64,000 nt of DNA, taken from Methylocystis iwaonis. GTDB taxonomy: Bacteria > Pseudomonadota > Alphaproteobacteria > Rhizobiales > Beijerinckiaceae. Below are positions 1-64,000 of this stretch, piece by piece; position 1 is the first letter of the stretch, and the number at the start of each line of letters is the position of its first letter. The DNA lies in the NCBI RefSeq assembly GCF_027925385.1, contig NZ_AP027142.1:2524001-2588000 (forward strand). The letters are read 5' to 3'. The notes below the pieces were generated by a model that saw nothing but the letters and a program-made list of their open reading frames with translations, ran no database searches and was not told the origin of the DNA. The position numbers were made by a program, and so were the translations under genes.

Positions 1-2000
1 CCTTCGGCCGCTTGGGCGAGCGCGTCGAGATCGACGCGTTCGTCGACCGGCTTTTTGCGCAAATGCACCGCAAGAATGGCGGCGCGCGCCGCGAGATCGG
101 GCCGCGTCACCTCCAAGTGGAAATCGAGCCTGCCCGGCCGGAGCAACGCGTCGTCGATAATATCGAGACGGTTCGTCGCGCCGATCACCCAAACCTGCTT
201 CAACGTCTCGACGCCATCGAGCTCGGTGAGCAACTGGCTCACGACGCGGTCCGTTACCGGTGACCGGCCGTCCAGGCCACGTTTGGGCGCGAGGGAGTCG
301 ATTTCGTCCAGAAACACCACGCAAGGCGCCGCATGACGCGCGCGCGCAAAAAGCTCGCGGACGGCCAATTCGGACTCGCCGATATATTTCGACAAGAGTT
401 CGGGCCCCTTCACGGAAATGAAGTTCAAATTGCTCTGAGAGGCGAGCGCTTTCGCAATCAGCGTCTTTCCGTTTCCGGGCGGGCCATAGAGCAATATCCC
501 GCGCGGCGGCTGCAAGCCGATCGCCTCGAAGAGCTGCGGCTGGCTCACCGGCCAGGCGATCGCTTCCTTCAACGCTTCCTTGATGGAGTCGAGTCCCCCG
601 ACATCCTGCCATTCGACATTGGGCGTCTCCACCGCCACTTCGCGCAAGCCGGAGGGCGACACCTCGCTCATCGCTTCGGCGAAATCCGCCATAATAACTT
701 CCAGCGTCATCAGCGCGTCATAGGCCATGGGGCTGTCCCCCAGCGTCAATGCGGGAAGCTGGCGACGCAGCGCCGCCATGGCCGCCTCCCGGCAAAGCGC
801 ATTCAAATCGGCGCCAGTGAATCCATGCGTCGTCGCTGCGAGATCAGCAAGATCGATATCGATCCCAAGCGGCATGCCCCGCGCGTAAATCTCGAGGATT
901 TCGCGCCGCGCCTGCTCATTGGGAATGCCGATGGCGATCTCCCTGTCGAACCTTCCGGGCCGGCGCAATGCGGGATCGAGGCTGTTGGGACGGTTCGTCG
1001 CCGCCATGACGATAACGTCGCCACGGCTCTTCAACCCGTCCATGAGCGCGAGCAACTGGGCGACGACGCGCTTTTCCACTTCGCCTTCCACCCGCTCCCG
1101 TTTGGGAGCCAGGGAATCGATTTCATCGAAAAAAATGATGCAGGGCGCGCGCTTTTGCGCATCCTCGAAAATCTTACGCAGTCGCGCCTCGCTCTCGCCG
1201 TAGAACTTTTGAATGATTTCGGGCCCGCTGACGTAAATGAAATCCGCGTCCGACTCGTTTGCGACCGCGCGCCCCAGAAGCGTCTTGCCGCAACCGGGAA
1301 GGCCATGCAGCAAAACGCCTTTCGGCGGCGTTATGCCGAGCCGCTCGAAGAGTTCTGGATGAAGCAGCGGCAGCTCCACCATCTCGCGGATCTTCGCGAC
1401 CTCGCGCTCCATGCCGCCCAAATCGTCGTAAGTGATGATGTCATCGGACTCCGAGGGCGCGGCGGAAGAAGAGGACGTCGACCGCGGGCGCTCCAACGAC
1501 AGCAACGTATCCGGGTGAACGATGACGGGCCCATCCGGCTCCGTTCGGCCGACGAGGAAATCACGATGCGTTCCGCCGAAAAGCGCGATCCGCACACGGT
1601 CGCCGGTGCGGATGGCGAGACCATCCAGCCGGCGCGCGGTATGTTCGATTTCGTCTTCGTGCAAAGCCCCGGCGCCGAGCGGAGTCACCACGAGCTTTTG
1701 CGCGATCGCGTGAGCAACCTTTCGGATCGTGACCATTTGGCCCAGCGCCACACCGGCGTTGGTGCGGCACACGCCGTCGAGCTGAATAAGATGCTGCCCT
1801 CTCTGTTCCTTGAAGGTCGGCATCGCCTTGGCGACGGTCTTCCCCCGGCCCGCAATTTCGAGAACTTCTCCCGGAGCGGCGCCAATCTGACGCAATGTCT
1901 CCGGATCGAGCCGCGCCACGCCGCGCCCAACATCTTCACGCCGCGCCTCGACCACGGTGAGACGCAGGATTCCGTCGCCTTGCTTGGCTTTCTCGATCAT
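1..2000 (-). CDS. CDC48/VCP-type double AAA+ ATPase, partial (3' end beyond window)
   Basis: Read directly from the minus strand: 666 codons are visible from the ATG at 2000 and the frame is open at the window edge, so the C-terminus is missing. An N-terminal region (about residues 1-180) looks like the CDC48 double-psi-barrel N-domain. Two AAA modules follow: the first has P-loop GLPGCGKT at 233-240 and Walker B IIFFDEID near 290, the second has GPPGNGKT near residue 507 and Walker B VVFLDEID. This is the layout of CDC48/VAT hexameric unfoldases. It starts 12 nt after the preceding gene in a gas vesicle operon, so a role in remodelling vesicle proteins or assembly intermediates is inferred. 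Family assignment is firm; the gas vesicle role is a context argument. Confidence 0.9.
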   Translation of the reverse strand, partial: MIEKAKQGDGILRLTVVEARREDVGRGVARLDPETLRQIGAAPGEVLEIAGRGKTVAKAMPTFKEQRGQHLIQLDGVCRTNAGVALGQMVTIRKVAHAIAQKLVVTPLGAGALHEDEIEHTARRLDGLAIRTGDRVRIALFGGTHRDFLVGRTEPDGPVIVHPDTLLSLERPRSTSSSSAAPSESDDIITYDDLGGMEREVAKIREMVELPLLHPELFERLGITPPKGVLLHGLPGCGKTLLGRAVANESDADFIYVSGPEIIQKFYGESEARLRKIFEDAQKRAPCIIFFDEIDSLAPKRERVEGEVEKRVVAQLLALMDGLKSRGDVIVMAATNRPNSLDPALRRPGRFDREIAIGIPNEQARREILEIYARGMPLGIDIDLADLAATTHGFTGADLNALCREAAMAALRRQLPALTLGDSPMAYDALMTLEVIMADFAEAMSEVSPSGLREVAVETPNVEWQDVGGLDSIKEALKEAIAWPVSQPQLFEAIGLQPPRGILLYGPPGNGKTLIAKALASQSNLNFISVKGPELLSKYIGESELAVRELFARARHAAPCVVFLDEIDSLAPKRGLDGRSPVTDRVVSQLLTELDGVETLKQVWVIGATNRLDIIDDALLRPGRLDFHLEVTRPDLAARAAILAVHLRKKPVDERVDLDALAQAAE

Positions 2001-2012
2001 GGGACGCTCGCC

Positions 2013-2597
2013 TCACATTCCGGGTTGTTCCTGGCCGTGCGGCAAATCGCTTCGGATCGCCACATAGTCGACTTTGATGCGCGCTGGCAGAAATCGGGCG
2101 ACCCGATGCAGCGCGCCGATGAAAAGGACTCCGACCTCCGCCTCGCCGAGCGTCTGATCGATGCGTTCGGCGATAAAGCGGTCGCGGGCGTCGAGAAGCG
2201 CCGAAGCCTTTGCGTCCGTCCGATCCGGCGATTGCATGAGCTTATATTCATCGACCAGCAGCGCCGGCGATTCTGTGCCCATGAGAGTCGCGCCGCCCCG
2301 CATGAGGCTTTCGAGAAGTTGATGGTTGGGACTTCCCTGCGCCGCAAGGTCCATCACCAATTCACTCTCCTTATCGCAGACCGGCAGGCTGTCCTGGTAG
2401 AGCTTGACGCGCGGGAGATCGAGGCGCAACGCCTTGATCGCCTCTGCGATGGAGCGCCAAATCGCGTCGAAGGCCGCACAGCGCTCCGCCCATTTGGCGG
2501 CGCCATGGCGGGCGATGAATGCGGCCTTATATGCGGGCGCGGCGGCGCCCATCTCAGCCATGCTGTGAAGGACAGGCACGTAGATCAATCGCGCCAT
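2013..2597 (-). CDS. Unrecognised 194-residue protein of the gas vesicle operon
   Basis: The start is set at MARLIYVPVLHS (2597) because an open extension further upstream runs into gvpH and has no better ribosome site; GGGGAG lies about 13 nt before 2597. The product is soluble-looking, with no signal peptide or membrane helix. The C-terminal half has RDRFIAERIDQTL followed by VLFIGALHRV, which faintly recalls the RNxxMAxxI and VGAxHL pattern of TraB/Tiki proteins, and the N-terminal VPVLHS could be a matching first His motif. That resemblance is weak and no function is claimed. It sits between gvpH and the CDC48-type ATPase, probably in one transcript, so it is likely an accessory gas vesicle gene. 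Confidence 0.75.
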   Translation of the reverse strand: MARLIYVPVLHSMAEMGAAAPAYKAAFIARHGAAKWAERCAAFDAIWRSIAEAIKALRLDLPRVKLYQDSLPVCDKESELVMDLAAQGSPNHQLLESLMRGGATLMGTESPALLVDEYKLMQSPDRTDAKASALLDARDRFIAERIDQTLGEAEVGVLFIGALHRVARFLPARIKVDYVAIRSDLPHGQEQPGM

Positions 2598-2628
2598 GAC
2601 ACAACGCGCTCCCCTGACGCACGCAACG

Positions 2629-3147
2629 CTAGGATTGCTTGGCGAGCCGCACTTCGAGAACGCCATTTCGCAGATTGAGTTGCGGAGCGTTCCCCGCAAG
2701 CTTTTCCTCGATGAAGGTTTCCTTGCGATAGAGCCGCACGCCCGATTTCGCTTCGAGAAGCAGAATGTCGCCGTCGAGAATGCAGCGAATATCCTCGCGC
2801 TCGACGCCTGGAAGCTCGAAAAGGAACACCAGCTCGTTTCCTTCGTCGAACATATCCGTCACCGGTTCGAGCATCTCGACAGTCGTTCGTTTCGCCGCGC
2901 GGCGCCGCGGTTGTTCCGGCGCCGGCGCCTCTTCCTCCGCCGCCACGCGCCCTTCGGCCGCCTCGCGAAGCGTGCGCGCGGCGAACGAATATTCCATCAC
3001 GCGACCATCCTTTTCATGGCGGCCCCGTCGCGGAAGATTGTCGAAGTCGGCCAGCACATTGAACAGGTTCGACAGGCCCCGCGCGATCTTCTCGAGCCCG
3101 GCGACGCCGGTGACGTCTTCGTTGTCGTTTCGGTCTTTCCGCGTCAT
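2629..3147 (-). CDS. gvpH: GvpH, Hsp20-like gas vesicle protein
   Basis: 172 residues from MTRKDRNDNEDV. The C-terminal half is an alpha-crystallin/Hsp20-like domain: VFLFELPGVEREDIRC, then GDILLLEA and the closing NGVLEVRLAKQS, the usual end of an Hsp20 fold. The N-terminal part is charged, with a Pro/Glu/Arg-rich linker. Its ATG overlaps the stop of the preceding gvpJ (ATGA), indicating translational coupling. GvpH proteins are considered accessory chaperones that keep hydrophobic Gvp proteins soluble or stable; that role is taken from the family. Confidence 0.85.
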   Translation of the reverse strand: MTRKDRNDNEDVTGVAGLEKIARGLSNLFNVLADFDNLPRRGRHEKDGRVMEYSFAARTLREAAEGRVAAEEEAPAPEQPRRRAAKRTTVEMLEPVTDMFDEGNELVFLFELPGVEREDIRCILDGDILLLEAKSGVRLYRKETFIEEKLAGNAPQLNLRNGVLEVRLAKQS

Positions 3148-3482
3148 GGATGCGCCTCCCCTGCTTTGCTTGGCGCCGCGACAAGGGCGCAAAGCGCCTC
3201 CTCCAGCCTTTCCATTCGCTGCTCGATCGCGCCGAGCTTGGCCTCGCCGTCCGACGCGCCGAGGCGGGCGCCATTGTGGTTCCACCAATCGAGCCCGAGC
3301 TCGCGCGCCTTGTCGACCGAGCAGACCACGAGCCTCAACTGAATAGTGAGGAGCTCGACCTCGACCAGCTTGATGGAAATATCGCCGGCGACCACGACGC
3401 CTTTGTCGAGAATGCGCTCCAACAAATCCGCGAGATTGGTGCTATCGACCGAATGCGTGATGGGTTGATGCATCGTTGACAT
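3144..3482 (-). CDS. gvpJ: GvpA-family paralogue (GvpJ-like minor wall protein)
   Basis: 112 residues from MSTMHQPITHS, with AAAGGA about 8 nt upstream. Residues of about 15-65 carry the GvpA family core (LADLLERILDKGVVVAGD, then VELLTIQLRLVV). An extra charged C-terminal tail of about 45 residues is absent from the 72-residue GvpA of this locus. Tailed GvpA relatives (GvpJ/GvpM/GvpS) are thought to nucleate or cap the vesicle rather than form the ribs. Which of these names fits best cannot be decided from sequence alone. The stop overlaps the gvpH start by 4 nt. Confidence 0.85.
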   Translation of the reverse strand: MSTMHQPITHSVDSTNLADLLERILDKGVVVAGDISIKLVEVELLTIQLRLVVCSVDKARELGLDWWNHNGARLGASDGEAKLGAIEQRMERLEEALCALVAAPSKAGEAHP

Positions 3483-3493
3483 GAACGGTCCTT

Positions 3494-4102
3494 TCACGGC
3501 GCGCTGTCGGAGACGCCAAACTGCAGCGAAAGCTCTCTCTCCGAGAAGCCGAATTGCCGTTGCAGACGCGTGATTTCCTGCGCCTGCGCGAAAAGCGCGG
3601 CGCCCAGTCGCTCGATCTGCGCATCCGACAGGCGTCCCCCTTCCATCCGCCGCACCGCCTGGCGTTCGAGGACATCATGAAGAACCCGCACGAGCGTCAG
3701 CACGAGGCGCAGAAGACCATCGGCGGTCGAGCGGCCGGAGCCCTCCGGCTTTCGCTCGAGTGCAGTCGCGATGCGATCCTCTTGCGGCAATTGAATTGGA
3801 TCGGCGGGAGATACGCTCCGCGGCGCGTGAGGTTCCGTGAGTGCGCCGGACGGCGTCGCGGACGCGGGAGGCAATTTTGGTTCGATGACCGATTGCGCCG
3901 GAGCGCCGTCCGGCCAAATCGTGTCGACGGCCCCGAGCAAGAGTCTCACGTCGAGAAAGATGAGGTCCACGTCGGCAAGACCAATGGTCAGATTGCCTTG
4001 CGCCGAGACGCCGCGATGCAGCAGGCGATCGAGCGCTTCCGAGAGCGAGAGATCGCGCTGCGGCGCACTCAAATTAGCCATGCCGCGCTCAGGAATTGAC
4101 AT
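3494..4102 (-). CDS. gvpK: GvpA-family domain fused to GvpK
   Basis: One uninterrupted 202-residue frame. The N-terminal part (about 15-65) is a GvpA/S-like domain: LSEALDRLLHRGVSAQGNLT, then DVDLIFLDVRLLL. A Pro/Ala/Glu-rich linker follows (about 66-125). The C-terminal part is GvpK: GLLRLVLTLVRVLHDVLERQ and then IERLGAALFAQAQEI. The start at 4102 is preferred because AGGGAAGGG lies about 10 nt upstream; it overlaps the gvpG stop by 14 nt. The second ATG at 4081 lacks a comparable site. GvpK and minor GvpA paralogues are usually separate proteins required for assembly, so the covalent linkage implies they act together. Confidence 0.85.
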   Translation of the reverse strand: MSIPERGMANLSAPQRDLSLSEALDRLLHRGVSAQGNLTIGLADVDLIFLDVRLLLGAVDTIWPDGAPAQSVIEPKLPPASATPSGALTEPHAPRSVSPADPIQLPQEDRIATALERKPEGSGRSTADGLLRLVLTLVRVLHDVLERQAVRRMEGGRLSDAQIERLGAALFAQAQEITRLQRQFGFSERELSLQFGVSDSAP

Positions 4103-4337
4103 CGGCGCCGCCCTTCCCTTGCAGGCTATCGAGCCGCGTCAGTAATTTTCCCTCCCGCGCGTCGAACTCCGCTTCGGTCAGCGCGCCAGTTTCGAGCGCA
4201 CGGTAAAGTTCCGATAGCTCCGCCATGATGGCGCGCTCCTCCGCCTCCCGCTCCTGCCGCGCGGCTTCGTCGATCTTTTCCAAAACGAACAGCAGCCCAC
4301 GCATCGGGGCGGCGAGCAAATCATCGATCAGCAGCAT
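4089..4337 (-). CDS. gvpG: GvpG gas vesicle accessory protein
   Basis: 82 residues starting MLLIDDLLAAPMRGLLFVL, the characteristic GvpG N-terminus, followed by a charged helix (IDEAARQEREAEERAIMAEL) and ALTEAEFDAREGKLLTRLD, also typical of the family. GGGGCGG lies just before the start. The gene overlaps the end of the preceding short ORF by 17 nt and the start of the gvpA/K fusion by 14 nt, so this is a tightly coupled part of the operon. GvpG is an essential minor assembly factor in other gas vesicle systems; its molecular role is not settled. Confidence 0.88.
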   Translation of the reverse strand: MLLIDDLLAAPMRGLLFVLEKIDEAARQEREAEERAIMAELSELYRALETGALTEAEFDAREGKLLTRLDSLQGKGGADVNS

Positions 4338-4485
4338 GGCGCCGCCCCTTTCGATCTGAATCCGGTGGGTTTGGCCCAAAGTTCGCCCTGCGCGTCGCAT
4401 TTCCCGATCTGACCTTGAAAATCTTGCTCAGAACGAAGCCGACGCTTTTGGTCACGATCTTCACGGCGTCATCGAGGATGAACAT
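4321..4485 (-). CDS. 54-residue truncated GvpG-like protein
   Basis: A short frame from MFILDDAVKIVTKSV fills the gap between gvpF/L and gvpG. Aligned without gaps to the adjacent GvpG, its first 22 residues share M1, D5, D6, F17, V18, L19, K21 and I22, with conservative changes at most hydrophobic positions. After that the sequence diverges into a basic, Pro/Asn-rich tail, and the long charged GvpG helix is missing. The simplest reading is a tandem GvpG paralogue reduced to its N-terminal amphipathic segment. It starts 5 nt after the gvpF/L stop, consistent with coupled translation. A non-functional remnant cannot be excluded. Confidence 0.6.
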   Translation of the reverse strand: MFILDDAVKIVTKSVGFVLSKIFKVRSGNATRRANFGPNPPDSDRKGRRHAADR

Positions 4486-4489
4486 CGCC

Positions 4490-5224
4490 CTAACCCTCGT
4501 GCGGCGCAAATTGCACGAAATTATGCGGCGGCCATGGGCCGGCGATGTTGAACGCAATATCTTCCTCGATCTCCGCCGCCGAGGCCTGCACAGCCCGCTC
4601 GAAATCCTCTAACCTTGCCCTGGGAACGAGCGCGGCCAAATTCGCAATCTCTCTATCGTTGCGAACCGGCAAAGAGACGACTTCGAGGCAGGCGTCGCCC
4701 AAGACCGAGATCACCTGAGCCGATTGCGCTTCCCGATAGCGCCGAAACGCCTCGTCTACCATTTGACCCAGACGCACTCTGGCCTCATGCGACGGCGGGC
4801 GGCTGCCGACATAGGTTCGGTCACGAGCGGCCTGCAACGCCGGGTGGCGCGCAACCAGATAAGCGATGGGATCGGCGGCTTCGATATTCAGCCGCACGCC
4901 CATTTCCACAGCGCCGGAAACTCTTTCCAACTGGCTGACGAGCCGGTCGCGCTGCCCGTCGAGAAACCGCCTCAGATCGTTTTCCGATTTCGCGATTGTG
5001 CCGAAGGCCATCGGCAGGAGATCGAATTTCGCGTTGAGCGCGGTGAGCACGCGCTGCGCTGCGGCGAGATTGCGCCTTTCGGCCCGCAGAGCGCCCACGG
5101 GACAATCGCTAACGATCGCGTTCAAGGGGCCCGAGCCCACAAGAAAGGTCGTACGATCGAGAACGCCCTGCAGGGGCGGCGGATCGTTGTCGTTGCTCGT
5201 CACCGCATAGACATAGAGGCCCAT
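4490..5224 (-). CDS. gvpF: GvpF/GvpL family gas vesicle protein (first copy)
   Basis: 244 residues beginning MGLYVYAVTSNDN, the conserved N-terminal strand of GvpF/L. LPMAFGTIAKSENDLRRFL and the C-terminal FNIAGPWPPHNFVQF (GPWPPYNFV-type ending) are diagnostic of the family. A strong GGGGGAGGAAG site precedes the ATG. GvpF/L proteins interact with GvpA in other organisms and are proposed to prevent its aggregation before it is added to the shell. A second copy (10172-11005) lies among the regulatory genes. Confidence 0.92.
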   Translation of the reverse strand: MGLYVYAVTSNDNDPPPLQGVLDRTTFLVGSGPLNAIVSDCPVGALRAERRNLAAAQRVLTALNAKFDLLPMAFGTIAKSENDLRRFLDGQRDRLVSQLERVSGAVEMGVRLNIEAADPIAYLVARHPALQAARDRTYVGSRPPSHEARVRLGQMVDEAFRRYREAQSAQVISVLGDACLEVVSLPVRNDREIANLAALVPRARLEDFERAVQASAAEIEEDIAFNIAGPWPPHNFVQFAPHEG

Positions 5225-5281
5225 CGATCTTCCTCCCCCGCCAACGACCCGAAGTCACGAACCAACGAAATAAGAAAGGAT

Positions 5282-5686
5282 TCAAATCTCTTCTTCTTCG
5301 ATATGACCATAGGCCCGGACCGTTAAATCCTCGTCGAGCTCGACGGAGTAAGTTTCTCTTTCGAGCACTTCTTGCGTCAGCGGCAAGCCGAGCATCTTCA
5401 CTTCGAGGTTCGGCACGAGAATTTCGGCTTCGGCGCTCCAACCGCCGTCGCCGTGCCGGATCGGCGCGATCTTGGTGATGCGCAGTTCCTTTGCGCCGAG
5501 TTCGGTCGTGAGAAACTGTTGAACAGCCGCACGGGCGCCCGACAATTTACCGCCGAAAGGCGCCGCGGGCGCTGCAGGCGCCGGTTTCGTTTTGGGCGCC
5601 GAGGACGCGGGAGGCGGCGGCGCTGGAGGCGGCGGCGCGGCGTTGGAGGAACTCTGTTCGGAGCCGATGTGAGTCTTAGGCGGCAT
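5282..5686 (-). CDS. gvpO: GvpO gas vesicle protein
   Basis: 134 residues from MPPKTHIGSEQSSS. This start is chosen over the ATG at 5725 because GGAG lies 9 nt before it, and the upstream extension is short and unsupported. The N-terminal 55 residues are a Pro/Ala-rich disordered segment. The C-terminal domain (ARAAVQQFLTTELGAKELRI, WSAEAEILVPN, then a Leu/Tyr-rich end with an acidic EEEEI terminus) matches GvpO. GvpO is a small accessory protein needed for vesicle formation in haloarchaea and found in many bacterial clusters. Confidence 0.85.
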   Translation of the reverse strand: MPPKTHIGSEQSSSNAAPPPPAPPPPASSAPKTKPAPAAPAAPFGGKLSGARAAVQQFLTTELGAKELRITKIAPIRHGDGGWSAEAEILVPNLEVKMLGLPLTQEVLERETYSVELDEDLTVRAYGHIEEEEI

Positions 5687-5725
5687 TGGATCATTCTCCG
5701 TGAACTGGCGTTGAACCTGCGCCAC

Positions 5726-6049
5726 TCAATAAGTGAAGGAAAAGCGCTTCGACGCCTGCCGCATGCCGATCGGCGACTTGCGAACCGCTGCGACGGGATG
5801 GGCCGGCGGCGCCGTTCCATTCATCTTTGCCGTAATTTCCCCGATTTCCTTGTCGATTTCGCGAAATCTCGCCTGTATGGCGTCAGAACGGTCGGTCGCC
5901 GCTCGCAGCTCCATCGAGCGCCGCGCGCGTTCGAGTTCGAGGAAGCTCATCCGCAGATAGGCCTTGTGCGCGGGGACGCTTTTGTCGTTGCGCCCGGTCA
6001 AGGTTCGCAGATCGTTCAGGCCGCGGGACGGCTGTCGATGCATCGCCAT
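5726..6049 (-). CDS. Small coiled-coil gas vesicle operon protein
   Basis: 107 residues from MAMHRQPSRGLNDLRTL, preceded by GGGAGAAGG. The middle (about residues 25-75) is a charged helix (KAYLRMSFLELERARRSMEL, then IQARFREIDKEIGEI), likely a coiled coil. The C-terminus is basic and ends in SFTY. I do not recognise a named family with certainty. The position directly after gvpN matches that of gvpV in the Serratia sp. ATCC 39006 locus as I recall it, but homology was not tested. The 17-nt spacing from gvpN indicates the same transcript. Confidence 0.75.
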   Translation of the reverse strand: MAMHRQPSRGLNDLRTLTGRNDKSVPAHKAYLRMSFLELERARRSMELRAATDRSDAIQARFREIDKEIGEITAKMNGTAPPAHPVAAVRKSPIGMRQASKRFSFTY

Positions 6050-6065
6050 GTCGCCTTCTCCCAGC

Positions 6066-7082
6066 TCAAAAATGCACAGAGTGATTGGCCGGGCCTTGCG
6101 CATGCATGCGCTGCGCGCGTTCGAGCGCTTCCAGCTCGAATTGCAGCAACAGCTCGTCGACGACGTCGGCCGTAAATTCTGCGGGCTTGGCGGAATTTTG
6201 AGACCCGCGACCAAGGATATCCCGGCACGCCCAGCGGAAGACCGGATTGGAGACGCTGGCCTCGCCGCCGCGCGCCGCCAGCACGCGGGCGATGGCGATC
6301 GATGCGCGCAAGGTCGGATAATGCGGGTCCGATCCCTGACGGCGGCACAAGCGAACGAAGTCGACCACCTTTTCCGCGCGCGCCTGATCGACTCCGCCTT
6401 TTTTCGCAGCAATCGCAACCTCGGTATCGCGGTCATAGTGATCGAAATAAAGTGTGATCATGCGATCGAGCAAAGCGTCCTGCGCGCGATAGACGCCCGC
6501 ATATTCAACTGGATTCGACGTGAAGATGGCGCGAAAATGTGGATGCACCTTGATGTATCCCTCGCCGCGCCCATGCAGACCCGGAACATTGAGGACCCCT
6601 TCCGACAATATGCTCAGGAAGGGGTTGTTCGCCTCCGGCTTGCTACGGTTGAACTCGTCATAAATGATCGTATGACCGAGACGGCAGGCGGTGGTGATGC
6701 GATTGTCGGTCCACAGCGCGCGTCCCTCTTCCTGCAGCTTCACGACGGAAGAAATATAGTTATCGACCACGCGCGATCTGCGATATCCGCTCTCGCGTCC
6801 GATCAGATCGGAGCTGCCGAACTCGTGATCGCCATGGAGCAAGATGCTCGGACGGCCGAGCTGCGCAGCGACATGAAACGCCAGCGTGGTTTTGCCGCTG
6901 CCCGCCGGCCCCGAAAAATGCACGGCATATCCGGCGTCGAGATAGGCGAGCGCACGATCCGCAATCTCCTGAACCGCCGGCGAGCTGACGAAAGCGTCGC
7001 TCGGTCCGAGCGCGATGGAGCCGTCGTCGTCGGAGAAATCCTCGGCGTCCTGACCTAGGCTGGCGAGTGCTATCGCGCTCAT
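6066..7082 (-). CDS. gvpN: GvpN, MoxR-type AAA+ ATPase of gas vesicle assembly
   Basis: 338 residues with P-loop GPAGSGKT at 58-65, the conserved HGDHEFGSSDLIGRESGY segment of GvpN, Walker B TIIYDEFNRSKPE and FTSNPVEYAGVYRAQDALLD. Length and motifs are typical of GvpN, a MoxR/CbbQ-type ATPase thought to remodel the growing shell, in cyanobacteria together with GvpC. GGAAAGG lies about 7 nt before the ATG. It follows the gvpC-like gene after a 123-nt gap in which I see no other gene. Confidence 0.95.
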   Translation of the reverse strand: MSAIALASLGQDAEDFSDDDGSIALGPSDAFVSSPAVQEIADRALAYLDAGYAVHFSGPAGSGKTTLAFHVAAQLGRPSILLHGDHEFGSSDLIGRESGYRRSRVVDNYISSVVKLQEEGRALWTDNRITTACRLGHTIIYDEFNRSKPEANNPFLSILSEGVLNVPGLHGRGEGYIKVHPHFRAIFTSNPVEYAGVYRAQDALLDRMITLYFDHYDRDTEVAIAAKKGGVDQARAEKVVDFVRLCRRQGSDPHYPTLRASIAIARVLAARGGEASVSNPVFRWACRDILGRGSQNSAKPAEFTADVVDELLLQFELEALERAQRMHAQGPANHSVHF

Positions 7083-7205
7083 GACGTGACCTTTCCAAAA
7101 ATGCGCTGAACTGCCGTGCGCGTTCGCGTGGCGGAGATGAGAAGAGGAAGCCAGATGGCTGTTGGCGCCGTGGCTTCCGAATTCGGTTGGAGGGCCCGCA
7201 CTCCC

Positions 7206-7658
7206 TTAATGGTGAGCGGACGCTTTTCCGTGCCAGATCGCAGCGGCGTGCTTGCGGTCGCGCGCATATTCCGAGAAAGAGCGGTGCAAGGACGACGCTC
7301 GATCGTGATTGGCCGTCGCGAAGGATGCGAGAAGGGCGGCGACGCCGTTCGTCAGATCGCGCATGAACGCATCGGCCTTTTCGTGATAGGCTTTGCTTTC
7401 GCGTGCGCGGTTCGACTTCAGACCATTCAGAGTCGCGCGGACTTCATTGCTGCGCGCCACCGTCGCTCTTCGGAGCTGCGCCGCCTGGTCGCGACCCGAT
7501 CTGATCCTCGCGGCCTTCAGATTGTCCAGAAGCGCCTCGATGTCCTTGTGGCGATTTATTGCGGCGTCCTTGATCCGTTCGGCAAGCTCTTCCCGTGAGT
7601 GCCGGCCCGAGTCGATGCCGCTTTTGACGCGCGAATATCCTTCCGACAACTTCGCCAT
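7206..7658 (-). CDS. gvpC: GvpC-like helical repeat protein
   Basis: 150 residues from MAKLSEGYSRVKSG, with GGAGG about 9 nt upstream. Residues 32-64, 65-97 and 98-130 align as three 33-residue units: I40/V73/V106, A42/A75/A108, L44/L77/L110 and L47/L80/F113 are in register, and R51/R84 and R53/R86 follow. A fourth partial unit runs to the end. Period and pattern match cyanobacterial GvpC, whose repeats contain ARIAQAEKQAQEL; here the first unit has ARIRSGRDQAAQL (the comparison is from memory). The gvpA-gvpC-gvpN order also matches. GvpC binds the outside of the vesicle and stiffens it. Low overall conservation means this could instead be an unrelated helical protein. Confidence 0.65.
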   Translation of the reverse strand: MAKLSEGYSRVKSGIDSGRHSREELAERIKDAAINRHKDIEALLDNLKAARIRSGRDQAAQLRRATVARSNEVRATLNGLKSNRARESKAYHEKADAFMRDLTNGVAALLASFATANHDRASSLHRSFSEYARDRKHAAAIWHGKASAHH

Positions 7659-7689
7659 GATCCAATCCTCCATCAGAAGTTTCCAAACT

Positions 7690-7726
7690 GCTGGAAGGGC
7701 GGGTTTAAAAAACACGCCCTTCCAGC
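7690..7726 (-). promoter_or_regulatory. Perfect intercistronic hairpin between gvpA and the gvpC-like gene
   Basis: Two 12-base arms (7690-7701 and 7715-7726) are exact inverse complements around a 13-base A/T-rich loop. On the transcribed minus strand no U-run follows, so it is not a classical terminator. A partial stop or a 3' stabiliser that leaves gvpA mRNA in excess over downstream genes is the likely role, matching the need for far more GvpA than accessory proteins. Confidence 0.7.
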
Positions 7727-7740
7727 GATGGCGGATAGAC

Positions 7741-7959
7741 TTAGGCGGGGGCCGCCGCGGAAGCGGTCAGGCCGACAGCTTCGGCGTATTTCAGGTAGGT
7801 CTCGACCGAGGCCACCACAACGCGCGCTTCGATAGTGATCAGCTCGATGCCGACGAGCGAGACCTTGACCCAGGCGTCGATCACGATGCCCTTGTCGAGG
7901 ATGCGGTCGACAACTTCGCCGAGGCTTGACGAGTCCACAGATTTTTGAACGCGTGCCAT
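7741..7959 (-). CDS. gvpA: GvpA, major gas vesicle shell protein
   Basis: 72 residues, the standard GvpA length, with the near-invariant core [40 protein letters not shown] and [12 protein letters not shown]. GvpA forms the ribbed, gas-permeable protein wall. GGAGAAG lies about 5 nt before the ATG. It is the first structural gene after the -24/-12 promoter at 8045-8060 and is followed by a strong hairpin, which together suggest high, separately tuned expression. Confidence 0.98.
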
Positions 7960-8044
7960 GAAGCTTCTCCATTCTTAAAAGCGCTTTGAGCACTTTGCGA
8001 ACACACCGAAGAGAACTCATCATTCCCCCGGCCGAATTGAATAG

Positions 8045-8060
8045 AGCAACCGCGGCGCCA
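8045..8060 (-). promoter_or_regulatory. Sigma54 (-24/-12) promoter of the gvpA operon
   Basis: Minus strand reads TGGCGC-N5-TTGCT; the GG of the -24 element (8055-8060) and the GC of the -12 element (8045-8049) have the required spacing. The predicted start near 8034 leaves a 5' leader of about 75 nt before gvpA. An NtrC-type activator with the sigma54-contact motif GAFTGA is encoded just upstream in the same locus, which strongly supports the call. Confidence 0.8.
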
Positions 8061-8120
8061 GAGGGGCCGGTAAGCTGACAAATCGATTTCAGGCTTATAT
8101 TTCATTGCTTTTCAATTTTG

Positions 8121-8153
8121 CGCGTTGGCATGGTTTCAAGTATCGCGTTGGCA
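8121..8153 (-). promoter_or_regulatory. Direct-repeat candidate enhancer for the sigma54 promoter
   Basis: The ten bases CGCGTTGGCA (plus strand) occur twice, at 8121-8130 and 8144-8153, spaced 23 nt start to start, about two helical turns. They lie roughly 87-120 nt upstream of the predicted gvpA transcription start, the usual place for binding sites of NtrC-type activators. That the locus-encoded activator binds here is inference. Confidence 0.5.
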
Positions 8154-8187
8154 GGTCGGGCGTCGGCGCCCGGGTCCAGGGGCGGCG

Positions 8188-8583
8188 TTACCCTTTGGCG
8201 CCCTTGCTCACAGCCGCCGCGATTGCGTCGATTTGAAAAGGTTTCGCAAGGAAACCGTCGATCGTCGACGCCCGCATCGCATCGAGGATGCCGGCGTCGT
8301 CCGCGAGGAAATATCCCGAGATCAGGATGACGCTCATGGCGGGGCGTATGATGCGGAAGCGCGCGCTCAGACGGAACCCGTCCATATCGGGCAAACGCGC
8401 GTCCACGAAAGCGATCGGGAAGGTTTGCTGACTGATCAAGCCGAGCGCTTCCTGCGCGCTATTGGCGGTAACCGCCATCCAATCGATCCGGCTCAAAGCG
8501 GCTTCGAGCACCCAGCACATGTCTTGATCGTCGTCCACGACGAGCGCTGTTTTCGGCGCGAGGCAAGCGGGAAAAGGAGTCAA
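8188..8583 (-). CDS. Receiver-only response regulator of the gas vesicle locus
   Basis: 131 residues: a CheY-like receiver domain with the acidic pocket VDDDQD, phospho-acceptor D61 in FVDARLPDMDG, the Ser switch in ILISGYF and the conserved Lys in FLAKPF. There is no output domain. The start is TTG at 8583, with GGAGGG about 10 nt upstream; no ATG fits. It lies 30 nt after the sensor kinase stop, so the two are probably co-transcribed. It may be a phosphate sink, or a phosphorelay or allosteric partner of the kinase. Confidence 0.88.
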   Translation of the reverse strand: MTPFPACLAPKTALVVDDDQDMCWVLEAALSRIDWMAVTANSAQEALGLISQQTFPIAFVDARLPDMDGFRLSARFRIIRPAMSVILISGYFLADDAGILDAMRASTIDGFLAKPFQIDAIAAAVSKGAKG

Positions 8584-8613
8584 TGCGTCGAACCCTCCAG
8601 AGAGCCATTCCGC

Positions 8614-10113
8614 TCAAGACGCCTCGCGCGCTGCAGGGATGCGAACGGCGAATGTCGTCCCCATGCCCAAGGCCGTCCGCACGCTCACATCGCCGCCATG
8701 CTGGCGAACGATGGAATGCGACACCGACAGACCGAGGCCTGAACGTCTGCTATCCGAGCGAGTCGTAAAAAACGGATCAAAAATCTTCCTCAAATGCGCC
8801 TCGGGAATACCGGGGCCGCTATCGCCGATCTCGACGATCACTTCTTTGCCGTCGCGGCGCACGTCGATTGTCAACACGCCGCCATTCGGCATCGCCTGGA
8901 ATGCGTTGAGCATAAGATTGATGAAAACGAGCTCCAAAAGGTTTTGCACGCCTTCGGCGCAAATATCAGCGGTCTCCGCTGGCGGGTTCCACTCATATCG
9001 CGTGCCGACCGCCGCTTCGCCGGCAGCGAACATCAGGGCGTTCTTCAGCATATTCACGACGTTGACCTGCGTCGTTTCGGTGATCGGCTGCGGCCGGGCG
9101 AATCGAAGCAGACTTTCGACCACGAGCGATGCGCGATCTATGCCGCCGATCACCTTATCGATACATTCGCCGAGCAGAATGGGCGAGCCCATTCTATTTC
9201 TCATGAGCTGCGCCGCGGCGGAGCTGACCCCGAGGGGATTGCGAATCTCATGCGCGATTCCGCCGATGACAATGCCCAACGCCGCAAGCTTCTCGCCCTG
9301 ATGGATTTGAGCTTCCATCGCCCGCTGCTCCACGAGGCTGCGGCCAACCACGACGACGCCCGTCACGTCGCCGGTATGGCTGGTCATCCGCGATAAGCGC
9401 CAGGAGACTGGTATCGTCTCGCCGCTCTTGCAGCGCATCGGCCATTCGATCGAGTGGCAGTCGTCGATTTCGCTGATGCCCCGGAAGCTGGATTCGACTT
9501 CCTGTTTGTGCGGTTCCTCGAAATGACCGGACAATTCGGAGCCGCGAACTTCGCCCTCCGCATAGCCCGTCGATTTTTCCGCGGCTGTATTCCAGGTCAT
9601 GATGGCGCCGTGCGAGTCCGTCGAGATGATCAGATCGCCGGCGCTCTCGACGACGCTCGCAAGATGCAACTGCATACGCCGCACCTCCTCCCCGAGCTGC
9701 AAGAGATCCGTCACATCGTCCATGACGAGGATGACGCCGCGCGAGCCGCCCTGGAGCTGCAAGGGACAAATGCTGTAGGAATAAGTTCTCAGAGCGACGC
9801 CCGGCGCACGATAGGTCATCCGGCGGCGTCGAAGCGTTTTTCCCGACCCGATGACTTCGCGTATCTGCTGATCCAGGGGCGTATCCTGGAACGCCGCCGG
9901 GAAAATTTCCTGCAGGCGTTTTCCAAGTGTCGTATGCAAGCTTCCATGCGACTTTTCGAGAAAGTTGCTGTTCACCGTTCTGACGATGAGGCTTTCGTCG
10001 AGAATGAGAATCGAGGAAGGGATCGTATCCATCACTGCATGGAAGAAGCTTTCGTGATCGAGCGTGTCTAGAAACATCGGCTTCTCGAAAGGTTTGTGGC
10101 CGAAGATCTGCAA
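8614..10113 (-). CDS. NtrB-like PAS sensor histidine kinase
   Basis: 499 residues, no transmembrane segment. Two PAS domains come first (about 20-130, with SSILILDESLIVRTVN, and about 150-260, with DLIISTDSHGAIMTWN). The dimerisation/phospho-acceptor domain has H288 in GIAHEIRNPL, then the ATPase N-box (ELVFINLMLNAFQAM), G1 (IGDSGPGIPE) and G2 (SGLGLSVSH). It is a cytoplasmic NtrB-type kinase. It lies between a GvpF/L gene and a receiver protein, and the NtrC-type activator is encoded upstream, so a kinase-activator pair controlling gas vesicles is the likely arrangement. The PAS ligand cannot be read from sequence. Confidence 0.93.
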   Translation of the reverse strand: MQIFGHKPFEKPMFLDTLDHESFFHAVMDTIPSSILILDESLIVRTVNSNFLEKSHGSLHTTLGKRLQEIFPAAFQDTPLDQQIREVIGSGKTLRRRRMTYRAPGVALRTYSYSICPLQLQGGSRGVILVMDDVTDLLQLGEEVRRMQLHLASVVESAGDLIISTDSHGAIMTWNTAAEKSTGYAEGEVRGSELSGHFEEPHKQEVESSFRGISEIDDCHSIEWPMRCKSGETIPVSWRLSRMTSHTGDVTGVVVVGRSLVEQRAMEAQIHQGEKLAALGIVIGGIAHEIRNPLGVSSAAAQLMRNRMGSPILLGECIDKVIGGIDRASLVVESLLRFARPQPITETTQVNVVNMLKNALMFAAGEAAVGTRYEWNPPAETADICAEGVQNLLELVFINLMLNAFQAMPNGGVLTIDVRRDGKEVIVEIGDSGPGIPEAHLRKIFDPFFTTRSDSRRSGLGLSVSHSIVRQHGGDVSVRTALGMGTTFAVRIPAAREAS

Positions 10114-10171
10114 GAAGAGATTGTTTCTTTGCGCCAGCGACGTTTTTGCGCGTCCCCGAACGCCCGCGATC

Positions 10172-11005
10172 TCAATTCGCGGAATGAAGCGGCGGACGGT
10201 CCAGCGGCGGTCGAAAACTGAAGGGCGGCCAAGGCCCCGACAGAGTCAGTTCGACGGTCTCGGCCCCAAGCCGGTTGTTGAGTTCCGCAACGCGCCGGCT
10301 CAAAGCGGCGGCGTTTTCCTTGGGGACGAGAAACGCATGGCGCGCGACCAGATCGGTCCCTTCGAGATTGCGGTTGCGTCGCCCCGCCGTCAGTGGCTCG
10401 AGCTCCTGCACCAGCCGATCGGCGACGGCCGCCGCTTCCGCGCGGCCGAAGTCGCGCAGCGATTCTTTGTCTCGGCACAGGCGCATGTAGCGGATGCCGC
10501 TCGTCAGCGACGCCCACTCCGGCCACGCCTTGCGCGCGAGTTGATCCAGAATTGCCGGATCATCGAGACGCGCCGCCGCGCGAAGCTCCCACTCCTCTTT
10601 ATCGGACGCATTGAGAAGGAAACGCGCGATCGTCGCCTCATGCGCGGCCATGAAGGCGCCCAGACTCTCGATGCTCGTGTAAAGCGTTCCAAAAGGGACG
10701 GGAAATACTGGCGAGAATTGCATCGCCCACGCCAGAATTTCCGCATGGCGGCGAACGCGCGGCGCCAGCCATGAGACGTCGGTCAAATGACGCTCCGCAT
10801 CGACGCCGCAGAAGTCCGCGATCGGGACAAGGTCGACGATCGCAGCGACGGCGCCGGCGCGATGCAGCCGCAAGGCGCGCCCCTCCGGCGCAGGCAATCG
10901 CTCGGCAGAGATGCGATCGGGGTCGACGAAGGCAATGAGAGAGATCGCCTGCTCGATCGACCCTGAAATGGCGCCGTCCGTTTCGGGTTGATCCGGCGTC
11001 CTCAT
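10172..11005 (-). CDS. gvpL: GvpF/GvpL family protein (second copy)
   Basis: 277 residues. The N-terminal strand AISLIAFVDPDRISAERL, the FSPVFPVPFGTLYTSIESL block and the C-terminal LTLSGPWPPFSFRPPLD identify a GvpF/L protein, diverged from the copy at 4490-5224. Its start overlaps the stop of the NtrC-type regulator by 4 nt (ATGA), so a structural gas vesicle gene is translated with the regulatory genes and not with the main structural operon. Confidence 0.88.
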   Translation of the reverse strand: MRTPDQPETDGAISGSIEQAISLIAFVDPDRISAERLPAPEGRALRLHRAGAVAAIVDLVPIADFCGVDAERHLTDVSWLAPRVRRHAEILAWAMQFSPVFPVPFGTLYTSIESLGAFMAAHEATIARFLLNASDKEEWELRAAARLDDPAILDQLARKAWPEWASLTSGIRYMRLCRDKESLRDFGRAEAAAVADRLVQELEPLTAGRRNRNLEGTDLVARHAFLVPKENAAALSRRVAELNNRLGAETVELTLSGPWPPFSFRPPLDRPPLHSAN

Positions 11006-12393
11006 TGCCGGATGTCTCCGCCCTCACCTTCCAGTCTTTTCAGCTTCAAGCGGTATGTCTTGTAATCGACGCCGAGCAGCCGTGCGGCTTCCGCCTTGTT
11101 GCCCTTTGCGCGATTGAGCGCGTCGAGCACGGCGTCGCGTTCGACCGCCCGCACCTGGTAGCGCATCTGATCGCGCAAAGGCGCGGCGGCGGCCATTTGC
11201 GTTTGCGAAGGGGGCAGCGGCGCGCGATTGAGACGATCGGCGATATGCGCGGCGGAGACGGCGTCCGCCGACGTCAGCGCCGCGCGCCGCATCACATTGC
11301 GCAATTCTCTCACATTGCCGGGCCAATGATGCGCCTGCAACAGCTCGAGCGCTTTCGCGTCGATGTCGATCGGCGCCTGTCCCAGACAGTCACGCGCCTG
11401 CACCAGAAAGCGCTCCGCGAGAAAAGGCACGTCCTCCGGGCGCGCGCGCAAGGGCGGCACCGAGATCACATATTCGGCGAGACGATAGTAGAGGTCTTCG
11501 CGAAAGTCCCCCGCCTCGGCGCGCTCTTTGAGAGCGTCATTCGTGGCGGCAATAACACGGACGTCGAGGCTGATTTGTTCGCTGCCGCCCACGCGATGGA
11601 TCGTGCGCGCTTCGAGCGCGCGCAGAAGCGCCTTTTGTCCGGCGATCGAGAGATTGCCGATCTCGTCGAGGAAGATCGTCCCCCCCTTGGCCGCGGCCTC
11701 GAAGCACCCACAATGGCGTGCGGCTGCGCCCGTGAACGCCCCCTTCTCATGACCGAAAAATTCGCTGTTGATGAGGGATTCGGCGATCGCGCCGCAGTCG
11801 ACGACAATGAACGGCTTGGCGACGCGGCCGCTGTGCCGATGCAGGCTTTGCGCGACGATCTCCTTGCCGCTTCCGGTCTCGCCCTGAACGACGACCGAGT
11901 AGTCGGAGCGGGCGACCGCTTCAATCTCATCGGCGAGCTTTTGGATGGCGGCGCTTTTCCCCATGAGGCCGAATATGTCGGCGCGCACATTTTCGGCGCT
12001 CTGCTTGTGCAGCGCCGCTCGCCGGGCGACAGCCCGCTTCACGACATCGACGAACTGATCGTTGCGAAACGGCTTGGTGAGATATTCGAACGCGCCTTCT
12101 TTGATGGCGTTGATCGCGCCGGTGATCGTGCCGTAAGCCGTGGCGATGACAATGGGGAGACGCCGGTCGCGTTGCAATAATCGGCGCAAAACCTCCTCGC
12201 CGCCGATTCCGGACATGCGCATATCGAGAACAACCGCGTCTGGCGGATGGCGCGACGCCAATTCGAGACCTGGCTCGCCGGCTTGCGCTTCCATCACGTC
12301 AAATCCGGCGTCCACCAATATGCTGCGCATTGCCCAGCGCATATCGTGATCGTCGTCGATCAGCAGGACCGAGCTTCGATTGCGCGTCAACAT
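11002..12393 (-). CDS. NtrC-type sigma54-dependent response regulator
   Basis: 463 residues from MLTRNRSSVLLIDDDHD. The receiver domain has phospho-acceptor D57. The central AAA+ domain has GETGSGKE at 171-178, GAFTGA (sigma54 contact) at 218-223 and Walker B GGTIFLDEIGN. The C-terminal Fis-type helix-turn-helix reads AVLDALNRAKGNKAEAARLL. This is a complete bacterial enhancer-binding protein. It fits the -24/-12 promoter found in front of gvpA. The family parallels GvrA of the Serratia sp. ATCC 39006 gas vesicle cluster as I recall it. An ATG at 12408 is an alternative start; neither has a strong ribosome site. Confidence 0.95.
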   Translation of the reverse strand: MLTRNRSSVLLIDDDHDMRWAMRSILVDAGFDVMEAQAGEPGLELASRHPPDAVVLDMRMSGIGGEEVLRRLLQRDRRLPIVIATAYGTITGAINAIKEGAFEYLTKPFRNDQFVDVVKRAVARRAALHKQSAENVRADIFGLMGKSAAIQKLADEIEAVARSDYSVVVQGETGSGKEIVAQSLHRHSGRVAKPFIVVDCGAIAESLINSEFFGHEKGAFTGAAARHCGCFEAAAKGGTIFLDEIGNLSIAGQKALLRALEARTIHRVGGSEQISLDVRVIAATNDALKERAEAGDFREDLYYRLAEYVISVPPLRARPEDVPFLAERFLVQARDCLGQAPIDIDAKALELLQAHHWPGNVRELRNVMRRAALTSADAVSAAHIADRLNRAPLPPSQTQMAAAAPLRDQMRYQVRAVERDAVLDALNRAKGNKAEAARLLGVDYKTYRLKLKRLEGEGGDIRQ

Positions 12394-12408
12394 GATAGAG
12401 CCAATCAT

Positions 12409-12708
12409 TTTTGAGGCTGGGGGGCCAAAGCGCCCGCCAGCACGTGCAATCTCAGAGCTGAAGCGAGCTTAGTCTACCAACGCGTCCAACTTCATTGATT
12501 ACTGTCAAGTTCGCTACTTATTCCTCCTGGAGCCCCAATAAAAGTAAATACGGCGTTAGCATTTCGAGCAAATTGTAGCGATTACGCTTGATGTTTACAT
12601 TCACACATATCTTTCTTTGCTGAAATGACAGTCGCCCGCGCGAGAATATGACTGTTCAATGACGCTGTGCGCGGCGCCGCGAGCCCTTGAAGGCGAACAT
12701 CAATTTGC
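12409..12708. other. AT-rich divergent intergenic region
   Basis: No gene is seen between the regulator (minus) and the 63-residue orphan (plus). The stretch is clearly lower in GC than its surroundings. CCAACGCG at 12477-12484 repeats the core of the elements upstream of gvpA and could indicate self-control of the regulator, but eight bases can recur by chance. Confidence 0.4.
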
Positions 12709-12723
12709 TGGCAAGATTGTTGC
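12709..12723 (+). promoter_or_regulatory. Second sigma54 (-24/-12) promoter match
   Basis: TGGCAAGATTGTTGC has the -24 GG and -12 GC exactly 12 bases apart, with TGGCA and TTGC both matching consensus. The predicted start near 12734 gives a leader of about 59 nt before the 63-residue gene at 12793. Its place next to the sigma54 activator gene makes co-control with the gas vesicle operon plausible. Confidence 0.6.
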
Positions 12724-12792
12724 GTGCGCGCGATTGCGCACCCGCGTCGCGCGCAACTTGTTACAAAAACGCCAAATGCAAGGGGAGGATAC

Positions 12793-12984
12793 ATGGCGGA
12801 CGAGAAGGTCACAGTCGAACAACTGCCAAATGGCAAATGGGCCTGTTTTCTCCATCTGGCGGGCCATGACGAGCCCATCAATCTGGGCCGGGAATTCAAG
12901 AACGACGAACAGGCCGAAAACTGGCTGAATGTTTCGGAGTCCGTCACCGCCATCGAGATGATGGTGCGGAAATACAAGAAATAG
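12793..12984 (+). CDS. 63-residue soluble orphan protein
   Basis: Starts MADEKVTVEQLPNGKWAC with GGGGAGG 5 nt before the ATG. The product is small, charged and soluble (PINLGREFKNDEQAENWL, ending in VRKYKK), without signal or membrane segments. I do not recognise the family. It is transcribed divergently from the gas vesicle regulator and preceded by a sigma54-type promoter match, so it may belong to the same regulon. The NGKW and DEQAENWL pattern resembles small proteins of about 60 residues of unknown function in alphaproteobacteria; this is an impression only. Confidence 0.75.
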   Translation: MADEKVTVEQLPNGKWACFLHLAGHDEPINLGREFKNDEQAENWLNVSESVTAIEMMVRKYKK

Positions 12985-13198
12985 CCACTCGAGCGCCCCG
13001 TGCTTGCATTCGGCCCGGGGCGTCTCTCACTCGTGTTGCGCTCACGGGGCTCCCTGCCCGCCGATAATATTTGCGCGGATCGCCGGCCGTAAGCTCGTCC
13101 CGGCGTCGTTCAGTCCTCGGCGGAGCCGGCCTTTGATGCTTATGGAAGAACAGGCGCGGCCGCCCCATCTTCCTCGGCAGAAGCCGGGAGGCGCCCCC

Positions 13199-13924
13199 AT
13201 GCATTTCAGCGATGCGCAATATCTGCCTATAGCGGCGCCGGCCTTCGCCCTGCTGGCGGGCGTCGTCGTCGTGCTCGTCATTCTCGTCGAGCTGCGCATT
13301 CTCAAATACGCCTATATGCAATTGGGCGTCAGCTCCGGAACGGCTGTCTTCCTGCTCCTGGCCTCGCTGCTCGGCAGCTATATCAATATTCCGGTGGCGA
13401 CGCTCGGGAGCGAACCGATCATAGATGCGCGCGAGGTCGTCTATTACGGCGTTCCCTATGTCGTGCCGAGATTTGTCGAGGAGCCTCAAGTCATTCTTGC
13501 CGTCAATGTCGGCGGCACCGTCATCCCGACCGTGCTGTCGATCTTCCTGCTGTCGCGAAACGCCATCTGGATCAGGGGCGCCATTGCGGTCGCCTGCGTC
13601 GCTGCGATCAGCTATGCTTTAGCAGAGCCGGTACGCGGCGTCGGCATCGCGCTGCCAATCTTCGTCGCCCCGCTGGCGGCGACGACCATTGCGGCGATCA
13701 TCTCCTGGCGCCATCTTGCGCCGCTCGCCTATGCAAGCGGGAGCCTCGGCGTTCTGGTCGGCGCGGATCTGTTGAATTTTGACAAGCTCGCAGGCCTCGG
13801 CACGCCCGTGCTGTCGATCGGCGGGGCCGGCACATTCGATGGAATTTTCCTGACCGGCGTGCTCTCGGTTCTGCTCGCGAGCCTGATCGGGGGCCGCACG
13901 CAAAGCGCCGTACAGGCTTCCTGA
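13199..13924 (+). CDS. DUF1614 family integral membrane protein
   Basis: 241 residues from MHFSDAQYLPIAAP; the start is chosen because GGGAGG lies just upstream, and the longer frame adds a composition-poor extension. About seven hydrophobic helices are visible. GSYINIP, VNVGGTVIPTVLS and GVLVGADLLNFDKL are hallmarks of DUF1614 proteins found in methanogens and various bacteria. Function is unknown. It is not obviously part of the gas vesicle locus, although it follows the orphan gene on the same strand. Confidence 0.85.
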   Translation: MHFSDAQYLPIAAPAFALLAGVVVVLVILVELRILKYAYMQLGVSSGTAVFLLLASLLGSYINIPVATLGSEPIIDAREVVYYGVPYVVPRFVEEPQVILAVNVGGTVIPTVLSIFLLSRNAIWIRGAIAVACVAAISYALAEPVRGVGIALPIFVAPLAATTIAAIISWRHLAPLAYASGSLGVLVGADLLNFDKLAGLGTPVLSIGGAGTFDGIFLTGVLSVLLASLIGGRTQSAVQAS

Positions 13925-13949
13925 AGGCGAAAGTGAAAGCGACGACATC

Positions 13950-14741
13950 TTGAGACTGCCGACTTATTTCGTCTCCCATGGCGGCGGCCCCTGGCCGTGG
14001 GTTCCCGAATGGCGCCGCCGCTTCGTCAATCTCGAAGCCGCTTTCGCCCGCATGCCCTCCGAAATCGGCGAGCGCCCGAAGGCGATCATCGTCGTCTCGG
14101 GCCATTGGGAAAGCCCGGAATTCGCAGTGATGTCGGCGCGCCAGCCGCCGATGGTCTATGATTATTCCGGCTTTCCTCCAGAGACTTATGACATCGTCTA
14201 TCCCGCGCCCGGCGCGCCGGCGTTGGCCGCGCGCGCCGCAAACCTCATCCGCGCCGCAGGCCTACCCGCGCGGCTCGATGAGACGCGCGGCTTCGATCAC
14301 GGCGCCTTCGTGCCGCTCTATGCGATGTATCCGGCGGCGGACGTCCCGGCGATCCAGGTGTCGCTCAAGACGGGCTACGATCCCGCCGAGCATCTTGCGC
14401 TCGGCCGCGCTTTAGCGCCGCTGCGCGAGGAAGGCGTCCTCATCATCGGCTCGGGCCTCAGCTACCACAATCTGCGCCTCTTTGGCCCGCAGGCGCGGGA
14501 GCCGTCAGAGGCTTTCGATCAATGGCTCGCCGCGGCGCTCGCGGCGGCGCCCGATGTGCGCAGACAAGCCATCATAGACTGGGCCAAGGCCCCTTACGCC
14601 CGCATCTGCCATCCCCGCGAGGACCATCTCGCGCCGCTTTTCGTCGCGCTCGGCGCAGCCGAGGCCGAGACGGCTGTCCGCGTCTATCATGACGTGGGGC
14701 TGTTCGGCGGCGTGACGGCGTCGAGCTACCGCTTGGGTTGA
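13950..14741 (+). CDS. DODA/YgiD-like class III extradiol dioxygenase
   Basis: 263 residues from a TTG start (no ATG or GTG fits). H10 in VSHGGGP, H52 in VVSGHWE, H117 in GFDHGAFVPLYAMYP and a C-terminal DHLAPLFVALGAA match the metal-ligand pattern of the YgiD/4,5-DOPA dioxygenase (LigB-type) family. Members cleave catechol rings using a bound divalent metal; the substrate here is unknown. It starts 25 nt after the DUF1614 gene and may be co-transcribed with it. Confidence 0.88.
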   Translation: MRLPTYFVSHGGGPWPWVPEWRRRFVNLEAAFARMPSEIGERPKAIIVVSGHWESPEFAVMSARQPPMVYDYSGFPPETYDIVYPAPGAPALAARAANLIRAAGLPARLDETRGFDHGAFVPLYAMYPAADVPAIQVSLKTGYDPAEHLALGRALAPLREEGVLIIGSGLSYHNLRLFGPQAREPSEAFDQWLAAALAAAPDVRRQAIIDWAKAPYARICHPREDHLAPLFVALGAAEAETAVRVYHDVGLFGGVTASSYRLG

Positions 14742-14785
14742 GCGCTCAGCTTGCGCCATCCCGCCTTTGATGGCAGGAAGCCGCC

Positions 14786-15028
14786 ATGACGCGCTTTTTC
14801 GCGATCCTCCTGAGCGCAGGCATAGCGGCCGCCGCCCCTGCCCTCGCCACGGACGCCCTCGGACGGGCTCCCGCCATGCGCGGCCCCAAGGCCGAGCGCG
14901 GACGGGAGGCGGATATTCCGCTCCACGGCCGGCCGATCGAACCCATGACAAAGAAAGAGGAAAAGCCCCACGCAGGCTGGAGCGGCTTCTACGGCGGCCT
15001 GAACGCCGGCGCCGCGAGAGATCCTTGA
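14786..15028 (+). CDS. Short secreted protein resembling the N-terminus of an outer membrane beta-barrel
   Basis: 80 residues: signal peptide MTRFFAILLSAGIAAAAPALA, a Pro/Lys/Arg-rich stretch, then GWSGFYGGLNAG, which is how the mature part of Omp25/OmpW-type porin-like proteins of Hyphomicrobiales begins. The frame stops right after this motif, so the barrel itself is missing. It is either a remnant of a barrel gene or a genuine short exported protein. A plausible ribosome site precedes the ATG. Confidence 0.5.
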   Translation: MTRFFAILLSAGIAAAAPALATDALGRAPAMRGPKAERGREADIPLHGRPIEPMTKKEEKPHAGWSGFYGGLNAGAARDP

Positions 15029-15050
15029 TCGAGCGCGCGAGGGCTGCAGC

Positions 15051-16100
15051 GTGAAAATCCTCCTGCTCGGCGGCTCCAATGCGGGCATCAAGGACGGCTG
15101 GGCCGTCCAATTCGCCGAGCGCGCCCAAGATCACGAGGTCGAGAACCGCTTTCTCGGCGCGGTCGGCTCGCTCTATGGCTTGATGGCGTTGCTCAAGCGC
15201 GCGCGCGACGGCGCCGAACCGCCCGACCTCATCGTCTTCGAATATTGCCTCAACGATATTCTTCTTCTCGACGCCGACGTCCTCGATCCCGCGCTGATCG
15301 AGGACGCGCTCGAGGCCGTCATGGACTTCTGCGCCGACGCGGGGATCGGCTTGTTCCTTTTATGCTTGGAGCCGCGCCCTGCCGACCGCCAGCGTCGCGC
15401 GAAGACGTGCGTGCAAAAGATTTATCGCAAGGCGGCGCAGCGAAGGTCCGTCGCCGCGCTATGGCTGTCCGAGGTCTTCGAGCGGCGCTTGGGGCCGGCG
15501 CAATTCCAGGACGAAAACCATCTGACGACTGGCGCCGCAAAACGCATCGCGGATGCGTTGCTCGCTGCGCTACGCTTAGGCGTCCCGGCGCCAGCTCACC
15601 GACATTCCGCGCCGGCGCGCTTCTCCTATGTCGATGCGGCTGAGGCGCGTTTCCAAGGGCCCTGCGCCCTGCGGGCGCTGTCGTCGCGCGTTTTCGACGG
15701 CGATTTCCTGGAAATTTCGCGCGGCGGCGCCAGCGTCTGGCCTGGCGAGGGACGCCTTGCGGGGCTGATGCTGCGCTCGAGCGACGACAGCGGCGTTTTC
15801 AAAATCCAAGGAACAAACGCCGCCTTCCGCAAAAGCCCGCGCTCGCAGATGCAGGAACTCGTGCGCCATCTGATGCTGCTCCACTATCCAACCCGGCGCA
15901 TCCTCTCGCGCGGCGAAATCGAGATCGCCATGCCGGAAAACGAGCGCGATCTCATGCGCCTGCCCGAAGACCGCGGGCTCCTCATCGCGCCATCCATCGC
16001 GCCTTTTGAAAAGCAGACGCTCGATATTCACGGCGTCATCTTCTGGCGAAAGCGGACGTTCGTCGAACGCCTGCAGGATTTCTTTCGCAGCGTCGGGTAA
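15051..16100 (+). CDS. SGNH/GDSL-type hydrolase-like protein
   Basis: 349 residues from a GTG start. The N-terminal KILLLGGSNAGIKDGWAVQF contains the block I GGSN variant of SGNH hydrolases, FEYCLNDILLLD provides the Asn of block III, and FQDENHLTTGAAKRIADAL gives the DxxH of block V. The C-terminal 150 residues (SYVDAAEARFQ onward) form a second domain I do not recognise. Such two-part proteins often act on polysaccharides or glycans, but no substrate can be assigned. Confidence 0.7.
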   Translation: MKILLLGGSNAGIKDGWAVQFAERAQDHEVENRFLGAVGSLYGLMALLKRARDGAEPPDLIVFEYCLNDILLLDADVLDPALIEDALEAVMDFCADAGIGLFLLCLEPRPADRQRRAKTCVQKIYRKAAQRRSVAALWLSEVFERRLGPAQFQDENHLTTGAAKRIADALLAALRLGVPAPAHRHSAPARFSYVDAAEARFQGPCALRALSSRVFDGDFLEISRGGASVWPGEGRLAGLMLRSSDDSGVFKIQGTNAAFRKSPRSQMQELVRHLMLLHYPTRRILSRGEIEIAMPENERDLMRLPEDRGLLIAPSIAPFEKQTLDIHGVIFWRKRTFVERLQDFFRSVG

Positions 16101-16128
16101 CCAGACAACACGCGAGGCCGAGCCTGTC

Positions 16129-16340
16129 ATTCCCGACGGGCCGAAGGCCCGATCGGGAATCCAGAGCAACCATAGCGCACGTTTGCTCTGGATTCCCTCG
16201 CTCATACGAGAGCGTCGTGAATGACCCTATTTCTGCTTGAACGGCTCGCATGGGGGAGCCGTCATTGCGAGCGAAGCGAAGCAATCCAGGGCCATCGCGT
16301 GGCTCTGGATTGCTTCGTCGCTTTGCTCCTCGCAATGACG
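16129..16340. repeat. Palindromic interspersed repeats, one family A then one family B copy
   Basis: 16129-16224 is a family A element: GTCATTCCCGA, a small hairpin, CGGGAATCCAGAGC, then the inverse GCTCTGGATTCCC and a degenerate end. 16261-16340 is a family B element: GTCATTGCGAGCGAAGCGAA to CGCAATGACG with internal AATCCAGGGC/CTGGATT arms. Both families recur many times in intergenic DNA of this window. No gene is present. Confidence 0.85.
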
Positions 16341-16381
16341 GCGAGGCGGCCCCGACGCCATCTGTTCAAACGGAAATGGCG

Positions 16382-17200
16382 TTACTTCTTGCAGACGGCC
16401 GTCGGCTGGAGAGTCAATTCCGTCATCTCTCCCTTGAGAACGAAATCGCCGTAATCGAGCGTCAGCGCGCGCGAGACGCCATTCTCGTAGAGATCGAAAG
16501 ACAGAACATAGATCGGCTGGCCGTCGCGCTTGCCCGGCTCGAAATAAGAAACCGAAACGCGCCAGCGCGGCATACCCTTGAGCGCGTTTGCCTGCACGGC
16601 CTTCTCGGCCGCCGGCGTCTCCAAGCGCTTGCCGATCACCGTGAGCGTGTCGAACGCCTTGTCGCCTTCGCCTGTCCCATCATAAACGCGCGCTTCGAGG
16701 AGCTGCTCTCCTTTGCGTGCGGCGTCGACGATGCGGCGAAGATGTTCGCTCGGGAATAAGGCAGGTCCGGCGATGTCGAGCTGCGCGCGCTTGGGGCGTG
16801 CGAGATCGACCGCGACGCGCGGGCCCTTTTCCTTACGCGCCTTGCCGTCGACCTGCTCGGCCGAGGTGCTGTCGACCTTGGTCTCTATCTTGAAGCGATA
16901 TTCATTCGAATCGAGCGACTCGAACGTCGCCGAGCGCATGTCCGAGAGCTTTGTGGCGCCTTCCTCGGGCACAAGCTCGGTGATCTGGCGAAAATTCTGC
17001 ACATAGCCGTCGCAGGAGGCGGCAAAGTCGAAAACGATGCGCCCGCGCGCCTGCGACGGCGCCTTAGAGCCTGTCGCCTTTCCCAGGGTCAGCTCATAGA
17101 CCGCGCGGTGGCTCGCGAGCGGCGGCGCCTCTTCGGCCAGAGCCGCCGGCAGATTTAAGGCAAGTGAGACGACGACGAAGAGCGCGCGCTTGGAAATCAT
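16382..17200 (-). CDS. eipB: EipB-family periplasmic cell envelope integrity protein (DUF1849)
   Basis: 272 residues with a signal peptide ending ALNLPAALA. YELTLGKATG, GRIVFDFAASCDGYVQNFRQ, DMRSATFESLDSNEYRF and VYDGTGEGDKAFDTLTVIGK are the conserved landmarks of EipB. The two cysteines C63 and C270 match the conserved disulfide that closes the EipB beta-spiral in Brucella. Known members bind the inner face of the envelope and matter for envelope stability. The gene is convergent with the repeats downstream and divergent from ridA. Confidence 0.88.
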   Translation of the reverse strand: MISKRALFVVVSLALNLPAALAEEAPPLASHRAVYELTLGKATGSKAPSQARGRIVFDFAASCDGYVQNFRQITELVPEEGATKLSDMRSATFESLDSNEYRFKIETKVDSTSAEQVDGKARKEKGPRVAVDLARPKRAQLDIAGPALFPSEHLRRIVDAARKGEQLLEARVYDGTGEGDKAFDTLTVIGKRLETPAAEKAVQANALKGMPRWRVSVSYFEPGKRDGQPIYVLSFDLYENGVSRALTLDYGDFVLKGEMTELTLQPTAVCKK

Positions 17201-17313
17201 GAGAGGATGTCACCCGGCAAATCATGCGCCGCCGTTGCGTCGCGGGAGGGTTGAAATTAGGGTCAGCCAGACGCCGGAGCAAATGTTTTCTGGACAGAGA
17301 AGGAAACCCGACC

Positions 17314-17796
17314 ATGTCGAATTCGGCCAGCGATACGCCCGCCGCGCGCCTTGCCGCGCTCGGGCTCGTTCTGCCCGCCGCGGCCGCGCCCGTGGCGAAT
17401 TACGTTCCTTTTATGCGAACGGGCAATCTCCTTTTCGTCTCCGGCCAATTGCCCATGGGCGCCGGCGGAGTCGATCCCGCCCATAAGGGCAAGCTCGGCG
17501 CTGGCGTGTCGCTCGAAGACGGACAAGCGGCGGCGCGGCAGGCGGCGCTGAATGTTCTGGCGCAGGCCAACGCCGCCGTCGGCGATCTCGCTCGGCTCAA
17601 GGCGGTCCGCATCGGCGGCTATGTCAATTGCGCGCCCGATTTCGGGCCGGTGCCGCAAGTCGTCAACGGCGCCTCCGATCTCTTCGCCGCCGTTTTGGGC
17701 GAGAATGGCAAGCATGCGCGCTTCGCCGTGGGCGTCGCGCAACTGCCGCTCGACGCCGCCGTCGAGGTCGAGGGCATTTTCGAGATTCTCGGGTGA
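17314..17796 (+). CDS. RidA family protein
   Basis: 160 residues from [18 protein letters not shown]; the start is placed here because a GAGAAGGAAA site precedes it and the upstream in-frame extension is unsupported. [37 protein letters not shown] text and the ending [13 protein letters not shown] are typical of the longer RidA/YjgF proteins of alphaproteobacteria. RidA enzymes deaminate reactive enamines/imines formed by PLP enzymes. The stop overlaps the GTG of the next gene by 3 nt. Confidence 0.9.
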
Positions 17797-18551
17797 CGGG
17801 AAAAGACCTTAGCTGGCTTATCGCCACGCCGATCGCGCATCGCGGCTTGCATGGCGGCGGGCTTGTCGAGAATTCAATCGGCGCGGCGCGCGCGGCGATC
17901 GCCGCGGGCTGCGCGATCGAATGCGACGTGCAGGCCACGAAAGACGGTCTCGTCGTCTTTCACGACGAGACGCTGGAGCGTCTCACCGCGCATGCCGGCC
18001 GGGTCGCCGACTATACGACGCAAAGCCTCGAAGCGATGGCGCTGCGCGGCGCATCGGAGACCATTCCGTCTTTCGACGCCTTTCTCACAGCGATCGGCGG
18101 CCGCACGCCGCTCGTTGTGGAATTGAAGAGTGACTTCGACGGCGATCTGACTGTCGCAAAGCGCGTCGCCGAAAGGCTGGCGCATTACGATGGGCCTGTT
18201 GTGGTCGAAAGCTTCGATCCGGAGCTGATCGCATTCTTGCGCGCGCAGGGAGAAGCGCTCGGCGTCGCCCATATCCCGCTCGGCGTCGTCGGCGAAGCCG
18301 GCTACGCCGAAGCCGACTGGCCGATGTTGACGCCCCAACGGCGCGCGGAAATGACTCATTTTTTGCACTATCCGCGCACGCGGCCGGATTTTCTTTCCTG
18401 GAACGCCGCCGATCTTCCGCACGCCATTCCCTTCCTCGCACGCGAAGCGCTCGGCATTCCCGTAACGGTGTGGACGATCCGTTCGGCCGCGCAAGCCACT
18501 GTCGCGCGGCAATGGGCGGACCAAATCGTCTTCGAGAAATTCAGGCCGTAG
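17793..18551 (+). CDS. Glycerophosphodiester phosphodiesterase
   Basis: 252 residues from a GTG start that overlaps the ridA stop (GTGA), so the two are translationally coupled. [20 protein letters not shown] carries the HRG...EN motif, [24 protein letters not shown] the metal- and substrate-binding ExD and HD residues, and VVELKSDF the third acidic site. This is a soluble GDPD-type TIM barrel cleaving glycerophosphodiesters to glycerol 3-phosphate and an alcohol. It has no signal peptide, so it is cytoplasmic. Confidence 0.9.
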
Positions 18552-18577
18552 GGCGTTGCATGGCCAACCGCGCCGCT

Positions 18578-18680
18578 GTCATTCCCGACGCTCGCAAAGC
18601 GAGCGATCGGGAATCCAGAGCAACACGAGCTACTGTGGCTCTGGATTCCCGGTCGGGCTTTCAGCCCGCCGGGAATGACA
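18578..18680. repeat. Family A palindromic repeat
   Basis: A complete copy: GTCATTCCCGACGCTCGCAA, CGGGAATCCAGAGC, the inverse CTCTGGATTCCC and terminal CCGGGAATGACA. It can fold into a long hairpin downstream of the GDPD gene. Confidence 0.85.
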
Positions 18681-18747
18681 GGTCCCAGCGCTAGCTATTC
18701 AAGCCGAGCAGCGGCGGCAGGCGCCATCACTTGCCGCCGCAGTTTCG

Positions 18748-20313
18748 TCAGGCCGCCGCCACGAGCCCGTTCACAGGCGCCAGCCCGCGCATATTCTTCA
18801 GCTCGACGCGAATATTGTCGTCGCCCGCCGCTTTGAAGAAATCGTCGAGCGTCTCCATAATGTCGTGGTCGATGAAGGTCGCGCGCGTGCCGTCGATCAC
18901 GACGTAGCTGTCCGGCTCGATGCTGTCGAGAATGTCTCGCAACGGCGCCTTGTTGAGGAAGGACACGTCCTTCTGCAAGCGCAGCAGATAATTGCTTCCG
19001 TCGCGAGTGAGCGCGAAGGCGGAATGATAATTGCCCCGCAGCACGAAGAAAATGCCGACCGCCATGCCGATCGCCATGCCTTCCAGCAGATCGGTCAGGA
19101 GGATCGCCGCGATCGTGATGGCGAAGGGCGCGAATTGGTCGAATCCCTTCTCATATTGCTCGATCGTCAACTTCGGCTTGGCGAGCTTGTAGCCGGTGAG
19201 CAGCAGCACCGCAGCGAGACAAGCGAGCGGGATCATGTTGAGAATCGAGGAAAGAAACATCACGGCCAGCAGCAGCAACAGTCCGTGCACGACGGCCGAG
19301 ACCTTGGTATGGGCGCCGGCGTTGATATTCGCGGAGCTGCGGACGATCACCGCCGTGATCGGCAGGCCGCCGACCATTCCGGATATGAAATTGCCGAGGC
19401 CCTGCGCCTTCAACTCCTGGTCCGGCGGCGCCGTACGCTTCAAAGGATCGAGCTTATCGGCCGCCTCCAGGCTCAGCAACGTCTCCAGGCTGCCGACGAG
19501 CGCGATCGTCGCGGCCGTGACATAGACTTGTGCGTTGGCGAGCAGATGGAGATCGGGGAAGTGAAACTCGCGAAAGAACTCCAACGGACCGGAGATCACG
19601 GGCAGCCCGACCAGATGTTGCGGCGCAATCGCCAACGAAGGAAGCGCCGACCGCGCAATAAGGTTGAAGAACACGCCGAAAATGACGGCGACCAGCGGGC
19701 CGGGCACAAGCGAGAGGATTTTGCGCTCCTTGATCGTCGGCGTCTCCCATAGGATGAGAATGCCAAGCGAAACGCAGGCGACGAGGGTCGCGCCCGGCGA
19801 GATCGACTGCAAGGCCGACGTCAGGAACGAGAAGCTTGTATGGCTGTCCCCCTCGAGGAAGGACAGATCGCTCTCGGCGTCCGCATCGTACCCGACGGCA
19901 TGCGGCAATTGCTTCATAATCAGAATGACGCCGATTGCGGCGAGCATGCCCTTGATCACCGACGACGGGAAATAGGCGCCGATCACGCCGGCGCGCACAT
20001 AGCCCATGGCGACCTGGATGAGGCCAGAAAGCGCGACAGCGAGCAGCATGCCGTCGAAACCGAGCTTCTCGACCGCGGCCGCGACGATGACCGCAAGGCC
20101 GGCCGCCGGCCCCGAGACGCTGAGCTGCGATCCGCTGGCGATCGAGACGACGAGCCCGCCGACGATGCCGGCGATGACCCCCGAAAACGGCGGCGCCCCG
20201 GAAGCGACGGCAATGCCGAGACAAAGCGGCAACGCCACGAGAAAGACGACAAGCCCCGCCGGAATGTCGTGGTCGAGATAACGTAGGTAGTAGTCCAGAT
20301 GTTTGCGAAGCAC
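18748..20313 (-). CDS. SulP family anion transporter with C-terminal STAS-like segment
   Basis: 521 residues with 10-12 hydrophobic helices. DIPAGLVVFLVALPLCLGIA is the SulP signature start; QLSVSGPAAGLAVIV and NFISGMVGGLPITAVIVRSS are conserved SulP transport-core elements. The last 85 residues form a short STAS-like domain (SYVVIDGTRATFIDHDIMET). The gene lies downstream of a beta-carbonic anhydrase on the same strand, a pairing seen in SulP bicarbonate uptake systems. Bicarbonate is therefore the favoured substrate; sulfate cannot be excluded. Confidence 0.9.
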   Translation of the reverse strand: MLRKHLDYYLRYLDHDIPAGLVVFLVALPLCLGIAVASGAPPFSGVIAGIVGGLVVSIASGSQLSVSGPAAGLAVIVAAAVEKLGFDGMLLAVALSGLIQVAMGYVRAGVIGAYFPSSVIKGMLAAIGVILIMKQLPHAVGYDADAESDLSFLEGDSHTSFSFLTSALQSISPGATLVACVSLGILILWETPTIKERKILSLVPGPLVAVIFGVFFNLIARSALPSLAIAPQHLVGLPVISGPLEFFREFHFPDLHLLANAQVYVTAATIALVGSLETLLSLEAADKLDPLKRTAPPDQELKAQGLGNFISGMVGGLPITAVIVRSSANINAGAHTKVSAVVHGLLLLLAVMFLSSILNMIPLACLAAVLLLTGYKLAKPKLTIEQYEKGFDQFAPFAITIAAILLTDLLEGMAIGMAVGIFFVLRGNYHSAFALTRDGSNYLLRLQKDVSFLNKAPLRDILDSIEPDSYVVIDGTRATFIDHDIMETLDDFFKAAGDDNIRVELKNMRGLAPVNGLVAAA

Positions 20314-20521
20314 GGCTGAAGTCTCCTGTTCAGTCGCTTGGGTTCAATAGCAGGGCGAATCGCGCAAGAAACTCCCTCATTTTGAAGAGCCGTCACAGAC
20401 GACGTCTTCATGACGAGAAAGCCGATCGCGCTATTTTCCCCTTCCCTCGTCCTCGAGGGCCCCTTCGAAGCCGCCTCGGGAGGAAGGAGAGGAAACGCCA
20501 AATCGCTGGAAAAACTAGGAA

Positions 20522-21166
20522 TTAGTGCGGTGCGTCCTCCCATCTGTAGAGTGGGTCGATCTCGCTCTCCGGCCCCAAGGTAATGAGCTGATTCAACAGC
20601 CCGTCCTCGACGCCGAAGACCCAGCCATGCACCATCGGGCGCCGCTCCGCCTTCCAGGCTTTCTGCAAAATCGACGTATGGGAGAGATTATTGACCTGCT
20701 CGATCACATTGAGCTCGACGAGGCGGTCCGCCTTATCGTCCAAAGAGCCGAGAGCGTCGAGCTCTTCTCTGTGAAGGCGATAGACGTCCCTGATGTGCAG
20801 CAGCCATTTGTGCACGAGCATCAACTCGGGCGTCTGATGTGAAAGCGCCGCTTTCACGCCGCCGCAGTTATAATGCCCGCAGACGATGATATGCTTGACC
20901 TTCAAAACCTCGACCGCATATTGCACAACGCCGAGGCAGTTGAAGTCGGTCACGATCACCTGATTGGCGATATTGCGATGCGCGAAGATGCGCCCCGGCT
21001 CGGCGTTGACGATGATATCGGCGGGCACACGGCTGTCGGCGCAGCCGATCCAAAGGAATTCGGGGTCTTGGCCACGCGCGAGGCGCTCGAAATAGTCGGG
21101 CTCCCGACGACGAACTTCCTGCGCCCAAGCCTTGTTTTCCAGAAGGAGCTTATCGTGTGCTTTCAT
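20522..21166 (-). CDS. can: Beta-class carbonic anhydrase
   Basis: 214 residues from MKAHDKLLLENKAWAQ. The zinc site is complete and even numbered as in the E. coli Can enzyme: C42, H98 and C101, with the catalytic dyad D44-R46 in CADSRVPAD. Interconverts CO2 and bicarbonate in the cytoplasm. It is upstream of and on the same strand as a SulP transporter (209-nt gap), suggesting a bicarbonate supply function. An ATG one codon upstream (21169) is an alternative start. Confidence 0.95.
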   Translation of the reverse strand: MKAHDKLLLENKAWAQEVRRREPDYFERLARGQDPEFLWIGCADSRVPADIIVNAEPGRIFAHRNIANQVIVTDFNCLGVVQYAVEVLKVKHIIVCGHYNCGGVKAALSHQTPELMLVHKWLLHIRDVYRLHREELDALGSLDDKADRLVELNVIEQVNNLSHTSILQKAWKAERRPMVHGWVFGVEDGLLNQLITLGPESEIDPLYRWEDAPH

Positions 21167-21331
21167 CATCCGCCCGTCGTTGATTATTGTGACTCTTATA
21201 GACCGCAGCGCACGCAGTTGGACGCAACCTAGCCCTAGAAGAGACACGCGCAAGCGCCAGGGGGCGAAAGGTCATGGTTCCACTACTCTTCTTTTACAGC
21301 GCCAGACTTATTTTATCAGATTAAAACTTAT

Positions 21332-22870
21332 TCATTTGACGGGGCCATAAAGCTCCCGCCAAACCTGCGGCAGCGACGAGATTATGTCGTCCGCGATTAG
21401 CCCCGGCCCGAAGATCTCGGCGGCGCGCGCATGCATCCAGGCGGCGGCGGAGGCGGCGAAAAACCCGTCCATCCGCTGGGCGAGGAGGCCGGCGACGATT
21501 CCCGTCAGCACATCGCCCGAGCCGGCGGTGGCGAGCCAGGGGCTCGCATAGGGCAGAATGGAAACGCGGCCGTCTGGCGCGGCGACCACAGTGTCCGGTC
21601 CCTTGAACAGCACGACCGCCCCGCTCACCCGCGCGGCGTCGCGCGCCCTGTCGAGCTTCGAGCGCAGCGCGCAATCGGCGTTACATTCCGCGAAAAGCCG
21701 CGCAAATTCGCCCGCGTGCGGCGTCATCACCACGGGGCCCGGCGCCGCGCGGGTCGCGCGCCACAGGCGGAAAGGGTCGCTCTCGAAGCTCGTCAGCGCA
21801 TCGGCGTCCAGCACGGCGGCGCGGCGATAGGCCTGCGGCGTCAGCGCGACCTCCACCTGCCGGCAACTTTCTTCGCTGACGCCGAGGCCTGGGCCGATGG
21901 CGACGGCGTTCTTGCGCTCGTCGGCCAGCACCGCGGCGAGGCCAGCGGCGCCGTCGGCCGGCCGCACCATGACGGAGGTGAGCGCGCTGGCGTTGACCGG
22001 CAAAGCGTCGCTCGGACTCGCCAGCGTGACCAGCCCCGCCCCCGCGCGCAAAGCGGCCGCAGCGGAAAGCCGCGCGGCGCCGGTGAAGGAGGCGCCGCCC
22101 GATACGACCAGCGCATGGCCGCGCGTATATTTATGTCCGTCCACCTTCGGCCGCGGCAGCGCCGACAGCCACAGATCCGGGGCGTTGACGAAGGTCCGCA
22201 CCGCCATTGATTCGAGGGTCGAGGCGCGGATGCCGATATGGGCGCAGGTGAGCTTGCCGCAACGCAGCCGGCCCGGCAGCAGCAGATGCCCGGTCTTCAC
22301 GCGAAAGAAAGTGATGGTCTCGTCCGCTTCGACCGCCGCGCCGCGGATCGCTCCTGTCGTGCCGTCGACGCCGCTCGGAATATCGACGGCCACGACATTC
22401 TGCTTGGTTTCGCGGCGCCATTGGTTGAGGCGGTTCACCAGCGCCTGGGCGTCGGGATCGAGATCGCGCGCGAGGCCCGTGCCGAAGAGCGCGTCGATAA
22501 CGAGATCGACCCCGTGGAAGTCGCATTCTTCCGCCGGCAAAAGCGTGCCGGTCCAGCCGGCCGCCGCACGCGCCGCGTCGCCGCGCAACTGGTCGGGCGG
22601 CACGAGCGAAGCGACGCGCACCTTGTAGCGCTGCGCCTTCAGGAGCCGCGCCGCCACATAGCCGTCGCCGCCATTATTGCCCGGACCGCAGAGCACGAGC
22701 ACCCGGCGCCCGCTGGTGCGCTGGAGAATGCGGCTCGTGACCCGCGCGATCGCCACTGCGGCGCTCTCCATAAGCTCCATGCTCGGCACGCCGCTCTCGA
22801 TCGTCATCCGATCGGCGCGGGCCATTTGTTCGGTCGTGAGGAGCTCGAGCGGAAAGGGACTCGTCGGCAT
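21332..22870 (-). CDS. nnr: Bifunctional NAD(P)H-hydrate epimerase / ADP-dependent dehydratase
   Basis: 512 residues from MPTSPFPLELLTTEQMAR; the upstream frame is Pro-rich and looks untranslated. The N-terminal YjeF_N epimerase domain (1 to about 215) has CGPGNNGGDGYVAARLL. The C-terminal carbohydrate-kinase-like dehydratase domain (about 220-512) has VVSGGASFTGAARLSAAAAL, MTPHAGEFARLF and the GSGDVLTGIVAGLL nucleotide motif. The pair repairs hydrated NADH and NADPH. Length and domain order are normal for fused Nnr proteins. Confidence 0.93.
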   Translation of the reverse strand: MPTSPFPLELLTTEQMARADRMTIESGVPSMELMESAAVAIARVTSRILQRTSGRRVLVLCGPGNNGGDGYVAARLLKAQRYKVRVASLVPPDQLRGDAARAAAGWTGTLLPAEECDFHGVDLVIDALFGTGLARDLDPDAQALVNRLNQWRRETKQNVVAVDIPSGVDGTTGAIRGAAVEADETITFFRVKTGHLLLPGRLRCGKLTCAHIGIRASTLESMAVRTFVNAPDLWLSALPRPKVDGHKYTRGHALVVSGGASFTGAARLSAAAALRAGAGLVTLASPSDALPVNASALTSVMVRPADGAAGLAAVLADERKNAVAIGPGLGVSEESCRQVEVALTPQAYRRAAVLDADALTSFESDPFRLWRATRAAPGPVVMTPHAGEFARLFAECNADCALRSKLDRARDAARVSGAVVLFKGPDTVVAAPDGRVSILPYASPWLATAGSGDVLTGIVAGLLAQRMDGFFAASAAAWMHARAAEIFGPGLIADDIISSLPQVWRELYGPVK

Positions 22871-22992
22871 GGGCGGGATGGTGGCCGATGGCGGCGGCGG
22901 GCGCAATGGCCGGCGCCAGGCAAATGAGGCGAAAGCCTCTTTATTTGGCGCCACATTCCGTCGCGCAGCGGTTTAGGCTATGCATTGTCGCG

Positions 22993-23508
22993 ATGTTGAC
23001 AGCCATTCTCCTCGCCTATGACGCACACGCCCAACCGCTGCGCCGGGACGCCGTCACGCGCAGCCTCGCCTCGCTGGTCGAGGCCTGCGTCGAAGGTCTC
23101 GTCGCCGACGCGGTTCTCGCCGGCGCGCCCGGCCGCGGGCTCGATAAGGTGGCCGATGAAGCGGGCTGCGAGCTGGTCGAGGCCGAGCAAATGTCGGAAG
23201 GGCTCGCGCAGGCGCTCGCCGCCGCGCGCCGGGAAAAAATTTTGCTACTGAATGCGGGCTATGCCGTCGAGCGCGGCTTCGTCGACGAGGTGAACGACGC
23301 CTTCGCCTATGGCGGCGGCGATCGCTGCTATGTGCTGCGGGCCGCGCCTGCGTCGCTCGTCACAAGGCTTATCCCGAGGCTGGCCGCGCCGGCCGGAATC
23401 ATCGCGCGCAAAAGCGCCCTGCGGGCGCAGGCCAGCGCCGATCTTTCGCGCCTCGCCAGGCGGCTGCGCTGCTCGGAGCTCTCAAGCAGCGCGCGCCGCA
23501 CCTTCTGA
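22993..23508 (+). CDS. Small glycosyltransferase-2-like protein
   Basis: 171 residues from MLTAILLAYDAHAQPLRRDA. The beginning (ILLAYD), the paired Leu/Val-rich helices, VADAVLAGAPGRGLDKVADEAGC and EKILLLNAGYAVERGFVDEV follow the Rossmann-like half of family 2 glycosyltransferases, but the canonical DxD pair is not evident. Alphaproteobacteria carry such short relatives; enzymatic activity is doubtful. It ends one base before the convergent metallopeptidase gene. Confidence 0.55.
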   Translation: MLTAILLAYDAHAQPLRRDAVTRSLASLVEACVEGLVADAVLAGAPGRGLDKVADEAGCELVEAEQMSEGLAQALAAARREKILLLNAGYAVERGFVDEVNDAFAYGGGDRCYVLRAAPASLVTRLIPRLAAPAGIIARKSALRAQASADLSRLARRLRCSELSSSARRTF

Positions 23509-24405
23509 TCACCGACCGAAGGTGTCGCAGGCGTCGATCCTGCCGCTCTTCAGGCCGCGCATCAGCCACTCGGTGCGCTGGGCCGAGGAGCCATGGGTGA
23601 AGCTGTCCGGCACGACATAGCCGCGCGAGGCCTTCTGCAGGCGGTCGTCGCCGATCGCCTGGGCCGAAGCCACCGCTTTCTGGACGTCGCCTTCCTCCAG
23701 AAAATGGCTGCGCGCGTCGCCGTTCTTCGCCCAGACCCCCGCGAGGCAATCCGCCATCAGCTCGACGCGGACGGAGAGCGCATTGGCCTCGGCGCGGCTG
23801 CCGGCGCGGGCCTGGGCGCGCTGCACCTTGGGCAGAATGCCGAGGAGGTTCTCGATGTGATGCCCCATCTCGTGCGAGATGACATAGGCATAGGCGAAAT
23901 CCCCGCCGCCGCCGTAGCGCTGCTTCATGTCGCGGAAGAAGGAGGTGTCGAGATAGATGCGCTGATCGAGCGGACAGTAGAACGGCCCCATGGCCGATTG
24001 CGCCTGCCCGCAGCGCGAGGTCGTCTCGCCGTCGAAGAGCACGAGGCGCGGCGCCTTGAACGCGATGCCCTTCTGCTCAGGGAGCACCGCCGCCCACACA
24101 TCCTCGTTCGAGCCGAGTATTTTTGAGACGAAAAGGCCCATCTGATCGGTCGGCTTGGACGTCTGATGCGGGCGCTCCTCCTGCTGCGCGATCTGGCCGC
24201 GCTCGCCATGCATCTTGCTGAGCATCTCCGCGCCGCCGATGAGCACCGCCGGATTGATGCCGAGCGCCCAGCCGATGAGGCCGAGAACAACCATCGTGCC
24301 GAGGCCAATGCCGCCGCCGCCGACGCTCGGGCCCCCGCCGTAGCCGCCCTCTTCGCCGCGGCGGTCCTCGATGTTCTCAGACGTCTGTAAATCTTCCCAC
24401 TTCAT
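23509..24405 (-). CDS. YpfJ-type neutral zinc metallopeptidase
   Basis: 298 residues. A charged N-terminus with a Gly-rich run precedes one transmembrane segment (TMVVLGLIGWALGINPAVLI). The conserved catalytic stretch YVISHEMGHHIENLLG gives HExxH, FYCPLDQRIYLDTSFF and VRVELMADCLAGVWA are family hallmarks, and RTEWLMRGLKSGRIDACDTF is the usual end. The protein is probably anchored in the inner membrane with the protease domain outside. Substrates are unknown. Confidence 0.92.
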   Translation of the reverse strand: MKWEDLQTSENIEDRRGEEGGYGGGPSVGGGGIGLGTMVVLGLIGWALGINPAVLIGGAEMLSKMHGERGQIAQQEERPHQTSKPTDQMGLFVSKILGSNEDVWAAVLPEQKGIAFKAPRLVLFDGETTSRCGQAQSAMGPFYCPLDQRIYLDTSFFRDMKQRYGGGGDFAYAYVISHEMGHHIENLLGILPKVQRAQARAGSRAEANALSVRVELMADCLAGVWAKNGDARSHFLEEGDVQKAVASAQAIGDDRLQKASRGYVVPDSFTHGSSAQRTEWLMRGLKSGRIDACDTFGR

Positions 24406-24795
24406 AGGCTGGCTCCGCTCCCGCCGCAGCTGGCGGTCACGGGCTATTTAATGGACCTTCGCGGCTATGGGTAGACGGCGGGGCGGACAGGCCTCTCCAC
24501 GAGGCGCTCATCACCGCGCCTTCCCCATCCTCCATCCTCCCCGCGAGGGGCTTGGGAGTGACAAATTTGGGGAACCGTCATGGCCGGGCTTGTCCCGGCC
24601 ACCCACGCCGAGGGGCACAGCCTTGCAGGACACGTTGTCGCTTCCGATGAAGTTCAGGGCGGGCGGGCTTCACGATGCTTCGAAGCACTGCTCATGCCAA
24701 GAGGCGACCTATGCCAAGCGTCTGTATTCGCGCGGCGTGGGTGGCTGGGACAAGCCCGGCCATGACGTGTGCCGCAGCTTGTGTCGATCCACCCC
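24406..24795. repeat. Gene-free stretch with a family C inverted repeat
   Basis: No gene is supported. GTCATGGCCGGGCTTGTCCC at about 24577 and its inverse GGGACAAGCCCGGCCATGAC ending near 24767 form the ends of a 190-bp element, separated by less conserved DNA. The same pair of ends occurs at 34937-35088. Confidence 0.7.
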
Positions 24796-27000
24796 TCAAA
24801 ACGCCTGTTTCAGCCCGACGAAAAAGCCCCGGCGCGGCCCGTATTGCGGCGCAAAGACGCCGATCCCGGAGCCGTCGCGCAATTGATAGGCGTGGTCGAG
24901 AAGATTGACGATGTCGAAGCGCAAGGTCAGGGGCCGGTCGAAAACCGTTCCGATCTCACGCGCAAGACCAAGATTGAGCTGCGTATAGGGCGAGGCGTGC
25001 GTGGTGTTGGCGAAGCCGCTGCGCAGGCCGCTGCCGTAAATCATGCTGACGGACCCGCGCGTCCCCCAGAAGACATAGGAAGCGCCCGCGGAGCCGCTCA
25101 GCGTCTGCGCATGGTCAGTGTAGATGTAGTGGCCCGAGATGTAGTCGATCTCGTCCGAACCGAAAAGGAACTGGTTCGACGTTACCTGAGTTGCGCGCTG
25201 GCGCGCCCAGGCGAGATTGGCGTAGGCGCGAAAATCTCCGTCGCGGAAAAGCGCCTTCAACTCGACGCCCGTATTATAGGCGCGGGCGTAATTGAAAGCG
25301 GTCTGGACATAGGCTTGTCCGAATTGGCCGTCGTCCAGGAGGTTTCTCGCCCGCTTGTAATAGAAATCGACGCCCGCTTCGAGCTGCGGCGTCAGCCTTT
25401 GCGTCACGCCGACGTCGATATAATGCGCTCGCTCGGGCCGCACGGGACTCGAGAGCGGAATCTCCGCCTGCTGGGTCGTATTGGCGTAGACCGCGAGATT
25501 GGTCGGCGCCGCGAGAGCCTGCGCGGGCGGCGTGAAATAGCGCGCATAGCCAACATGGAATTCTGTGCCTTCGACCGGCTTGAAGACGAGCGACGCGCGC
25601 GGGCTCAACTGGTTGGCGGTCACGAACTGCCACATCTGGTCGAAACGCAGACCTGCGTTCAGCGTGAGATTATCGGTGAGCTTCCACTCGTCCTGCGCAT
25701 AGACGCCCGCGAGCCACCCAAGTTTGATGTTAGGGTCATAGGCGCCGATCGGCGTGTTGCCCGGGTTGCCGTCGGCGTCGAGCGGGAAGACGAGCGAAGA
25801 GTTGATCACCTTGGTTTGTTCGCCGCTGACGGTGAAGCCGCCGCGCAGCGTATGGTCGCCCAAACGGTAGGCGGCGTCGCCCTGCAGGCCATTGACGAGG
25901 CCTGCGCGATAGACGTCGGACGCGACGCCGTTGAAAATGAGATCGCCGATCGCGTCCGGCACGTAATGGACGGCCGAGTAACGCGAGAAATAGGAGATCT
26001 GAGCGTCCAGCTCGGCTGTGGATTTCGACAGCGCCAGCACGTTGTAGTATGTGCGTTCGACCTGATTTTCGTTGAGCTTGCCCGAGTCGAACCAGTTGAC
26101 CCCATAGGGCGCGAACTGCGGCGGTTGGCCGGGATTGTTGGGGATTTGATAGCCGACGACGGAGGTTCCGGTGATGAAGCTCAGCTTGGTCGACTCGTCG
26201 ATCGCATAGGAGGCGAAGCCGAAAAACCGTCCCTGTCGCGTCCGGTCGTGCAGCGCCTCATGGCCAGGCGTCGTATTTTGGAGGCCGAGATTGTTCATGG
26301 TCAGCCGGCCCGAAGCGAAGGCTTCCCAACGGCCCCCCTGGGCGCCGTAATCAAAAGCGCTCTGTCCGGTGGCGTGGCTGCCGCCATAGATGCTGACGTT
26401 GCCGCCCGGCGTCGGTGGGGGCGGACGCGACACGATGTCGACGACGCCGGCCGTGCGCAGTCCATATTGCGCGGGAAGCGCCCCGGTGATGAGCGATACG
26501 GAGCCGATGAAGCCCGTGTCCATCACCTGCGAAAACCCGCCGGACACGCCGTCGGGCAAGAGAATGCCGTTGACGCGATACTGAACATTCCCGTGCTCGT
26601 TACGCACGTGGAAATTGCCGCCCGCCGCCGAATCCTGCGTCACGCCGGGGCTTTGCAGAAGGATTTGATCGAGCGTCGCCTGATTGCCCTGCGGCAGCGA
26701 CTCGATCGCGCTGCGGTCGAGCCGGTAAACATTGGCGCCGGTTTTCGGCAGCAGCCGGTCGAGCCGCGCCGTTTGTTTGTCAGCGGTTGACTCGGACGGC
26801 GCCGGCGCGGCCTGCGGTGAAACCGGCGCCTGGCGCGGCATCGCGGCGACGTCCCGCCTGGGAGCCGTCGTCCGCTGGCGATGCGCCGCGCCCACCTCGA
26901 TCGTCGGCAGCGCCCGCTGCGCAAAGGCGGGCCCGTTCGGAACCACGACACCGACGATGGCGGCGAGGGCAAGCAAACGCCGAAGGCGAAAAGGCGACAT
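24796..27000 (-). CDS. TonB-dependent outer membrane receptor
   Basis: 734 residues: signal peptide MSPFRLRRLLALAAIVGVVV ending at PAFA, a basic Pro/Ala-rich N-terminal segment, a plug domain (about 85-190: IESLPQGNQATLDQILLQSP, GNVQYRVNGILLPDG, VDIVSR) and a 22-strand-type barrel ending in the terminal aromatic of FFVGLKQAF. Such receptors import metal chelates or similar large ligands using the proton motive force through TonB. No adjacent TonB, ABC transporter or siderophore genes reveal the ligand. A palindromic site lies upstream. Confidence 0.93.
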   Translation of the reverse strand: MSPFRLRRLLALAAIVGVVVPNGPAFAQRALPTIEVGAAHRQRTTAPRRDVAAMPRQAPVSPQAAPAPSESTADKQTARLDRLLPKTGANVYRLDRSAIESLPQGNQATLDQILLQSPGVTQDSAAGGNFHVRNEHGNVQYRVNGILLPDGVSGGFSQVMDTGFIGSVSLITGALPAQYGLRTAGVVDIVSRPPPPTPGGNVSIYGGSHATGQSAFDYGAQGGRWEAFASGRLTMNNLGLQNTTPGHEALHDRTRQGRFFGFASYAIDESTKLSFITGTSVVGYQIPNNPGQPPQFAPYGVNWFDSGKLNENQVERTYYNVLALSKSTAELDAQISYFSRYSAVHYVPDAIGDLIFNGVASDVYRAGLVNGLQGDAAYRLGDHTLRGGFTVSGEQTKVINSSLVFPLDADGNPGNTPIGAYDPNIKLGWLAGVYAQDEWKLTDNLTLNAGLRFDQMWQFVTANQLSPRASLVFKPVEGTEFHVGYARYFTPPAQALAAPTNLAVYANTTQQAEIPLSSPVRPERAHYIDVGVTQRLTPQLEAGVDFYYKRARNLLDDGQFGQAYVQTAFNYARAYNTGVELKALFRDGDFRAYANLAWARQRATQVTSNQFLFGSDEIDYISGHYIYTDHAQTLSGSAGASYVFWGTRGSVSMIYGSGLRSGFANTTHASPYTQLNLGLAREIGTVFDRPLTLRFDIVNLLDHAYQLRDGSGIGVFAPQYGPRRGFFVGLKQAF

Positions 27001-27319
27001 GGGAGGATCGTCCGATAATAAGAGCAGCGCGACTCATGTAACAATATAACATTACGCTTCCGGGGCGCTAGTCGGAAGTAGCGCGCCTAGGCTTTGTCGA
27101 TGTACACATAATCTATCGGAAGTCTATACTATATCGAGGCGCGGAGCCCGGCAAAGGTGGTCGTATGCGCGCATCTTCATGTCGCTTACCGCTTCATGGC
27201 CCCGCTTGTCCGAGGGAAAGCCCGGCATGACGCGTCCCGGAATTGAGGATCTGACTCAAGCGCGCAGCCGGATCGCAATTACCCCATCGCCCGGCCTTGC
27301 TCGCCCTCGCCGCCCGCCC
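27001..27319. other. Upstream region of the TonB receptor gene, no CDS
   Basis: Contains the palindrome at 27036-27055, AT-rich promoter-like DNA at 27090-27140, and a degenerate family C fragment around 27195-27237 (CATGGCCCCGCTTGTC to GCCCGGCATGAC). No ORF here has support. Confidence 0.45.
27036..27055 (-). promoter_or_regulatory. Candidate metalloregulator operator upstream of the TonB receptor
   Basis: The minus strand reads CGTAATGTTATATTGTTACA, an imperfect AT-rich palindrome (GTAA...TTAC ends, central ATAT) about 36-55 nt before the receptor start. Position and shape suit a Fur/Zur-type repressor site; the metal cannot be inferred. Confidence 0.35.
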
Positions 27320-28144
27320 TCACGGCGCGCCCCACTCCTGCGGCCATTCGCGCTTCAGCCGGCCGCCGAGCCGCACGGGCGTTATCATCGTCGCGAGACC
27401 GTCGGGGCCGATCTCCGCCGCCACGCCGCAGAAGGTCGCCTCACCGCTCGCCGGCTCGTAGCGCGCGCCCGGCGTCTTGCGGATGAAGCGGCGCATCGGC
27501 TCTTCCTTGTCCATGCCGATCACCGAGTCGTAGTCGCCGGTCATGCCGGCGTCGGTGAGATAGGCCGTGCCGCCCGGCAGGATTTGCGCGTCGGCGGTCG
27601 GCACATGGGTGTGCGTGCCCACCACCAGCGAGGCGCGGCCGTCGACGAAATGGCCGAGCGCCATCTTCTCGCTCGAGGTTTCGGCGTGCATGTCGACGAT
27701 AATGGCGTCGCAGGCGACGCCCAAGGGGCATGCCCCGAGTTCGCGCTCCATCGCCGCGAAGGGGTCGTCGATCGCGTCCATGAAGACGCGGCCCATGGGA
27801 TTGATCACCAGCACCTGCTGGCCGCGCGCCGCGGTGAAGAGATTGGAGCCCCGACCCGGCGTGCCCGGCGGATAGTTGATCGGCCGCAGCAGGCGCGGCT
27901 GGCGCTCGATGAACACAAGCGTCTCCCGCTGGTCGAAGGCGTGATTGCCGAGCGTCACGCAATCGACGCCCGCCATCAGCATCTCCTCGCAGATCGACTC
28001 GGTGATGCCGAAGCCCCCGGCGGCGTTCTCGCCGTTGCAGACCACGAAATCGAGCGCCCATTTTTCGCGCAACCGCGGGACATAGCGGACCACCGCGGCG
28101 CGGCCGGCGCGGCCGAGCACGTCGCCGACGAAGAGGATGCGCAT
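27320..28144 (-). CDS. YmdB/TIGR00282-type metallophosphoesterase
   Basis: 274 residues from MRILFVGDVLGRAGRAAV. Metal-ligand motifs are all present: GDVLGRAGR, NGENAAGGFG, TLGNHAFD and GTHTHVPTADAQI. Family members hydrolyse 2',3'-cyclic nucleotides. An upstream in-frame ATG (28174) is possible, but the extension is poorly conserved-looking. The gene is divergent from pabB. Confidence 0.92.
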   Translation of the reverse strand: MRILFVGDVLGRAGRAAVVRYVPRLREKWALDFVVCNGENAAGGFGITESICEEMLMAGVDCVTLGNHAFDQRETLVFIERQPRLLRPINYPPGTPGRGSNLFTAARGQQVLVINPMGRVFMDAIDDPFAAMERELGACPLGVACDAIIVDMHAETSSEKMALGHFVDGRASLVVGTHTHVPTADAQILPGGTAYLTDAGMTGDYDSVIGMDKEEPMRRFIRKTPGARYEPASGEATFCGVAAEIGPDGLATMITPVRLGGRLKREWPQEWGAP

Positions 28145-28466
28145 GGGTTGCGCGTTTTTGGGGCCAGTGGACATGATCCTCAATAGCCCGCAAAGGGCCA
28201 CAGAGCAAAACTTGTTCTAAGCCGCTGGGAAGATTTCCCGATTGCGAAAACGTCCGCCCTTTCATAGGTGAGGGCGTCTGATGTGTCGGGGCGATCCAGG
28301 CTGTCAGGGAAAACTCAGCGCCGTCATTGCGAGGAGCGTAGCGACGAAGCAATCCAGCGCCCATCTCCCCGCAAAGGGCAGATCGAGGCGCCGAAACTGC
28401 AAGATTGCTCTTCGCCCAATCGCCCTGTTGTGTTGTAACATAATCGTGAAACGAGCCCCGCCCAAA
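28145..28466. other. Divergent intergenic region with half a family B repeat
   Basis: Between the phosphoesterase and pabB. A partial family B repeat (GTCATTGCGAGGAGCG to GAAGCAATCCAGC) occupies about 28323-28360. The in-frame extension of pabB through this region is rejected because it would translate the repeat. Confidence 0.5.
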
Positions 28467-29648
28467 ATGCCCGACGTCGCCGCCAGCCCAATTTCTCCGA
28501 CGCTCACCGACGCGCCGGCGCGGCCCTATGTCGTCTTCGAGGACGGGCGCGACGGCCGCACCCTGCTCTTCAGCGAGCCGGAGGAAATCATCGTCGCCCG
28601 CGAGCCACGCGAGGCCAAGGACGCTTTCGCCCGCATGGAGGCGGCGACGAAGCGCGGGCTCTATCTCGCCGGCTACGCCAGCTATGAGCTGGGCTATGCG
28701 CTGGAGCCCAAATTCTGGACGCAGACGACGCCGCGCTCGCGCACGCCGCTGCTGCTCTTTGGCGCCTTCCGTGCGCCGCAGCCCTGGACCCTGCCGCCGG
28801 CCGACGCCCCGGCGCCCTACATCCCGCTGACGCCCGCCTGGTCGCAGGCCGAATATGCCGAGCGTTTCCAGGCCTGTCGCGACTATATTTTCGCGGGCGA
28901 CGTCTATCAGATCAATCTCACCTTCCCGCTCTACGGCCGCTACGAGGGCGACCCGCTGGCGCTCTATCGCGGTCTGCGCAAGCGCCAGCCGGTCGCCTAT
29001 GGCGGCGTCGTGGCGCTGGGCGAGGAGACGGTCGTCTCGCTCTCGCCCGAAGTCTTCTTCGAGGCGCAGGGACGGTCCATCCGCGCCCGGCCGATGAAGG
29101 GCACGGCGCAGCGCGGCGTGATGCCGACCGAGGACATGGCGCGCGCGCAATATCTCGTCGAGGACGAGAAGTCGCGCGCCGAAAACCTGATGATCGTCGA
29201 TCTGCTCCGCAATGATCTCTCGCGTCTCGCGGAGGTCGGCTCGGTGAAGGTCACGGACCTCTTCACCGTGCAAACCTACCCGACGCTGCATCAGATGACC
29301 TCGGGCATCGAGGCGCGGCTGCGGGACGACGTGACGCTGGCCGATCTCTTCACAGGGCTTTTCCCCTGCGGCTCGGTGACGGGCGCGCCGAAGATACGCG
29401 CCATGGAGATCATCCGCGATCTCGAATGCGCGCCGCGCGGGGTCTATTGCGGCTCGCTCGGCCTCATCGCGCCCGATGGCGACATCCGCTTCAATGTCGC
29501 GATCCGCACGCTGACGCTCTTTCCCGATCACGAACTGGTCTGCAATGTCGGCTCGGCGGTCGTCGCCGATTCCCGCGCCCGCGAAGAGTATGAGGAATGT
29601 CTGATCAAGGCCCGATTCCTGACGGGGACGAGCGAACGCGGGGCGTGA
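28467..29648 (+). CDS. pabB: Aminodeoxychorismate synthase component I (PabB)
   Basis: 393 residues from MPDVAASPISPTLTDAP. FAGDVYQINLTFP, RPMKGTAQRG, ENLMIVDLLRNDLSRLAEVG and FPCGSVTGAPKIRAMEII (with the catalytic Lys of TGAPK, the hallmark of PabB over TrpE) identify the chorismate-utilising domain. It makes 4-amino-4-deoxychorismate for folate synthesis, needing a PabA glutaminase encoded elsewhere. A PabC homologue follows on the same strand. Confidence 0.93.
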   Translation: MPDVAASPISPTLTDAPARPYVVFEDGRDGRTLLFSEPEEIIVAREPREAKDAFARMEAATKRGLYLAGYASYELGYALEPKFWTQTTPRSRTPLLLFGAFRAPQPWTLPPADAPAPYIPLTPAWSQAEYAERFQACRDYIFAGDVYQINLTFPLYGRYEGDPLALYRGLRKRQPVAYGGVVALGEETVVSLSPEVFFEAQGRSIRARPMKGTAQRGVMPTEDMARAQYLVEDEKSRAENLMIVDLLRNDLSRLAEVGSVKVTDLFTVQTYPTLHQMTSGIEARLRDDVTLADLFTGLFPCGSVTGAPKIRAMEIIRDLECAPRGVYCGSLGLIAPDGDIRFNVAIRTLTLFPDHELVCNVGSAVVADSRAREEYEECLIKARFLTGTSERGA

Positions 29649-29654
29649 GCCGAT

Positions 29655-29786
29655 CCCTCCCCTTTACGGGGAGGGTGGCCCCGCGAAGCGGGGTCGGGTG
29701 GGGCCCAGCCACCCATTGCCGTCGTTGCTGCGAGAACCCCACCCGACGGCCTTCGGCCGCCGACCTCCCCCTAAAGGGGAGGGATC
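29655..29786. repeat. Family D palindromic repeat between pabB and pabC
   Basis: ATCCCTCCCCTTTACGGGGA and its inverse near 29770-29786 (CCCTAAAGGGGAGGGAT) enclose further self-complementary blocks (GGGTCGGGTGGGG with CCCCACCCGACGG). Fills the whole pabB-pabC gap. A related but diverged element lies inside pabC. Confidence 0.75.
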
Positions 29787-29793
29787 AGGGCTC

Positions 29794-30603
29794 ATGACGC
29801 CAGACCGCCATTTGCCCGATTCCGACCAGGGCTCCGACTTCGGCCTGATCGAAACGCTGCTGTGGACGCAGGAAAACGGATTCGCGCTGCTGCCGGAGCA
29901 TTTGGCGCGGCTTGCGGCGTCGAGCGCGGCGCTGGGGTTTCGGCATGATGAGGAGAAGGTTCTGGCGGCGCTCGCCGAAATCGTTTCCGGTTTGAGCCCG
30001 AACGCCGCAACCGCGTCCCCTCTCCCGCAAAGCGGGGGAGAGACAGGGAGGGGGCCTTTCAACCCTGAGCCAGCCGAGGCTGATATTCCCCCTCCCCAAC
30101 CCTCCCCCGCTTTGCGGGAGAGGGAGCAGATTGCGGCTCCCGCCCTGCGATTGCGGGTGCGTCTCGTTCTATCGCGCGACGGCTCGATCGAGACCTCCGC
30201 CACGCCCATCGATCTCATCCCGCCCAAAACCATCTGGCGCGTCGCTCTCGCCGAGCGCCGTTTCTCCTCCGACGATCCCCTGCTGCGCCACAAGACGACG
30301 CGACGCGCCCTCTATGAGGAGTCGCTCGCCGAGGCCGTAAAGCGCCACGGCGCGGACGAGGTTCTCTTCCTCAATGAGCGCGACGAGCTATGCGAGAGCG
30401 CGCGCTGCAATCTCTTCGTTCCCTCGGGGGACATTCTGCTCACGCCGCCGCTTTCGAGCGGATTGCTGGCGGGGACGCTGCGCGCGAGCCTCATTACTCA
30501 GGGCCGCGCCCGCGAAGCGGTCTTGCGGCTCGATGATCTGGGGGATGAGTTCTACCTCGGAAACTCCGTGCGCGGCCTCGTGCGCGCCAGCCGCATCGAT
30601 TAA
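29794..30603 (+). CDS. pabC: PabC-like aminodeoxychorismate lyase (class IV PLP enzyme) with repeat-derived insert
   Basis: 269 residues from MTPDRHLPDSDQGSDFGL. Class IV aminotransferase features: GLIETLLWTQENGFALLPEH (start of the fold), PLP-binding K167 in LRHKTTRRALY, DEVLFLNERDELCESARCNL and GLLAGTLRASLI. Releases pyruvate from aminodeoxychorismate to give 4-aminobenzoate. Residues of about 76-111 (SPLPQSGGETGRGPF onward to SPALRERE) are not part of the fold; they are the in-frame translation of a palindromic repeat at 30019-30124, placed in a loop before the large domain. The reading frame remains intact. Confidence 0.85.
   Translation: MTPDRHLPDSDQGSDFGLIETLLWTQENGFALLPEHLARLAASSAALGFRHDEEKVLAALAEIVSGLSPNAATASPLPQSGGETGRGPFNPEPAEADIPPPQPSPALREREQIAAPALRLRVRLVLSRDGSIETSATPIDLIPPKTIWRVALAERRFSSDDPLLRHKTTRRALYEESLAEAVKRHGADEVLFLNERDELCESARCNLFVPSGDILLTPPLSSGLLAGTLRASLITQGRAREAVLRLDDLGDEFYLGNSVRGLVRASRID
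30019..30124. repeat. Family D-like palindromic repeat inside pabC
   Basis: CCTCTCCCGCAAAGCGGGGG at the left and the inverse CCCCCGCTTTGCGGGAGAGG at the right, about 106 bp apart end to end, form the ends of an element contained in frame within the pabC coding sequence. Confidence 0.8.
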
Positions 30604-30725
30604 CTTTCGCTTAACCACGCGCCGACGACGCCTTCGCAAGCGGAGCGTTTCCCTGACCGCATCGCCGAAAAATTAACCGCGACGCGCCGAAGCTCGCGAC
30701 ATTATTTGAGTGTGAGGCTTTCGAC

Positions 30726-30878
30726 ATGGACGCTTTGAGACAACTGATCCTCGCGCATCCCTTCGCCTGCGCCAGCGTCGCGTCAGCTTTTGTGATTTGG
30801 TTTGCGATCTATGCGCGCACCGGCGGCTTCCGGCGACGCAAAGCCTCTGCCGCTACCATCACGTCTGACCCGGCTTGA
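30726..30878 (+). CDS. Possible 50-residue membrane protein
   Basis: Frame starting MDALRQLILAHPFACASVAS, with one hydrophobic helix (SVASAFVIWFAIYA) and a basic Arg/Lys tail, i.e. positive-inside topology. Its end overlaps the convergent cell wall hydrolase gene by 20 nt. The upstream 120 bases have no other gene. No homologue recognised; moderate-to-low support. Confidence 0.35.
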   Translation: MDALRQLILAHPFACASVASAFVIWFAIYARTGGFRRRKASAATITSDPA

Positions 30879-32154
30879 GCCGATAGAAGATATGGCGGCC
30901 GATCATATCCATCCGAGTCAGCGCGCGCGCCCAGCGCGGCTTGACGTAAGTTGCGTGATAATGCGTCGAGCGGCCGACGTCGGTGATATAGGTGCGCCCG
31001 TCCATCACCTCATTGGCGATGCGCACGGCCGTCGCCCATGATTCCGGCTCGGTGATGCGCAGCGACTTGCCTTCGCAGGCGAAGGAGAACTGGCACGCCT
31101 TATAGTGGTGCCGGTTCTGATAGACGACGCCGCAGATCGACGCCGGATAGAGCCCGCTCTGCGTGCGGTTGAGCACCACTTGCGCCACTGCCGCCTGACC
31201 GGCCTCCGGCTCGCTGCGCGATTCGAAATAAACCGCCTCGGCAAGACAACGCCGCTCGCGATCCATGCTGTCGCGATCGATGAGCGCGGCGTAATCGGGC
31301 CGCCCCGCTTTGTCGGGCGCGCCGAGCGCGAGAGTGGCGCGGGGGAAGGACGACACTTCGATCGGCACCGCATCGGGCTGGGCCGGCGTCGAGGAGCTGA
31401 GCGCAACCGCGCGCGAAACCGATGGCGTCGCGCCATGCAGCGCGCGATCGGCCAGCGCCTGATTGGCGGTCTCGCGCGGCGGCTCGGCGACGGGCGGCGT
31501 AGCTTTCGAAGCGTTTTGCGAGGGCGAGGCCGCCGCCGTGGCTTTCTGGGTCTGCGTCGTGTTCAGCGATTCGGCGCGTTCCGCCTCCGCCTCATAGATC
31601 GCGTCGTCGCCCGGAAGCGCGCCGCGCGGGGCGAGCGCGAGGCTTGTGCGCGCCGCATGCTTCCCCTCGATGCGGAACGTCAGCCGCGCCGGCTCGGCAA
31701 GGCCGAGCGCGGCCGGGTTGATCACGCGCGTCTCGAAAGTCGGCCGCATGGCGATGACGGGATCGCCCTTATGGGTTCGGTCGACCTCGGGGAAATCCTT
31801 GACGTCGGGCTTCAAGTCGACATGCGGCTCGCGCTCGTCGGGGATGGAGCGCATCTCGTCCGGCGCGCCCACCATGAGGCGCGCGCTCTGCGCCAGCGCG
31901 CGGCTCTGGCCGGAGAGGCCAAGCTCGCCCGTGGCGATCTCGCCGAAAGACGCGAGCTGCAAAGTCGCCGGGGCGGCGGCGGCGCGGGCGCGGGCGGTGA
32001 GCGGCGCCACATTCCAGTCGCCGACGGTGTCCTGCCCGGCGCTCGCGGTGAAGGAGACGAGCGCGCCGACGCCGAGCGCCCAAGGCGCCATCACGCTGAC
32101 GGCCCAGGGGGCCAGCACGCCAACAAACCGACGCGATTTCGACCGACGACGCAT
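30859..32154 (-). CDS. SleB-type cell wall hydrolase
   Basis: 431 residues. An N-terminal basic stretch and hydrophobic segment (VLAPWAVSVMAPWALGVGAL) suggest export or membrane anchoring. A long Ala/Pro/Ser/Thr-rich low-complexity region (about 170-260) follows. The C-terminal Hydrolase_2 domain has RRCLAEAVYFESRSEPEAGQ, AQVVLNRTQSGLYPASICGV, YQNRHHYKACQFSFACEGK and the closing THYHATYVKPRWA. This family cleaves peptidoglycan (SleB-like). Downstream genes do not indicate sporulation, so wall remodelling is likely. Confidence 0.9.
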   Translation of the reverse strand: MRRRSKSRRFVGVLAPWAVSVMAPWALGVGALVSFTASAGQDTVGDWNVAPLTARARAAAAPATLQLASFGEIATGELGLSGQSRALAQSARLMVGAPDEMRSIPDEREPHVDLKPDVKDFPEVDRTHKGDPVIAMRPTFETRVINPAALGLAEPARLTFRIEGKHAARTSLALAPRGALPGDDAIYEAEAERAESLNTTQTQKATAAASPSQNASKATPPVAEPPRETANQALADRALHGATPSVSRAVALSSSTPAQPDAVPIEVSSFPRATLALGAPDKAGRPDYAALIDRDSMDRERRCLAEAVYFESRSEPEAGQAAVAQVVLNRTQSGLYPASICGVVYQNRHHYKACQFSFACEGKSLRITEPESWATAVRIANEVMDGRTYITDVGRSTHYHATYVKPRWARALTRMDMIGRHIFYRLKPGQT

Positions 32155-32569
32155 AAGCCTACCCGCATCTGACGCGGCCGCGGGCCGTCGCGGGCCGCGC
32201 GTCGCAATGCGAAAATTTTTGTGAGTTTGATTATCGGAGCATTAGGCTTGCGGAAGCGTTTCGGCTTGCGCCGCGCCCGCGTGCCAGAATGAGGCGCCTA
32301 ACCGCGCATAGCTGATACGCGGCGCCGGAGGGCGGGCGCCGTATGTTCCTCTCCTTCATCCTGAGGAGGCCTCGCAGAGGCCGTCTCGAAGGACGAAGGA
32401 GAGGAACATATGGCGTGATCGGACTTCCTCGTCCTTCGAGACGCCGCCTGCGGCGGCTCCTCAGGAAGAGGAAGTCCTTGCCGGATGCCCCGGTCCACCC
32501 CCTCGACAAGCCTCGACATGTTTCCGCCGCCGCTGTACGGGTCTCCCCACCGAGATTCAGGACGAATAA
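32155..32569. repeat. Gene-free stretch with family E inverted repeats
   Basis: TCCTCATCC-type element at about 32346-32477: CATCCTGAGGAGGCCTCGCA and CGTCTCGAAGGACGA, then GTCCTTCGAGACGCCGCCTG and CGGCTCCTCAGGAAGAGGA, the common 'rhizobial' CCTGAGGAG/CGTCCTTCGAGACG palindrome. No glyQ or other gene is found upstream of glyS. Confidence 0.7.
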
Positions 32570-34888
32570 ATGCCCGACCTTCTGCTCGAACTCTTCTCCG
32601 AGGAAATTCCCGCGCGCATGCAGCGGCAGGCGGCCGACGAGCTGAGGAAGCTCGTCACCAATGCGCTTGTCGAGCGCGGCCTGACCTATGAGGGCGCGGC
32701 CGCCTACGCCACGCCGCGGCGGCTCGCCTTGCAGGTGGTCGGCCTGCCCGGCCGCCAGCCGGACGTGCGCGAGGAGCGCAAAGGCCCGCGCGTCGGCGCG
32801 CCCGAGGCGGCGGTCGCCGGCTTTCTGAAAAGCGCCGGCCTTGCCTCGCTGGATCAGGCCAAGATCGAGAAGGATAAAAAGGGCGCAGAATTCTACCTCG
32901 CGGTCATCGAGCGCCCCGGCGCCGAGACCATCCAGGTGCTCGCCGACCTCCTGCCCGCGATCATCAAGAGCTTTCCCTGGCCGAAATCCATGCGCTGGGG
33001 CGCGGCCTCCGAGCGCAGCGACAGCCTGCGCTGGGTGCGCCCGCTGCATTCCATTATCGCGACCTTCGGCCCGGAAACGGAGACGCCGGAGATCGTGCCC
33101 TTCGAGGTCGACGGCATAAAGTCGGGCGATTTCACGCGCGGCCATCGCTTCATGGCGCCCGGCGAAATACGCGTGAAGCGCTTCGAGGACTACGCCATGT
33201 CGCTGGAGCGCGCCAAGGTCGTTCTCGACCCAGACCGCCGGCGCGACATTATTCTGCATGACGCCAAAGACCTCGCCTTCGCGCAGCATCTTGAGCTCGT
33301 CGAGGACGCGGGGCTTCTGGAGGAAGTCTCCGGCCTCGTCGAATGGCCGGTGACGCTGATGGGGTCTTTCGACGAAAGCTTCCTCTCGGTTCCGCCGGAA
33401 GTCATTCGCGCGACGATCCGCGTGAACCAGAAGTGCTTCGTGCTGCGTAAGCAGGACGGAACCCTCGCCAATCGCTTCATCCTCGTCTCGAACATCGAGG
33501 CGAGCGACCATGGTGCGACCATCGTCGCGGGCAATGAGCGGCCCATCGCCGCGCGCCTGTCGGACGCGAAATTCTTCTACGAGACAGATCTGAAGACGAA
33601 GCTCGAAGAGCGCCTGCCCAAGCTCGACCAGATCGTCTTCCATAAGCTGCTTGGCACGCAAGGCGAGCGCGTGAGCCGGATCGCATCAGGAGCGAAGGAG
33701 TTGGCGCCAACCGTCGGTGCCGCTCCGGAAAAGGCTGAACGCGCTGGGATGCTCTGCAAGGCGGATCTCGTTACGGAAATGGTCGGCGAATTCCCCGAGC
33801 TGCAAGGCCTGATGGGCAGCTATTACGCTGCCGCACAGGGTGCAGACCCGTCTGTCGCCAACGCCTGCTATGAGCATTACAAGCCGCAAGGCCAGGGAGA
33901 TTACGCGCCGACCGATCCAGTATCCATCGCCGTCGCACTGTCCGACAAGCTGGATACATTGGTCGGCTTCTGGGCGATTGACGAGAAGCCGACCGGCAGC
34001 AAGGACCCCTATGCCCTTAGGCGTGCCGCGCTAGGACTGGTCAAATTGGTGCTGGAGAATGAATTGCGGCTGCCACTCGGGCGGGCGCTATACGAGTCCT
34101 ATAAAATCTACGTCAATCAAATTCATCAGCTAAATCGCCTCGTCGCAGACCGCTTAGTAATATTCAACAAAAGCGAGAAATTGATCCTAGAAAATTACTC
34201 TCAGTTCGGCCGTGTTTTTGGCACCGATGAGGAATTTGAGAAGCTGAAGAATATGCAAAGCAGTAGCGGCTGGGAATACGACGCTATCGTCTGGCACCAG
34301 CCTCACGGTGCATTCATCCCAAGTCTTCTCGAATTTTTCGTCGATCGCCTCAAGGTCTACTTGCGCGACAAGGGCGCCCGTTACGATCTCATTGACGCGG
34401 CGCTCGGCGCCGTGGCCCTCGCCGACGGCGAGGCGGCCGCGCCGCTTCAGGACGATCTGCTCATGATCACCAAGAAAGTCGAAGCGCTCGATTCCTTCCT
34501 CGCCACCGACGACGGCAAGAACCTGCTCGCCGGCTTCAAGCGCGCCGTGAATATTCTGAAAGCCGAGGAAAAGAAGGACGGCCCCGAGGCCTACGCCCAG
34601 CGCCACGCGCCGAATCTGCGCATCGAACCGCAGGAGCACAAGCTCGCCGCCGCCATCGCCCGCGCCGGCGAGGAGACCGCCGAGCGGCTCACGAAGGAAG
34701 ACTTCGCCGGCGCCATGCGCGCGCTCTCCAAGCTGCGCGAGCCGGTGGACGAATTCTTCGACAAGGTGACGGTGAACGCCGAAAACGCCGACCTGCGCCT
34801 CAACCGCCTGCGCCTGCTCGCCGAGTTGCGCCGCGTGATGATGGGCGTGGCGGATTTCGGCAAGGTCGCAGGCGAGGCGACGGCCTGA
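32570..34888 (+). CDS. glyS: Glycyl-tRNA synthetase beta subunit
   Basis: 772 residues from [20 protein letters not shown], the classic GlyS start. [98 protein letters not shown] and the C-terminal DALR-like domain all match. Together with an alpha subunit it charges tRNA-Gly. Between about 33700 and 34330 the DNA is AT-richer and uses codons rare in its neighbours (TTA, GTA, ATA, CTA at 34090-34200). The segment of about 60 residues after [19 protein letters not shown] looks inserted relative to ordinary GlyS. glyQ is not adjacent. Confidence 0.93.
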
Positions 34889-34936
34889 GGCAGGCGCACC
34901 TACGCCGGACGTAACACACCCTCGCCTCGCAGCCGC

Positions 34937-35088
34937 GTCATGGCCGGGCTTGTCCCGGCCATCCACGCCATGCAGATGCCAGAGCGTTTGGGCATGAGTT
35001 ACGACGGGGCACCTCGCCTACCGATCAGCACGTCCAAGGTGGGCCGTATCCCTCGGCGTGGATGGCCGGGACAAGCCCGGCCATGACG
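34937..35088. repeat. Family C inverted repeat
   Basis: GTCATGGCCGGGCTTGTCCC followed by GGCCATCCACGCC at the left, and GGCGTGGATGGCCGGGACAA to GCCCGGCCATGAC at the right, about 35 bases perfectly inverted at each end of a 152-bp element between glyS and the convergent lipoprotein gene. Could act as a bidirectional transcription barrier. Confidence 0.8.
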
Positions 35089-35103
35089 GTCGTGAGACGA
35101 CTG

Positions 35104-36393
35104 TTACGCCCCGTTCCCCGTAAAGCTCCTCGGCGCCGGGGAAATAATCTTCGCCGCGCCGCCGCCGATCTCGAGCACCGAAAGCCCGCGCTCATTCGTC
35201 CCATCGGGGCGGAAGCGGAAGACGCCGTCGGCGCCGTTGAAGCCCGATGGATTGGTGAGCACGCTTTCGGAATAGCGCTGCGAGCCCTGCGAGCGCGACA
35301 ATGCGATCGCCAGCGACACGGCGTCGTAAGCGAGCGTCGCGATGCGCGCCGGGTCGGAGCCGAATTTCGCCTTGTAGCGCTGCGCGAAGGCGTTGAAGCC
35401 GGCGTTCTCCGGCGCCGTGAACCAGGCGCCCTGCAGCGCCGGCAGGTTCAGCGCTCGCGCGTCGTTCCACAGGCCAGTGCCGATGATCTGCACCTTCTTC
35501 GAGTCGATGCCATTGGCGACCAGCTCTTTCGAGACGCCGCCCATCGCGTCGGCCTGTTCGGGGACGAAGATCGCGTCGAACTGGTCGCGGGCGGCTGCGA
35601 GGCGCTGGATGGATTCGCCCGGCGCGCCGGGCTTATAGCGCTCGATCATCGGCACGCGCAGGCCGTAATTCGCCGCGCTCTGCTGGAACTGCGCCAGCGC
35701 CAAGGTGCCGTAATCATTTTCGGGCGCCAGCACGGCGATGGATTTCTTGCCCCGCTGCGCCGCAAAGCTCACGCCGCGATCGACATAGCCTTCGACGAGG
35801 AAGGAGAGGAGATAATTCCCCTTCCCCGCCGCCGAGGAATCGGTCGAAAAAGCGATCACGGGCTTGCTGGCGGAATGCGCCACCCGGCCCGCTTCCTTCA
35901 CATCGGTCGCAAAGACCGGCCCGAGAATAATCTCCGCGCCCTCGTTGACCGCCTCCTGGGTCGCCGCGGCGGCGCCGGCCGGCGTGGATTTGTCGTCCTT
36001 GACCAGAATGGTCACGTCATTGGACCCGCTGTCGGCATAGGCGAGCTTGGCCGCGTTGCGCAAAGAGGCGCCGACCGACGACGGGCCATTGGGGCCGGTC
36101 AACGGCACCACGAGGCCGACCTTCACCGCGCCATTGCCGATCATCTCATTGGCGTCGGCGGTCGCGACCTGCCCCGAGGGCGGCGCGCCGGCGCCGAGAT
36201 TCTTCGCGCCGGGGATGCCCGGCCCCGCGCCCGGGTGGCAGGCAGCGAGCGTCAGCGCCGCCGCGCCGGCGAGAAGCCCCGCACGCAAGCGCCTGACAGC
36301 GCCGGGAAAACCGACTGAAAAACCCATATTCATAGAGACCCCGAGCCCCCGCGCCTGAGCCGCCAGGGCCGCGCGCGCATGTTTCCTGTGCAT
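35104..36393 (-). CDS. LpoA-like periplasmic-binding lipoprotein (penicillin-binding protein activator)
   Basis: 429 residues. After a basic N-terminus comes a lipoprotein signal with lipobox LTLAAC. The mature part is a type I periplasmic-binding fold (VKVGLVVPLTGPNGPSSVGA, ILGPVFATDVKEAGRV, IAFSTDSSAAG, VLAPENDYGTLA). Its position divergent from rsmI and yraN is the conserved yraM(lpoA)-yraL-yraN neighbourhood, so an LpoA-like role in activating peptidoglycan synthases is preferred over an amino-acid ABC receptor. An alternative start at 36333 would remove a 20-residue extension; GGGAGACGG supports 36393. Confidence 0.82.
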   Translation of the reverse strand: MHRKHARAALAAQARGLGVSMNMGFSVGFPGAVRRLRAGLLAGAAALTLAACHPGAGPGIPGAKNLGAGAPPSGQVATADANEMIGNGAVKVGLVVPLTGPNGPSSVGASLRNAAKLAYADSGSNDVTILVKDDKSTPAGAAAATQEAVNEGAEIILGPVFATDVKEAGRVAHSASKPVIAFSTDSSAAGKGNYLLSFLVEGYVDRGVSFAAQRGKKSIAVLAPENDYGTLALAQFQQSAANYGLRVPMIERYKPGAPGESIQRLAAARDQFDAIFVPEQADAMGGVSKELVANGIDSKKVQIIGTGLWNDARALNLPALQGAWFTAPENAGFNAFAQRYKAKFGSDPARIATLAYDAVSLAIALSRSQGSQRYSESVLTNPSGFNGADGVFRFRPDGTNERGLSVLEIGGGAAKIISPAPRSFTGNGA

Positions 36394-36526
36394 AGGGTCC
36401 GTCTCCCGATGCGAATGTCAATAGATGCGGCTTTTGGGCGTTAATTGAGGCCTTGCCGAGACCGCCCGGATCGTTCCATATTCCGAACATTCGGACGAAA
36501 AAACGAACAGTTTGGAGATTGCCAGC

Positions 36527-37441
36527 ATGGCCGCCGACGACGCCCCCTCTCCCGCCGCGGGCTACACGGCGTTCGGCCTGCGCGCCGAGGCCGAGAAAAT
36601 CGAACCCGGCCTGCATGTTGTGGCGACGCCGATCGGCAATTTGAAGGATATTTCCTTCCGCGCGCTCTCGACGCTCGCCGCCGCCGACGCCGTCGTGGCC
36701 GAGGATACGCGCGTCACCAAAAACCTGTTGGCGCATTACGGAATCTCGACGCCGCTCGTCGCCTATCATGAGCACAACGCGGCGGTGATTCGTCCGCATC
36801 TCCTCGCGCGGCTCGAATCCGGCGCGAAGCTTGCCCTCGTCTCCGACGCCGGCACGCCGCTCGTCTCGGACCCCGGCTTCAAGCTGGTGCAGGAGGCGCT
36901 AGAGAAGGGGCTGCACGTCACCTCCGTTCCCGGCCCTTCCGCCGTCCTGGCGTCGCTCGTCGTCGCCGGCCTGCCAACCGACCGCTTCTTCTTCGAAGGC
37001 TTCCTGCCACATAAGAGCGGCCCCCGGCGGGCGCGGCTTGCGGAGCTCGCGCAGATTCCCGGCACGCTAGTCTTCTTCGAAAGCCCCCGCCGCCTCGCCG
37101 AGACGCTGGCCGACTGCGCCGCCGTGCTCGGCCCTCGCAGCGCGGCCATCGCCCGCGAGCTGACCAAAATGTATGAATCCGTGCGGCGCGGGCGGCTGGA
37201 CGCGCTCTCCGAGGCGCTGGCCAATGAGGAGCCGCCCAGGGGCGAGATCGTGCTGCTGGTGGCGCCGCCAGAAGCGGGCGCGGCGGAGGTCGCGGCGGCG
37301 GATCTCGACGCGAAAATCGAGGCCGCCCTGGGGTCTTATTCGGTCAAAGACGCCGCCAGCGTCGTGTCGGCGGAGACCGGCCAGCCGCGCCGGCAGGTCT
37401 ATGCGCGGGCGCTGCAATTGGCGGCGGAGCGCGGGAAGTAA
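36527..37441 (+). CDS. rsmI: 16S rRNA (cytidine-1402-2'-O)-methyltransferase
   Basis: 304 residues from MAADDAPSPAAGYTAFGL (GGAG 10 nt upstream; an ATG five codons earlier is possible). GLHVVATPIGNLKDISFRAL, EDTRVTKNLLAHYGI, LVSDAGTPLVSDPGF, VPGPSAVLASLVVAGLPTDR, FEGFLPHKSGPRRARL and ELTKMYE are diagnostic of RsmI. It methylates the ribosomal decoding centre. Divergent from the LpoA-like gene and followed by yraN, the standard trio. Confidence 0.96.
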   Translation: MAADDAPSPAAGYTAFGLRAEAEKIEPGLHVVATPIGNLKDISFRALSTLAAADAVVAEDTRVTKNLLAHYGISTPLVAYHEHNAAVIRPHLLARLESGAKLALVSDAGTPLVSDPGFKLVQEALEKGLHVTSVPGPSAVLASLVVAGLPTDRFFFEGFLPHKSGPRRARLAELAQIPGTLVFFESPRRLAETLADCAAVLGPRSAAIARELTKMYESVRRGRLDALSEALANEEPPRGEIVLLVAPPEAGAAEVAAADLDAKIEAALGSYSVKDAASVVSAETGQPRRQVYARALQLAAERGK

Positions 37442-37449
37442 TGAGCCCT

Positions 37450-37553
37450 GTCATTCCCGACGCTCGCGGAGCGAGCGATGGGGAATCCAGAGCAAACCAG
37501 CGCTATTTTGGCTCTGGATTCCCGATCGGGCCTCTGGCCCGTCGGGAATGACA
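37450..37553. repeat. Family A palindromic repeat between rsmI and yraN
   Basis: Complete copy with GTCATTCCCGACGCTCGCGG, GGGAATCCAGAGC, the inverse GCTCTGGATTCCCGA and terminal CGGGAATGAC. It separates two genes normally adjacent, so it may uncouple them. Confidence 0.85.
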
Positions 37554-37646
37554 AAAGCCCCAAAAGCGGGAGTCTGAAGTAGAAATAGCTTATTAAAGTA
37601 ACGTAAGATCGCTCTCTTTTTTTGCAGCTCTTTTCATGGCGCAGTG

Positions 37647-38027
37647 ATGAAGCACAGGGACGAGGACGCGCGCCGCTCCGCATTTGCCTATGGCCTGCGC
37701 TCGGAAACCATCGCAGCCCTATGGCTGCGAGCGCAGCTCTATACGATCCTCGACCGGAATTTCCGAACGCAGGGCGGCGAGATCGACATTGTGGCAAAGC
37801 GCGGAGGCACAGTCGTTTTTGTCGAGGTGAAAGCGCGCGGCGATCTGGCGGAGGCGGCAATTGCGATTACGCCGCAAAAGCGGCGCCGCATCTCACGCGC
37901 TGTCGACCGTTGGATCGCCGCGAACCCTTGGGCGATGCGCTGCACGCTACGCGGCGACGCGATCTTCATCGCGCGGGGGAAGTTGCCGCAGCATTTGGAG
38001 AATGCTTTCGAGCTGCGGGTGGGGTGA
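37647..38027 (+). CDS. yraN: YraN (UPF0102) predicted endonuclease-like protein
   Basis: 126 residues from MKHRDEDARRSAFAYGLRSE (a GTG one codon earlier is possible). AALWLRAQLYTILDRNFRTQ, GGEIDIVAKRGGTVVFVEVK (the E...D...ExK nuclease-like core) and AITPQKRRRISRAVDRWI match UPF0102. The Holliday-junction-resolvase-like fold is known; cellular role is not. Same strand as rsmI, its usual partner. Confidence 0.93.
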   Translation: MKHRDEDARRSAFAYGLRSETIAALWLRAQLYTILDRNFRTQGGEIDIVAKRGGTVVFVEVKARGDLAEAAIAITPQKRRRISRAVDRWIAANPWAMRCTLRGDAIFIARGKLPQHLENAFELRVG

Positions 38028-38064
38028 TACTGTGCTGCTTGAAAGGACGACGGACTCGGGGAAT

Positions 38065-38166
38065 GTCATTCCCGGCAGGCCGCAGGCCTGACCGGGAATC
38101 CCGGGCCAAAGTAGCTGGTTTTGCTCTGGATTCCCGATCACTCGCTGCGCGAGCGTCGGGAATGAC
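38065..38166. repeat. Family A palindromic repeat downstream of yraN
   Basis: GTCATTCCCGGCAGGCCGCA through CGGGAATCCCGGGCC, then CTCTGGATTCCCGATC and CGTCGGGAATGACA. Lies between convergent yraN and phosphatase genes. Confidence 0.85.
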
Positions 38167-38190
38167 ACGAGCCCAATCGAGCGGATCGCA

Positions 38191-38928
38191 TCACCCCGCC
38201 GTATCCATAAACCGCCGCCGCTTTCCCTCCAGCGCCGCCGCCGTCAGCACGCCGCTCTTGAAGGCGTGGGTGTCGAGGTTGATTCGGGTCACCAGATTTT
38301 CCACGCGCGCATGCGGCGTGTGCCCATGCACGATCACCTTTTCGAACGCCCCCCGGTAATTCAAAAACTCATAGCGAATCCACATGAGATCGCCGGGCTC
38401 TTGCCGCTCCAGCGGCACATGCGGCCGCACGCCGGCGTGGCAGAAGAAATAGTCGCCATATTCTGCAGAAAGCTGCGTCTCTTCGAGAAAACGCCGATGC
38501 GATTGCGGGAAGCGCTCGAGCAACGCCGCCAGCACCGCCGGCGCGCCGCCGCGCTTCATCTCCCGGCCCGCGTCGACGCCATAGGAAGCGAGCGTGGTCA
38601 GACCGCCAAAGGCGACGAATTGGTCGAGCATCGCGGGGTCGTCGAGATAACGCAGTATCTCGTCTTCGTGATTGCCGCGCAGCGTCACAATCGGCGTTGG
38701 GAAATCGCGACGCGCCAGACGGTCGATGACGCCCCGCGAGTCGAGGCCGCGATCGACATAATCGCCGAGAAAAACGCAGACTGCCGCGCTGTAGTCGCCT
38801 TTGCGCAAATCGTCGTCTATGGTCTGGGTAAGACGCTCCAGCAGATCGGCTCGGCCATGAATGTCTCCGATTGCATAGATGCGCATGCCGTCCGGCGCCG
38901 CGGCGTTCGAGATCGTTGTTTCATCCAT
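38191..38928 (-). CDS. Serine/threonine phosphatase-type metallophosphoesterase
   Basis: 245 residues. The PPP-family motifs are all visible: IYAIGDIHGRADLL (GDxHG), VFLGDYVDRGLDS (GDxVDRG), VTLRGNHEDEI (GNHE), and histidines in FFCHAGVRPHVP and KVIVHGHTPH. The protein is cytoplasmic and resembles ApaH-like/bacterial PrpA-type phosphatases; dinucleoside tetraphosphate or phosphoprotein substrates are possible. It is divergent from haoA. Confidence 0.9.
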   Translation of the reverse strand: MDETTISNAAAPDGMRIYAIGDIHGRADLLERLTQTIDDDLRKGDYSAAVCVFLGDYVDRGLDSRGVIDRLARRDFPTPIVTLRGNHEDEILRYLDDPAMLDQFVAFGGLTTLASYGVDAGREMKRGGAPAVLAALLERFPQSHRRFLEETQLSAEYGDYFFCHAGVRPHVPLERQEPGDLMWIRYEFLNYRGAFEKVIVHGHTPHARVENLVTRINLDTHAFKSGVLTAAALEGKRRRFMDTAG

Positions 38929-38983
38929 CGGAACCTCCGATCCAATATTTTGGGCGCGCGGCGCGAATGGCGAAAACTGCCGA

Positions 38984-39000
38984 TGGCGCCATTGGCGCCA
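38984..39000. promoter_or_regulatory. Tandem palindrome upstream of haoA
   Basis: TGGCGCCA occurs twice with one base between (38984-38991 and 38993-39000). Each copy is a perfect 8-bp palindrome. The pair sits about 75 nt before the haoA ATG in the gap shared with the divergent phosphatase gene. Candidate operator; the binding protein is unknown. Confidence 0.4.
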
Positions 39001-39075
39001 CGGGCTGTGGTGCTTCCAATCATGGTTCCGCTATCGACAATGCCGCGATGACGAATCTCCCAGGCCGAGGGGCTA

Positions 39076-40779
39076 ATGCCGAAATTTAGTGCCATCCTGC
39101 GCCGCCGCTTTCTCGTCGGCCTTCTCGCGCTTTTCAGCGCCCTGACCGCTTCGCTTGCGCCCGGGCGCGCCGAGACGCCCGACGAGACCTACAAGGCGCT
39201 TGGCGTTTCCAAGGGCGCCACCCCCAAGGAACTCTATGAGGCGCTGGAAAAGCGTTATCATGATGAAACCCAGGGCGCGGGCAAGGGATCGCTGTCCAAA
39301 TATTGGGAGCCGATTCCGATCTCGAAATATCTGAACCCGCATTCCTTCTATAAGCCGCCGCAGACGATCGACGTCGACGCGACGCGCGCCCAATGCGTCG
39401 AATGCCACCAGCAGACCTCCCCCGGCTGGACTCATAGCTGGCAGAGGAGCGTCCATGGCAATCTGGATCAAATCCGTCATCTGCCGGACAGCGACTCCCG
39501 CGCCTATAAGAAGGCGATGATCAAGGAGGTCGAGGCGAACCTTCAGTCGATGGGCAAGCTCAAGGCCGGAGAGACGCTGAAGGAAGTCGGCTGCATCGAC
39601 TGCCACATGGGCGTCGGCCAGGATCACGGCCAGCATAAGACCGAGCTGAAAATGCCCGACGCCGCCGCCTGCGGCCAGTGTCACGTGCAGCAATTCGCCG
39701 AGCGCGAATCCGAGCGCGACACTTTCACCTGGCCGCAGGACCAGTGGAAGCCGGGCCATCCGTCACACGCGCTCTCCTATAAGGCCAATGTCGAGAACGC
39801 CATTTGGGCGGCGATGGAGCAGCGCGAAGTGGCCGAGGGCTGCACCTTCTGTCACACGCCGCAGACGACGTGTAACTCCTGCCATACGCGCCACGAATTT
39901 TCGGCCGTGGAGGCCCGCAAGCCGCAGGCCTGCGCGCAATGCCACAATGGCGTCGATCATAATGAGTTCGAAGGCTACATGCTTTCGAAGCATGGCACGG
40001 TCTATCAGGCGCGCGGCGATCAGTGGGATTGGAACGCCCGCCTCGCCGACTCGCTCGACAAGGGCCATATGAACGCGCCGACCTGCCAGTTCTGCCATAT
40101 GGAATATGAGGGCAAGTTCACGCACAATATGGTGCGCAAGTCGCGCTGGGCCTTCATGCCCATGCCAAAGATCGCCGACAATCTGAACCATCCCTGGTTC
40201 ACCGCGCGCAAGGAATCCTGGGTCTCGACCTGCTCGAACTGTCACTCCGACAGTTTCGCGCGCGCCTATCTCGACGGCATGGACAAGGGCGTCATCTCGG
40301 GGCTGGAAATCACTGAGAAGTCGCGCAGCGTGCTGGTGAAGCTCTACACCGACAAGCTGCTGCCGGGCCAGAAGACCAACCGCCCCGCGCCTCCGGCGCC
40401 CGAGAAGGACGACGCCGGCGCCTTCTTCCAGCTCTTCTGGCAGAAGGGCAATAATCCTTCGGCGGTGGAATATGAGTTCGCCGAAATGTGGGAGCACCAT
40501 CAGATCAAGCATTATAAGGCGCTCGCGCATATGAACCCTGGCGGCTACACCTATTCCGAAGGCTGGTCGCAGCTCATCAAGAGCGCCACAAAGATCAATG
40601 ACGAAGATACGCGCTTGCGCGAGGCGGCGGAGATTCGCACGGAGTTGAAGCGCATCTCCGGCGAGAAGCGCGGCGATCTCGAGTTCGACTCGCCGCAGCA
40701 ACGCCTCATCGCGGCGGGCCTTGGCGCCATCGCCGTACTGCTGGGCGGCGCGTTCCTGCTGAGAAGGAAGCGTCAGTAG
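39076..40779 (+). CDS. haoA: Octaheme hydroxylamine oxidoreductase (HaoA)
   Basis: 567 residues with a signal peptide ending near APGRA. Eight CxxCH haem-binding motifs start at residues 107, 173, 199, 256, 266, 286, 337 and 386. The C-terminal HMNPGGYTYSEGW contains Y491 and Y493, one of which is in the right region to be the tyrosine cross-linked to the P460 haem of the neighbouring subunit. A final hydrophobic helix (LIAAGLGAIAVLLGGAFLL) would anchor it in the membrane with the haem domain in the periplasm. HAO oxidises hydroxylamine; in methanotrophs it removes hydroxylamine made by methane monooxygenase from ammonia. haoB follows, and GAGGGG precedes the ATG. Confidence 0.96.
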   Translation: MPKFSAILRRRFLVGLLALFSALTASLAPGRAETPDETYKALGVSKGATPKELYEALEKRYHDETQGAGKGSLSKYWEPIPISKYLNPHSFYKPPQTIDVDATRAQCVECHQQTSPGWTHSWQRSVHGNLDQIRHLPDSDSRAYKKAMIKEVEANLQSMGKLKAGETLKEVGCIDCHMGVGQDHGQHKTELKMPDAAACGQCHVQQFAERESERDTFTWPQDQWKPGHPSHALSYKANVENAIWAAMEQREVAEGCTFCHTPQTTCNSCHTRHEFSAVEARKPQACAQCHNGVDHNEFEGYMLSKHGTVYQARGDQWDWNARLADSLDKGHMNAPTCQFCHMEYEGKFTHNMVRKSRWAFMPMPKIADNLNHPWFTARKESWVSTCSNCHSDSFARAYLDGMDKGVISGLEITEKSRSVLVKLYTDKLLPGQKTNRPAPPAPEKDDAGAFFQLFWQKGNNPSAVEYEFAEMWEHHQIKHYKALAHMNPGGYTYSEGWSQLIKSATKINDEDTRLREAAEIRTELKRISGEKRGDLEFDSPQQRLIAAGLGAIAVLLGGAFLLRRKRQ

Positions 40780-40789
40780 AAGCCGCTCC

Positions 40790-40984
40790 GTCATTGCGAC
40801 GAGCAAAGCGACGAAGCAATCCAGAGCCGTGGCGTCGCTCTGGCTTGCTTCGCTTCGCTCGCAATGACGGGCCTGATTTGTCATTCCCGGCGGGCTGCAA
40901 GCCCGACCGGGAATCCAGAGCCACAGAAGCGCTGGTTTTGCTCTGGATTCCCGATCGCTCTCTTTGCGAGCGTCGGGAATGACA
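40790..40984. repeat. Family B then family A repeats between haoA and haoB
   Basis: 40790-40869 is a family B copy (GTCATTGCGACGAGCAAAGC to CGCAATGACGG) and 40880-40984 a family A copy (GTCATTCCCGGCGGG to GCGTCGGGAATGAC). Two strong hairpins in a 234-nt gap between genes that work together may lower haoB expression relative to haoA. Confidence 0.85.
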
Positions 40985-41013
40985 TCGGACACAAATCGAC
41001 TGCGTGAGGGTGC

Positions 41014-41961
41014 ATGAAAACCATCGTCGGCGCCGGGCTCATCGCCATAGGCTGCGCGCTCCTCGGCTGGGCGGGATATTCAGCCCTGCGCCCCGCGTCC
41101 CACTACGCGCTGACGATCGCCGCCGCGCCCGAGGATGCGGCGAAGGAAGTCGCGAGCCTTGGCCTTGCGCCTGGCTCGCTGCAGCGTATCGAGATTTCGG
41201 TCCCCCAAGAACGGCGCCCCATCGCCGCCGGCCTTGTCGCGCGCGACGGCGAGCGGCTGAGCCCGCTCGTCTGGCGCAATGAGGTGACGGAGCCGATCCT
41301 GTTTTCGGACGTCTCCGCGGCAGACATTACGAAAGTGCTGGGGGCCATTCGCGATCATGTCGACGAAGACGCCATCGTTCTCGCCTGGTGGGATTTGTCG
41401 CGCGCCATTCGCCTCGCCGCGAAACGCAACGCGCCGCTCGACGACGCGCGCGCAAGCGGCCTGCTCATTCCCGCGGCGTGGCCCGGCGCGCAGGGCGCCG
41501 AGCAGGCGCGCTGGGGCGCGGGAGCGGTCCCGAAATCATCGGAAACATTCGACCGTTTCATCGACGCGCTGCTCTCGGACGAAAAGCGCGGCGCGCAGAC
41601 CTTATCCGAAATTGCGGCGGGCAAACCCGCCTATGTCGCCGTGCATATTTCCGATGTCTGGAAGGCGGCCGCCGCGCGGCCCGAGCGCCTGTCCATTGCC
41701 TATAAGGATTTCCCCTCCTCAGGCGTGTCGCATGGCGTCATCAAATCGGCCACGCAATGGATGCGTGAGCAGAAGATCGACGGCGGCTTCGCCGTGGAGC
41801 CGATCGGCGGCGCGACGCGGCTGCACTATTTCACGCGCAAGGGCGACAGCGACGCGTTGATCGCCAAGCTCTTACCTTTCTCGACGTCGAACCCCGCGCA
41901 ATTGGAAAGGCTGGAGCTTGTGTATCAGCACAAGAGCTGGTGGATTTATCGATTGAAGTAA
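41014..41961 (+). CDS. haoB: HaoB, partner protein of hydroxylamine oxidoreductase
   Basis: 315 residues from MKTIVGAGLIAIGCALLGWA (an N-terminal membrane segment), with GAGGGTG before the ATG. AIVLAWWDLSRAIRLAAKRN, LLIPAAWPGAQGAEQARWGA, KPAYVAVHISDVWKAA and IAYKDFPSSGVSHGVIKSAT are as in HaoB proteins encoded after haoA in ammonia- and methane-oxidisers. No haem motif is present; it probably faces the periplasm. Its biochemical role is not established. Confidence 0.9.
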   Translation: MKTIVGAGLIAIGCALLGWAGYSALRPASHYALTIAAAPEDAAKEVASLGLAPGSLQRIEISVPQERRPIAAGLVARDGERLSPLVWRNEVTEPILFSDVSAADITKVLGAIRDHVDEDAIVLAWWDLSRAIRLAAKRNAPLDDARASGLLIPAAWPGAQGAEQARWGAGAVPKSSETFDRFIDALLSDEKRGAQTLSEIAAGKPAYVAVHISDVWKAAAARPERLSIAYKDFPSSGVSHGVIKSATQWMREQKIDGGFAVEPIGGATRLHYFTRKGDSDALIAKLLPFSTSNPAQLERLELVYQHKSWWIYRLK

Positions 41962-41963
41962 TA

Positions 41964-42150
41964 ACGAGATCCGCTTGATCCGTTCGGCGCCATTCCCGAC
42001 GCTCGCGCCGTTTGGACACACAAGAAATCACCGCCGTCATTGCGAGGAGGCGGAGCCGACGAAGCAATCCAGGGCAGCGATGCGGCCCTGGATTGCTTCG
42101 CTTCGCTCGCAATGACGGGCTGAGTAAAACCAGCGCTCTCGTGGCTCGGG
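41964..42150 (+). repeat. Left arm of a long inverted repeat flanking a small gene
   Basis: Begins ACGAGATCCGCTTGATCCGT and continues through a complete family B element (42036-42117) into CCAGCGCTCTCGTGGCTC. The inverse complement of 42487-42668 matches it over roughly 185 bases with only scattered differences. Confidence 0.85.
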
Positions 42151-42192
42151 CTTGCAGCCCGCCGGGAATGACAAGGCCCGATGCGAGCGCGC

Positions 42193-42408
42193 TTATTGCG
42201 GCGTGCGTGCGCGCCGCTCGGACAAGCGCGCCATGGCCGCCTGAGCGGTTTGGTAGGCCCTCGCCTCCGAGCCTTTATAGAGGCCTTTTTCAATCGGAAG
42301 CGCGTTTCCCGCCGCGTAGACTTCCCATTGCCACATGGCGTTATGCCCAGCGCCCCCTCTGGAGCGCACTCTCACGGTATAGGTCTGGTCCGGCTTTTCA
42401 TTCGTCAT
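42193..42408 (-). CDS. 71-residue hypothetical protein inside the inverted-repeat unit
   Basis: Frame from MTNEKPDQTYTVRVRSRGGA to ARLSERRARTPQ: a strand-rich N-terminal half (MWQWEVYAAGNAL) and an Ala/Arg-rich helix (YQTAQAAMARL). Soluble, no signal. The pattern WQWEVY...P...G....A..A...A resembles small conserved alphaproteobacterial proteins of unknown function. The gene lies exactly between two long inverted repeats. Its coding character is supported by composition only. Confidence 0.6.
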   Translation of the reverse strand: MTNEKPDQTYTVRVRSRGGAGHNAMWQWEVYAAGNALPIEKGLYKGSEARAYQTAQAAMARLSERRARTPQ

Positions 42409-42486
42409 GGCTGACTATCGCACGCCGAACCAGCCAATGATACCGTTTCCGTTTGAACAGCTCGGATTGCCATTCGAGTCCAGAGC

Positions 42487-42668
42487 CACAAGAGCGCTAG
42501 TTTTGCCCGGCGCCCGTCATTGCGAGCGAAGCGAAGCAATCCAGGGCGGCGATGCGGCCCTGGATTGCTTCGTCGGCTCCGCCTCCTCGCAATGACGGCG
42601 GTGATTCCCTGTGTATCCAACCGGCGCGAGCGTCGGTGATGGCGCCGAACGGATCAAGCGGATCTCGT
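42487..42668 (-). repeat. Right arm of the long inverted repeat
   Basis: Read on the minus strand it starts ACGAGATCCGCTTGATCCGT, the same as the left arm, and includes a family B element (42515-42597). Differences from the left arm are few and scattered. Confidence 0.85.
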
Positions 42669-42848
42669 ATGATACCGTTTCCGCTCGAGTAGCTCGCATG
42701 GGGCCTTGTCATTCCCGGCGGGCTGAAAGCCCGACCGGGAATCCAGAGCGACCAGAGCAATTCCTGATCGCTCGCGCCGCGAATAACAACGAACCAATCG
42801 AGCGGATTCCTGAAAGCGCGCGCGTTTCATTCGCAGCGCAGCGCGCCC
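42669..42848. repeat. Gene-free DNA with a degenerate family A repeat
   Basis: A worn family A copy lies at about 42708-42788 (GTCATTCCCGGCGGG, GGGAATCCAGAGC, then decayed). The phrase TGATACCGTTTCCG followed by T/C-rich DNA and AGCTCG occurs at about 42438 and again at 42670, so the flanks of these elements are duplicated too. No gene seen. Confidence 0.6.
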
Positions 42849-44381
42849 TTAGCTGCGAAGCGCCGTCGCCAGCCGCGCAATCCCTTCCTCGATCTCTTTT
42901 TCGGTGAGCGCGACGAAGCCCAGCATGAGCAGCCGGTCGCCTCCATCGTTACTATCGAAGCGCAGCGCCGAGCCCGTCGCCAGCGAGCAGACGCCGACGC
43001 CCGCCGCCAGCCCCTTGGCCTCGACTTCCGCCGCGCTGGGGAATCGGTCGGGCAGCTTCCACACGAGATGCATGCCGGCTTGCTCGCCGTAAATCTCACA
43101 CTCGCCGAAATGCTTGTGCAGGGACGCCAGCAAGGCGTCGCGGCGCTCGCGATACATCTGGCGAATGCGGCGCAGATGGCGTCCGAATTCGCCACTGGAC
43201 ATGAAGTCGGCCATCGCCGCCTGCTCGAGCCAGCTTTGGCCGTTGTTCATCAGCATTTTCATGCGGCGGAAGCTCTCGACCAGCCGGCGCGGCGCGACGA
43301 CGTAGCCGAGCCGCAGCCCCGGCCCCATACATTTCGAAAAAGTGCCGAGATAAATCACGCGCTCGTTGCGGTCCAATCCTTTCAGCGCCGTCAGCGGCGA
43401 TCCGACGAAGCGGAAGTCGCTGTCGTAATCATCTTCCATGATATAGGCGTTATATTGCGTCGCCCACGCCAGAAGCTCGATGCGGCGCTGCAGGCTGAGC
43501 GTCACGCCGACGGGATATTGATGCGAAGGCGTCACATAGGCGACGGCTCCCTCGACCTGCGGCAGCATCGTCACGTCCAGCCCATCGCGGTCGATCGGCA
43601 CGGGATGCAGCTTGGCCCCGAGGCTTTCCAGCACATAGGCCGCGCCTTGATAGCACGGCGATTCGACGACGGCCGGCGAGCCGGGCGTCACGAGAAGGCG
43701 CCCGACGAGGTTGAAGCCGTCCTGGCAGCCGCCGACGATGATGATCTGCTCAGGATCGCAGACAACGCCGCGCGCCGGCGCGAGATGTTTGGCGATCGCC
43801 TGACGTAATTCGAGAAGCCCGGCCGGATCGCTGTAGGTCGTGAGCTCCGAGCCCGCCGATTTCAACCGCGCCTTGATGTGGTGAGACCAGGCCTTGAGCG
43901 GGAAGCTGCGCGCATCGGGCTTACCCACCCAGAAATCGGCGACGAGACGGCGCCGGTCGGGGTCGGCGAGGCGGTGCGTGCGCATGTCGCGCAGAGGCTC
44001 CGTCAAGCCGCCGTCTTTCAGCGGCGCCGGCGCGGCCGGCGCTGTTTCCGGGGCGCTGGAGGAAAAGAAAGCGGTGTCCGGCAGATCGGGGGCGACGAAG
44101 GTGCCGACATAGGGCTTGGTGCGGATATAGCCTTCGGAGACCAGCCGCTCATAAGCCAGCACTGCCGTGTTGCGTGAAACGCCAAGCTGAGCGCTGAGCT
44201 CGCGCGTCGTCGGCAACGGGTCGTTGCCGCGCAATCTGCCGTTCAGAATCATGGCGCGAATCTGGTCGAAGATCTGCGTCTGCAGAGTCGCCTTGTCGGA
44301 CTCCTTCAGCATGATCGACAGTTGCACTTGGCCGCTCCGGATCACCGGAGTTAGACGACCGAGAGAGGCGATGCTCGTCAT
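42849..44381 (-). CDS. MocR/PdxR-type GntR regulator with aminotransferase-like domain
   Basis: 510 residues. The N-terminal winged helix (LQTQIFDQIRAMILNGRL, LPTTRELSAQLGVSRNTAVL, SEGYIRTKPYVGTFV) is a GntR DNA-binding domain; the remainder is a fold-type I aminotransferase domain with VGGCQDGFNLVGRLLV, YIMEDDYDSDFRF and the PLP lysine in IYLGTFSKCMGPGLRLGYV. MocR proteins sense PLP or amino compounds and usually control a nearby gene. The divergent neighbour at 44627 encodes a small secreted protein. ATG 44312 is an alternative start. Confidence 0.93.
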   Translation of the reverse strand: MTSIASLGRLTPVIRSGQVQLSIMLKESDKATLQTQIFDQIRAMILNGRLRGNDPLPTTRELSAQLGVSRNTAVLAYERLVSEGYIRTKPYVGTFVAPDLPDTAFFSSSAPETAPAAPAPLKDGGLTEPLRDMRTHRLADPDRRRLVADFWVGKPDARSFPLKAWSHHIKARLKSAGSELTTYSDPAGLLELRQAIAKHLAPARGVVCDPEQIIIVGGCQDGFNLVGRLLVTPGSPAVVESPCYQGAAYVLESLGAKLHPVPIDRDGLDVTMLPQVEGAVAYVTPSHQYPVGVTLSLQRRIELLAWATQYNAYIMEDDYDSDFRFVGSPLTALKGLDRNERVIYLGTFSKCMGPGLRLGYVVAPRRLVESFRRMKMLMNNGQSWLEQAAMADFMSSGEFGRHLRRIRQMYRERRDALLASLHKHFGECEIYGEQAGMHLVWKLPDRFPSAAEVEAKGLAAGVGVCSLATGSALRFDSNDGGDRLLMLGFVALTEKEIEEGIARLATALRS

Positions 44382-44626
44382 TTAGCCGTTCCCGCCCAGG
44401 GGTGGCGCCGCGCTGGCGACTTTATTCGAGGATTAAGGCGCTCTTTTGCAACCTCATAGCTCCACTTCCATGCGCATTCCTGGCGCCACGGCGCCCGCCA
44501 GCCTTGTCGGACAGCAGCAACTCGAAAAAGCTTTGCCTGGCGCCATTGGTCGCAGCGCATCTGGCGCTTTTCTCCGGAGAGTACTTTAGGAATTCTTGAA
44601 ATCCAGAGAAAAAAGGGAGGACCGAA

Positions 44627-44827
44627 ATGGCGCTCGCGAAGTCGAAAATTGCTCCGGCAATCTTTTGGATCGGTTTCCTCGCTTTGGGCTTTGTTTCCAG
44701 CTTCGCCGAGCCCGGCAAGCAACATAAGGCCCTTGCTTCAGGTAAGCAGCAGCCCGCCGTCGACGCCCTCCTCGCGGAGACCGACAACCGGCCGGCGCCA
44801 AAACCCAGCCTCGCGAGACAAAATTAG
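44627..44827 (+). CDS. 66-residue small exported protein
   Basis: Starts MALAKSKIAPAIFWIGFLAL with GGGAGG 6 nt upstream. The N-terminus is a signal-like or anchor helix ending near SSFA, followed by a short hydrophilic tail rich in Lys, Gln and Pro. No known family. It is divergent from the MocR regulator, whose target it may be. Confidence 0.6.
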   Translation: MALAKSKIAPAIFWIGFLALGFVSSFAEPGKQHKALASGKQQPAVDALLAETDNRPAPKPSLARQN

Positions 44828-44850
44828 TCGCGGCCGCAAGGAAGCGGGTC

Positions 44851-44940
44851 ATGAGCCATGCCGCCGCTTTTCTTCTGTTACTGACGCTGGAGCTCGCGAG
44901 CATTCTGACGCTCTGGCTCGTCGCGACTCTCGCTGGTTGA
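44851..44940 (+). CDS. Possible 29-residue membrane peptide
   Basis: Frame MSHAAAFLLLLTLELASILT to LWLVATLAG: almost entirely one hydrophobic helix. It begins 23 nt after the preceding small gene and has a weak AAGGAAG site. Could be part of a set of tiny membrane proteins; translation is unproven. Confidence 0.35.
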   Translation: MSHAAAFLLLLTLELASILTLWLVATLAG

Positions 44941-45073
44941 CCGCGCGCCCGCCTTGCCAACGGCCGGGCGCCTTGCCATATTTTTCCAAGGGGGCCGCGG
45001 GAAACGGCCGCCTCTTAGAAAGCGGCCCGGGCGCGATGGAGCGACGGGCCGTTTTGACGAGGAGCAGGCGGAT

Positions 45074-45160
45074 ATGCCGGACGGGCTTGTGAAGGTGATT
45101 ATCATCGGCTGCGTCGGCTTTTTCTTCGGCGCCGCGATTGTCGGCTGGGTTTACGGCTGA
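45074..45160 (+). CDS. Possible 28-residue membrane peptide
   Basis: MPDGLVKVIIIGCVGFFFGA ending VGWVYG, one hydrophobic helix with GxxxG-like spacing, preceded by AGGAGCAGG about 4-10 nt from the ATG. The third short frame in a row on this strand after 44627. Confidence 0.4.
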   Translation: MPDGLVKVIIIGCVGFFFGAAIVGWVYG

Positions 45161-45592
45161 ACGCGCGCTTTCCGCCCGCCCTGACAGAAGGCTAAAACTA
45201 AGTCGCCTCGGGCCGATTTGGCGGGCCGGGCTCCAGCGCGCTTTTCGGATAGCCGCGCGCCCTTGCGCATGTGTCTTCTTTGCAACGCCAGGGCGCCTTC
45301 ACGGGGGGAACACTGTTCCTCGCCACGGTCCAGCTTGGCCCAGGATCGCTTTGGCGTTAGCAATTTTCTCGTTTGAGAGCAGCCATTCAGCGGTCTTTCA
45401 GGGCGGGATTTGAGGGGAACCGACGGCCTGTCCCTATGGGGCGCACCCGGACAGGCCGTCTTTCTCCCGTGCGGCGACGCAAAACAAAACCGTTGAAAAG
45501 CGCGACATTGCCGCCGCCAACGCCCCGCCTCCGTTGACAATTCGCGATCGTCTGCGTGACTCTGACGCTGGTCGGTTTGGCGGGGTCGATTG
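45161..45592. other. Gene-free stretch upstream of the AraC regulator
   Basis: No coding frame has support; the frames open here lack ribosome sites and have shadow-like composition. It contains the terminator hairpin at 45422-45465 with no annotated gene immediately before it, so an untranslated RNA or the 3' leader of the small-protein transcript may fill it. Confidence 0.4.
45422..45465 (+). terminator. Rho-independent terminator
   Basis: GACGGCCTGTCC (45422-45433) pairs perfectly with GGACAGGCCGTC (45449-45460), followed by TTTCT. It is oriented to end a plus-strand transcript coming from the small-protein region. Confidence 0.7.
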
Positions 45593-46588
45593 ATGGGGCA
45601 CAGCGACTTGCAGAAGCCCGCGCTGGGCGTCGCCACGATTCAAGCCAAAACCCCGGAAGCCGCCGCCAAACGCCTCAGCGTCTTGTTTGGACAAGACTTG
45701 TCCGTCTCGTTCCTCGAGAACAAGGACGCATTCCGGTTGCGCTGCACGGCCGTGCGGCTGGGCAAGGCGGTATTGGTTGCAACCGAAACATCCGATGTCT
45801 TCCTTCGGCGCCCTCCATCGAACGCCGCTCTCGTCTTTGTCCCGCTGAAGGGCTCGATCTCTTATAAAATGGGTGGCGGGAACTATAGTTTGGCCGCGGG
45901 GCGGAACGGCGCCATCTGGCCCCCGCTCGAAACCGTCGATATGCGGCTTCCCCAAGCCATGAGCCTGAGCCTTCATCTTCCGATGGCGGTTGCGGCGGCG
46001 CAGGCGGAAAGGCTTACCGGCCTTCCCTTCAGCGGAACGCCTTTCCACGGCATGGTGACGGCGTTCGATCTGTCCGATCCGCTCTACGCGACGCTCGCGC
46101 GCAACATGAAACTCATCATGTCCGAGATTCTCGCTTTGGAGGCGACCGGTCTCGGCCAGCTCGCGCGCGCCGGCTATGATGAAACCCTGCAGACTCTCGC
46201 GACGGCTGCGCTGTTTCCCGCTGTCGCGCGCAAGATCAATGCGGCTGGCAGAGATACGAGCCCGCCCCCCATCCGCAAGGCCCGGGATTACATCAAGGCC
46301 CATGCGGCAGAGCCTGTGGAGTTATCGCGGCTCGCCGCCTCGCTCGGGATGAGCATGCGGACCTTGCAGGACAATTTCAAGAAAAGCTACGGCTGCTCGC
46401 CGCGCGACTATCTGATGGAGTGTCGTCTCGAAAACGCGCGAGACCGCCTGACGCTCGCCGGCGACGCCGCGTCGGTGATCGAGATCGCCATGGACTGCGG
46501 CTTCCCCGACCATGGGCAGTTTTCGTCGAAATACCGGGCGCGTTACGGGGAGCTTCCCTCTCAAACGCTCAAACGGGCAAGGGGCTGA
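45593..46588 (+). CDS. AraC family transcriptional regulator
   Basis: 331 residues from MGHSDLQKPALGVATIQAKT (a TTG one codon earlier also fits). The N-terminal 180 residues resemble the AraC_binding_2 sensor domain (FLENKDAFRLRCTAVRLGKA). The C-terminal double helix-turn-helix is complete: ELSRLAASLGMSMRTLQDNF, KKSYGCSPRDYLMECRLENA and VIEIAMDCGFPDHGQFSSKY. Ligand and targets are unknown; no operon partner is apparent. Confidence 0.92.
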   Translation: MGHSDLQKPALGVATIQAKTPEAAAKRLSVLFGQDLSVSFLENKDAFRLRCTAVRLGKAVLVATETSDVFLRRPPSNAALVFVPLKGSISYKMGGGNYSLAAGRNGAIWPPLETVDMRLPQAMSLSLHLPMAVAAAQAERLTGLPFSGTPFHGMVTAFDLSDPLYATLARNMKLIMSEILALEATGLGQLARAGYDETLQTLATAALFPAVARKINAAGRDTSPPPIRKARDYIKAHAAEPVELSRLAASLGMSMRTLQDNFKKSYGCSPRDYLMECRLENARDRLTLAGDAASVIEIAMDCGFPDHGQFSSKYRARYGELPSQTLKRARG

Positions 46589-46644
46589 CGCAGGGACGCC
46601 GCCGCTCGCGGCCTAAAGAATCGACAAGGCTGAAAAACAGAAGA

Positions 46645-46668
46645 CCGCCAGCGCTCCCACGCTGGCGG
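46645..46668 (-). terminator. Terminator of the 23-residue minus-strand gene
   Basis: CCGCCAGCG and CGCTGGCGG are perfect 9-bp arms around six bases. On the minus strand the stem is followed by TCTTCTGTTTTT, a proper T-tract, so it ends leftward transcription from the gene at 46716-46787. Confidence 0.7.
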
Positions 46669-46715
46669 CCTGGAAACCGGACCGCTCGCGGCCGGTCATC
46701 CGCTTACCGACGCGA

Positions 46716-46787
46716 TTAGAGGCGCGTCAGAGTCACAGCGGAGATGACGATCATAGCCAACATGCAAGCGGGAATCAGCCAACCCAT
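46716..46787 (-). CDS. 23-residue hydrophobic small protein
   Basis: ATG at 46787 with a consensus GGGAGG 5 nt before it; the product MGWLIPACMLAMIVISAVTL ending TRL is a single membrane-spanning helix. A hairpin with a T-tract follows 47 nt after the stop. The combination of ideal ribosome site and own terminator argues for a real monocistronic gene. Function unknown. Confidence 0.55.
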   Translation of the reverse strand: MGWLIPACMLAMIVISAVTLTRL

Positions 46788-47066
46788 TTGAACCTCCCTC
46801 TGGGAAACGCCATTAAAGGCGTCGTTTTTGCTGCTTTATGCGTCGGGCAGTACACCGGAGGGCCTGCTCTTTGTCAAGCCCCAACACGCCTTCGCCAAGC
46901 TTTCGCCTGGTCGACCGCTGGCCTGCGCCTTTGCGCCAGCGCTGCGCCGCTTTCAGATCGAGCCGCCCTGAATTCATCAGAACAAACGGCCTCGACGCGC
47001 GTTGCACGCCATTACCCGCCCCTAGCAGGCGCGGCGTTCCGCCCGCGCCGCCGGATGGAGACCGCA

Positions 47067-48485
47067 ATGCGTGCCAGGCTTCTACTCTCCGTCGCCATTA
47101 CGGCGCTGTCTCTCGGGATGCCCCAGAGCTATGCGCAAAACCCCGCTCGCGACCAGCCGGGCGGCGAGCCGCAAAAGCCTGCGCAGGCGGAGCCTGCGGC
47201 GCGCCCGCAAAAGCCGGACGAACAGGGCGCGCGGGAGCGTCGTGGCGAGATGCAGAGCCGGGAGCGCGGCGAGGCGAAAGGCGAGCGGGAGGCAGCCTCC
47301 CCCGGCGTAAATGAGTCGGCGGAGAAAGCCGCGCGCCAGGAGGAGCGCCATCCCGAACAGCGCGGCGCCGCCGTGAAGCACGGCGAGAAAAAGGGCGAAA
47401 AGCACGGCGCCGCCAACGAGAATCTCGACCGGACGCCGAGCGCGCAAGCCGAACGGCGGCGTGAGCATGGCGCAAAGCAAACGCCAGGCGGCCAGCCCGG
47501 CGCCGAAACGCGCGGCTCGAAGGCCGAAACGCAGGGCGCCAAAGAGGCCGAGAAACAGGACAAGACCGGCCGCGCCGGCTCCGCGGCCACAGAGGATGAG
47601 CGACGCGGAGAAAGAGCGGCCGGCGCCGAGGAGCGGAGCAGAAGCGCGACCGAACAACGGACCCCCGGCGCCGAACAGCGCGCTCCCGGCGCGGCCGAAC
47701 GCGCGCCCGGGCAGGAAAGGACCGGCGAGGAGACGAAGCGCGGCGCGGAAGCGACCCAGGGCGGCCGCGTGCAGGGACGCGAAACCTACGGTTACGCCGG
47801 ACGGGAGGCCCAGCGCGGCGGCGTCCAGCTCGATGCGCGCCAGGAAAGCCGCGTGCGCGACATCATCGAGCAGCGCGGCGGACGCCGAATCTCCCGTACT
47901 GATTTCGACGTTCGGATCGGCGCCATTGCGCCGCCCAGTGTCGCCTTCGCCCCGCTTCCTCCGGAAGTCGTCTCCATCGTTCCGCAGTACCGCGGCTTTG
48001 ATTACGTGATGGTGGAGGATCAGATCGCGATCATCGATCCGAACGATCGCCGGGTCGTCAGCATGCTCGACGTCGGCGGCGGGCCGATGCCCGGCGGCTC
48101 AGCCTATGAAGAACGGGGGGGCCGTTATGGCGGCGGCGCTTATGAACGGCGCGACGGCGGCCGCCAGGCGCAACGCGGCGGCTATGGCCGGCGGGAGCGT
48201 GGCGGCGAAGCCTATGGCTACGCCCCGCGCGTGCGACTGGACGCCCGCCAGGAACGCACGCTTTACCGCGGCGTGATGAGACAAGCGCGCGAGAATTTGC
48301 GGCAGGTCTGCGTCCATGTCGGCGACCGCGTGCCGGATTACGTCGATCTCGCCCCCGTGCCCCGCAACGTCGCTCTCGATGCGCCGGATGTCGAACGCTA
48401 CGACTACTTCGTTCTCAACGATCAGGTCGTGCTCGTCGATCCCGACAGCCACGTCGTCGTGGACATCATCGAGGAGCCGAGGTGA
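47067..48485 (+). CDS. Exported DUF1236 protein with long charged low-complexity region
   Basis: 472 residues from MRARLLLSVAITALSLGMPQ (signal peptide ending SYAQ; GGAG 6 nt upstream). Residues of about 25-245 are low complexity, rich in Glu, Arg, Gly, Ala, Lys and Gln with imperfect EQRAPGA/AERAPGQ-type repeats. Two DUF1236-like modules follow: one with LDARQESRVRDIIEQ and VRIGAIAPPSVAFAPLPPEV, then VMVEDQIAIIDP; a second with LDARQERTLYRGVM, VDLAPVPRNVALDAPDV and VLNDQVVLVDP. A periplasmic location is expected. Function of the family is unknown. Confidence 0.85.
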   Translation: MRARLLLSVAITALSLGMPQSYAQNPARDQPGGEPQKPAQAEPAARPQKPDEQGARERRGEMQSRERGEAKGEREAASPGVNESAEKAARQEERHPEQRGAAVKHGEKKGEKHGAANENLDRTPSAQAERRREHGAKQTPGGQPGAETRGSKAETQGAKEAEKQDKTGRAGSAATEDERRGERAAGAEERSRSATEQRTPGAEQRAPGAAERAPGQERTGEETKRGAEATQGGRVQGRETYGYAGREAQRGGVQLDARQESRVRDIIEQRGGRRISRTDFDVRIGAIAPPSVAFAPLPPEVVSIVPQYRGFDYVMVEDQIAIIDPNDRRVVSMLDVGGGPMPGGSAYEERGGRYGGGAYERRDGGRQAQRGGYGRRERGGEAYGYAPRVRLDARQERTLYRGVMRQARENLRQVCVHVGDRVPDYVDLAPVPRNVALDAPDVERYDYFVLNDQVVLVDPDSHVVVDIIEEPR

Positions 48486-48795
48486 TCGGAGCGGCGCCGG
48501 GCCTTCCCGCCCGGCGCCGGCTCTTTCGACCTTCCGCGATGGGGAGGACAAGAGAGGAGAGAGCGCTTTTTAGTCTCGACGCTCGTGTCGTCCCCTGCGA
48601 CGCAGAACCAAATTGGCGGGACCGCCGAACGCTCCGTAAAACGCATGTCATTCCCGGCTCGAGCCGAAGCATCAGCTAAGCTATACTAGCAAAAGCCCCG
48701 CAATTTACAGGCACTTTTTAGTGTCTTCCGCGCTGGAGCTTGTGTAAGCTCTTGCGACTTACACCCGACATTCGCGTAGTGAGTAGGGGAAGACG
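48486..48795. other. Intergenic region upstream of the MEDS kinase
   Basis: A family A fragment (TGTCATTCCCGGCTCGAGCC, about 48647) and an AT-rich segment (TAAGCTATACTAGC) that could hold a promoter. TGTAAGCTCTTGCGACTTACA (about 48744-48764) is an imperfect palindrome before the kinase gene. No CDS seen. Confidence 0.4.
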
Positions 48796-50523
48796 GTGGA
48801 CGATTATACGCGCGATTACCCTCGCGATTTGCGATATGAACCGCCACGGAAATCCGGCCTCGAGACCGTCGGCGATCTGCCGTGGGGCACGCATTTCTGC
48901 CTTTTGTACAACGACGCCGAGCAGCTCCTCGAGATCCTGATCCCCTATTTCGCTGAGGGGCTTGCCGCCAACGAGTTTTGCATGTGGGTGACGTCCGAGC
49001 TGGTCGACGTCGAGCAAGCTAAAGCAGCGCTGAGAGCGGCCGTTCCCGACCTCGACGCCTTCATCCTGTCCGGCCAGCTCGAAATCACGAGCTACGCCGA
49101 CTGGTATATCCAGAACGGCCGGTTCGACGGCGACCGCGTGCTGCGCGCATGGGTAGATAAGCTGACGTCCGCAGAGCAGCGCGGCTTCGAGGGCCTGCGC
49201 CTGTCCGGCGATACGTTCTGGCTCGAGAAAGTGGCGTGGCAGGGTTTCATCCACTACGAGTCGATGGTCGATCGCGAGATCGGCTCGAAGCGCATGCTCG
49301 CTTTGTGCGCCTATCCGTTGCCGTCATGCAATCCGAGCGAAATTTTCGACATCATCGCCAATCACGATTTTGCGGTGATCAACGAGAACGGTCGCTGGCT
49401 ATCGTTCAAAAGCGCCAATCGCGGGCGCATGGGGCGCGCCTTGCGCGAAAGCCAAAGGCGGCAACATGCGATCCTGGAAACTGTCCAGGACGCCATCATC
49501 GCTTTCGACGCCGCCGGTTCGATCTACTCGATCAACCCCGCCGGCGCGGCCATGTTCGGCTATGGCGAGGACGAGCTGCTGGGCGAGGACATCAGCACGA
49601 TCCTTCCCGAAAAATGGGCGACGGATTTCGACCTGCACAAAATCCGGGGCAGCAAGGAGACGCGAGGCCGACGCAAAAATGGCGAGCTGTTCCCGGCCGA
49701 AATCGCTTTGGCCGCGACGCGCCATGACAACGCGCCCCTTTTCGTCGGCAGCGTGCGTGACTTGTCCGAGAAACATCGGGCCGAGACCCGACTTAAGCAA
49801 ATTCAGATCGATCGTCTGGCGGCGATGGGCGGCATTGCGGCGGGGCTCGCCCACGAACTCAACCAGCCCCTCTCGGCGATGAAAACCTATCTCAAGGTAG
49901 CCGAACGCCTGATCGAGATTCCGCCCGAGAAGCGTCAGCTCAAAATAGAGGAAGCGCTGGCGCGCGCCTCGGCGCAAGTGGAACGCGCGGGACGCATCAT
50001 CAGCAGCCTGCGCGGGCTCGCCTCGCATGGCGAACCCAATAAGCTCATTCTGAGCCTCCATGAGCTTATAGAGCGCACATGCGAGTGCTTCGCGACGTCG
50101 TTCAAGGACCGCAACGCCGAGATCAGTCTCGACCTCGGGGCCAGCAAGGATACGGTTCTCGTCGACGGCGTTCAGATCCAGCAGGTTCTCACCAATCTGA
50201 TCAAAAACGCCAAGGAAGCGATGAGCGACTCGCGGGCCCGGCGCCTCGTCATCTCGACCTCCCTGACGGGGGACGACAGAATCCGCGTCGACATCGCAGA
50301 TAATGGCCCCGGCATCCCCGACCATATCAAGAGCCAGTTGTTCGAACCCTCGCCGTCGACGAAGGAAGGCGGCATGGGCGTCGGGCTGCCGATGTCGCGC
50401 GTGATCATCGAAGCGCATGACGGAAAGATATGGGCGCAGCCCAATCGCGACGCAGGCGCCGTGTTCAGCTTCACATTGCCGCTGATGGACGCCATCGGTC
50501 GCTTCGAGGAAGCCGCGGAGTGA
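48796..50523 (+). CDS. MEDS/PAS-domain sensor histidine kinase
   Basis: 575 residues from a GTG start. The N-terminal MEDS domain (about 20-200: VGDLPWGTHFCLLYNDAEQL, GLAANEFCMWVTSELVDVEQ), first noted in the DcmR regulator of methylotrophs and in methanogens, is followed by a PAS domain (about 225-340: ETVQDAIIAFDAAGSIYSIN) and a FixL-like kinase core with the phospho-acceptor His in GLAHELNQPLSAMKTYL, N-box LTNLIKNAKEAM, IADNGPGIPDH and MGVGLPMSR. It is soluble. No response regulator lies next to it, so its partner is elsewhere. The MEDS domain is suggestive of sensing one-carbon or hydrocarbon-related compounds. Confidence 0.92.
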   Translation: MDDYTRDYPRDLRYEPPRKSGLETVGDLPWGTHFCLLYNDAEQLLEILIPYFAEGLAANEFCMWVTSELVDVEQAKAALRAAVPDLDAFILSGQLEITSYADWYIQNGRFDGDRVLRAWVDKLTSAEQRGFEGLRLSGDTFWLEKVAWQGFIHYESMVDREIGSKRMLALCAYPLPSCNPSEIFDIIANHDFAVINENGRWLSFKSANRGRMGRALRESQRRQHAILETVQDAIIAFDAAGSIYSINPAGAAMFGYGEDELLGEDISTILPEKWATDFDLHKIRGSKETRGRRKNGELFPAEIALAATRHDNAPLFVGSVRDLSEKHRAETRLKQIQIDRLAAMGGIAAGLAHELNQPLSAMKTYLKVAERLIEIPPEKRQLKIEEALARASAQVERAGRIISSLRGLASHGEPNKLILSLHELIERTCECFATSFKDRNAEISLDLGASKDTVLVDGVQIQQVLTNLIKNAKEAMSDSRARRLVISTSLTGDDRIRVDIADNGPGIPDHIKSQLFEPSPSTKEGGMGVGLPMSRVIIEAHDGKIWAQPNRDAGAVFSFTLPLMDAIGRFEEAAE

Positions 50524-50561
50524 CAACGCCATCTCCGCGCGGACAGCTCGCTTTGGGCTGT

Positions 50562-50665
50562 GTCATTCCCGGCAGGCCGAAGGCCTGACCGGGAATCCAG
50601 AGCCACAATAGCGCTGATGCTGCTCTGGATTCCCGATCGCTCGCTTCGCGACCGTCGGGAATGAC
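50562..50665. repeat. Family A palindromic repeat
   Basis: GTCATTCCCGGCAGGCCGAA, GGGAATCCAGAGCC, CTCTGGATTCCCGATC and CGTCGGGAATGAC between the convergent kinase and chloride channel genes. Confidence 0.85.
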
Positions 50666-50678
50666 GGCGAATACGCCC

Positions 50679-52010
50679 CTACTCTCGTTCGCGGGCGCGC
50701 TCCTGCGAAAGCAGACGCTCGCGCAGCGAGTGATAGACGGGCGGATCATTCAGCAGCGTCGGCGCCAACATGGCCAGGAAACAGGCGGCGAGCATCGGCA
50801 AGAGCAGGAACACGGCGCCCGTCATTTCGGTAACGAGCACAATGCCGGTGAGCGGCGCGCGCACCACGGCGGTGAATAAGGCGGTCATGCCGACAATGGC
50901 GAAGGCTTGCGGCTGAATATCGAGCCCCGGCAGCAGCAGCCCGCAGACGACGCCGAACAAGAGCCCCGCCAGTGCGCCCAGTGCGAGAAGCGGCGCAAAA
51001 ATGCCGCCCGGCGTTCCCGAGCCGTAGGAAATCGAGCCGAGCCCAAATCTCAGCGCCAGCACGAAGGGCAAAAAGAATAAATCCTGCGAGCCGCTAATTG
51101 CGGCTTGCGTGAAGGCGTCGCCGCCGCCGACGAGCCCCGGCGCAAACCAGGCCAGCGCGCCGACCATCGCGCCGATCATCGCCGCTTTGTTCTCGGGAGC
51201 GAGCCGAAGCCGCTCGACCGCAGAGATCGTGGCGAGCAAAACCCTGTTGTAGACGACCCCGAACAACCCCATGACCGCGCCGAGGATAAAGAACAGCGGG
51301 CCGATGGCGGGCGCCGGATAGACGAGCTTGGGAATCGTGAAATCAGGCGCGTCGCCGAGCAGCAGATGGGCGACCGCGATGGCGGTGGACGACGCAGCCA
51401 ATGCCGCGATGGCGACGCGCTGATCGAATTTCTGGGTCAGCTCCTCCAGCACGAAGACGGCTCCCGCCATAGGCGCATTGAAGGCGGTGGCGAGCCCCGC
51501 CCCTGCGCCCGCGGCAAGCAGCGCGCAATTATCCGCTTTGCTGCGCCGAAAGGCGTCGCCGGTAAGATGGCCGATGACGGCGCCCATCTGCACGCTCGGC
51601 CCTTCGCGCCCGAGCGCAAGGCCGGCGCCGATGGCGAGACAGCCGCCGAAGAACTTCACGGGCAGCAGGATGAAGGGCGCCGGCGCGGCCTCGCTATGCA
51701 GCACCGCCTCGACATGCGGAATGCCGCTCCCTGAAGCGTGCGGCGCAAAGCGGCGCACCATCCAGACGGAAATGAGCGCGGCGATGGCGCAGAGACCGAC
51801 GACGACGAGAAATCCGATGATCTCCCCGCCCTGCGCCCAGTGAACGACGGCGTCGCGCAAACGGTCCGCCGCCATCAGCGCCAGTCGAAACATCGCGCCC
51901 ACGAGCCCCGCCAAGCCGCCGACGAGGAGCGCCAGGATCGACAGATAGAAAAGGCTCATGTCGCCGCTCTCGACCGCGACCTCGCTCTCGACCTCTACGC
52001 GCAGGTTCAT
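50679..52010 (-). CDS. CLC-family chloride channel/antiporter
   Basis: 443 residues, about 10-12 hydrophobic helices. Selectivity-filter motifs are complete: GSGIPHVEAVL, GREGPSVQMGAVIGH (gating Glu) and GTPGGIFAPLLALGA. The second glutamate of proton-coupled CLC transporters is present in VFVLEELTQKF, so Cl-/H+ exchange is more likely than a channel. No CBS domain. Its 5' end overlaps the stop of the transglutaminase gene by 4 nt, linking it to that operon. Confidence 0.93.
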   Translation of the reverse strand: MNLRVEVESEVAVESGDMSLFYLSILALLVGGLAGLVGAMFRLALMAADRLRDAVVHWAQGGEIIGFLVVVGLCAIAALISVWMVRRFAPHASGSGIPHVEAVLHSEAAPAPFILLPVKFFGGCLAIGAGLALGREGPSVQMGAVIGHLTGDAFRRSKADNCALLAAGAGAGLATAFNAPMAGAVFVLEELTQKFDQRVAIAALAASSTAIAVAHLLLGDAPDFTIPKLVYPAPAIGPLFFILGAVMGLFGVVYNRVLLATISAVERLRLAPENKAAMIGAMVGALAWFAPGLVGGGDAFTQAAISGSQDLFFLPFVLALRFGLGSISYGSGTPGGIFAPLLALGALAGLLFGVVCGLLLPGLDIQPQAFAIVGMTALFTAVVRAPLTGIVLVTEMTGAVFLLLPMLAACFLAMLAPTLLNDPPVYHSLRERLLSQERARERE

Positions 52011-52894
52011 CGCGCCTCGCTTACGGGTTTGATGTCGACGCTGACGGCGAGCGCCTGGCGCCCCGCACCGACGATCACGCCGTCGATCGGCGAAACATCC
52101 GCGTAGTCGCGACCGATGGCGACGACGATATGATTATCGTCGGCATACATTGCGTTGGTGGGGTCCAGGTGAATCCAGCCGAAGGGTTCGCCGCACCACA
52201 CCGCCACCCAGGCGTGGGAGGCGTCGGCGCCTTCCAAACGCGCCTGCCCCGGCGGCGCCTGCGTGCGGATATAGCCGCTGACATAGGCCGCCGGCAGCGC
52301 AAGGCCGCGCAGTCCCGCGATCATGATATGCGCGAAATCCTGGCACACGCCGCCGCGCGCCTCGAAAGCCTCTTCGAGCGGCGTCGCCACATGAGTGGCC
52401 TCCGGATCGTAAGCGAAATCCTCCTTGATGCGGCGCATCAGCTCTTGCGCGCCTTCGAGCACCGGGCGGCCAGGCGGGAAGCTTTCGCGGGCATAACTGG
52501 TCGCCGGCGCATAGAGCGGCGTCTGGCGGCTCGGGAACAGCCAATGCGCGGGCGACTCGCGGTCGAGGGCGCGCACAGCCATCGCCGAGCGGGAAATCGT
52601 CTCCCAGGCCGGCGTTAGCGCCGCGGCGGGCGGCTCCTCGCGCGCCACCTCGACCCGCGCCGAGACGGAAATACGCAATGTCTCATGCGCCTCACGAATC
52701 GTCGCCTCGATGACGCGATTGCCGAAGAAATCCACGCTCTCGCGCGTCGTCTCGGGCGAGGGCGCGGCGTCGACGCGCGCCCGTAGGACGCGCTGGCCCT
52801 TGCCGTCGCGCGGCGTGAGCCGGATCGCGCAGCGCGTCGACGCGACGGCGGCCTCATAGCTGTAGGTCGTAACGTGGCTGATGTCGTAGATCAC
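52007..52894 (-). CDS. Transglutaminase-like cysteine protease superfamily protein
   Basis: 295 residues from [20 protein letters not shown]. An N-terminal beta domain (Bact_transglu_N type) precedes the core with catalytic Cys in EARGGVCQDFAHIMIAGLRG, His in DASHAWVAVWCGEPFGW and Asp in IHLDPTNAM. It overlaps its upstream neighbour by 4 nt (ATGA) and the CLC gene by 4 nt downstream. Such proteins accompany circularly permuted ATP-grasp and alpha-E proteins in many bacteria and were proposed to take part in peptide bond formation or cleavage on a peptide tag. Confidence 0.92.
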   Translation of the reverse strand: MIYDISHVTTYSYEAAVASTRCAIRLTPRDGKGQRVLRARVDAAPSPETTRESVDFFGNRVIEATIREAHETLRISVSARVEVAREEPPAAALTPAWETISRSAMAVRALDRESPAHWLFPSRQTPLYAPATSYARESFPPGRPVLEGAQELMRRIKEDFAYDPEATHVATPLEEAFEARGGVCQDFAHIMIAGLRGLALPAAYVSGYIRTQAPPGQARLEGADASHAWVAVWCGEPFGWIHLDPTNAMYADDNHIVVAIGRDYADVSPIDGVIVGAGRQALAVSVDIKPVSEAR

Positions 52895-55428
52895 GCGAGC
52901 TTGGATCGCTTGTCGGCCGGCGCCGGGTCGCTGGAATGCGAGAAATACCGTTCAGAAATGGCGTTGGCTAGCGCCAAGAGCTTCTGCTCGACGGCGCGCA
53001 CGCGCTTGGCGTCCAGGCCGCGGGCGTCCTCGGCTTCGAGATCCGCGCGCAACGACACGGCAAGGCGGCGTTGCGGCTCCATCATGCCGTCGTCGACAAG
53101 CGCCGGCAGCGATGCGAGATGCTCGTCTATTCTGCGCATCTGAAAAGCAACGGAGCGCGGATTGAACGGATCGAGCAGCGTGATGTCGAGCGTCGGCGCC
53201 AGCGCCGCGCCCGCGAGATAGCGCGAGCGATAGGTGATCTGCGAATCGACCAGTTCGAGCAGCGCGTCGAGCGCTTCGATCGTCGGATCATTGTCTGCGA
53301 ATTGCCGCGCGAAGCGGCAGGTGTTGATGGCGCGCTCCATACGCTTGCCGAGATCGATGAAGGCCCAGCCGGAGACGCGGTTGAAATTCTCGTCCATGAG
53401 GCCCGAGAGCGCGGCGAGCGTATGCAAAGCGCGCTCGGTGAGCTCCAATATCTCCGGCTCCAGCGGCGGGCGGGCCGCCGCGCTTTCGAGCCGCGTCTCC
53501 AGCCGCACGAGCAATTGCCACATGTCTTGCGACAAGCGCTCGCGGATGATGGAGGCGGCGCGCTTCGCCTCCCCGACAACGGCGCGCGCGGAGCCATGGA
53601 AATCCGCGTTGCTCGCCGCGGTGAGCGCGATGACTGCGCCGGGATGCGGGGCGGCGAAAGGCGCTGCGGCGCCCCACTCGAAGAGCAGACGCTCGCAACG
53701 CTCGATCGGCTGGCGCCCCTGAATCGTATTGCTCTGAATCTCCGTCATGCGGTTGCACAGGCACCGCACGATGCGCAGCGTCGCTTCCGCGCGCTCCAGA
53801 TAGCGGCCCATCCAGAAAAGATTGTCGGCGGCGCGGCTCGGCAGATGGCCAGGGACGCGCACGACCGGAACATCATTATTGGGCGGCAGCAGCGTCGTTG
53901 CATGTTCCGACGCCTTTTGGCCAATGACCCAGACATCCACGGTTTGCGCCCCGGCGCCCATGGTGATGGCGCGCGCGTCGCGGCGATCCGAGACGCGGCA
54001 GAAGCCGCCGGGCATGACCTTCCAGCCTTCGGGCGTCGCGGCGGCGAAAATGCGCAGCGAGAAAGGCCGCGGCGTCAACGCGCCATTGTCCCAGGCCGGC
54101 GTGGTCGAGAGCTTCACGACCTCCTGCCCGACATAATCCATCCCGCGCGCCCGAATGGCCGCGACGAGCCGGTCCTTTTGCGCCGCGTCGAGCTCGGCGC
54201 CGACGGCGGCCGGCGCGCCCAAGAGCCCCTCCGCTTTGTCGCCAAAGGCGCCGGCGATGGCGCGGCTGTCGAAGTCGCGCAGGATTTCGGCCCGCTCCGC
54301 CTCCTGCCCACACCACCAGGTGGCGACATTGGGAAGCCGCAGGCTTTCGCCCATGAGCCGCTGCGCCAGCGCCGGCAGGAAGCTCATCAGCGCGCGCGAT
54401 TCGACGAGCCCCGCGCCCGGCATATTCGCCATGGCGACCGAGCCGCGCCTTATGGCGTCGAAGAAGCCCGGCGCCCCCAGCCGCGAGGCGGCGTTCGCCT
54501 CCAGCGGATCGAGCCAATCGGCGTCGACGCGCCGCCACACGACATCGGCGCGCTTCAGCCCCGCGACCGTTCGCACATGCAGCTTGCCCTCGCTCGTCGC
54601 GAGATCCTCGCCCTCGACCAGAAGAAAGCCGAGATAGCGCGCGAGATAGACCTGTTCCGCATAGGTCTCGCTCCACGGCCCCGGCGTCATGAGGCAGATG
54701 CGCGGATCGTTGCGCGTCGCCGCCGCCGCGAGGCCGGCGCGGAAGTCGCGGAAGAAGCCCGCAAGCCGGCGCACCTTCATCTCGCGATAAAGGCTCGGGA
54801 AGGCGCGCGCGAGGATGAGACGGTTCTCGATGGCGTAGCCCGCGCCCGAGGGCGCCTGGGCGCGGTCGCCGAGCACCCACCATTTGCCGTCCGGGCCGCG
54901 CCCGATGTCGACGGCATAGAAGCGCAGCCAGCGCCCGCCGACGGGCGCGACCCCGCACATCGGGCGGATGAATTCCGGCGAGCCAGCGACCACGGCCGCT
55001 GGAAGCGCGCCCTCCGAGACGAGGTGGGCGTCGCCATAGACGTCGTGCAAAATGCGATCGAGCAGCTCGGCGCGCTGCGCCACGCCCGCCGCGATCTCCG
55101 ACCACTCGCTTTCGGTGAGCAGCAGCGGCAGGCGGCCCAAAGGCCAGGGCCGCTCGCGCGCCTCGCCGCGCACGCGATAGGTCACGCCCATGTCGTTGAT
55201 GCGCCGCGCGGCGGCGGCAAAGCGGTTCTCGACCCCCCGCCGCCCGAGGCCCGCCAGCGTTTCGAGCAGCGTCATCCAATGGGCGCGCGGGCGCCCGTCC
55301 GGGCCGATCAGCTCGTCGGGAACGCCCGGCATCGGTTTGTAATCGGCGATCCACGCCGCGAGTCGGCCGGCCTCTTCGCCGAGACCGGCTTCGGCGTCGT
55401 TCGCCGGCGCGTCGAGTTCAACGGCCAA
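52891..55428 (-). CDS. Circularly permuted ATP-grasp fused to alpha-E domain
   Basis: 845 residues. The first 480 or so are a CP_ATP-grasp module ([78 protein letters not shown]); the rest is an alpha-E helical domain ([59 protein letters not shown]). In many genomes these are two genes, so this is a fusion of DUF404/407 and DUF403. ATP-grasp ligases form amide bonds; with flanking transglutaminases a peptide-conjugating function was proposed in comparative genomics. It overlaps both neighbours. Confidence 0.93.
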
Positions 55429-58400
55429 ATCGCCTCCGCAAATCCAGCGTCAGCGGGAAATCGCCCGCGGGCTCCTCGCGCGGCGGCTCGATGCGGCCGG
55501 GCGTATGGCCGTGGTCCTGAAAGCGCGCGAGGCGCCGCGACTCGGCCTCGTGAAAGTTGACCGGGAAGGTGTCGTAATTGCGCCCACCCGGATGGGCGCT
55601 GTGATAGACGCAGCCGCCCAGCGACCGGTTGCTCCAGCTATCGACAATGTCGAAGGTGAGCGGCGCATGGACGGGGATCGTCGGATGCATGCCCGACGCC
55701 GGCTGCCACGCCTTGAAGCGCACGCCCGCCACGGCCTCGCCCGGCGTTCCGGTCGAGTGCAGCGGCACGCGGCGGCCGTTGCAGGCGACAACATGGCGGT
55801 TGGGCACGATGTTCCTCGCCCGCACTTCGAGACGTTCGACAGAGGAATCTACATAGCGCACCGTGCCGCCGATCGCCCCCTCCTCGCCCATCACATGCCA
55901 AGGTTCGAGCGCGTGGCGGATTTCGAGCTCTACGCCGCCATGCTCGACGCGGCCGGCGAGCGGGAAGCGGAACTCATATTGCGCCCTGAACCACTCTGCA
56001 TCGAAGGCGTAGCCGGCGCTCTTCAAATCGTCGAGCACGCCGAGGAAGTCGGCCCAGACGAAATGCGGCAGCATGAATTTGTCGTGCAGCGCCGTTCCCC
56101 AGCGCACGCAATTGCCGCCCTGCGGCTCACGCCAGAACCAGGCGACGAGCGCCCGCAGCAATAGCTGCTGGGCGAGGCTCATGCGCGCGTCGGGCGGCAT
56201 CTCGAAGGCGCGGAATTCGACAAGGCCGAGACGGCCCGTCGGTCCATCGGGCGAATAGAGCTTGTCGATGCAAATTTCCGAGCGATGCGTATTGCCGGAA
56301 ACGTCGACGAGCAGGTTGCGGTAGAGCCGGTCGACGAGCCAGATCGGGTAGCCCCACTCATTCGGCCCCGGCGTATTGGCGAGCGCCGTTTCCAGCTCGT
56401 AAAGCGCGTCGTGGCGCGCTTCGTCGATGCGCGGGCTCTGGCTCGTCGGGCCGATGAAGAGGCCGGAGAAGAGATAGGAGAGCGACGGATGCCGCTGCCA
56501 ATAGAGCACGAAGCTCTTCAGGAGATCGGGCCGGCGCAGGAATGGCGAATCCGCCGGCGTGACGCCGCCGAGCACGACGTGATTGCCGCCGCCCGAGCCG
56601 ACGCATCTCCCGTCTGTCATGAATTTGCTGGTGGTGAGCCGCGCGTCGCGGGCTTGCTCGTAAAGCGCGCTGGTGTTCTCCACCGCCTCGCGCCACGACG
56701 CGACAGGCTGGACATTCACTTCGATGACGCCTGGGTCCGGCGTCACCTTGATGACGTCGAGGCGCGGATCGACCGGCGGCGGATAGCCTTCGATATGCAG
56801 CGGCATGCCGAGATCTTCCGCCGTCGTCTCGACGGCCACCAGCAGCTCCAGATAATCCTCGAGCCGCTCCACGGGCGGCATGAAGACACAGAGAACCCCG
56901 TCGCGCGGCTCGACCGCGAGCGCCGTGCGCACAATGCCCTCGACAGCCGACTGGCCGAGCTGCTCGTCCCGGCTCGATCGCGTCTCGCTGTAAATTTGCT
57001 GGAGATGCGAGGGATCGGGCAAAGGTCCGCGATCCTCCAATGGGTCCTGGTTATGGACATAGGGATAGATGGAAGGCGGCACCCAGGGCAGCGCGTTCAA
57101 TGGCAGGCGCAGACCAATGGGCGAGTCGCCGGGCGCCAGGAATAATCGGCCGCGCCGCAACGGCCAGCGCTCCGACAGCCAGCGCTGCTCGGCGCGCGCG
57201 TTCCAGCGCTGAATCGGCAGCACATAGCCCGTCGGCGTCGAGAGGCCGCGCTCGAAGACGCGCAGCATGCGCGCGCGCTCTTCCGCGTCTTCGATCTTGG
57301 GATCGAGCGGATCGACATTGACGGGGAGCTGCCCCTCCTTCACCATCCAATGCGCGGGGTCTTCATAGGCCGGTATGACATAATCCTTGCCGACCCCGAG
57401 CGTCTCGGCCAGCTCGAAACTGAAGCGCCCGGCGTTGACGGGGTTGGCCACGTTCGAATTGGGCGACATGCCAGCGACCAACGCGGGATTGTTCCAGATC
57501 GGCTTGCCGTCCTTGCGCCAATAGAGCGCGAAGGCCCAGCGCGGCAGGCTCTCGCCCGGATACCATTTACCCTGTCCGTAATGCAGAAAACCCCCTAGGC
57601 CGAAACGGTTTCGCAACCGGCGGATAAGATCGTCCGAACGCGCGCGCTTGGTCGGGCCCACCGCCGCCGTGTTCCACTCGGGCGATTCGAAATCATCGAT
57701 CGAGATGAAGGTGGGCTCGCCGCCCATGGTGAGGCGCACGTCCTGCGCCTGCAAATCCGCATCGATGTTTTCGCCGAGACGATCGAGCCGCTCCCAGGCT
57801 TCATCCGAGAATGGCGCGGTGATGCGCGGCGCCTCGCGAATGCGATCGACGCGCATCTCGAAGGCGAAATCGCATTCGGCGGGTTCGACCAATCCCGAAA
57901 CCGGCGCGCAGGAGCGGTAATGCGGCGCGCCGCACAGCGGCAGATGGCCCTCGCCGCAGAAGAGGCCCGATGTTGCGTCGAGGCCAATCCAGCCCGCGCC
58001 TGGCAGATAGACTTCCGCCCAGGCGTGAAGATCGGTGAAATCATGATCCGTGCCCTTGGGGCCCTCGATCGGATCGACGTCCTCTTTGAGCTGGATGAGA
58101 TAGCCGGAGACGAAGCGCGCCGCAAAACCCAGCCGCCGCAAAATCTGCACAAGCAGCCACGCGGAATCGCGGCAGGAGCCCGAACGCTGCGTCAGCGTCT
58201 CGTCCGGCGTCTGCACGCCGGGCTCCATGCGGATGACATAGCTGATGTCCTGCTGGAGCCGCATGTTGAGATCGACAAGGAAGTCGATCGTGCGTCGTCG
58301 CTCACGCGGGATCGTCTGCATATAGCCGTCGAGCGCGACGCCGGCGGGCTCGATTTCGAGATAGGCGGCAAGTTCGGTCGCAAGAGCCGCGTCATAGACG

Positions 58401-58711
58401 AAGGGAAACTCTTCGGCGTAGGGTTCGACGAAAAAATCGAACGGGTTGAACACCGCCATCTCGGCGATGACGTCGACCTCGATCTTGAACTCGCGCGTCT
58501 TCTCGGGAAAGACGAGCCGCGCCTGCCAATTGCCGTGCGGGTCCTGCTGCCAGTTGATGAAATGCTCGGCGGGGAGGATTTTCAGCGAATAGCCCGCGAC
58601 ACGTGTCCGGCAATGCGGCGCCGGCCGCAGGCGCACAATCTGGGGGCCGAGAGCGACGGGACGGTCGTATTTGTAATGCGTGACGTGGTGAAGCGCGACC
58701 TGGATAGACAA
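55418..58711 (-). CDS. Transglutaminase-DUF2126 fusion protein
   Basis: 1097 residues from a TTG start ([20 protein letters not shown] follows; AAGGCGG lies about 8 nt upstream; GTG 58720 is an alternative). The N-terminal 290 residues are a transglutaminase with catalytic Cys in [20 protein letters not shown] and His/Asp in [20 protein letters not shown]. The remaining 800 residues are DUF2126 ([80 protein letters not shown]), which resembles a glutamine-synthetase-like ligase fold in published analyses. First gene of the operon, overlapping the next by 11 nt. Confidence 0.92.
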
Positions 58712-59192
58712 GGGGATCACCGCCTTCGCGACAACGGCTATTGCGCCGCAGCAGCGGATTAGCGGGAGCGCAAGCGGGGAAGTCAATCCAATCCGCAGGC
58801 AATCTGCGGCTTTTGACGGCAATTCCCGCAGGATGACCGGGGGATGGGCAGGCGTTGCACAAGCGGCGGGCGGGGAGTTGGGATTATACGAAATCTGCTG
58901 GATTGGTCCGGTGCCATTTCCGACGCTCGCAAAGCGAGCGATCGGGAATCCCGTGCAAAACTGGCGCTATCTTGGTCCGCCGTCATTGCGAGGAGCGAAA
59001 GCGACGAAGCAATCCAAGGCAGCTATCGCGGCTCTGGATTGCTTCGCTTCGCTCGCAATGACGGGAGGCTCTGGATTCCCGGTCGGGCTTTCAGCCCGCC
59101 GGGAATGACACGTCCCCATGCGAGCTGTTCAACCGGATAGGATATTACTGGTAGATCTTCCTTAAATTGACCCTGAGAGCGAGCTTCATCCA
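58712..59192. repeat. Family B repeat nested inside a family A repeat; otherwise gene-free
   Basis: A left half of family A (CGACGCTCGCAAAGCGAGCG, CGGGAATCCCGTGC) runs 58913-58977, a complete family B copy runs 58982-59063, and the family A right half (CTCTGGATTCCCGGTCGGGC to CCGGGAATGACAC) runs 59066-59110. No coding frame is supported in this 481-nt gap. Confidence 0.8.
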
Positions 59193-59810
59193 TTGAAAAA
59201 CAAGTTCCTCGACGCCAGCAAATATATCGACTTCAACCATCCTACCGTCGCCGAAGCCGCGGCCCGCATTGCGCAGGGTGCACAAAGGGAGACGGACATC
59301 GTCCACAACGCCTTCACATTCGTTCGCGACAAAATCCATCATAGCTGGGACGACCGCCGCAGCGGCAGGCCAACATGCAAAGCGTCGGAGGTTCTTCAGG
59401 AAGGCACGGGATGGTGTTACGCCAAAAGCCATCTCCTGGCCGCGCTGCTGCGCGCCAACCACATCCCCGCTGGCCTCTGCTATCAACGCCTCATCCTCGA
59501 TAAGCGGGCCGCGACCTATTGCCTGCATGGTCTGAACGCAGTCTACCTCGAAGACCACGCGTGGCTGCGTCTCGATGCGCGAGGGAACAAGCCGGGCGTA
59601 GACGCGCGCTTCGATCCGCCGGGGGAATTCCTGGCCTTCTCTCTCTCACATCCGGGAGAGTTCGAACTGCCGGAAATCTGGCCCGAGCCGCTTTACGAGA
59701 TCAGACGGACGCTCGAGGCGTGCGAGAGCGATGAAGCGGTTTTCCTCAACCTACCCGACGTAACGCCCCTGCCTCACCTTATCGCCTCCAACGGCAGCCG
59801 CAGCCGATAG
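59193..59810 (+). CDS. Stand-alone transglutaminase-like protein
   Basis: 205 residues from a TTG start (KNKFLDASKYIDFNHPTVAE). The core is compact: catalytic Cys in VLQEGTGWCYAKSHLLAALL, His and Asp in YLEDHAWLRLDARGN. It lacks the N-terminal beta domain of the two operon transglutaminases, and belongs to the short family seen in clostridia and proteobacteria. Its end overlaps the convergent histidine kinase gene by 37 nt. Substrate unknown; whether it works with the nearby ATP-grasp operon is open. Confidence 0.82.
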   Translation: MKNKFLDASKYIDFNHPTVAEAAARIAQGAQRETDIVHNAFTFVRDKIHHSWDDRRSGRPTCKASEVLQEGTGWCYAKSHLLAALLRANHIPAGLCYQRLILDKRAATYCLHGLNAVYLEDHAWLRLDARGNKPGVDARFDPPGEFLAFSLSHPGEFELPEIWPEPLYEIRRTLEACESDEAVFLNLPDVTPLPHLIASNGSRSR

Positions 59811-61111
59811 GTCAGCCCCTTCTCCCCGAAATCCATCTCCGCTTCGCCGCCGAACTGCCTGGGCGTCTCCAGGAGAATGAAAGAACCGAACCCCTTGCGT
59901 GTCGTGGCCACGGCGGGCGGGCCGCCGCTTTCCGACCATTGGAAAACAAAAAACGACTGGCCGTCGATGGTCTCGATTTCTTTCTCGATTGCGACCGCGC
60001 CGCGCGGCGAGGACAGCGCGCCGTGCTTCACCGCATTGGTGACGAGCTCGTGAACGACGAAGGAAATCGCTTGAGCAGCGCGCGCATTGACGGCGATGTC
60101 GACGCCCTTTGACGTGACCTGATCCTTGAAGCTGCCGACGCCGATGTCGATCAGCTTGTTCAACGGAATATTCTTGAACATGGATTCGGAGAGCACCGCA
60201 TGCGCGTCCGCCATGAGCTGAACGCGCTGCGTCAAAATCTGCGCCGCCTCGACGACATTTCGTCCCCTCGTCAGCGTGCGACGGATGGTGGCGAGAATGA
60301 CCGCGAAAATATTGCCGACCCGATGCTCCAATTCGCGCGCCAGTATCGCCTGCCGCTCCTCGTGCTGCTTGCGTTCGGTAATGTCCGTCACGGTCGCGAG
60401 CACCGCCCTTTGGCCGTCCCATTCGATGGGGTTGAGCCCAATTTCCAGGGGAAACTCGCTGCCGTCCTTGCGCCGCCCGCTCAGGTCGCGCCCCGCTCCC
60501 ATGGCGCGCGTTTCTGGCGCCTGCTGGAATTTCTCACGCAAGCCGACATGAGCGCGGGCGACTTGGGCGGGGACGAGAATTTCCACGCCTTTGCCCAACA
60601 GCTCGGCGCGCTCATAGCCGAAGAGCCCCTCCGCGCTGTGGTTCAGCCCGATGATTTTCCCGCCGGCGTCCACGATGACAATGCCATTGGGCGCCGACTC
60701 GATGAGGGAATGCTGATTATGCGCCTGGGCGGCGATACGATCGATCGTCTGCTCGAAGAATGAGACGACGGCGGCGACGGCGACGCTGGCGAAGGCGAAA
60801 GCAAAGAGCGCCGCCGCCGTCGGCGGCTCGAACGCCCCGGCGAAGGAGCTGCTCTGGACAAGAAGCCCAATCGCGGCCATCGAGGCCGCCATCGCAAAAA
60901 GCCCGACCCAGAATCCGCCGGCGACCGCGGCGATCAACACCGCCGGCAGAAACGTAATGAAGTGAACGCCTGCCCCAAGCGCGCCGGCAGCCGACCAGCG
61001 AATCCAGGCGGCAATCATGACCGCCGCCAGCGCGACGCCGTAAGCGGCCCAAGGGTTTCGCCGCCTTGCCATCGGCGACAGCCGCGCGCCCAGCGCCGTC
61101 TCGATGCTCAT
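59774..61111 (-). CDS. Membrane HWE-family PAS histidine kinase
   Basis: 445 residues. Three to four N-terminal membrane helices (AYGVALAAVMIAAWIRW, FITFLPAVLIAAVAGGFW, ALFAFAFASVAVAAVVS) form a DUF4118/MASE-like anchor. A PAS domain follows (SLIESAPNGIVIVDAGGKII, GLNHSAEGLFGYERAELLG), then an HWE kinase core with the phospho-acceptor in LARELEHRVGNIFAVI, N-box FVVHELVTNAVKHGAL and the signature FVFQWSESGGPP. Such kinases are typical of Hyphomicrobiales and often feed general stress or light signalling. No response regulator is adjacent. Confidence 0.92.
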   Translation of the reverse strand: MSIETALGARLSPMARRRNPWAAYGVALAAVMIAAWIRWSAAGALGAGVHFITFLPAVLIAAVAGGFWVGLFAMAASMAAIGLLVQSSSFAGAFEPPTAAALFAFAFASVAVAAVVSFFEQTIDRIAAQAHNQHSLIESAPNGIVIVDAGGKIIGLNHSAEGLFGYERAELLGKGVEILVPAQVARAHVGLREKFQQAPETRAMGAGRDLSGRRKDGSEFPLEIGLNPIEWDGQRAVLATVTDITERKQHEERQAILARELEHRVGNIFAVILATIRRTLTRGRNVVEAAQILTQRVQLMADAHAVLSESMFKNIPLNKLIDIGVGSFKDQVTSKGVDIAVNARAAQAISFVVHELVTNAVKHGALSSPRGAVAIEKEIETIDGQSFFVFQWSESGGPPAVATTRKGFGSFILLETPRQFGGEAEMDFGEKGLTYRLRLPLEAIR

Positions 61112-61218
61112 CTCTCTCGCCTCCGATGAGGCGAACAGATAGTGGCCAAGCCTGCCGAGGCGAGAGCGCGCGTCGAATTGTTACGCCTGCCGCCGCAGGC
61201 CCCGGCTCGGGGGCTTTT

Positions 61219-62463
61219 TCAGCCCGCCGATCGAAGCTGCGCGACGCGCACCGGCACGGGCGGATGCGAGAAGTAGAACGTCGCATAGAGCGGGTCGGGC
61301 GTCAGCGTCGACAGATTATCGCGGGTCAGACGCGTCAAGGCCGAGATCATCGGCTCCTTGCCAACGATCTGGCGGGCGAAATCATCGGCCTCGAACTCAT
61401 TCTTGCGCGAGCGCCAGGCGAGCAAGGGACGCAGCAGATGCGAGAGCGGCTCCTTGGCGAGCAGCAGCGCGATGAGCACGACGCCGGGATCATTGGGCAG
61501 GCCGAACCAGCCGGCGAAGGTCTGATTGCCGAAAGCCCAATACAATGCGGCGAAGCCGATGAAGGCGATGATCGCCGCCTGCAGGATCATCCCGCGCACA
61601 TGGCCGAATTTGAAATGGCCGAGCTCATGCGCAAGGATCGACTCGATCTCGTCGACGGAGTGTTTCTCCAACAGCGTATCGAAGAAGACGATGCGCTTGG
61701 CTTTGCCGAAGCCGGTGAAATAAGCATTGCCATGCGCGGAGCGCTTGGAGGCGTCCATCACATAAAGGCCGTTGGACTCGAAGCCGCATTTGGCGAGCAG
61801 CGCCTCCATGCGGGCCTTCAACGTCCCCTCCTCCATCGGCGTGAATTTGTTGAAGAGCGGCGCGATGAAGGTCGGATAGATCACGGTCATGGCGACGGTG
61901 AGCGACATGAAGGCGACATAGGCGACAAGCCACCAGGTGTCGGGCAAGGCGCCGAGCAGCCAGAACATGCCGTAAAGCAGCGGCGTCCCGATCGCGGCGC
62001 CGAGCAAGGCCGCCTTCGCTTCGTCGAGAATGAAGGTCTTCAGCGTCAGGCGATTGAAGCCGAACCGCTCCTCCAGCCAAAAGGCGTTCGCAAGCGAAAA
62101 GGGCAGCTCCAGAAGATGCCCGAACGCCGCGACCGCGAGCACGAAGACGACGCTGCGCGTCAGGCCCGGCGCGAGAAACTGCGAGACGAGCGCATAGAGC
62201 GGCGCCATCCAGACCGCAAGCCACAGGATGGAGACCGCGGCGTCGTAGAGCGTCTCGCCCATCGCGAAACGGGTGCGGGCGATGGTGTAGTCGGCGGCGC
62301 GACGATGTTCGTCGAGCGGGACGTCACGGGCGAAATCGGCAGGCACGGCCTCGCGGTTTGCCGCGACATTGTCGGTCTGCCGCTTACGCAGATAGACGCC
62401 CAACGCCGCCGATAGCGCGATGGCCAAACAAATTACAACGCCCATGGCGCTCATTCTGTCCAC
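61219..62463 (-). CDS. M48 family (Ste24/CAAX protease-like) membrane metallopeptidase
   Basis: 414 residues with about seven membrane helices. EERFGFNRLTLKTFILDEAK, TVIYPTFIAPLFNKFTPMEE, GNAYFTGFGKAKRIVFFDTL, the zinc motif ILAHELGHFKFGH and the downstream EFEADDFA are the M48A hallmarks. The family cleaves membrane-associated peptides with the active site in a membrane chamber. Bacteria use relatives for protein quality control; no specific substrate is indicated. Confidence 0.94.
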   Translation of the reverse strand: MDRMSAMGVVICLAIALSAALGVYLRKRQTDNVAANREAVPADFARDVPLDEHRRAADYTIARTRFAMGETLYDAAVSILWLAVWMAPLYALVSQFLAPGLTRSVVFVLAVAAFGHLLELPFSLANAFWLEERFGFNRLTLKTFILDEAKAALLGAAIGTPLLYGMFWLLGALPDTWWLVAYVAFMSLTVAMTVIYPTFIAPLFNKFTPMEEGTLKARMEALLAKCGFESNGLYVMDASKRSAHGNAYFTGFGKAKRIVFFDTLLEKHSVDEIESILAHELGHFKFGHVRGMILQAAIIAFIGFAALYWAFGNQTFAGWFGLPNDPGVVLIALLLAKEPLSHLLRPLLAWRSRKNEFEADDFARQIVGKEPMISALTRLTRDNLSTLTPDPLYATFYFSHPPVPVRVAQLRSAG

Positions 62464-62751
62464 TCCGGGTTTTTGTGATTTACGTCAAAAATAGGCGTTT
62501 CCCGCCAGCTTTGCCAGAGCGGAGTTGCTTACGGCATAGCCTATGTCTGACCGCCTCAGCCTGAACAATGCTTTGCGTTTGTTCACTGAACGGTGATTCA
62601 GAAAAAATTGAAGCTTCTTCGCAACTATTGAGCTGGAAACGCCGATAAATGCGCCTGGACGTCGGCCCGACCTCCACGGCGTGGAACGGCTCCAAAGATA
62701 GTGTCACGGGCGTTTTCTTCGTCTCGTCACGCACAAAGGAGGCCGATACTC

Positions 62752-63771
62752 ATGCCGTCCAGAGCAACCGTTGTCGCCGCGGTCCTCGCCACAAGCCTGC
62801 TTACGTCGAGCGCTTTCGCCTGTTCCCGAATTTTATGGAACACGGATCAGGCCAATGTCGTCGCGCGGACAATGGACCTTTACATGAGCGACAAAGCGCG
62901 GATCGCCGTTTTCCCTCGCGGCGCATCGCATGGCGGACCGGCCGGCATGCCGAACATGCTGTCGTGGAAATCCAAATATGCCAGCGTAGGCGCCACGGCG
63001 TTGGACATCGCCGTGAGCGACGGCCTGAATGAAAAGGGTTTGAGCGCGAATCTGTTGTATTTGCACGATACGAAATATGAAAAGCGCGACAGCCGGGCCG
63101 GACTGACCAATGCCGCCTGGGCGCAATATATTCTCGACAATTTCGCCTCTGTCGAGGAGGCCGTCGAGGCGATGAAGCAGCTCCAGATCGTCTCGCTCGT
63201 CGCCGAAGGACGGGAGTGGCCCTTGCACCTGTCTATCGCCGACGCCAAGGGCGACTCCGCCATATTCGAGTTTGTGAATGGGAAACTGACCATCAATCGC
63301 GGGCCGGAAACTCTGGTTATGACCAACGAGCCCGCGTTCTCCATCCAGCGGAAAAACCTGCTGCGATACAAGTTGTTCGGCGGGAAGCTACCCATGCCGG
63401 GGGGCATCGACCCGAAGAGCCGCTTTGTCCGCGCCTCGAGCTATCTCAAGACGCTCCCCAAGCCCGCGTCGCTGCGTGAAGCCGTGGCAGGCGCCTACAG
63501 CGTCATCCGAAATGTCGCGGTGCCCTTCGGCGCGCATGACACGTCGGGCGGCGACTCTTCGGATACATGGCCGACGCTTTGGGCCTCGCTCGCCGACCTC
63601 TCGAATAAGGTCTACTTCTTCCAGTCGACAAAGAGCGCGAACCTGTTCTGGGTCGATCTCAGCAAGTTGAACGTCGCTGACGGGGCGCCGGTCTTGGATG
63701 TCGACGCCTATGACGTCAATTTGAGCGGGGAGATTTCCGATAAGCTGAAGCCGTCCCAGTTGAAGATGTAG
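62752..63771 (+). CDS. Secreted choloylglycine hydrolase/penicillin V acylase family enzyme
   Basis: 339 residues from MPSRATVVAAVLATSLLTSS. The signal peptide is predicted to be cut after AFA, exposing C24 (CSRILWNTDQANVVARTMDL) as the N-terminal nucleophile required by this Ntn-hydrolase family. Arg in ARTMDL, SDGLNEKGLSANLLYL and AVPFGAHDTSGGDSSDTW match linear-amide C-N hydrolases. In Gram-negative bacteria such periplasmic enzymes can cleave N-acyl homoserine lactones or penicillin V, not only bile salts; the natural substrate here is unknown. Confidence 0.92.
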   Translation: MPSRATVVAAVLATSLLTSSAFACSRILWNTDQANVVARTMDLYMSDKARIAVFPRGASHGGPAGMPNMLSWKSKYASVGATALDIAVSDGLNEKGLSANLLYLHDTKYEKRDSRAGLTNAAWAQYILDNFASVEEAVEAMKQLQIVSLVAEGREWPLHLSIADAKGDSAIFEFVNGKLTINRGPETLVMTNEPAFSIQRKNLLRYKLFGGKLPMPGGIDPKSRFVRASSYLKTLPKPASLREAVAGAYSVIRNVAVPFGAHDTSGGDSSDTWPTLWASLADLSNKVYFFQSTKSANLFWVDLSKLNVADGAPVLDVDAYDVNLSGEISDKLKPSQLKM

Positions 63772-63868
63772 GCGCGCAACCTCGCGCCGGGCGGATCGCG
63801 AGCCTTCAGGGTTCGCATTTCCTTAAAGCGCGCCTGAAGGCGCGCGGTCCGTGGCCCCCGGCGCGCCG

Positions 63869-64000
63869 TCAACGCCCGAGCAGCACGTCCCTGGCGGCGT
63901 TGAGCGCCGAGGCGCGCTCCACCGAGCCGCCGTGATCCGGGTGGGCGCGTTTCATTTGCGCGCGATAGGCGCGCTCGATTTCGCGCTTTGAGGCGTTGGA
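63869..64000 (-). CDS. J-domain (DnaJ-like) protein, C-terminal end only
   Basis: The last 43 codons of a minus-strand gene that begins beyond the window. KREIERAYRAQMKRAHPDHG carries helix II and the HPD tripeptide that stimulates Hsp70 ATPase; ASALNAARDVLL is helix III and the protein ends right after it. This makes it one of the small membrane or soluble proteins with a C-terminal J-domain common in alphaproteobacteria (DjlA/TIM14-like). Confidence 0.8.
   Translation of the reverse strand, partial: SNASKREIERAYRAQMKRAHPDHGGSVERASALNAARDVLLGR

Follow-up and report, generated by a model that had tools for sequence, protein, structure and literature searches.

A conserved -24/-12 promoter element upstream of gvpA in Methylocystis iwaonis and a candidate enhancer for GvrA-type activators of gas vesicle genes

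To our knowledge, the control of gas vesicle formation has been worked out in few organisms. The closest described system is that of Serratia sp. ATCC 39006, in which GvrB belongs to the PAS-type kinases and GvrC is a single-receiver protein. There, the gvpA1 start, mapped by 5'-RACE, adjoins a consensus sigma-54 site, gvpA1 is expressed less in gvrA, gvrB or gvrC mutants, and gvrA is said almost always to open the second operon of proteobacterial gvp clusters (PMC4982088). An rpoN insertion mutant forms no vesicles and has low gvpA1 transcription (PMC11778176, citing Hill 2021), gvpA1 expression is raised by low oxygen (PMC11778176), and vesicles are likewise reduced when GvrA, GvrB or GvrC is present in excess (PMC5601083).

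The stretch of DNA analyzed here (the window) covers 64 kb of the Methylocystis iwaonis genome and carries a gas vesicle locus on the minus strand, in the order gvrA, gvpF/L, gvrB, gvrC, gvpA, an unmatched gene, gvpN, gvpF/L, gvpG, Gas_vesicle-GvpK, a GvpA-family gene and gvpH. The regulatory gene set consists of a gvrA-like sigma-54 activator (11002–12408; receiver, sigma-54 AAA+ and Fis-type HTH domains, with both the GAFTGA motif and the phospho-acceptor Asp present), a gvpF/L gene (10172–11005; Pfam GvpL_GvpF, 2.7e-35), a gvrB-like PAS-PAS histidine kinase (8614–10113; PAS_4, PAS, HisKA and HATPase_c) and a gvrC-like single receiver domain (8188–8583; Response_reg). These domains and motifs bear out the first-pass annotation, which had read a complete GAFTGA activator, a PAS kinase and a receiver in the gvpA locus. 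The predicted gvpA operon begins with the main shell protein gene itself (7741–7959; 72 residues, Pfam Gas_vesicle, 1.7e-16), followed by a gene with no Pfam match (7206–7661; a hypothetical gene occupies the same place in L074 and L075) and a gvpN-type AAA ATPase (6066–7082; AAA_5, 3.7e-14; the gene in this position in L074 and L075 is annotated as gvpN). Domain matches then identify a second gvpF/L gene (4490–5224), gvpG (4089–4400), a single reading frame with Gas_vesicle (GvpJ/A-like) and GvpK domains (3494–4102), a further GvpA-family gene (3144–3497) and a gvpH-like gene (2629–3288; PF05455, 24.5 bits against a cut-off of 22). Beyond gvpH lies a gene without a Pfam match (2013–2699) in which a Y-x-P-[IV]-[IL]-H motif was seen by eye; a similar gene of about 216 residues, also recognized by eye, precedes gvrA in non-alphaproteobacterial clusters (L006, 219–869; L039, 1097–1720; and others). 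A 731-residue frame runs beyond the left end of the window, where the gene order of Methylosinus sp. C49 places an AAA ATPase next.

Three features of the Serratia type are found in the window: an activator of NtrC architecture with GAFTGA, a -24/-12 element before the leading gvpA, and a kinase with a single receiver. As in Serratia ATCC 39006, the NtrC-like activator, GvrB and GvrC are encoded together with gvpF-type genes, there in a second operon (PMC4982088, PMC11778176), and a sigma-54 site lies upstream of gvpA (PMC4982088). The two loci differ in that the gvr genes of the window precede gvpA and point the same way, and in that the gvr gene set of the window has one gvpF/L gene, compared to two in Serratia. 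Because the gvpA1 sigma-54 site, GvrA, GvrB, GvrC and rpoN have been published for Serratia, the circuit is known in kind. The statement in the first-pass annotation that regulators of these types occur in Serratia sp. ATCC 39006 was correct (PMC4982088, PMC11778176). Its suggestion that the module is poorly described is not supported, as the Serratia start site, the need for GvrA, GvrB and GvrC and the rpoN phenotype are already in print (PMC4982088, PMC11778176).

Close counterparts are the loci of Methylocella tundrae and Methylosinus sp. C49, which share the order gvrA-gvpF/L-gvrB-gvrC-gvpA-x-gvpN and have a -24/-12 element at a similar distance. GvpA is 95.8% and 93.1% identical to that of the window, respectively, and GvrA 65% and 51%; the 464-residue GvrA of L080, whose genome is placed in the same genus as the window, is 66% identical. 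In Methylocella tundrae and Methylosinus sp. C49 the cluster is plasmid-borne, in contrast to the window, which lies on a 3.7-Mb contig. Gas_vesicle matches were found in 13 of the 397 family genomes, this one included, and the patchy distribution together with the plasmid-borne clusters suggests horizontal spread. The gvrA of Methylocella tundrae is annotated as two overlapping frames in one record (L074, 7647–9042; NZ_LR536451.1) but matches as one piece in another record of the species (NZ_CP139088.1).

More distantly, ZraSR, NtrBC and other group I systems also combine a histidine kinase with an activator of receiver-AAA+-Fis HTH architecture. Their inputs and targets differ from those of the window, where the kinase has two PAS domains and an extra single receiver is encoded. 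The gvp genes of another alphaproteobacterium, Cereibacter (Rhodobacter) sphaeroides, are likewise under a phosphorelay, but the regulator described in that report is CtrA, not a sigma-54 activator (PMC11999139).

The -24/-12 element of gvpA, TGGCGCCGCGGTTGCT, lies at 8045–8060 on the minus strand. It reads TGGCGC-N5-TTGCT from 8060 to 8045 and is separated by 85 nt from the gvpA ATG at 7959, confirming the position given in the first-pass annotation. Based on the -12 position, transcription is predicted to start near 8034. The element is the sole match to TGGCACNNNNNTTGCW with at most one mismatch in the 64-kb window. The match alone is not significant, since chance would yield 1.49 of them in 64 kb and 72 of 100 shuffles contained at least one; its significance lies in its position within the 228-bp gap between gvrC and gvpA, where the score, from a matrix written to the published consensus, was reached in 1 of 3000 dinucleotide shuffles. 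Genome-wide, TGGCNCNNNNNTTGCW has 33 matches, compared to 15 for a reversed control pattern, and the genome contains one rpoN gene. It is very likely, from its sequence and placement, that this element is the promoter of the predicted gvpA operon and that sigma-54 would be used here. A sequence occurring twice upstream of this promoter, TGCCAACGCG, was considered and dropped because it is altered in the same-species genome L079 and absent from L081. No Rfam family matched positions 1–14000 of the window at the gathering score.

Comparison across the family supports this assignment. The best -24/-12 site lies 73–85 nt before gvpA, with scores of 9.7–15.8, in 13 of 13 copies from 11 genomes with gvrA (the window, L075, L079–L083, L085–L089 and L091). 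Of these, L079 represents the same species as the window, and L088 and L089 are duplicated gvpA copies in the genome of L087, which retain the element without adjacent gvr genes. The window has gvrA and a strong -24/-12 element, and the two gvrA-less alphaproteobacterial clusters of the family have neither (best scores of 4.3 in L092 and 5.0 in L093). Two family loci depart from the full gene set: L083 gave no match to either gvrB or gvrC, and L085 lacks gvrC and has a short gvrB, yet both retain gvrA and the -24/-12 element upstream of gvpA.

The scan of other gvp loci that the first-pass annotation had proposed was also positive. The sample comprised 57 named loci fetched with GvpA, 11 alphaproteobacterial stretches, five plasmid stretches and the window; GvpA matches below 85 bits (L060, L061, L062, L065 and L066) or with less than 100 bp of upstream DNA were left out of the scoring. 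At a score of 11, a site was found at 12 of 17 gvpA genes with an NtrC-like gene and at 2 of 30 without (Fisher p = 8e-6, uncorrected for kinship); the corresponding counts were 10/17 and 1/30 at a score of 12, and 7/17 and 1/30 at 13 (p = 0.002). NtrC-negative loci with less than 5 kb upstream or less than 3 kb downstream (e.g. L007, L010, L016, L021 and L048) were omitted from the Fisher test. The two NtrC-negative loci with a site are L077, a solitary gvpA that fits the model, and L027, from a cyanobacterium. The contig labels of the site-positive metagenome-assembled genomes, which may be wrong, include Desulfobacterales, Desulfarculus, Desulfomonile, Deltaproteobacteria, Acidobacteria, Terriglobia, Phycisphaerales, Anaeromyxobacter and Bacteroidia; the last of these, L032, was counted as positive with an imperfect -12. 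Among the loci with an NtrC-like gene, five lack a site: L029, L030 and L036, of Bacteroidota/Chlorobi type, and L040 and L049, of Desulfobacteraceae type. The activators of L030, L032 and L036 carry GSFTGA and a different HTH. In the Bacteroidota-type loci L031, L036 and L043, a TGGC-N7-TTTGTA-like element is located 76–78 nt before gvpA, which could be a sigma-54 variant or another type of promoter. Together, the 13 of 13 family copies and the 12 of 17 against 2 of 30 loci support the reading of a sigma-54 promoter at gvpA with an activator encoded in the same locus, and its conservation in other proteobacteria.

The gammaproteobacterial order of Lamprocystis (G1479) contains Gas_vesicle genes in 22 of 195 genomes. 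All 32 leading gvpA copies read there, from 18 genomes, have a -24/-12 element scoring at least 12, positioned 67–72 or 154–204 nt before the gvpA start; a single one of the reversed and antisense controls from these stretches, in L138, attained that score. By comparison, none of three genomes lacking gvr genes in the fetched stretch has a site (best scores of 11.3 in L151, 5.1 in L153 and 8.0 in L154). The 32 copies are not independent events, since many are paralogues, and the same holds for counts within any one order, where promoters are related or paralogous. They include L157, which is the previously seen L021, and do not include gvpA copies 2 and 3 of the L143 array, which have no site. 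The purple-sulphur-type genomes G1479, G1536, G1607, G1631 and G1639 each have 6–8 Gas_vesicle-domain matches, with several gvpA copies on different contigs.

The element could in principle be a chance resemblance, with gvpA expression driven by a promoter of sigma-70 type or by transcription running on from gvrC. The expected frequency of one-mismatch matches in 64 kb is compatible with this, as is the terminator scan, which found 6 sites against 5.2 expected and none between the gvrC stop and the gvpA promoter. Chance resemblance is nevertheless very improbable given that the element is kept at the same distance in all 13 gvpA copies from family genomes with gvrA while its surroundings diverge, and at the duplicated gvpA copies that have no adjacent gvr genes; moreover, a search of 7900–12800 for sigma-70-type promoters, limited to an E. 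coli-type consensus, gave no match where 1.3 were expected. It is similarly improbable that the promoter is indeed read by sigma-54 but owes its main activation to some other enhancer-binding protein, with GvrA acting mainly elsewhere. Such a division of labor would be in keeping with the GvrA site in the clade of the window being a candidate only; against it stand the co-occurrence of -24/-12 elements and gvr genes across loci and the requirement of GvrA for full gvpA1 expression reported for Serratia (PMC4982088). Activation of the 8060–8045 promoter by GvrA is the preferred reading.

Inspection by eye of the upstream DNA at site-positive loci outside the alphaproteobacteria revealed a recurring palindrome, TATGGAA-N4-TTCCATA, that precedes the -24/-12 element in non-alphaproteobacterial relatives. 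When one mismatch and exactly 4 nt between ATGGAA and TTCCAT are allowed, the box is present in 10 of 18 training promoters and 0 of 28 controls, which is not an independent test because these same training promoters are where the box was first noticed by eye; they were promoters with a site or something like it, three of them alphaproteobacterial, and the controls were hand-picked without a nearby gvrA. In 87 loci (1.34 Mb; L084, a duplicate of L075, was left out), a spacing of 4 gave nine perfect matches, compared to 0 or 1 at every other spacing from 0 to 10 and a mean of 0.05 for 59 permuted arms. Of these matches, seven precede gvpA, and the other two, in L006 and L039, directly precede the gvrA-containing gene set. 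With one mismatch, the same spacing gave 21 matches (10 before gvpA, 3 before the gvrA set and 8 elsewhere), compared to 1–10 at other spacings.

Whole genomes show a similar distribution. In 12 genomes or records, the 18-mer occurs within one mismatch at 26 places, against 6 for the reversed pattern: 15 before gvpA, 2 before the gvrA set, 2 in a tandem pair in L113 and 7 elsewhere. Seven of the 15 box-bearing gvpA genes had no part in motif discovery (L099, L102, L104, L108, L117, L119 and L120), and five of these seven also have a -24/-12 element by the pattern used. The L113 pair (3429–3592) stands with a -24/-12 element before a kinase-like gene of a Desulfobacterales genome, on a contig other than that of the gvp cluster. 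Across the 195 Lamprocystis-order genomes, the perfect core ATGGAA-N4-TTCCAT occurs at 63 places, compared to 20 for the reversed control. Twenty-seven cores, in 15 of the 22 genomes with such genes, are located 229–383 bp upstream of a Gas_vesicle domain; 4 of these were known before (L010, L077, L102 and L108) and 23 were not. The other 36 are away from gvpA-type genes, 8 within the 22 Gas_vesicle genomes and 28 within the other 173. Twenty-two of the 27 gvpA-linked boxes were fetched for promoter reading, and these account for 22 of the 32 leading copies described above, selected for having the box; the other 10 were chosen for having no perfect core. Counting 7 of these 10 that match within two mismatches, the box is present in 29 of the 32, and a more degenerate form was seen in L146, L148 and L149. 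No box was found in L151, L153 and L154, whose fetched stretches contain no gvr genes. Many of the 32 copies are gvpA genes that stand alone, suggesting that they are regulated in trans.

The box probably represents the GvrA enhancer in delta-, gamma- and some other relatives, judging from its position and distribution. A less probable alternative, although not a negligible one, is that the box is bound by some other regulator found alongside gvp clusters. In its favor, 28 of the 63 perfect cores occur in genomes without Gas_vesicle matches, the box stands at solitary gvpA copies without neighboring gvr genes, and the pairing of GvrA with the box is drawn from sequence comparison. On the other hand, the box accompanies the -24/-12 element in most of the gvpA promoters inspected, also stands before the gvrA gene set of L006 and L039, and is missing from the three Lamprocystis-order genomes without gvr genes in the fetched stretch. 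It also goes with GvrA proteins that have a common DYKT recognition helix: the alphaproteobacterial proteins read DYKTYR, and in the others the residues after DYKT are mostly I/V/M and H/Y (this comparison leaves out the GvrA of L145, whose frame could not be followed from the start of the match).

Neither the window nor L074 or L075 has the box within 500 bp before gvpA, and none was seen in the other family promoters inspected. Since it is not found there, the enhancer in the clade of the window is a guess, for which the best candidate is an inverted repeat, CGGGCG-N4-CGCCCG, at 8157–8172 on the minus strand, about 105 bp upstream of the -24 element. Measured from the T of -24, the repeat lies 112–113 bp upstream in 5 of 13 family rows and 130–132 bp upstream in 3 of 13; weaker forms occur in L075, L080, L086 and L091, and L083 has none. 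Its 6-4-6 geometry and the register of its GG/CC are identical to those of the TATGGAA box. Because the repeat is not enriched genome-wide (12 places, compared to 13 for the control), it remains a candidate only, and from these sequence features we give it an even chance of being the GvrA site. A terminator of the gvr gene set, of an untypical kind, would equally account for it, and the chances of that reading are also balanced: the repeat is just behind the gvrC stop and has a GC-rich stem, but in the promoters inspected it is not followed by five consecutive T, and it is kept before gvpA in L085, where no gvrC match was found. The repeat is also kept at the duplicated copies L088 and L089, whose upstream DNA may, however, descend from the end of gvrC.

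These observations suggest a mechanism for the gvpA promoter. Sigma-54 RNA polymerase would bind at 8060–8045 and, as is general for sigma-54, stay in a closed complex. GvrA (11002–12408), produced from the upstream gvrA-gvpF/L-gvrB-gvrC gene set, would bind upstream, loop to the polymerase and open the complex through its GAFTGA-bearing AAA+ ring, as its domain architecture implies; genetic demonstration of the need for GvrA is confined to Serratia. GvrB would sense a cue through its two PAS domains and phosphorylate GvrA, and GvrC, a lone receiver, may tune or relay the phosphate. The enhancer is most likely TATGGAA-N4-TTCCATA in the delta-, gamma- and some other relatives, with CGGGCG-N4-CGCCCG as the best candidate here. 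We consider this account, taken as a whole, highly probable.

As regards the cue, GvrA matches many group I activators. The kinase had been called NtrB-type in the first-pass annotation, a term that covers its architecture only: the nearest solved sequence to the GvrB kinase core is ZraS, with NR(II) at 1.3e-6. The second PAS domain of GvrB weakly resembles the PAS domain of FixL. A FixL-like haem PAS oxygen sensor was considered but is unlikely, because the position that we take to be the proximal haem-ligand histidine of FixL is occupied by a valine of GvrB in the alignments. The GvrB orthologues share a YRAPG motif in the first PAS domain and a cysteine at 317, each in at least 85% of rows, and Asp61, Lys114 and Cys23-Trp24 of GvrC are conserved in at least 85% of 16 rows. 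A redox role of these conserved residues is possible, as a guess. A nitrogen-related signal, one of those suggested initially, is neither supported nor excluded: nothing found here speaks for it, and the cue given for Serratia in the published material drawn on here is low oxygen (PMC11778176).

A possible stem-loop was identified right at the beginning of the predicted gvpA leader, from about +3 (8005–8032, minus strand), and in ten other leaders. In the alignment, 93.9% of cells are paired, and the weak covariation score was matched by 5 of 500 shuffles. We grade the structure as possible because a single pair is changed on both sides and a one-column shift gives a nearly equal score (0.221 compared to 0.252).

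As far as our searches show, the comparative part of this analysis, namely the conservation of the -24/-12 element across lineages and the candidate GvrA enhancer, is new. Among the matches listed, mainly from the open-access literature, there was no work on a GvrA enhancer and no cross-phylum survey. The main text of PMC4982088 does not contain the words enhancer, palindrom or inverted repeat, and that of the Desulfovibrio sigma-54 regulome paper contains neither TTCC nor GGAA. The binding site of the activator, a point absent from the first-pass annotation, is the more informative part: a conserved promoter with a candidate enhancer offers a binding site directly testable by gel shift, and the candidate enhancer predicts which gvpA copies share control. 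A bolder reading, somewhat less likely than not, is that the GvrA family runs a sigma-54 buoyancy regulon through TATGGAA-N4-TTCCATA in at least three phyla by contig label, including the solitary gvpA genes dispersed among the chromosomes and plasmids of purple sulphur bacteria, and that in methanotrophic alphaproteobacteria this family has moved to a new operator of the same geometry, CGGGCG-N4-CGCCCG. Within the alphaproteobacteria, two regulatory types are separated, GvrA/sigma-54 and, from print, CtrA. Acoustic reporter design could also make use of such a native sigma-54 promoter, which comes with a two-component switch of its own. The genome of Methylocystis iwaonis has three pmoA-family matches (contig C1, at 730347, 1891236 and 2946087; two share identical scores), and the host is therefore a methanotroph. 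In such an organism, buoyancy could place cells where methane meets oxygen.
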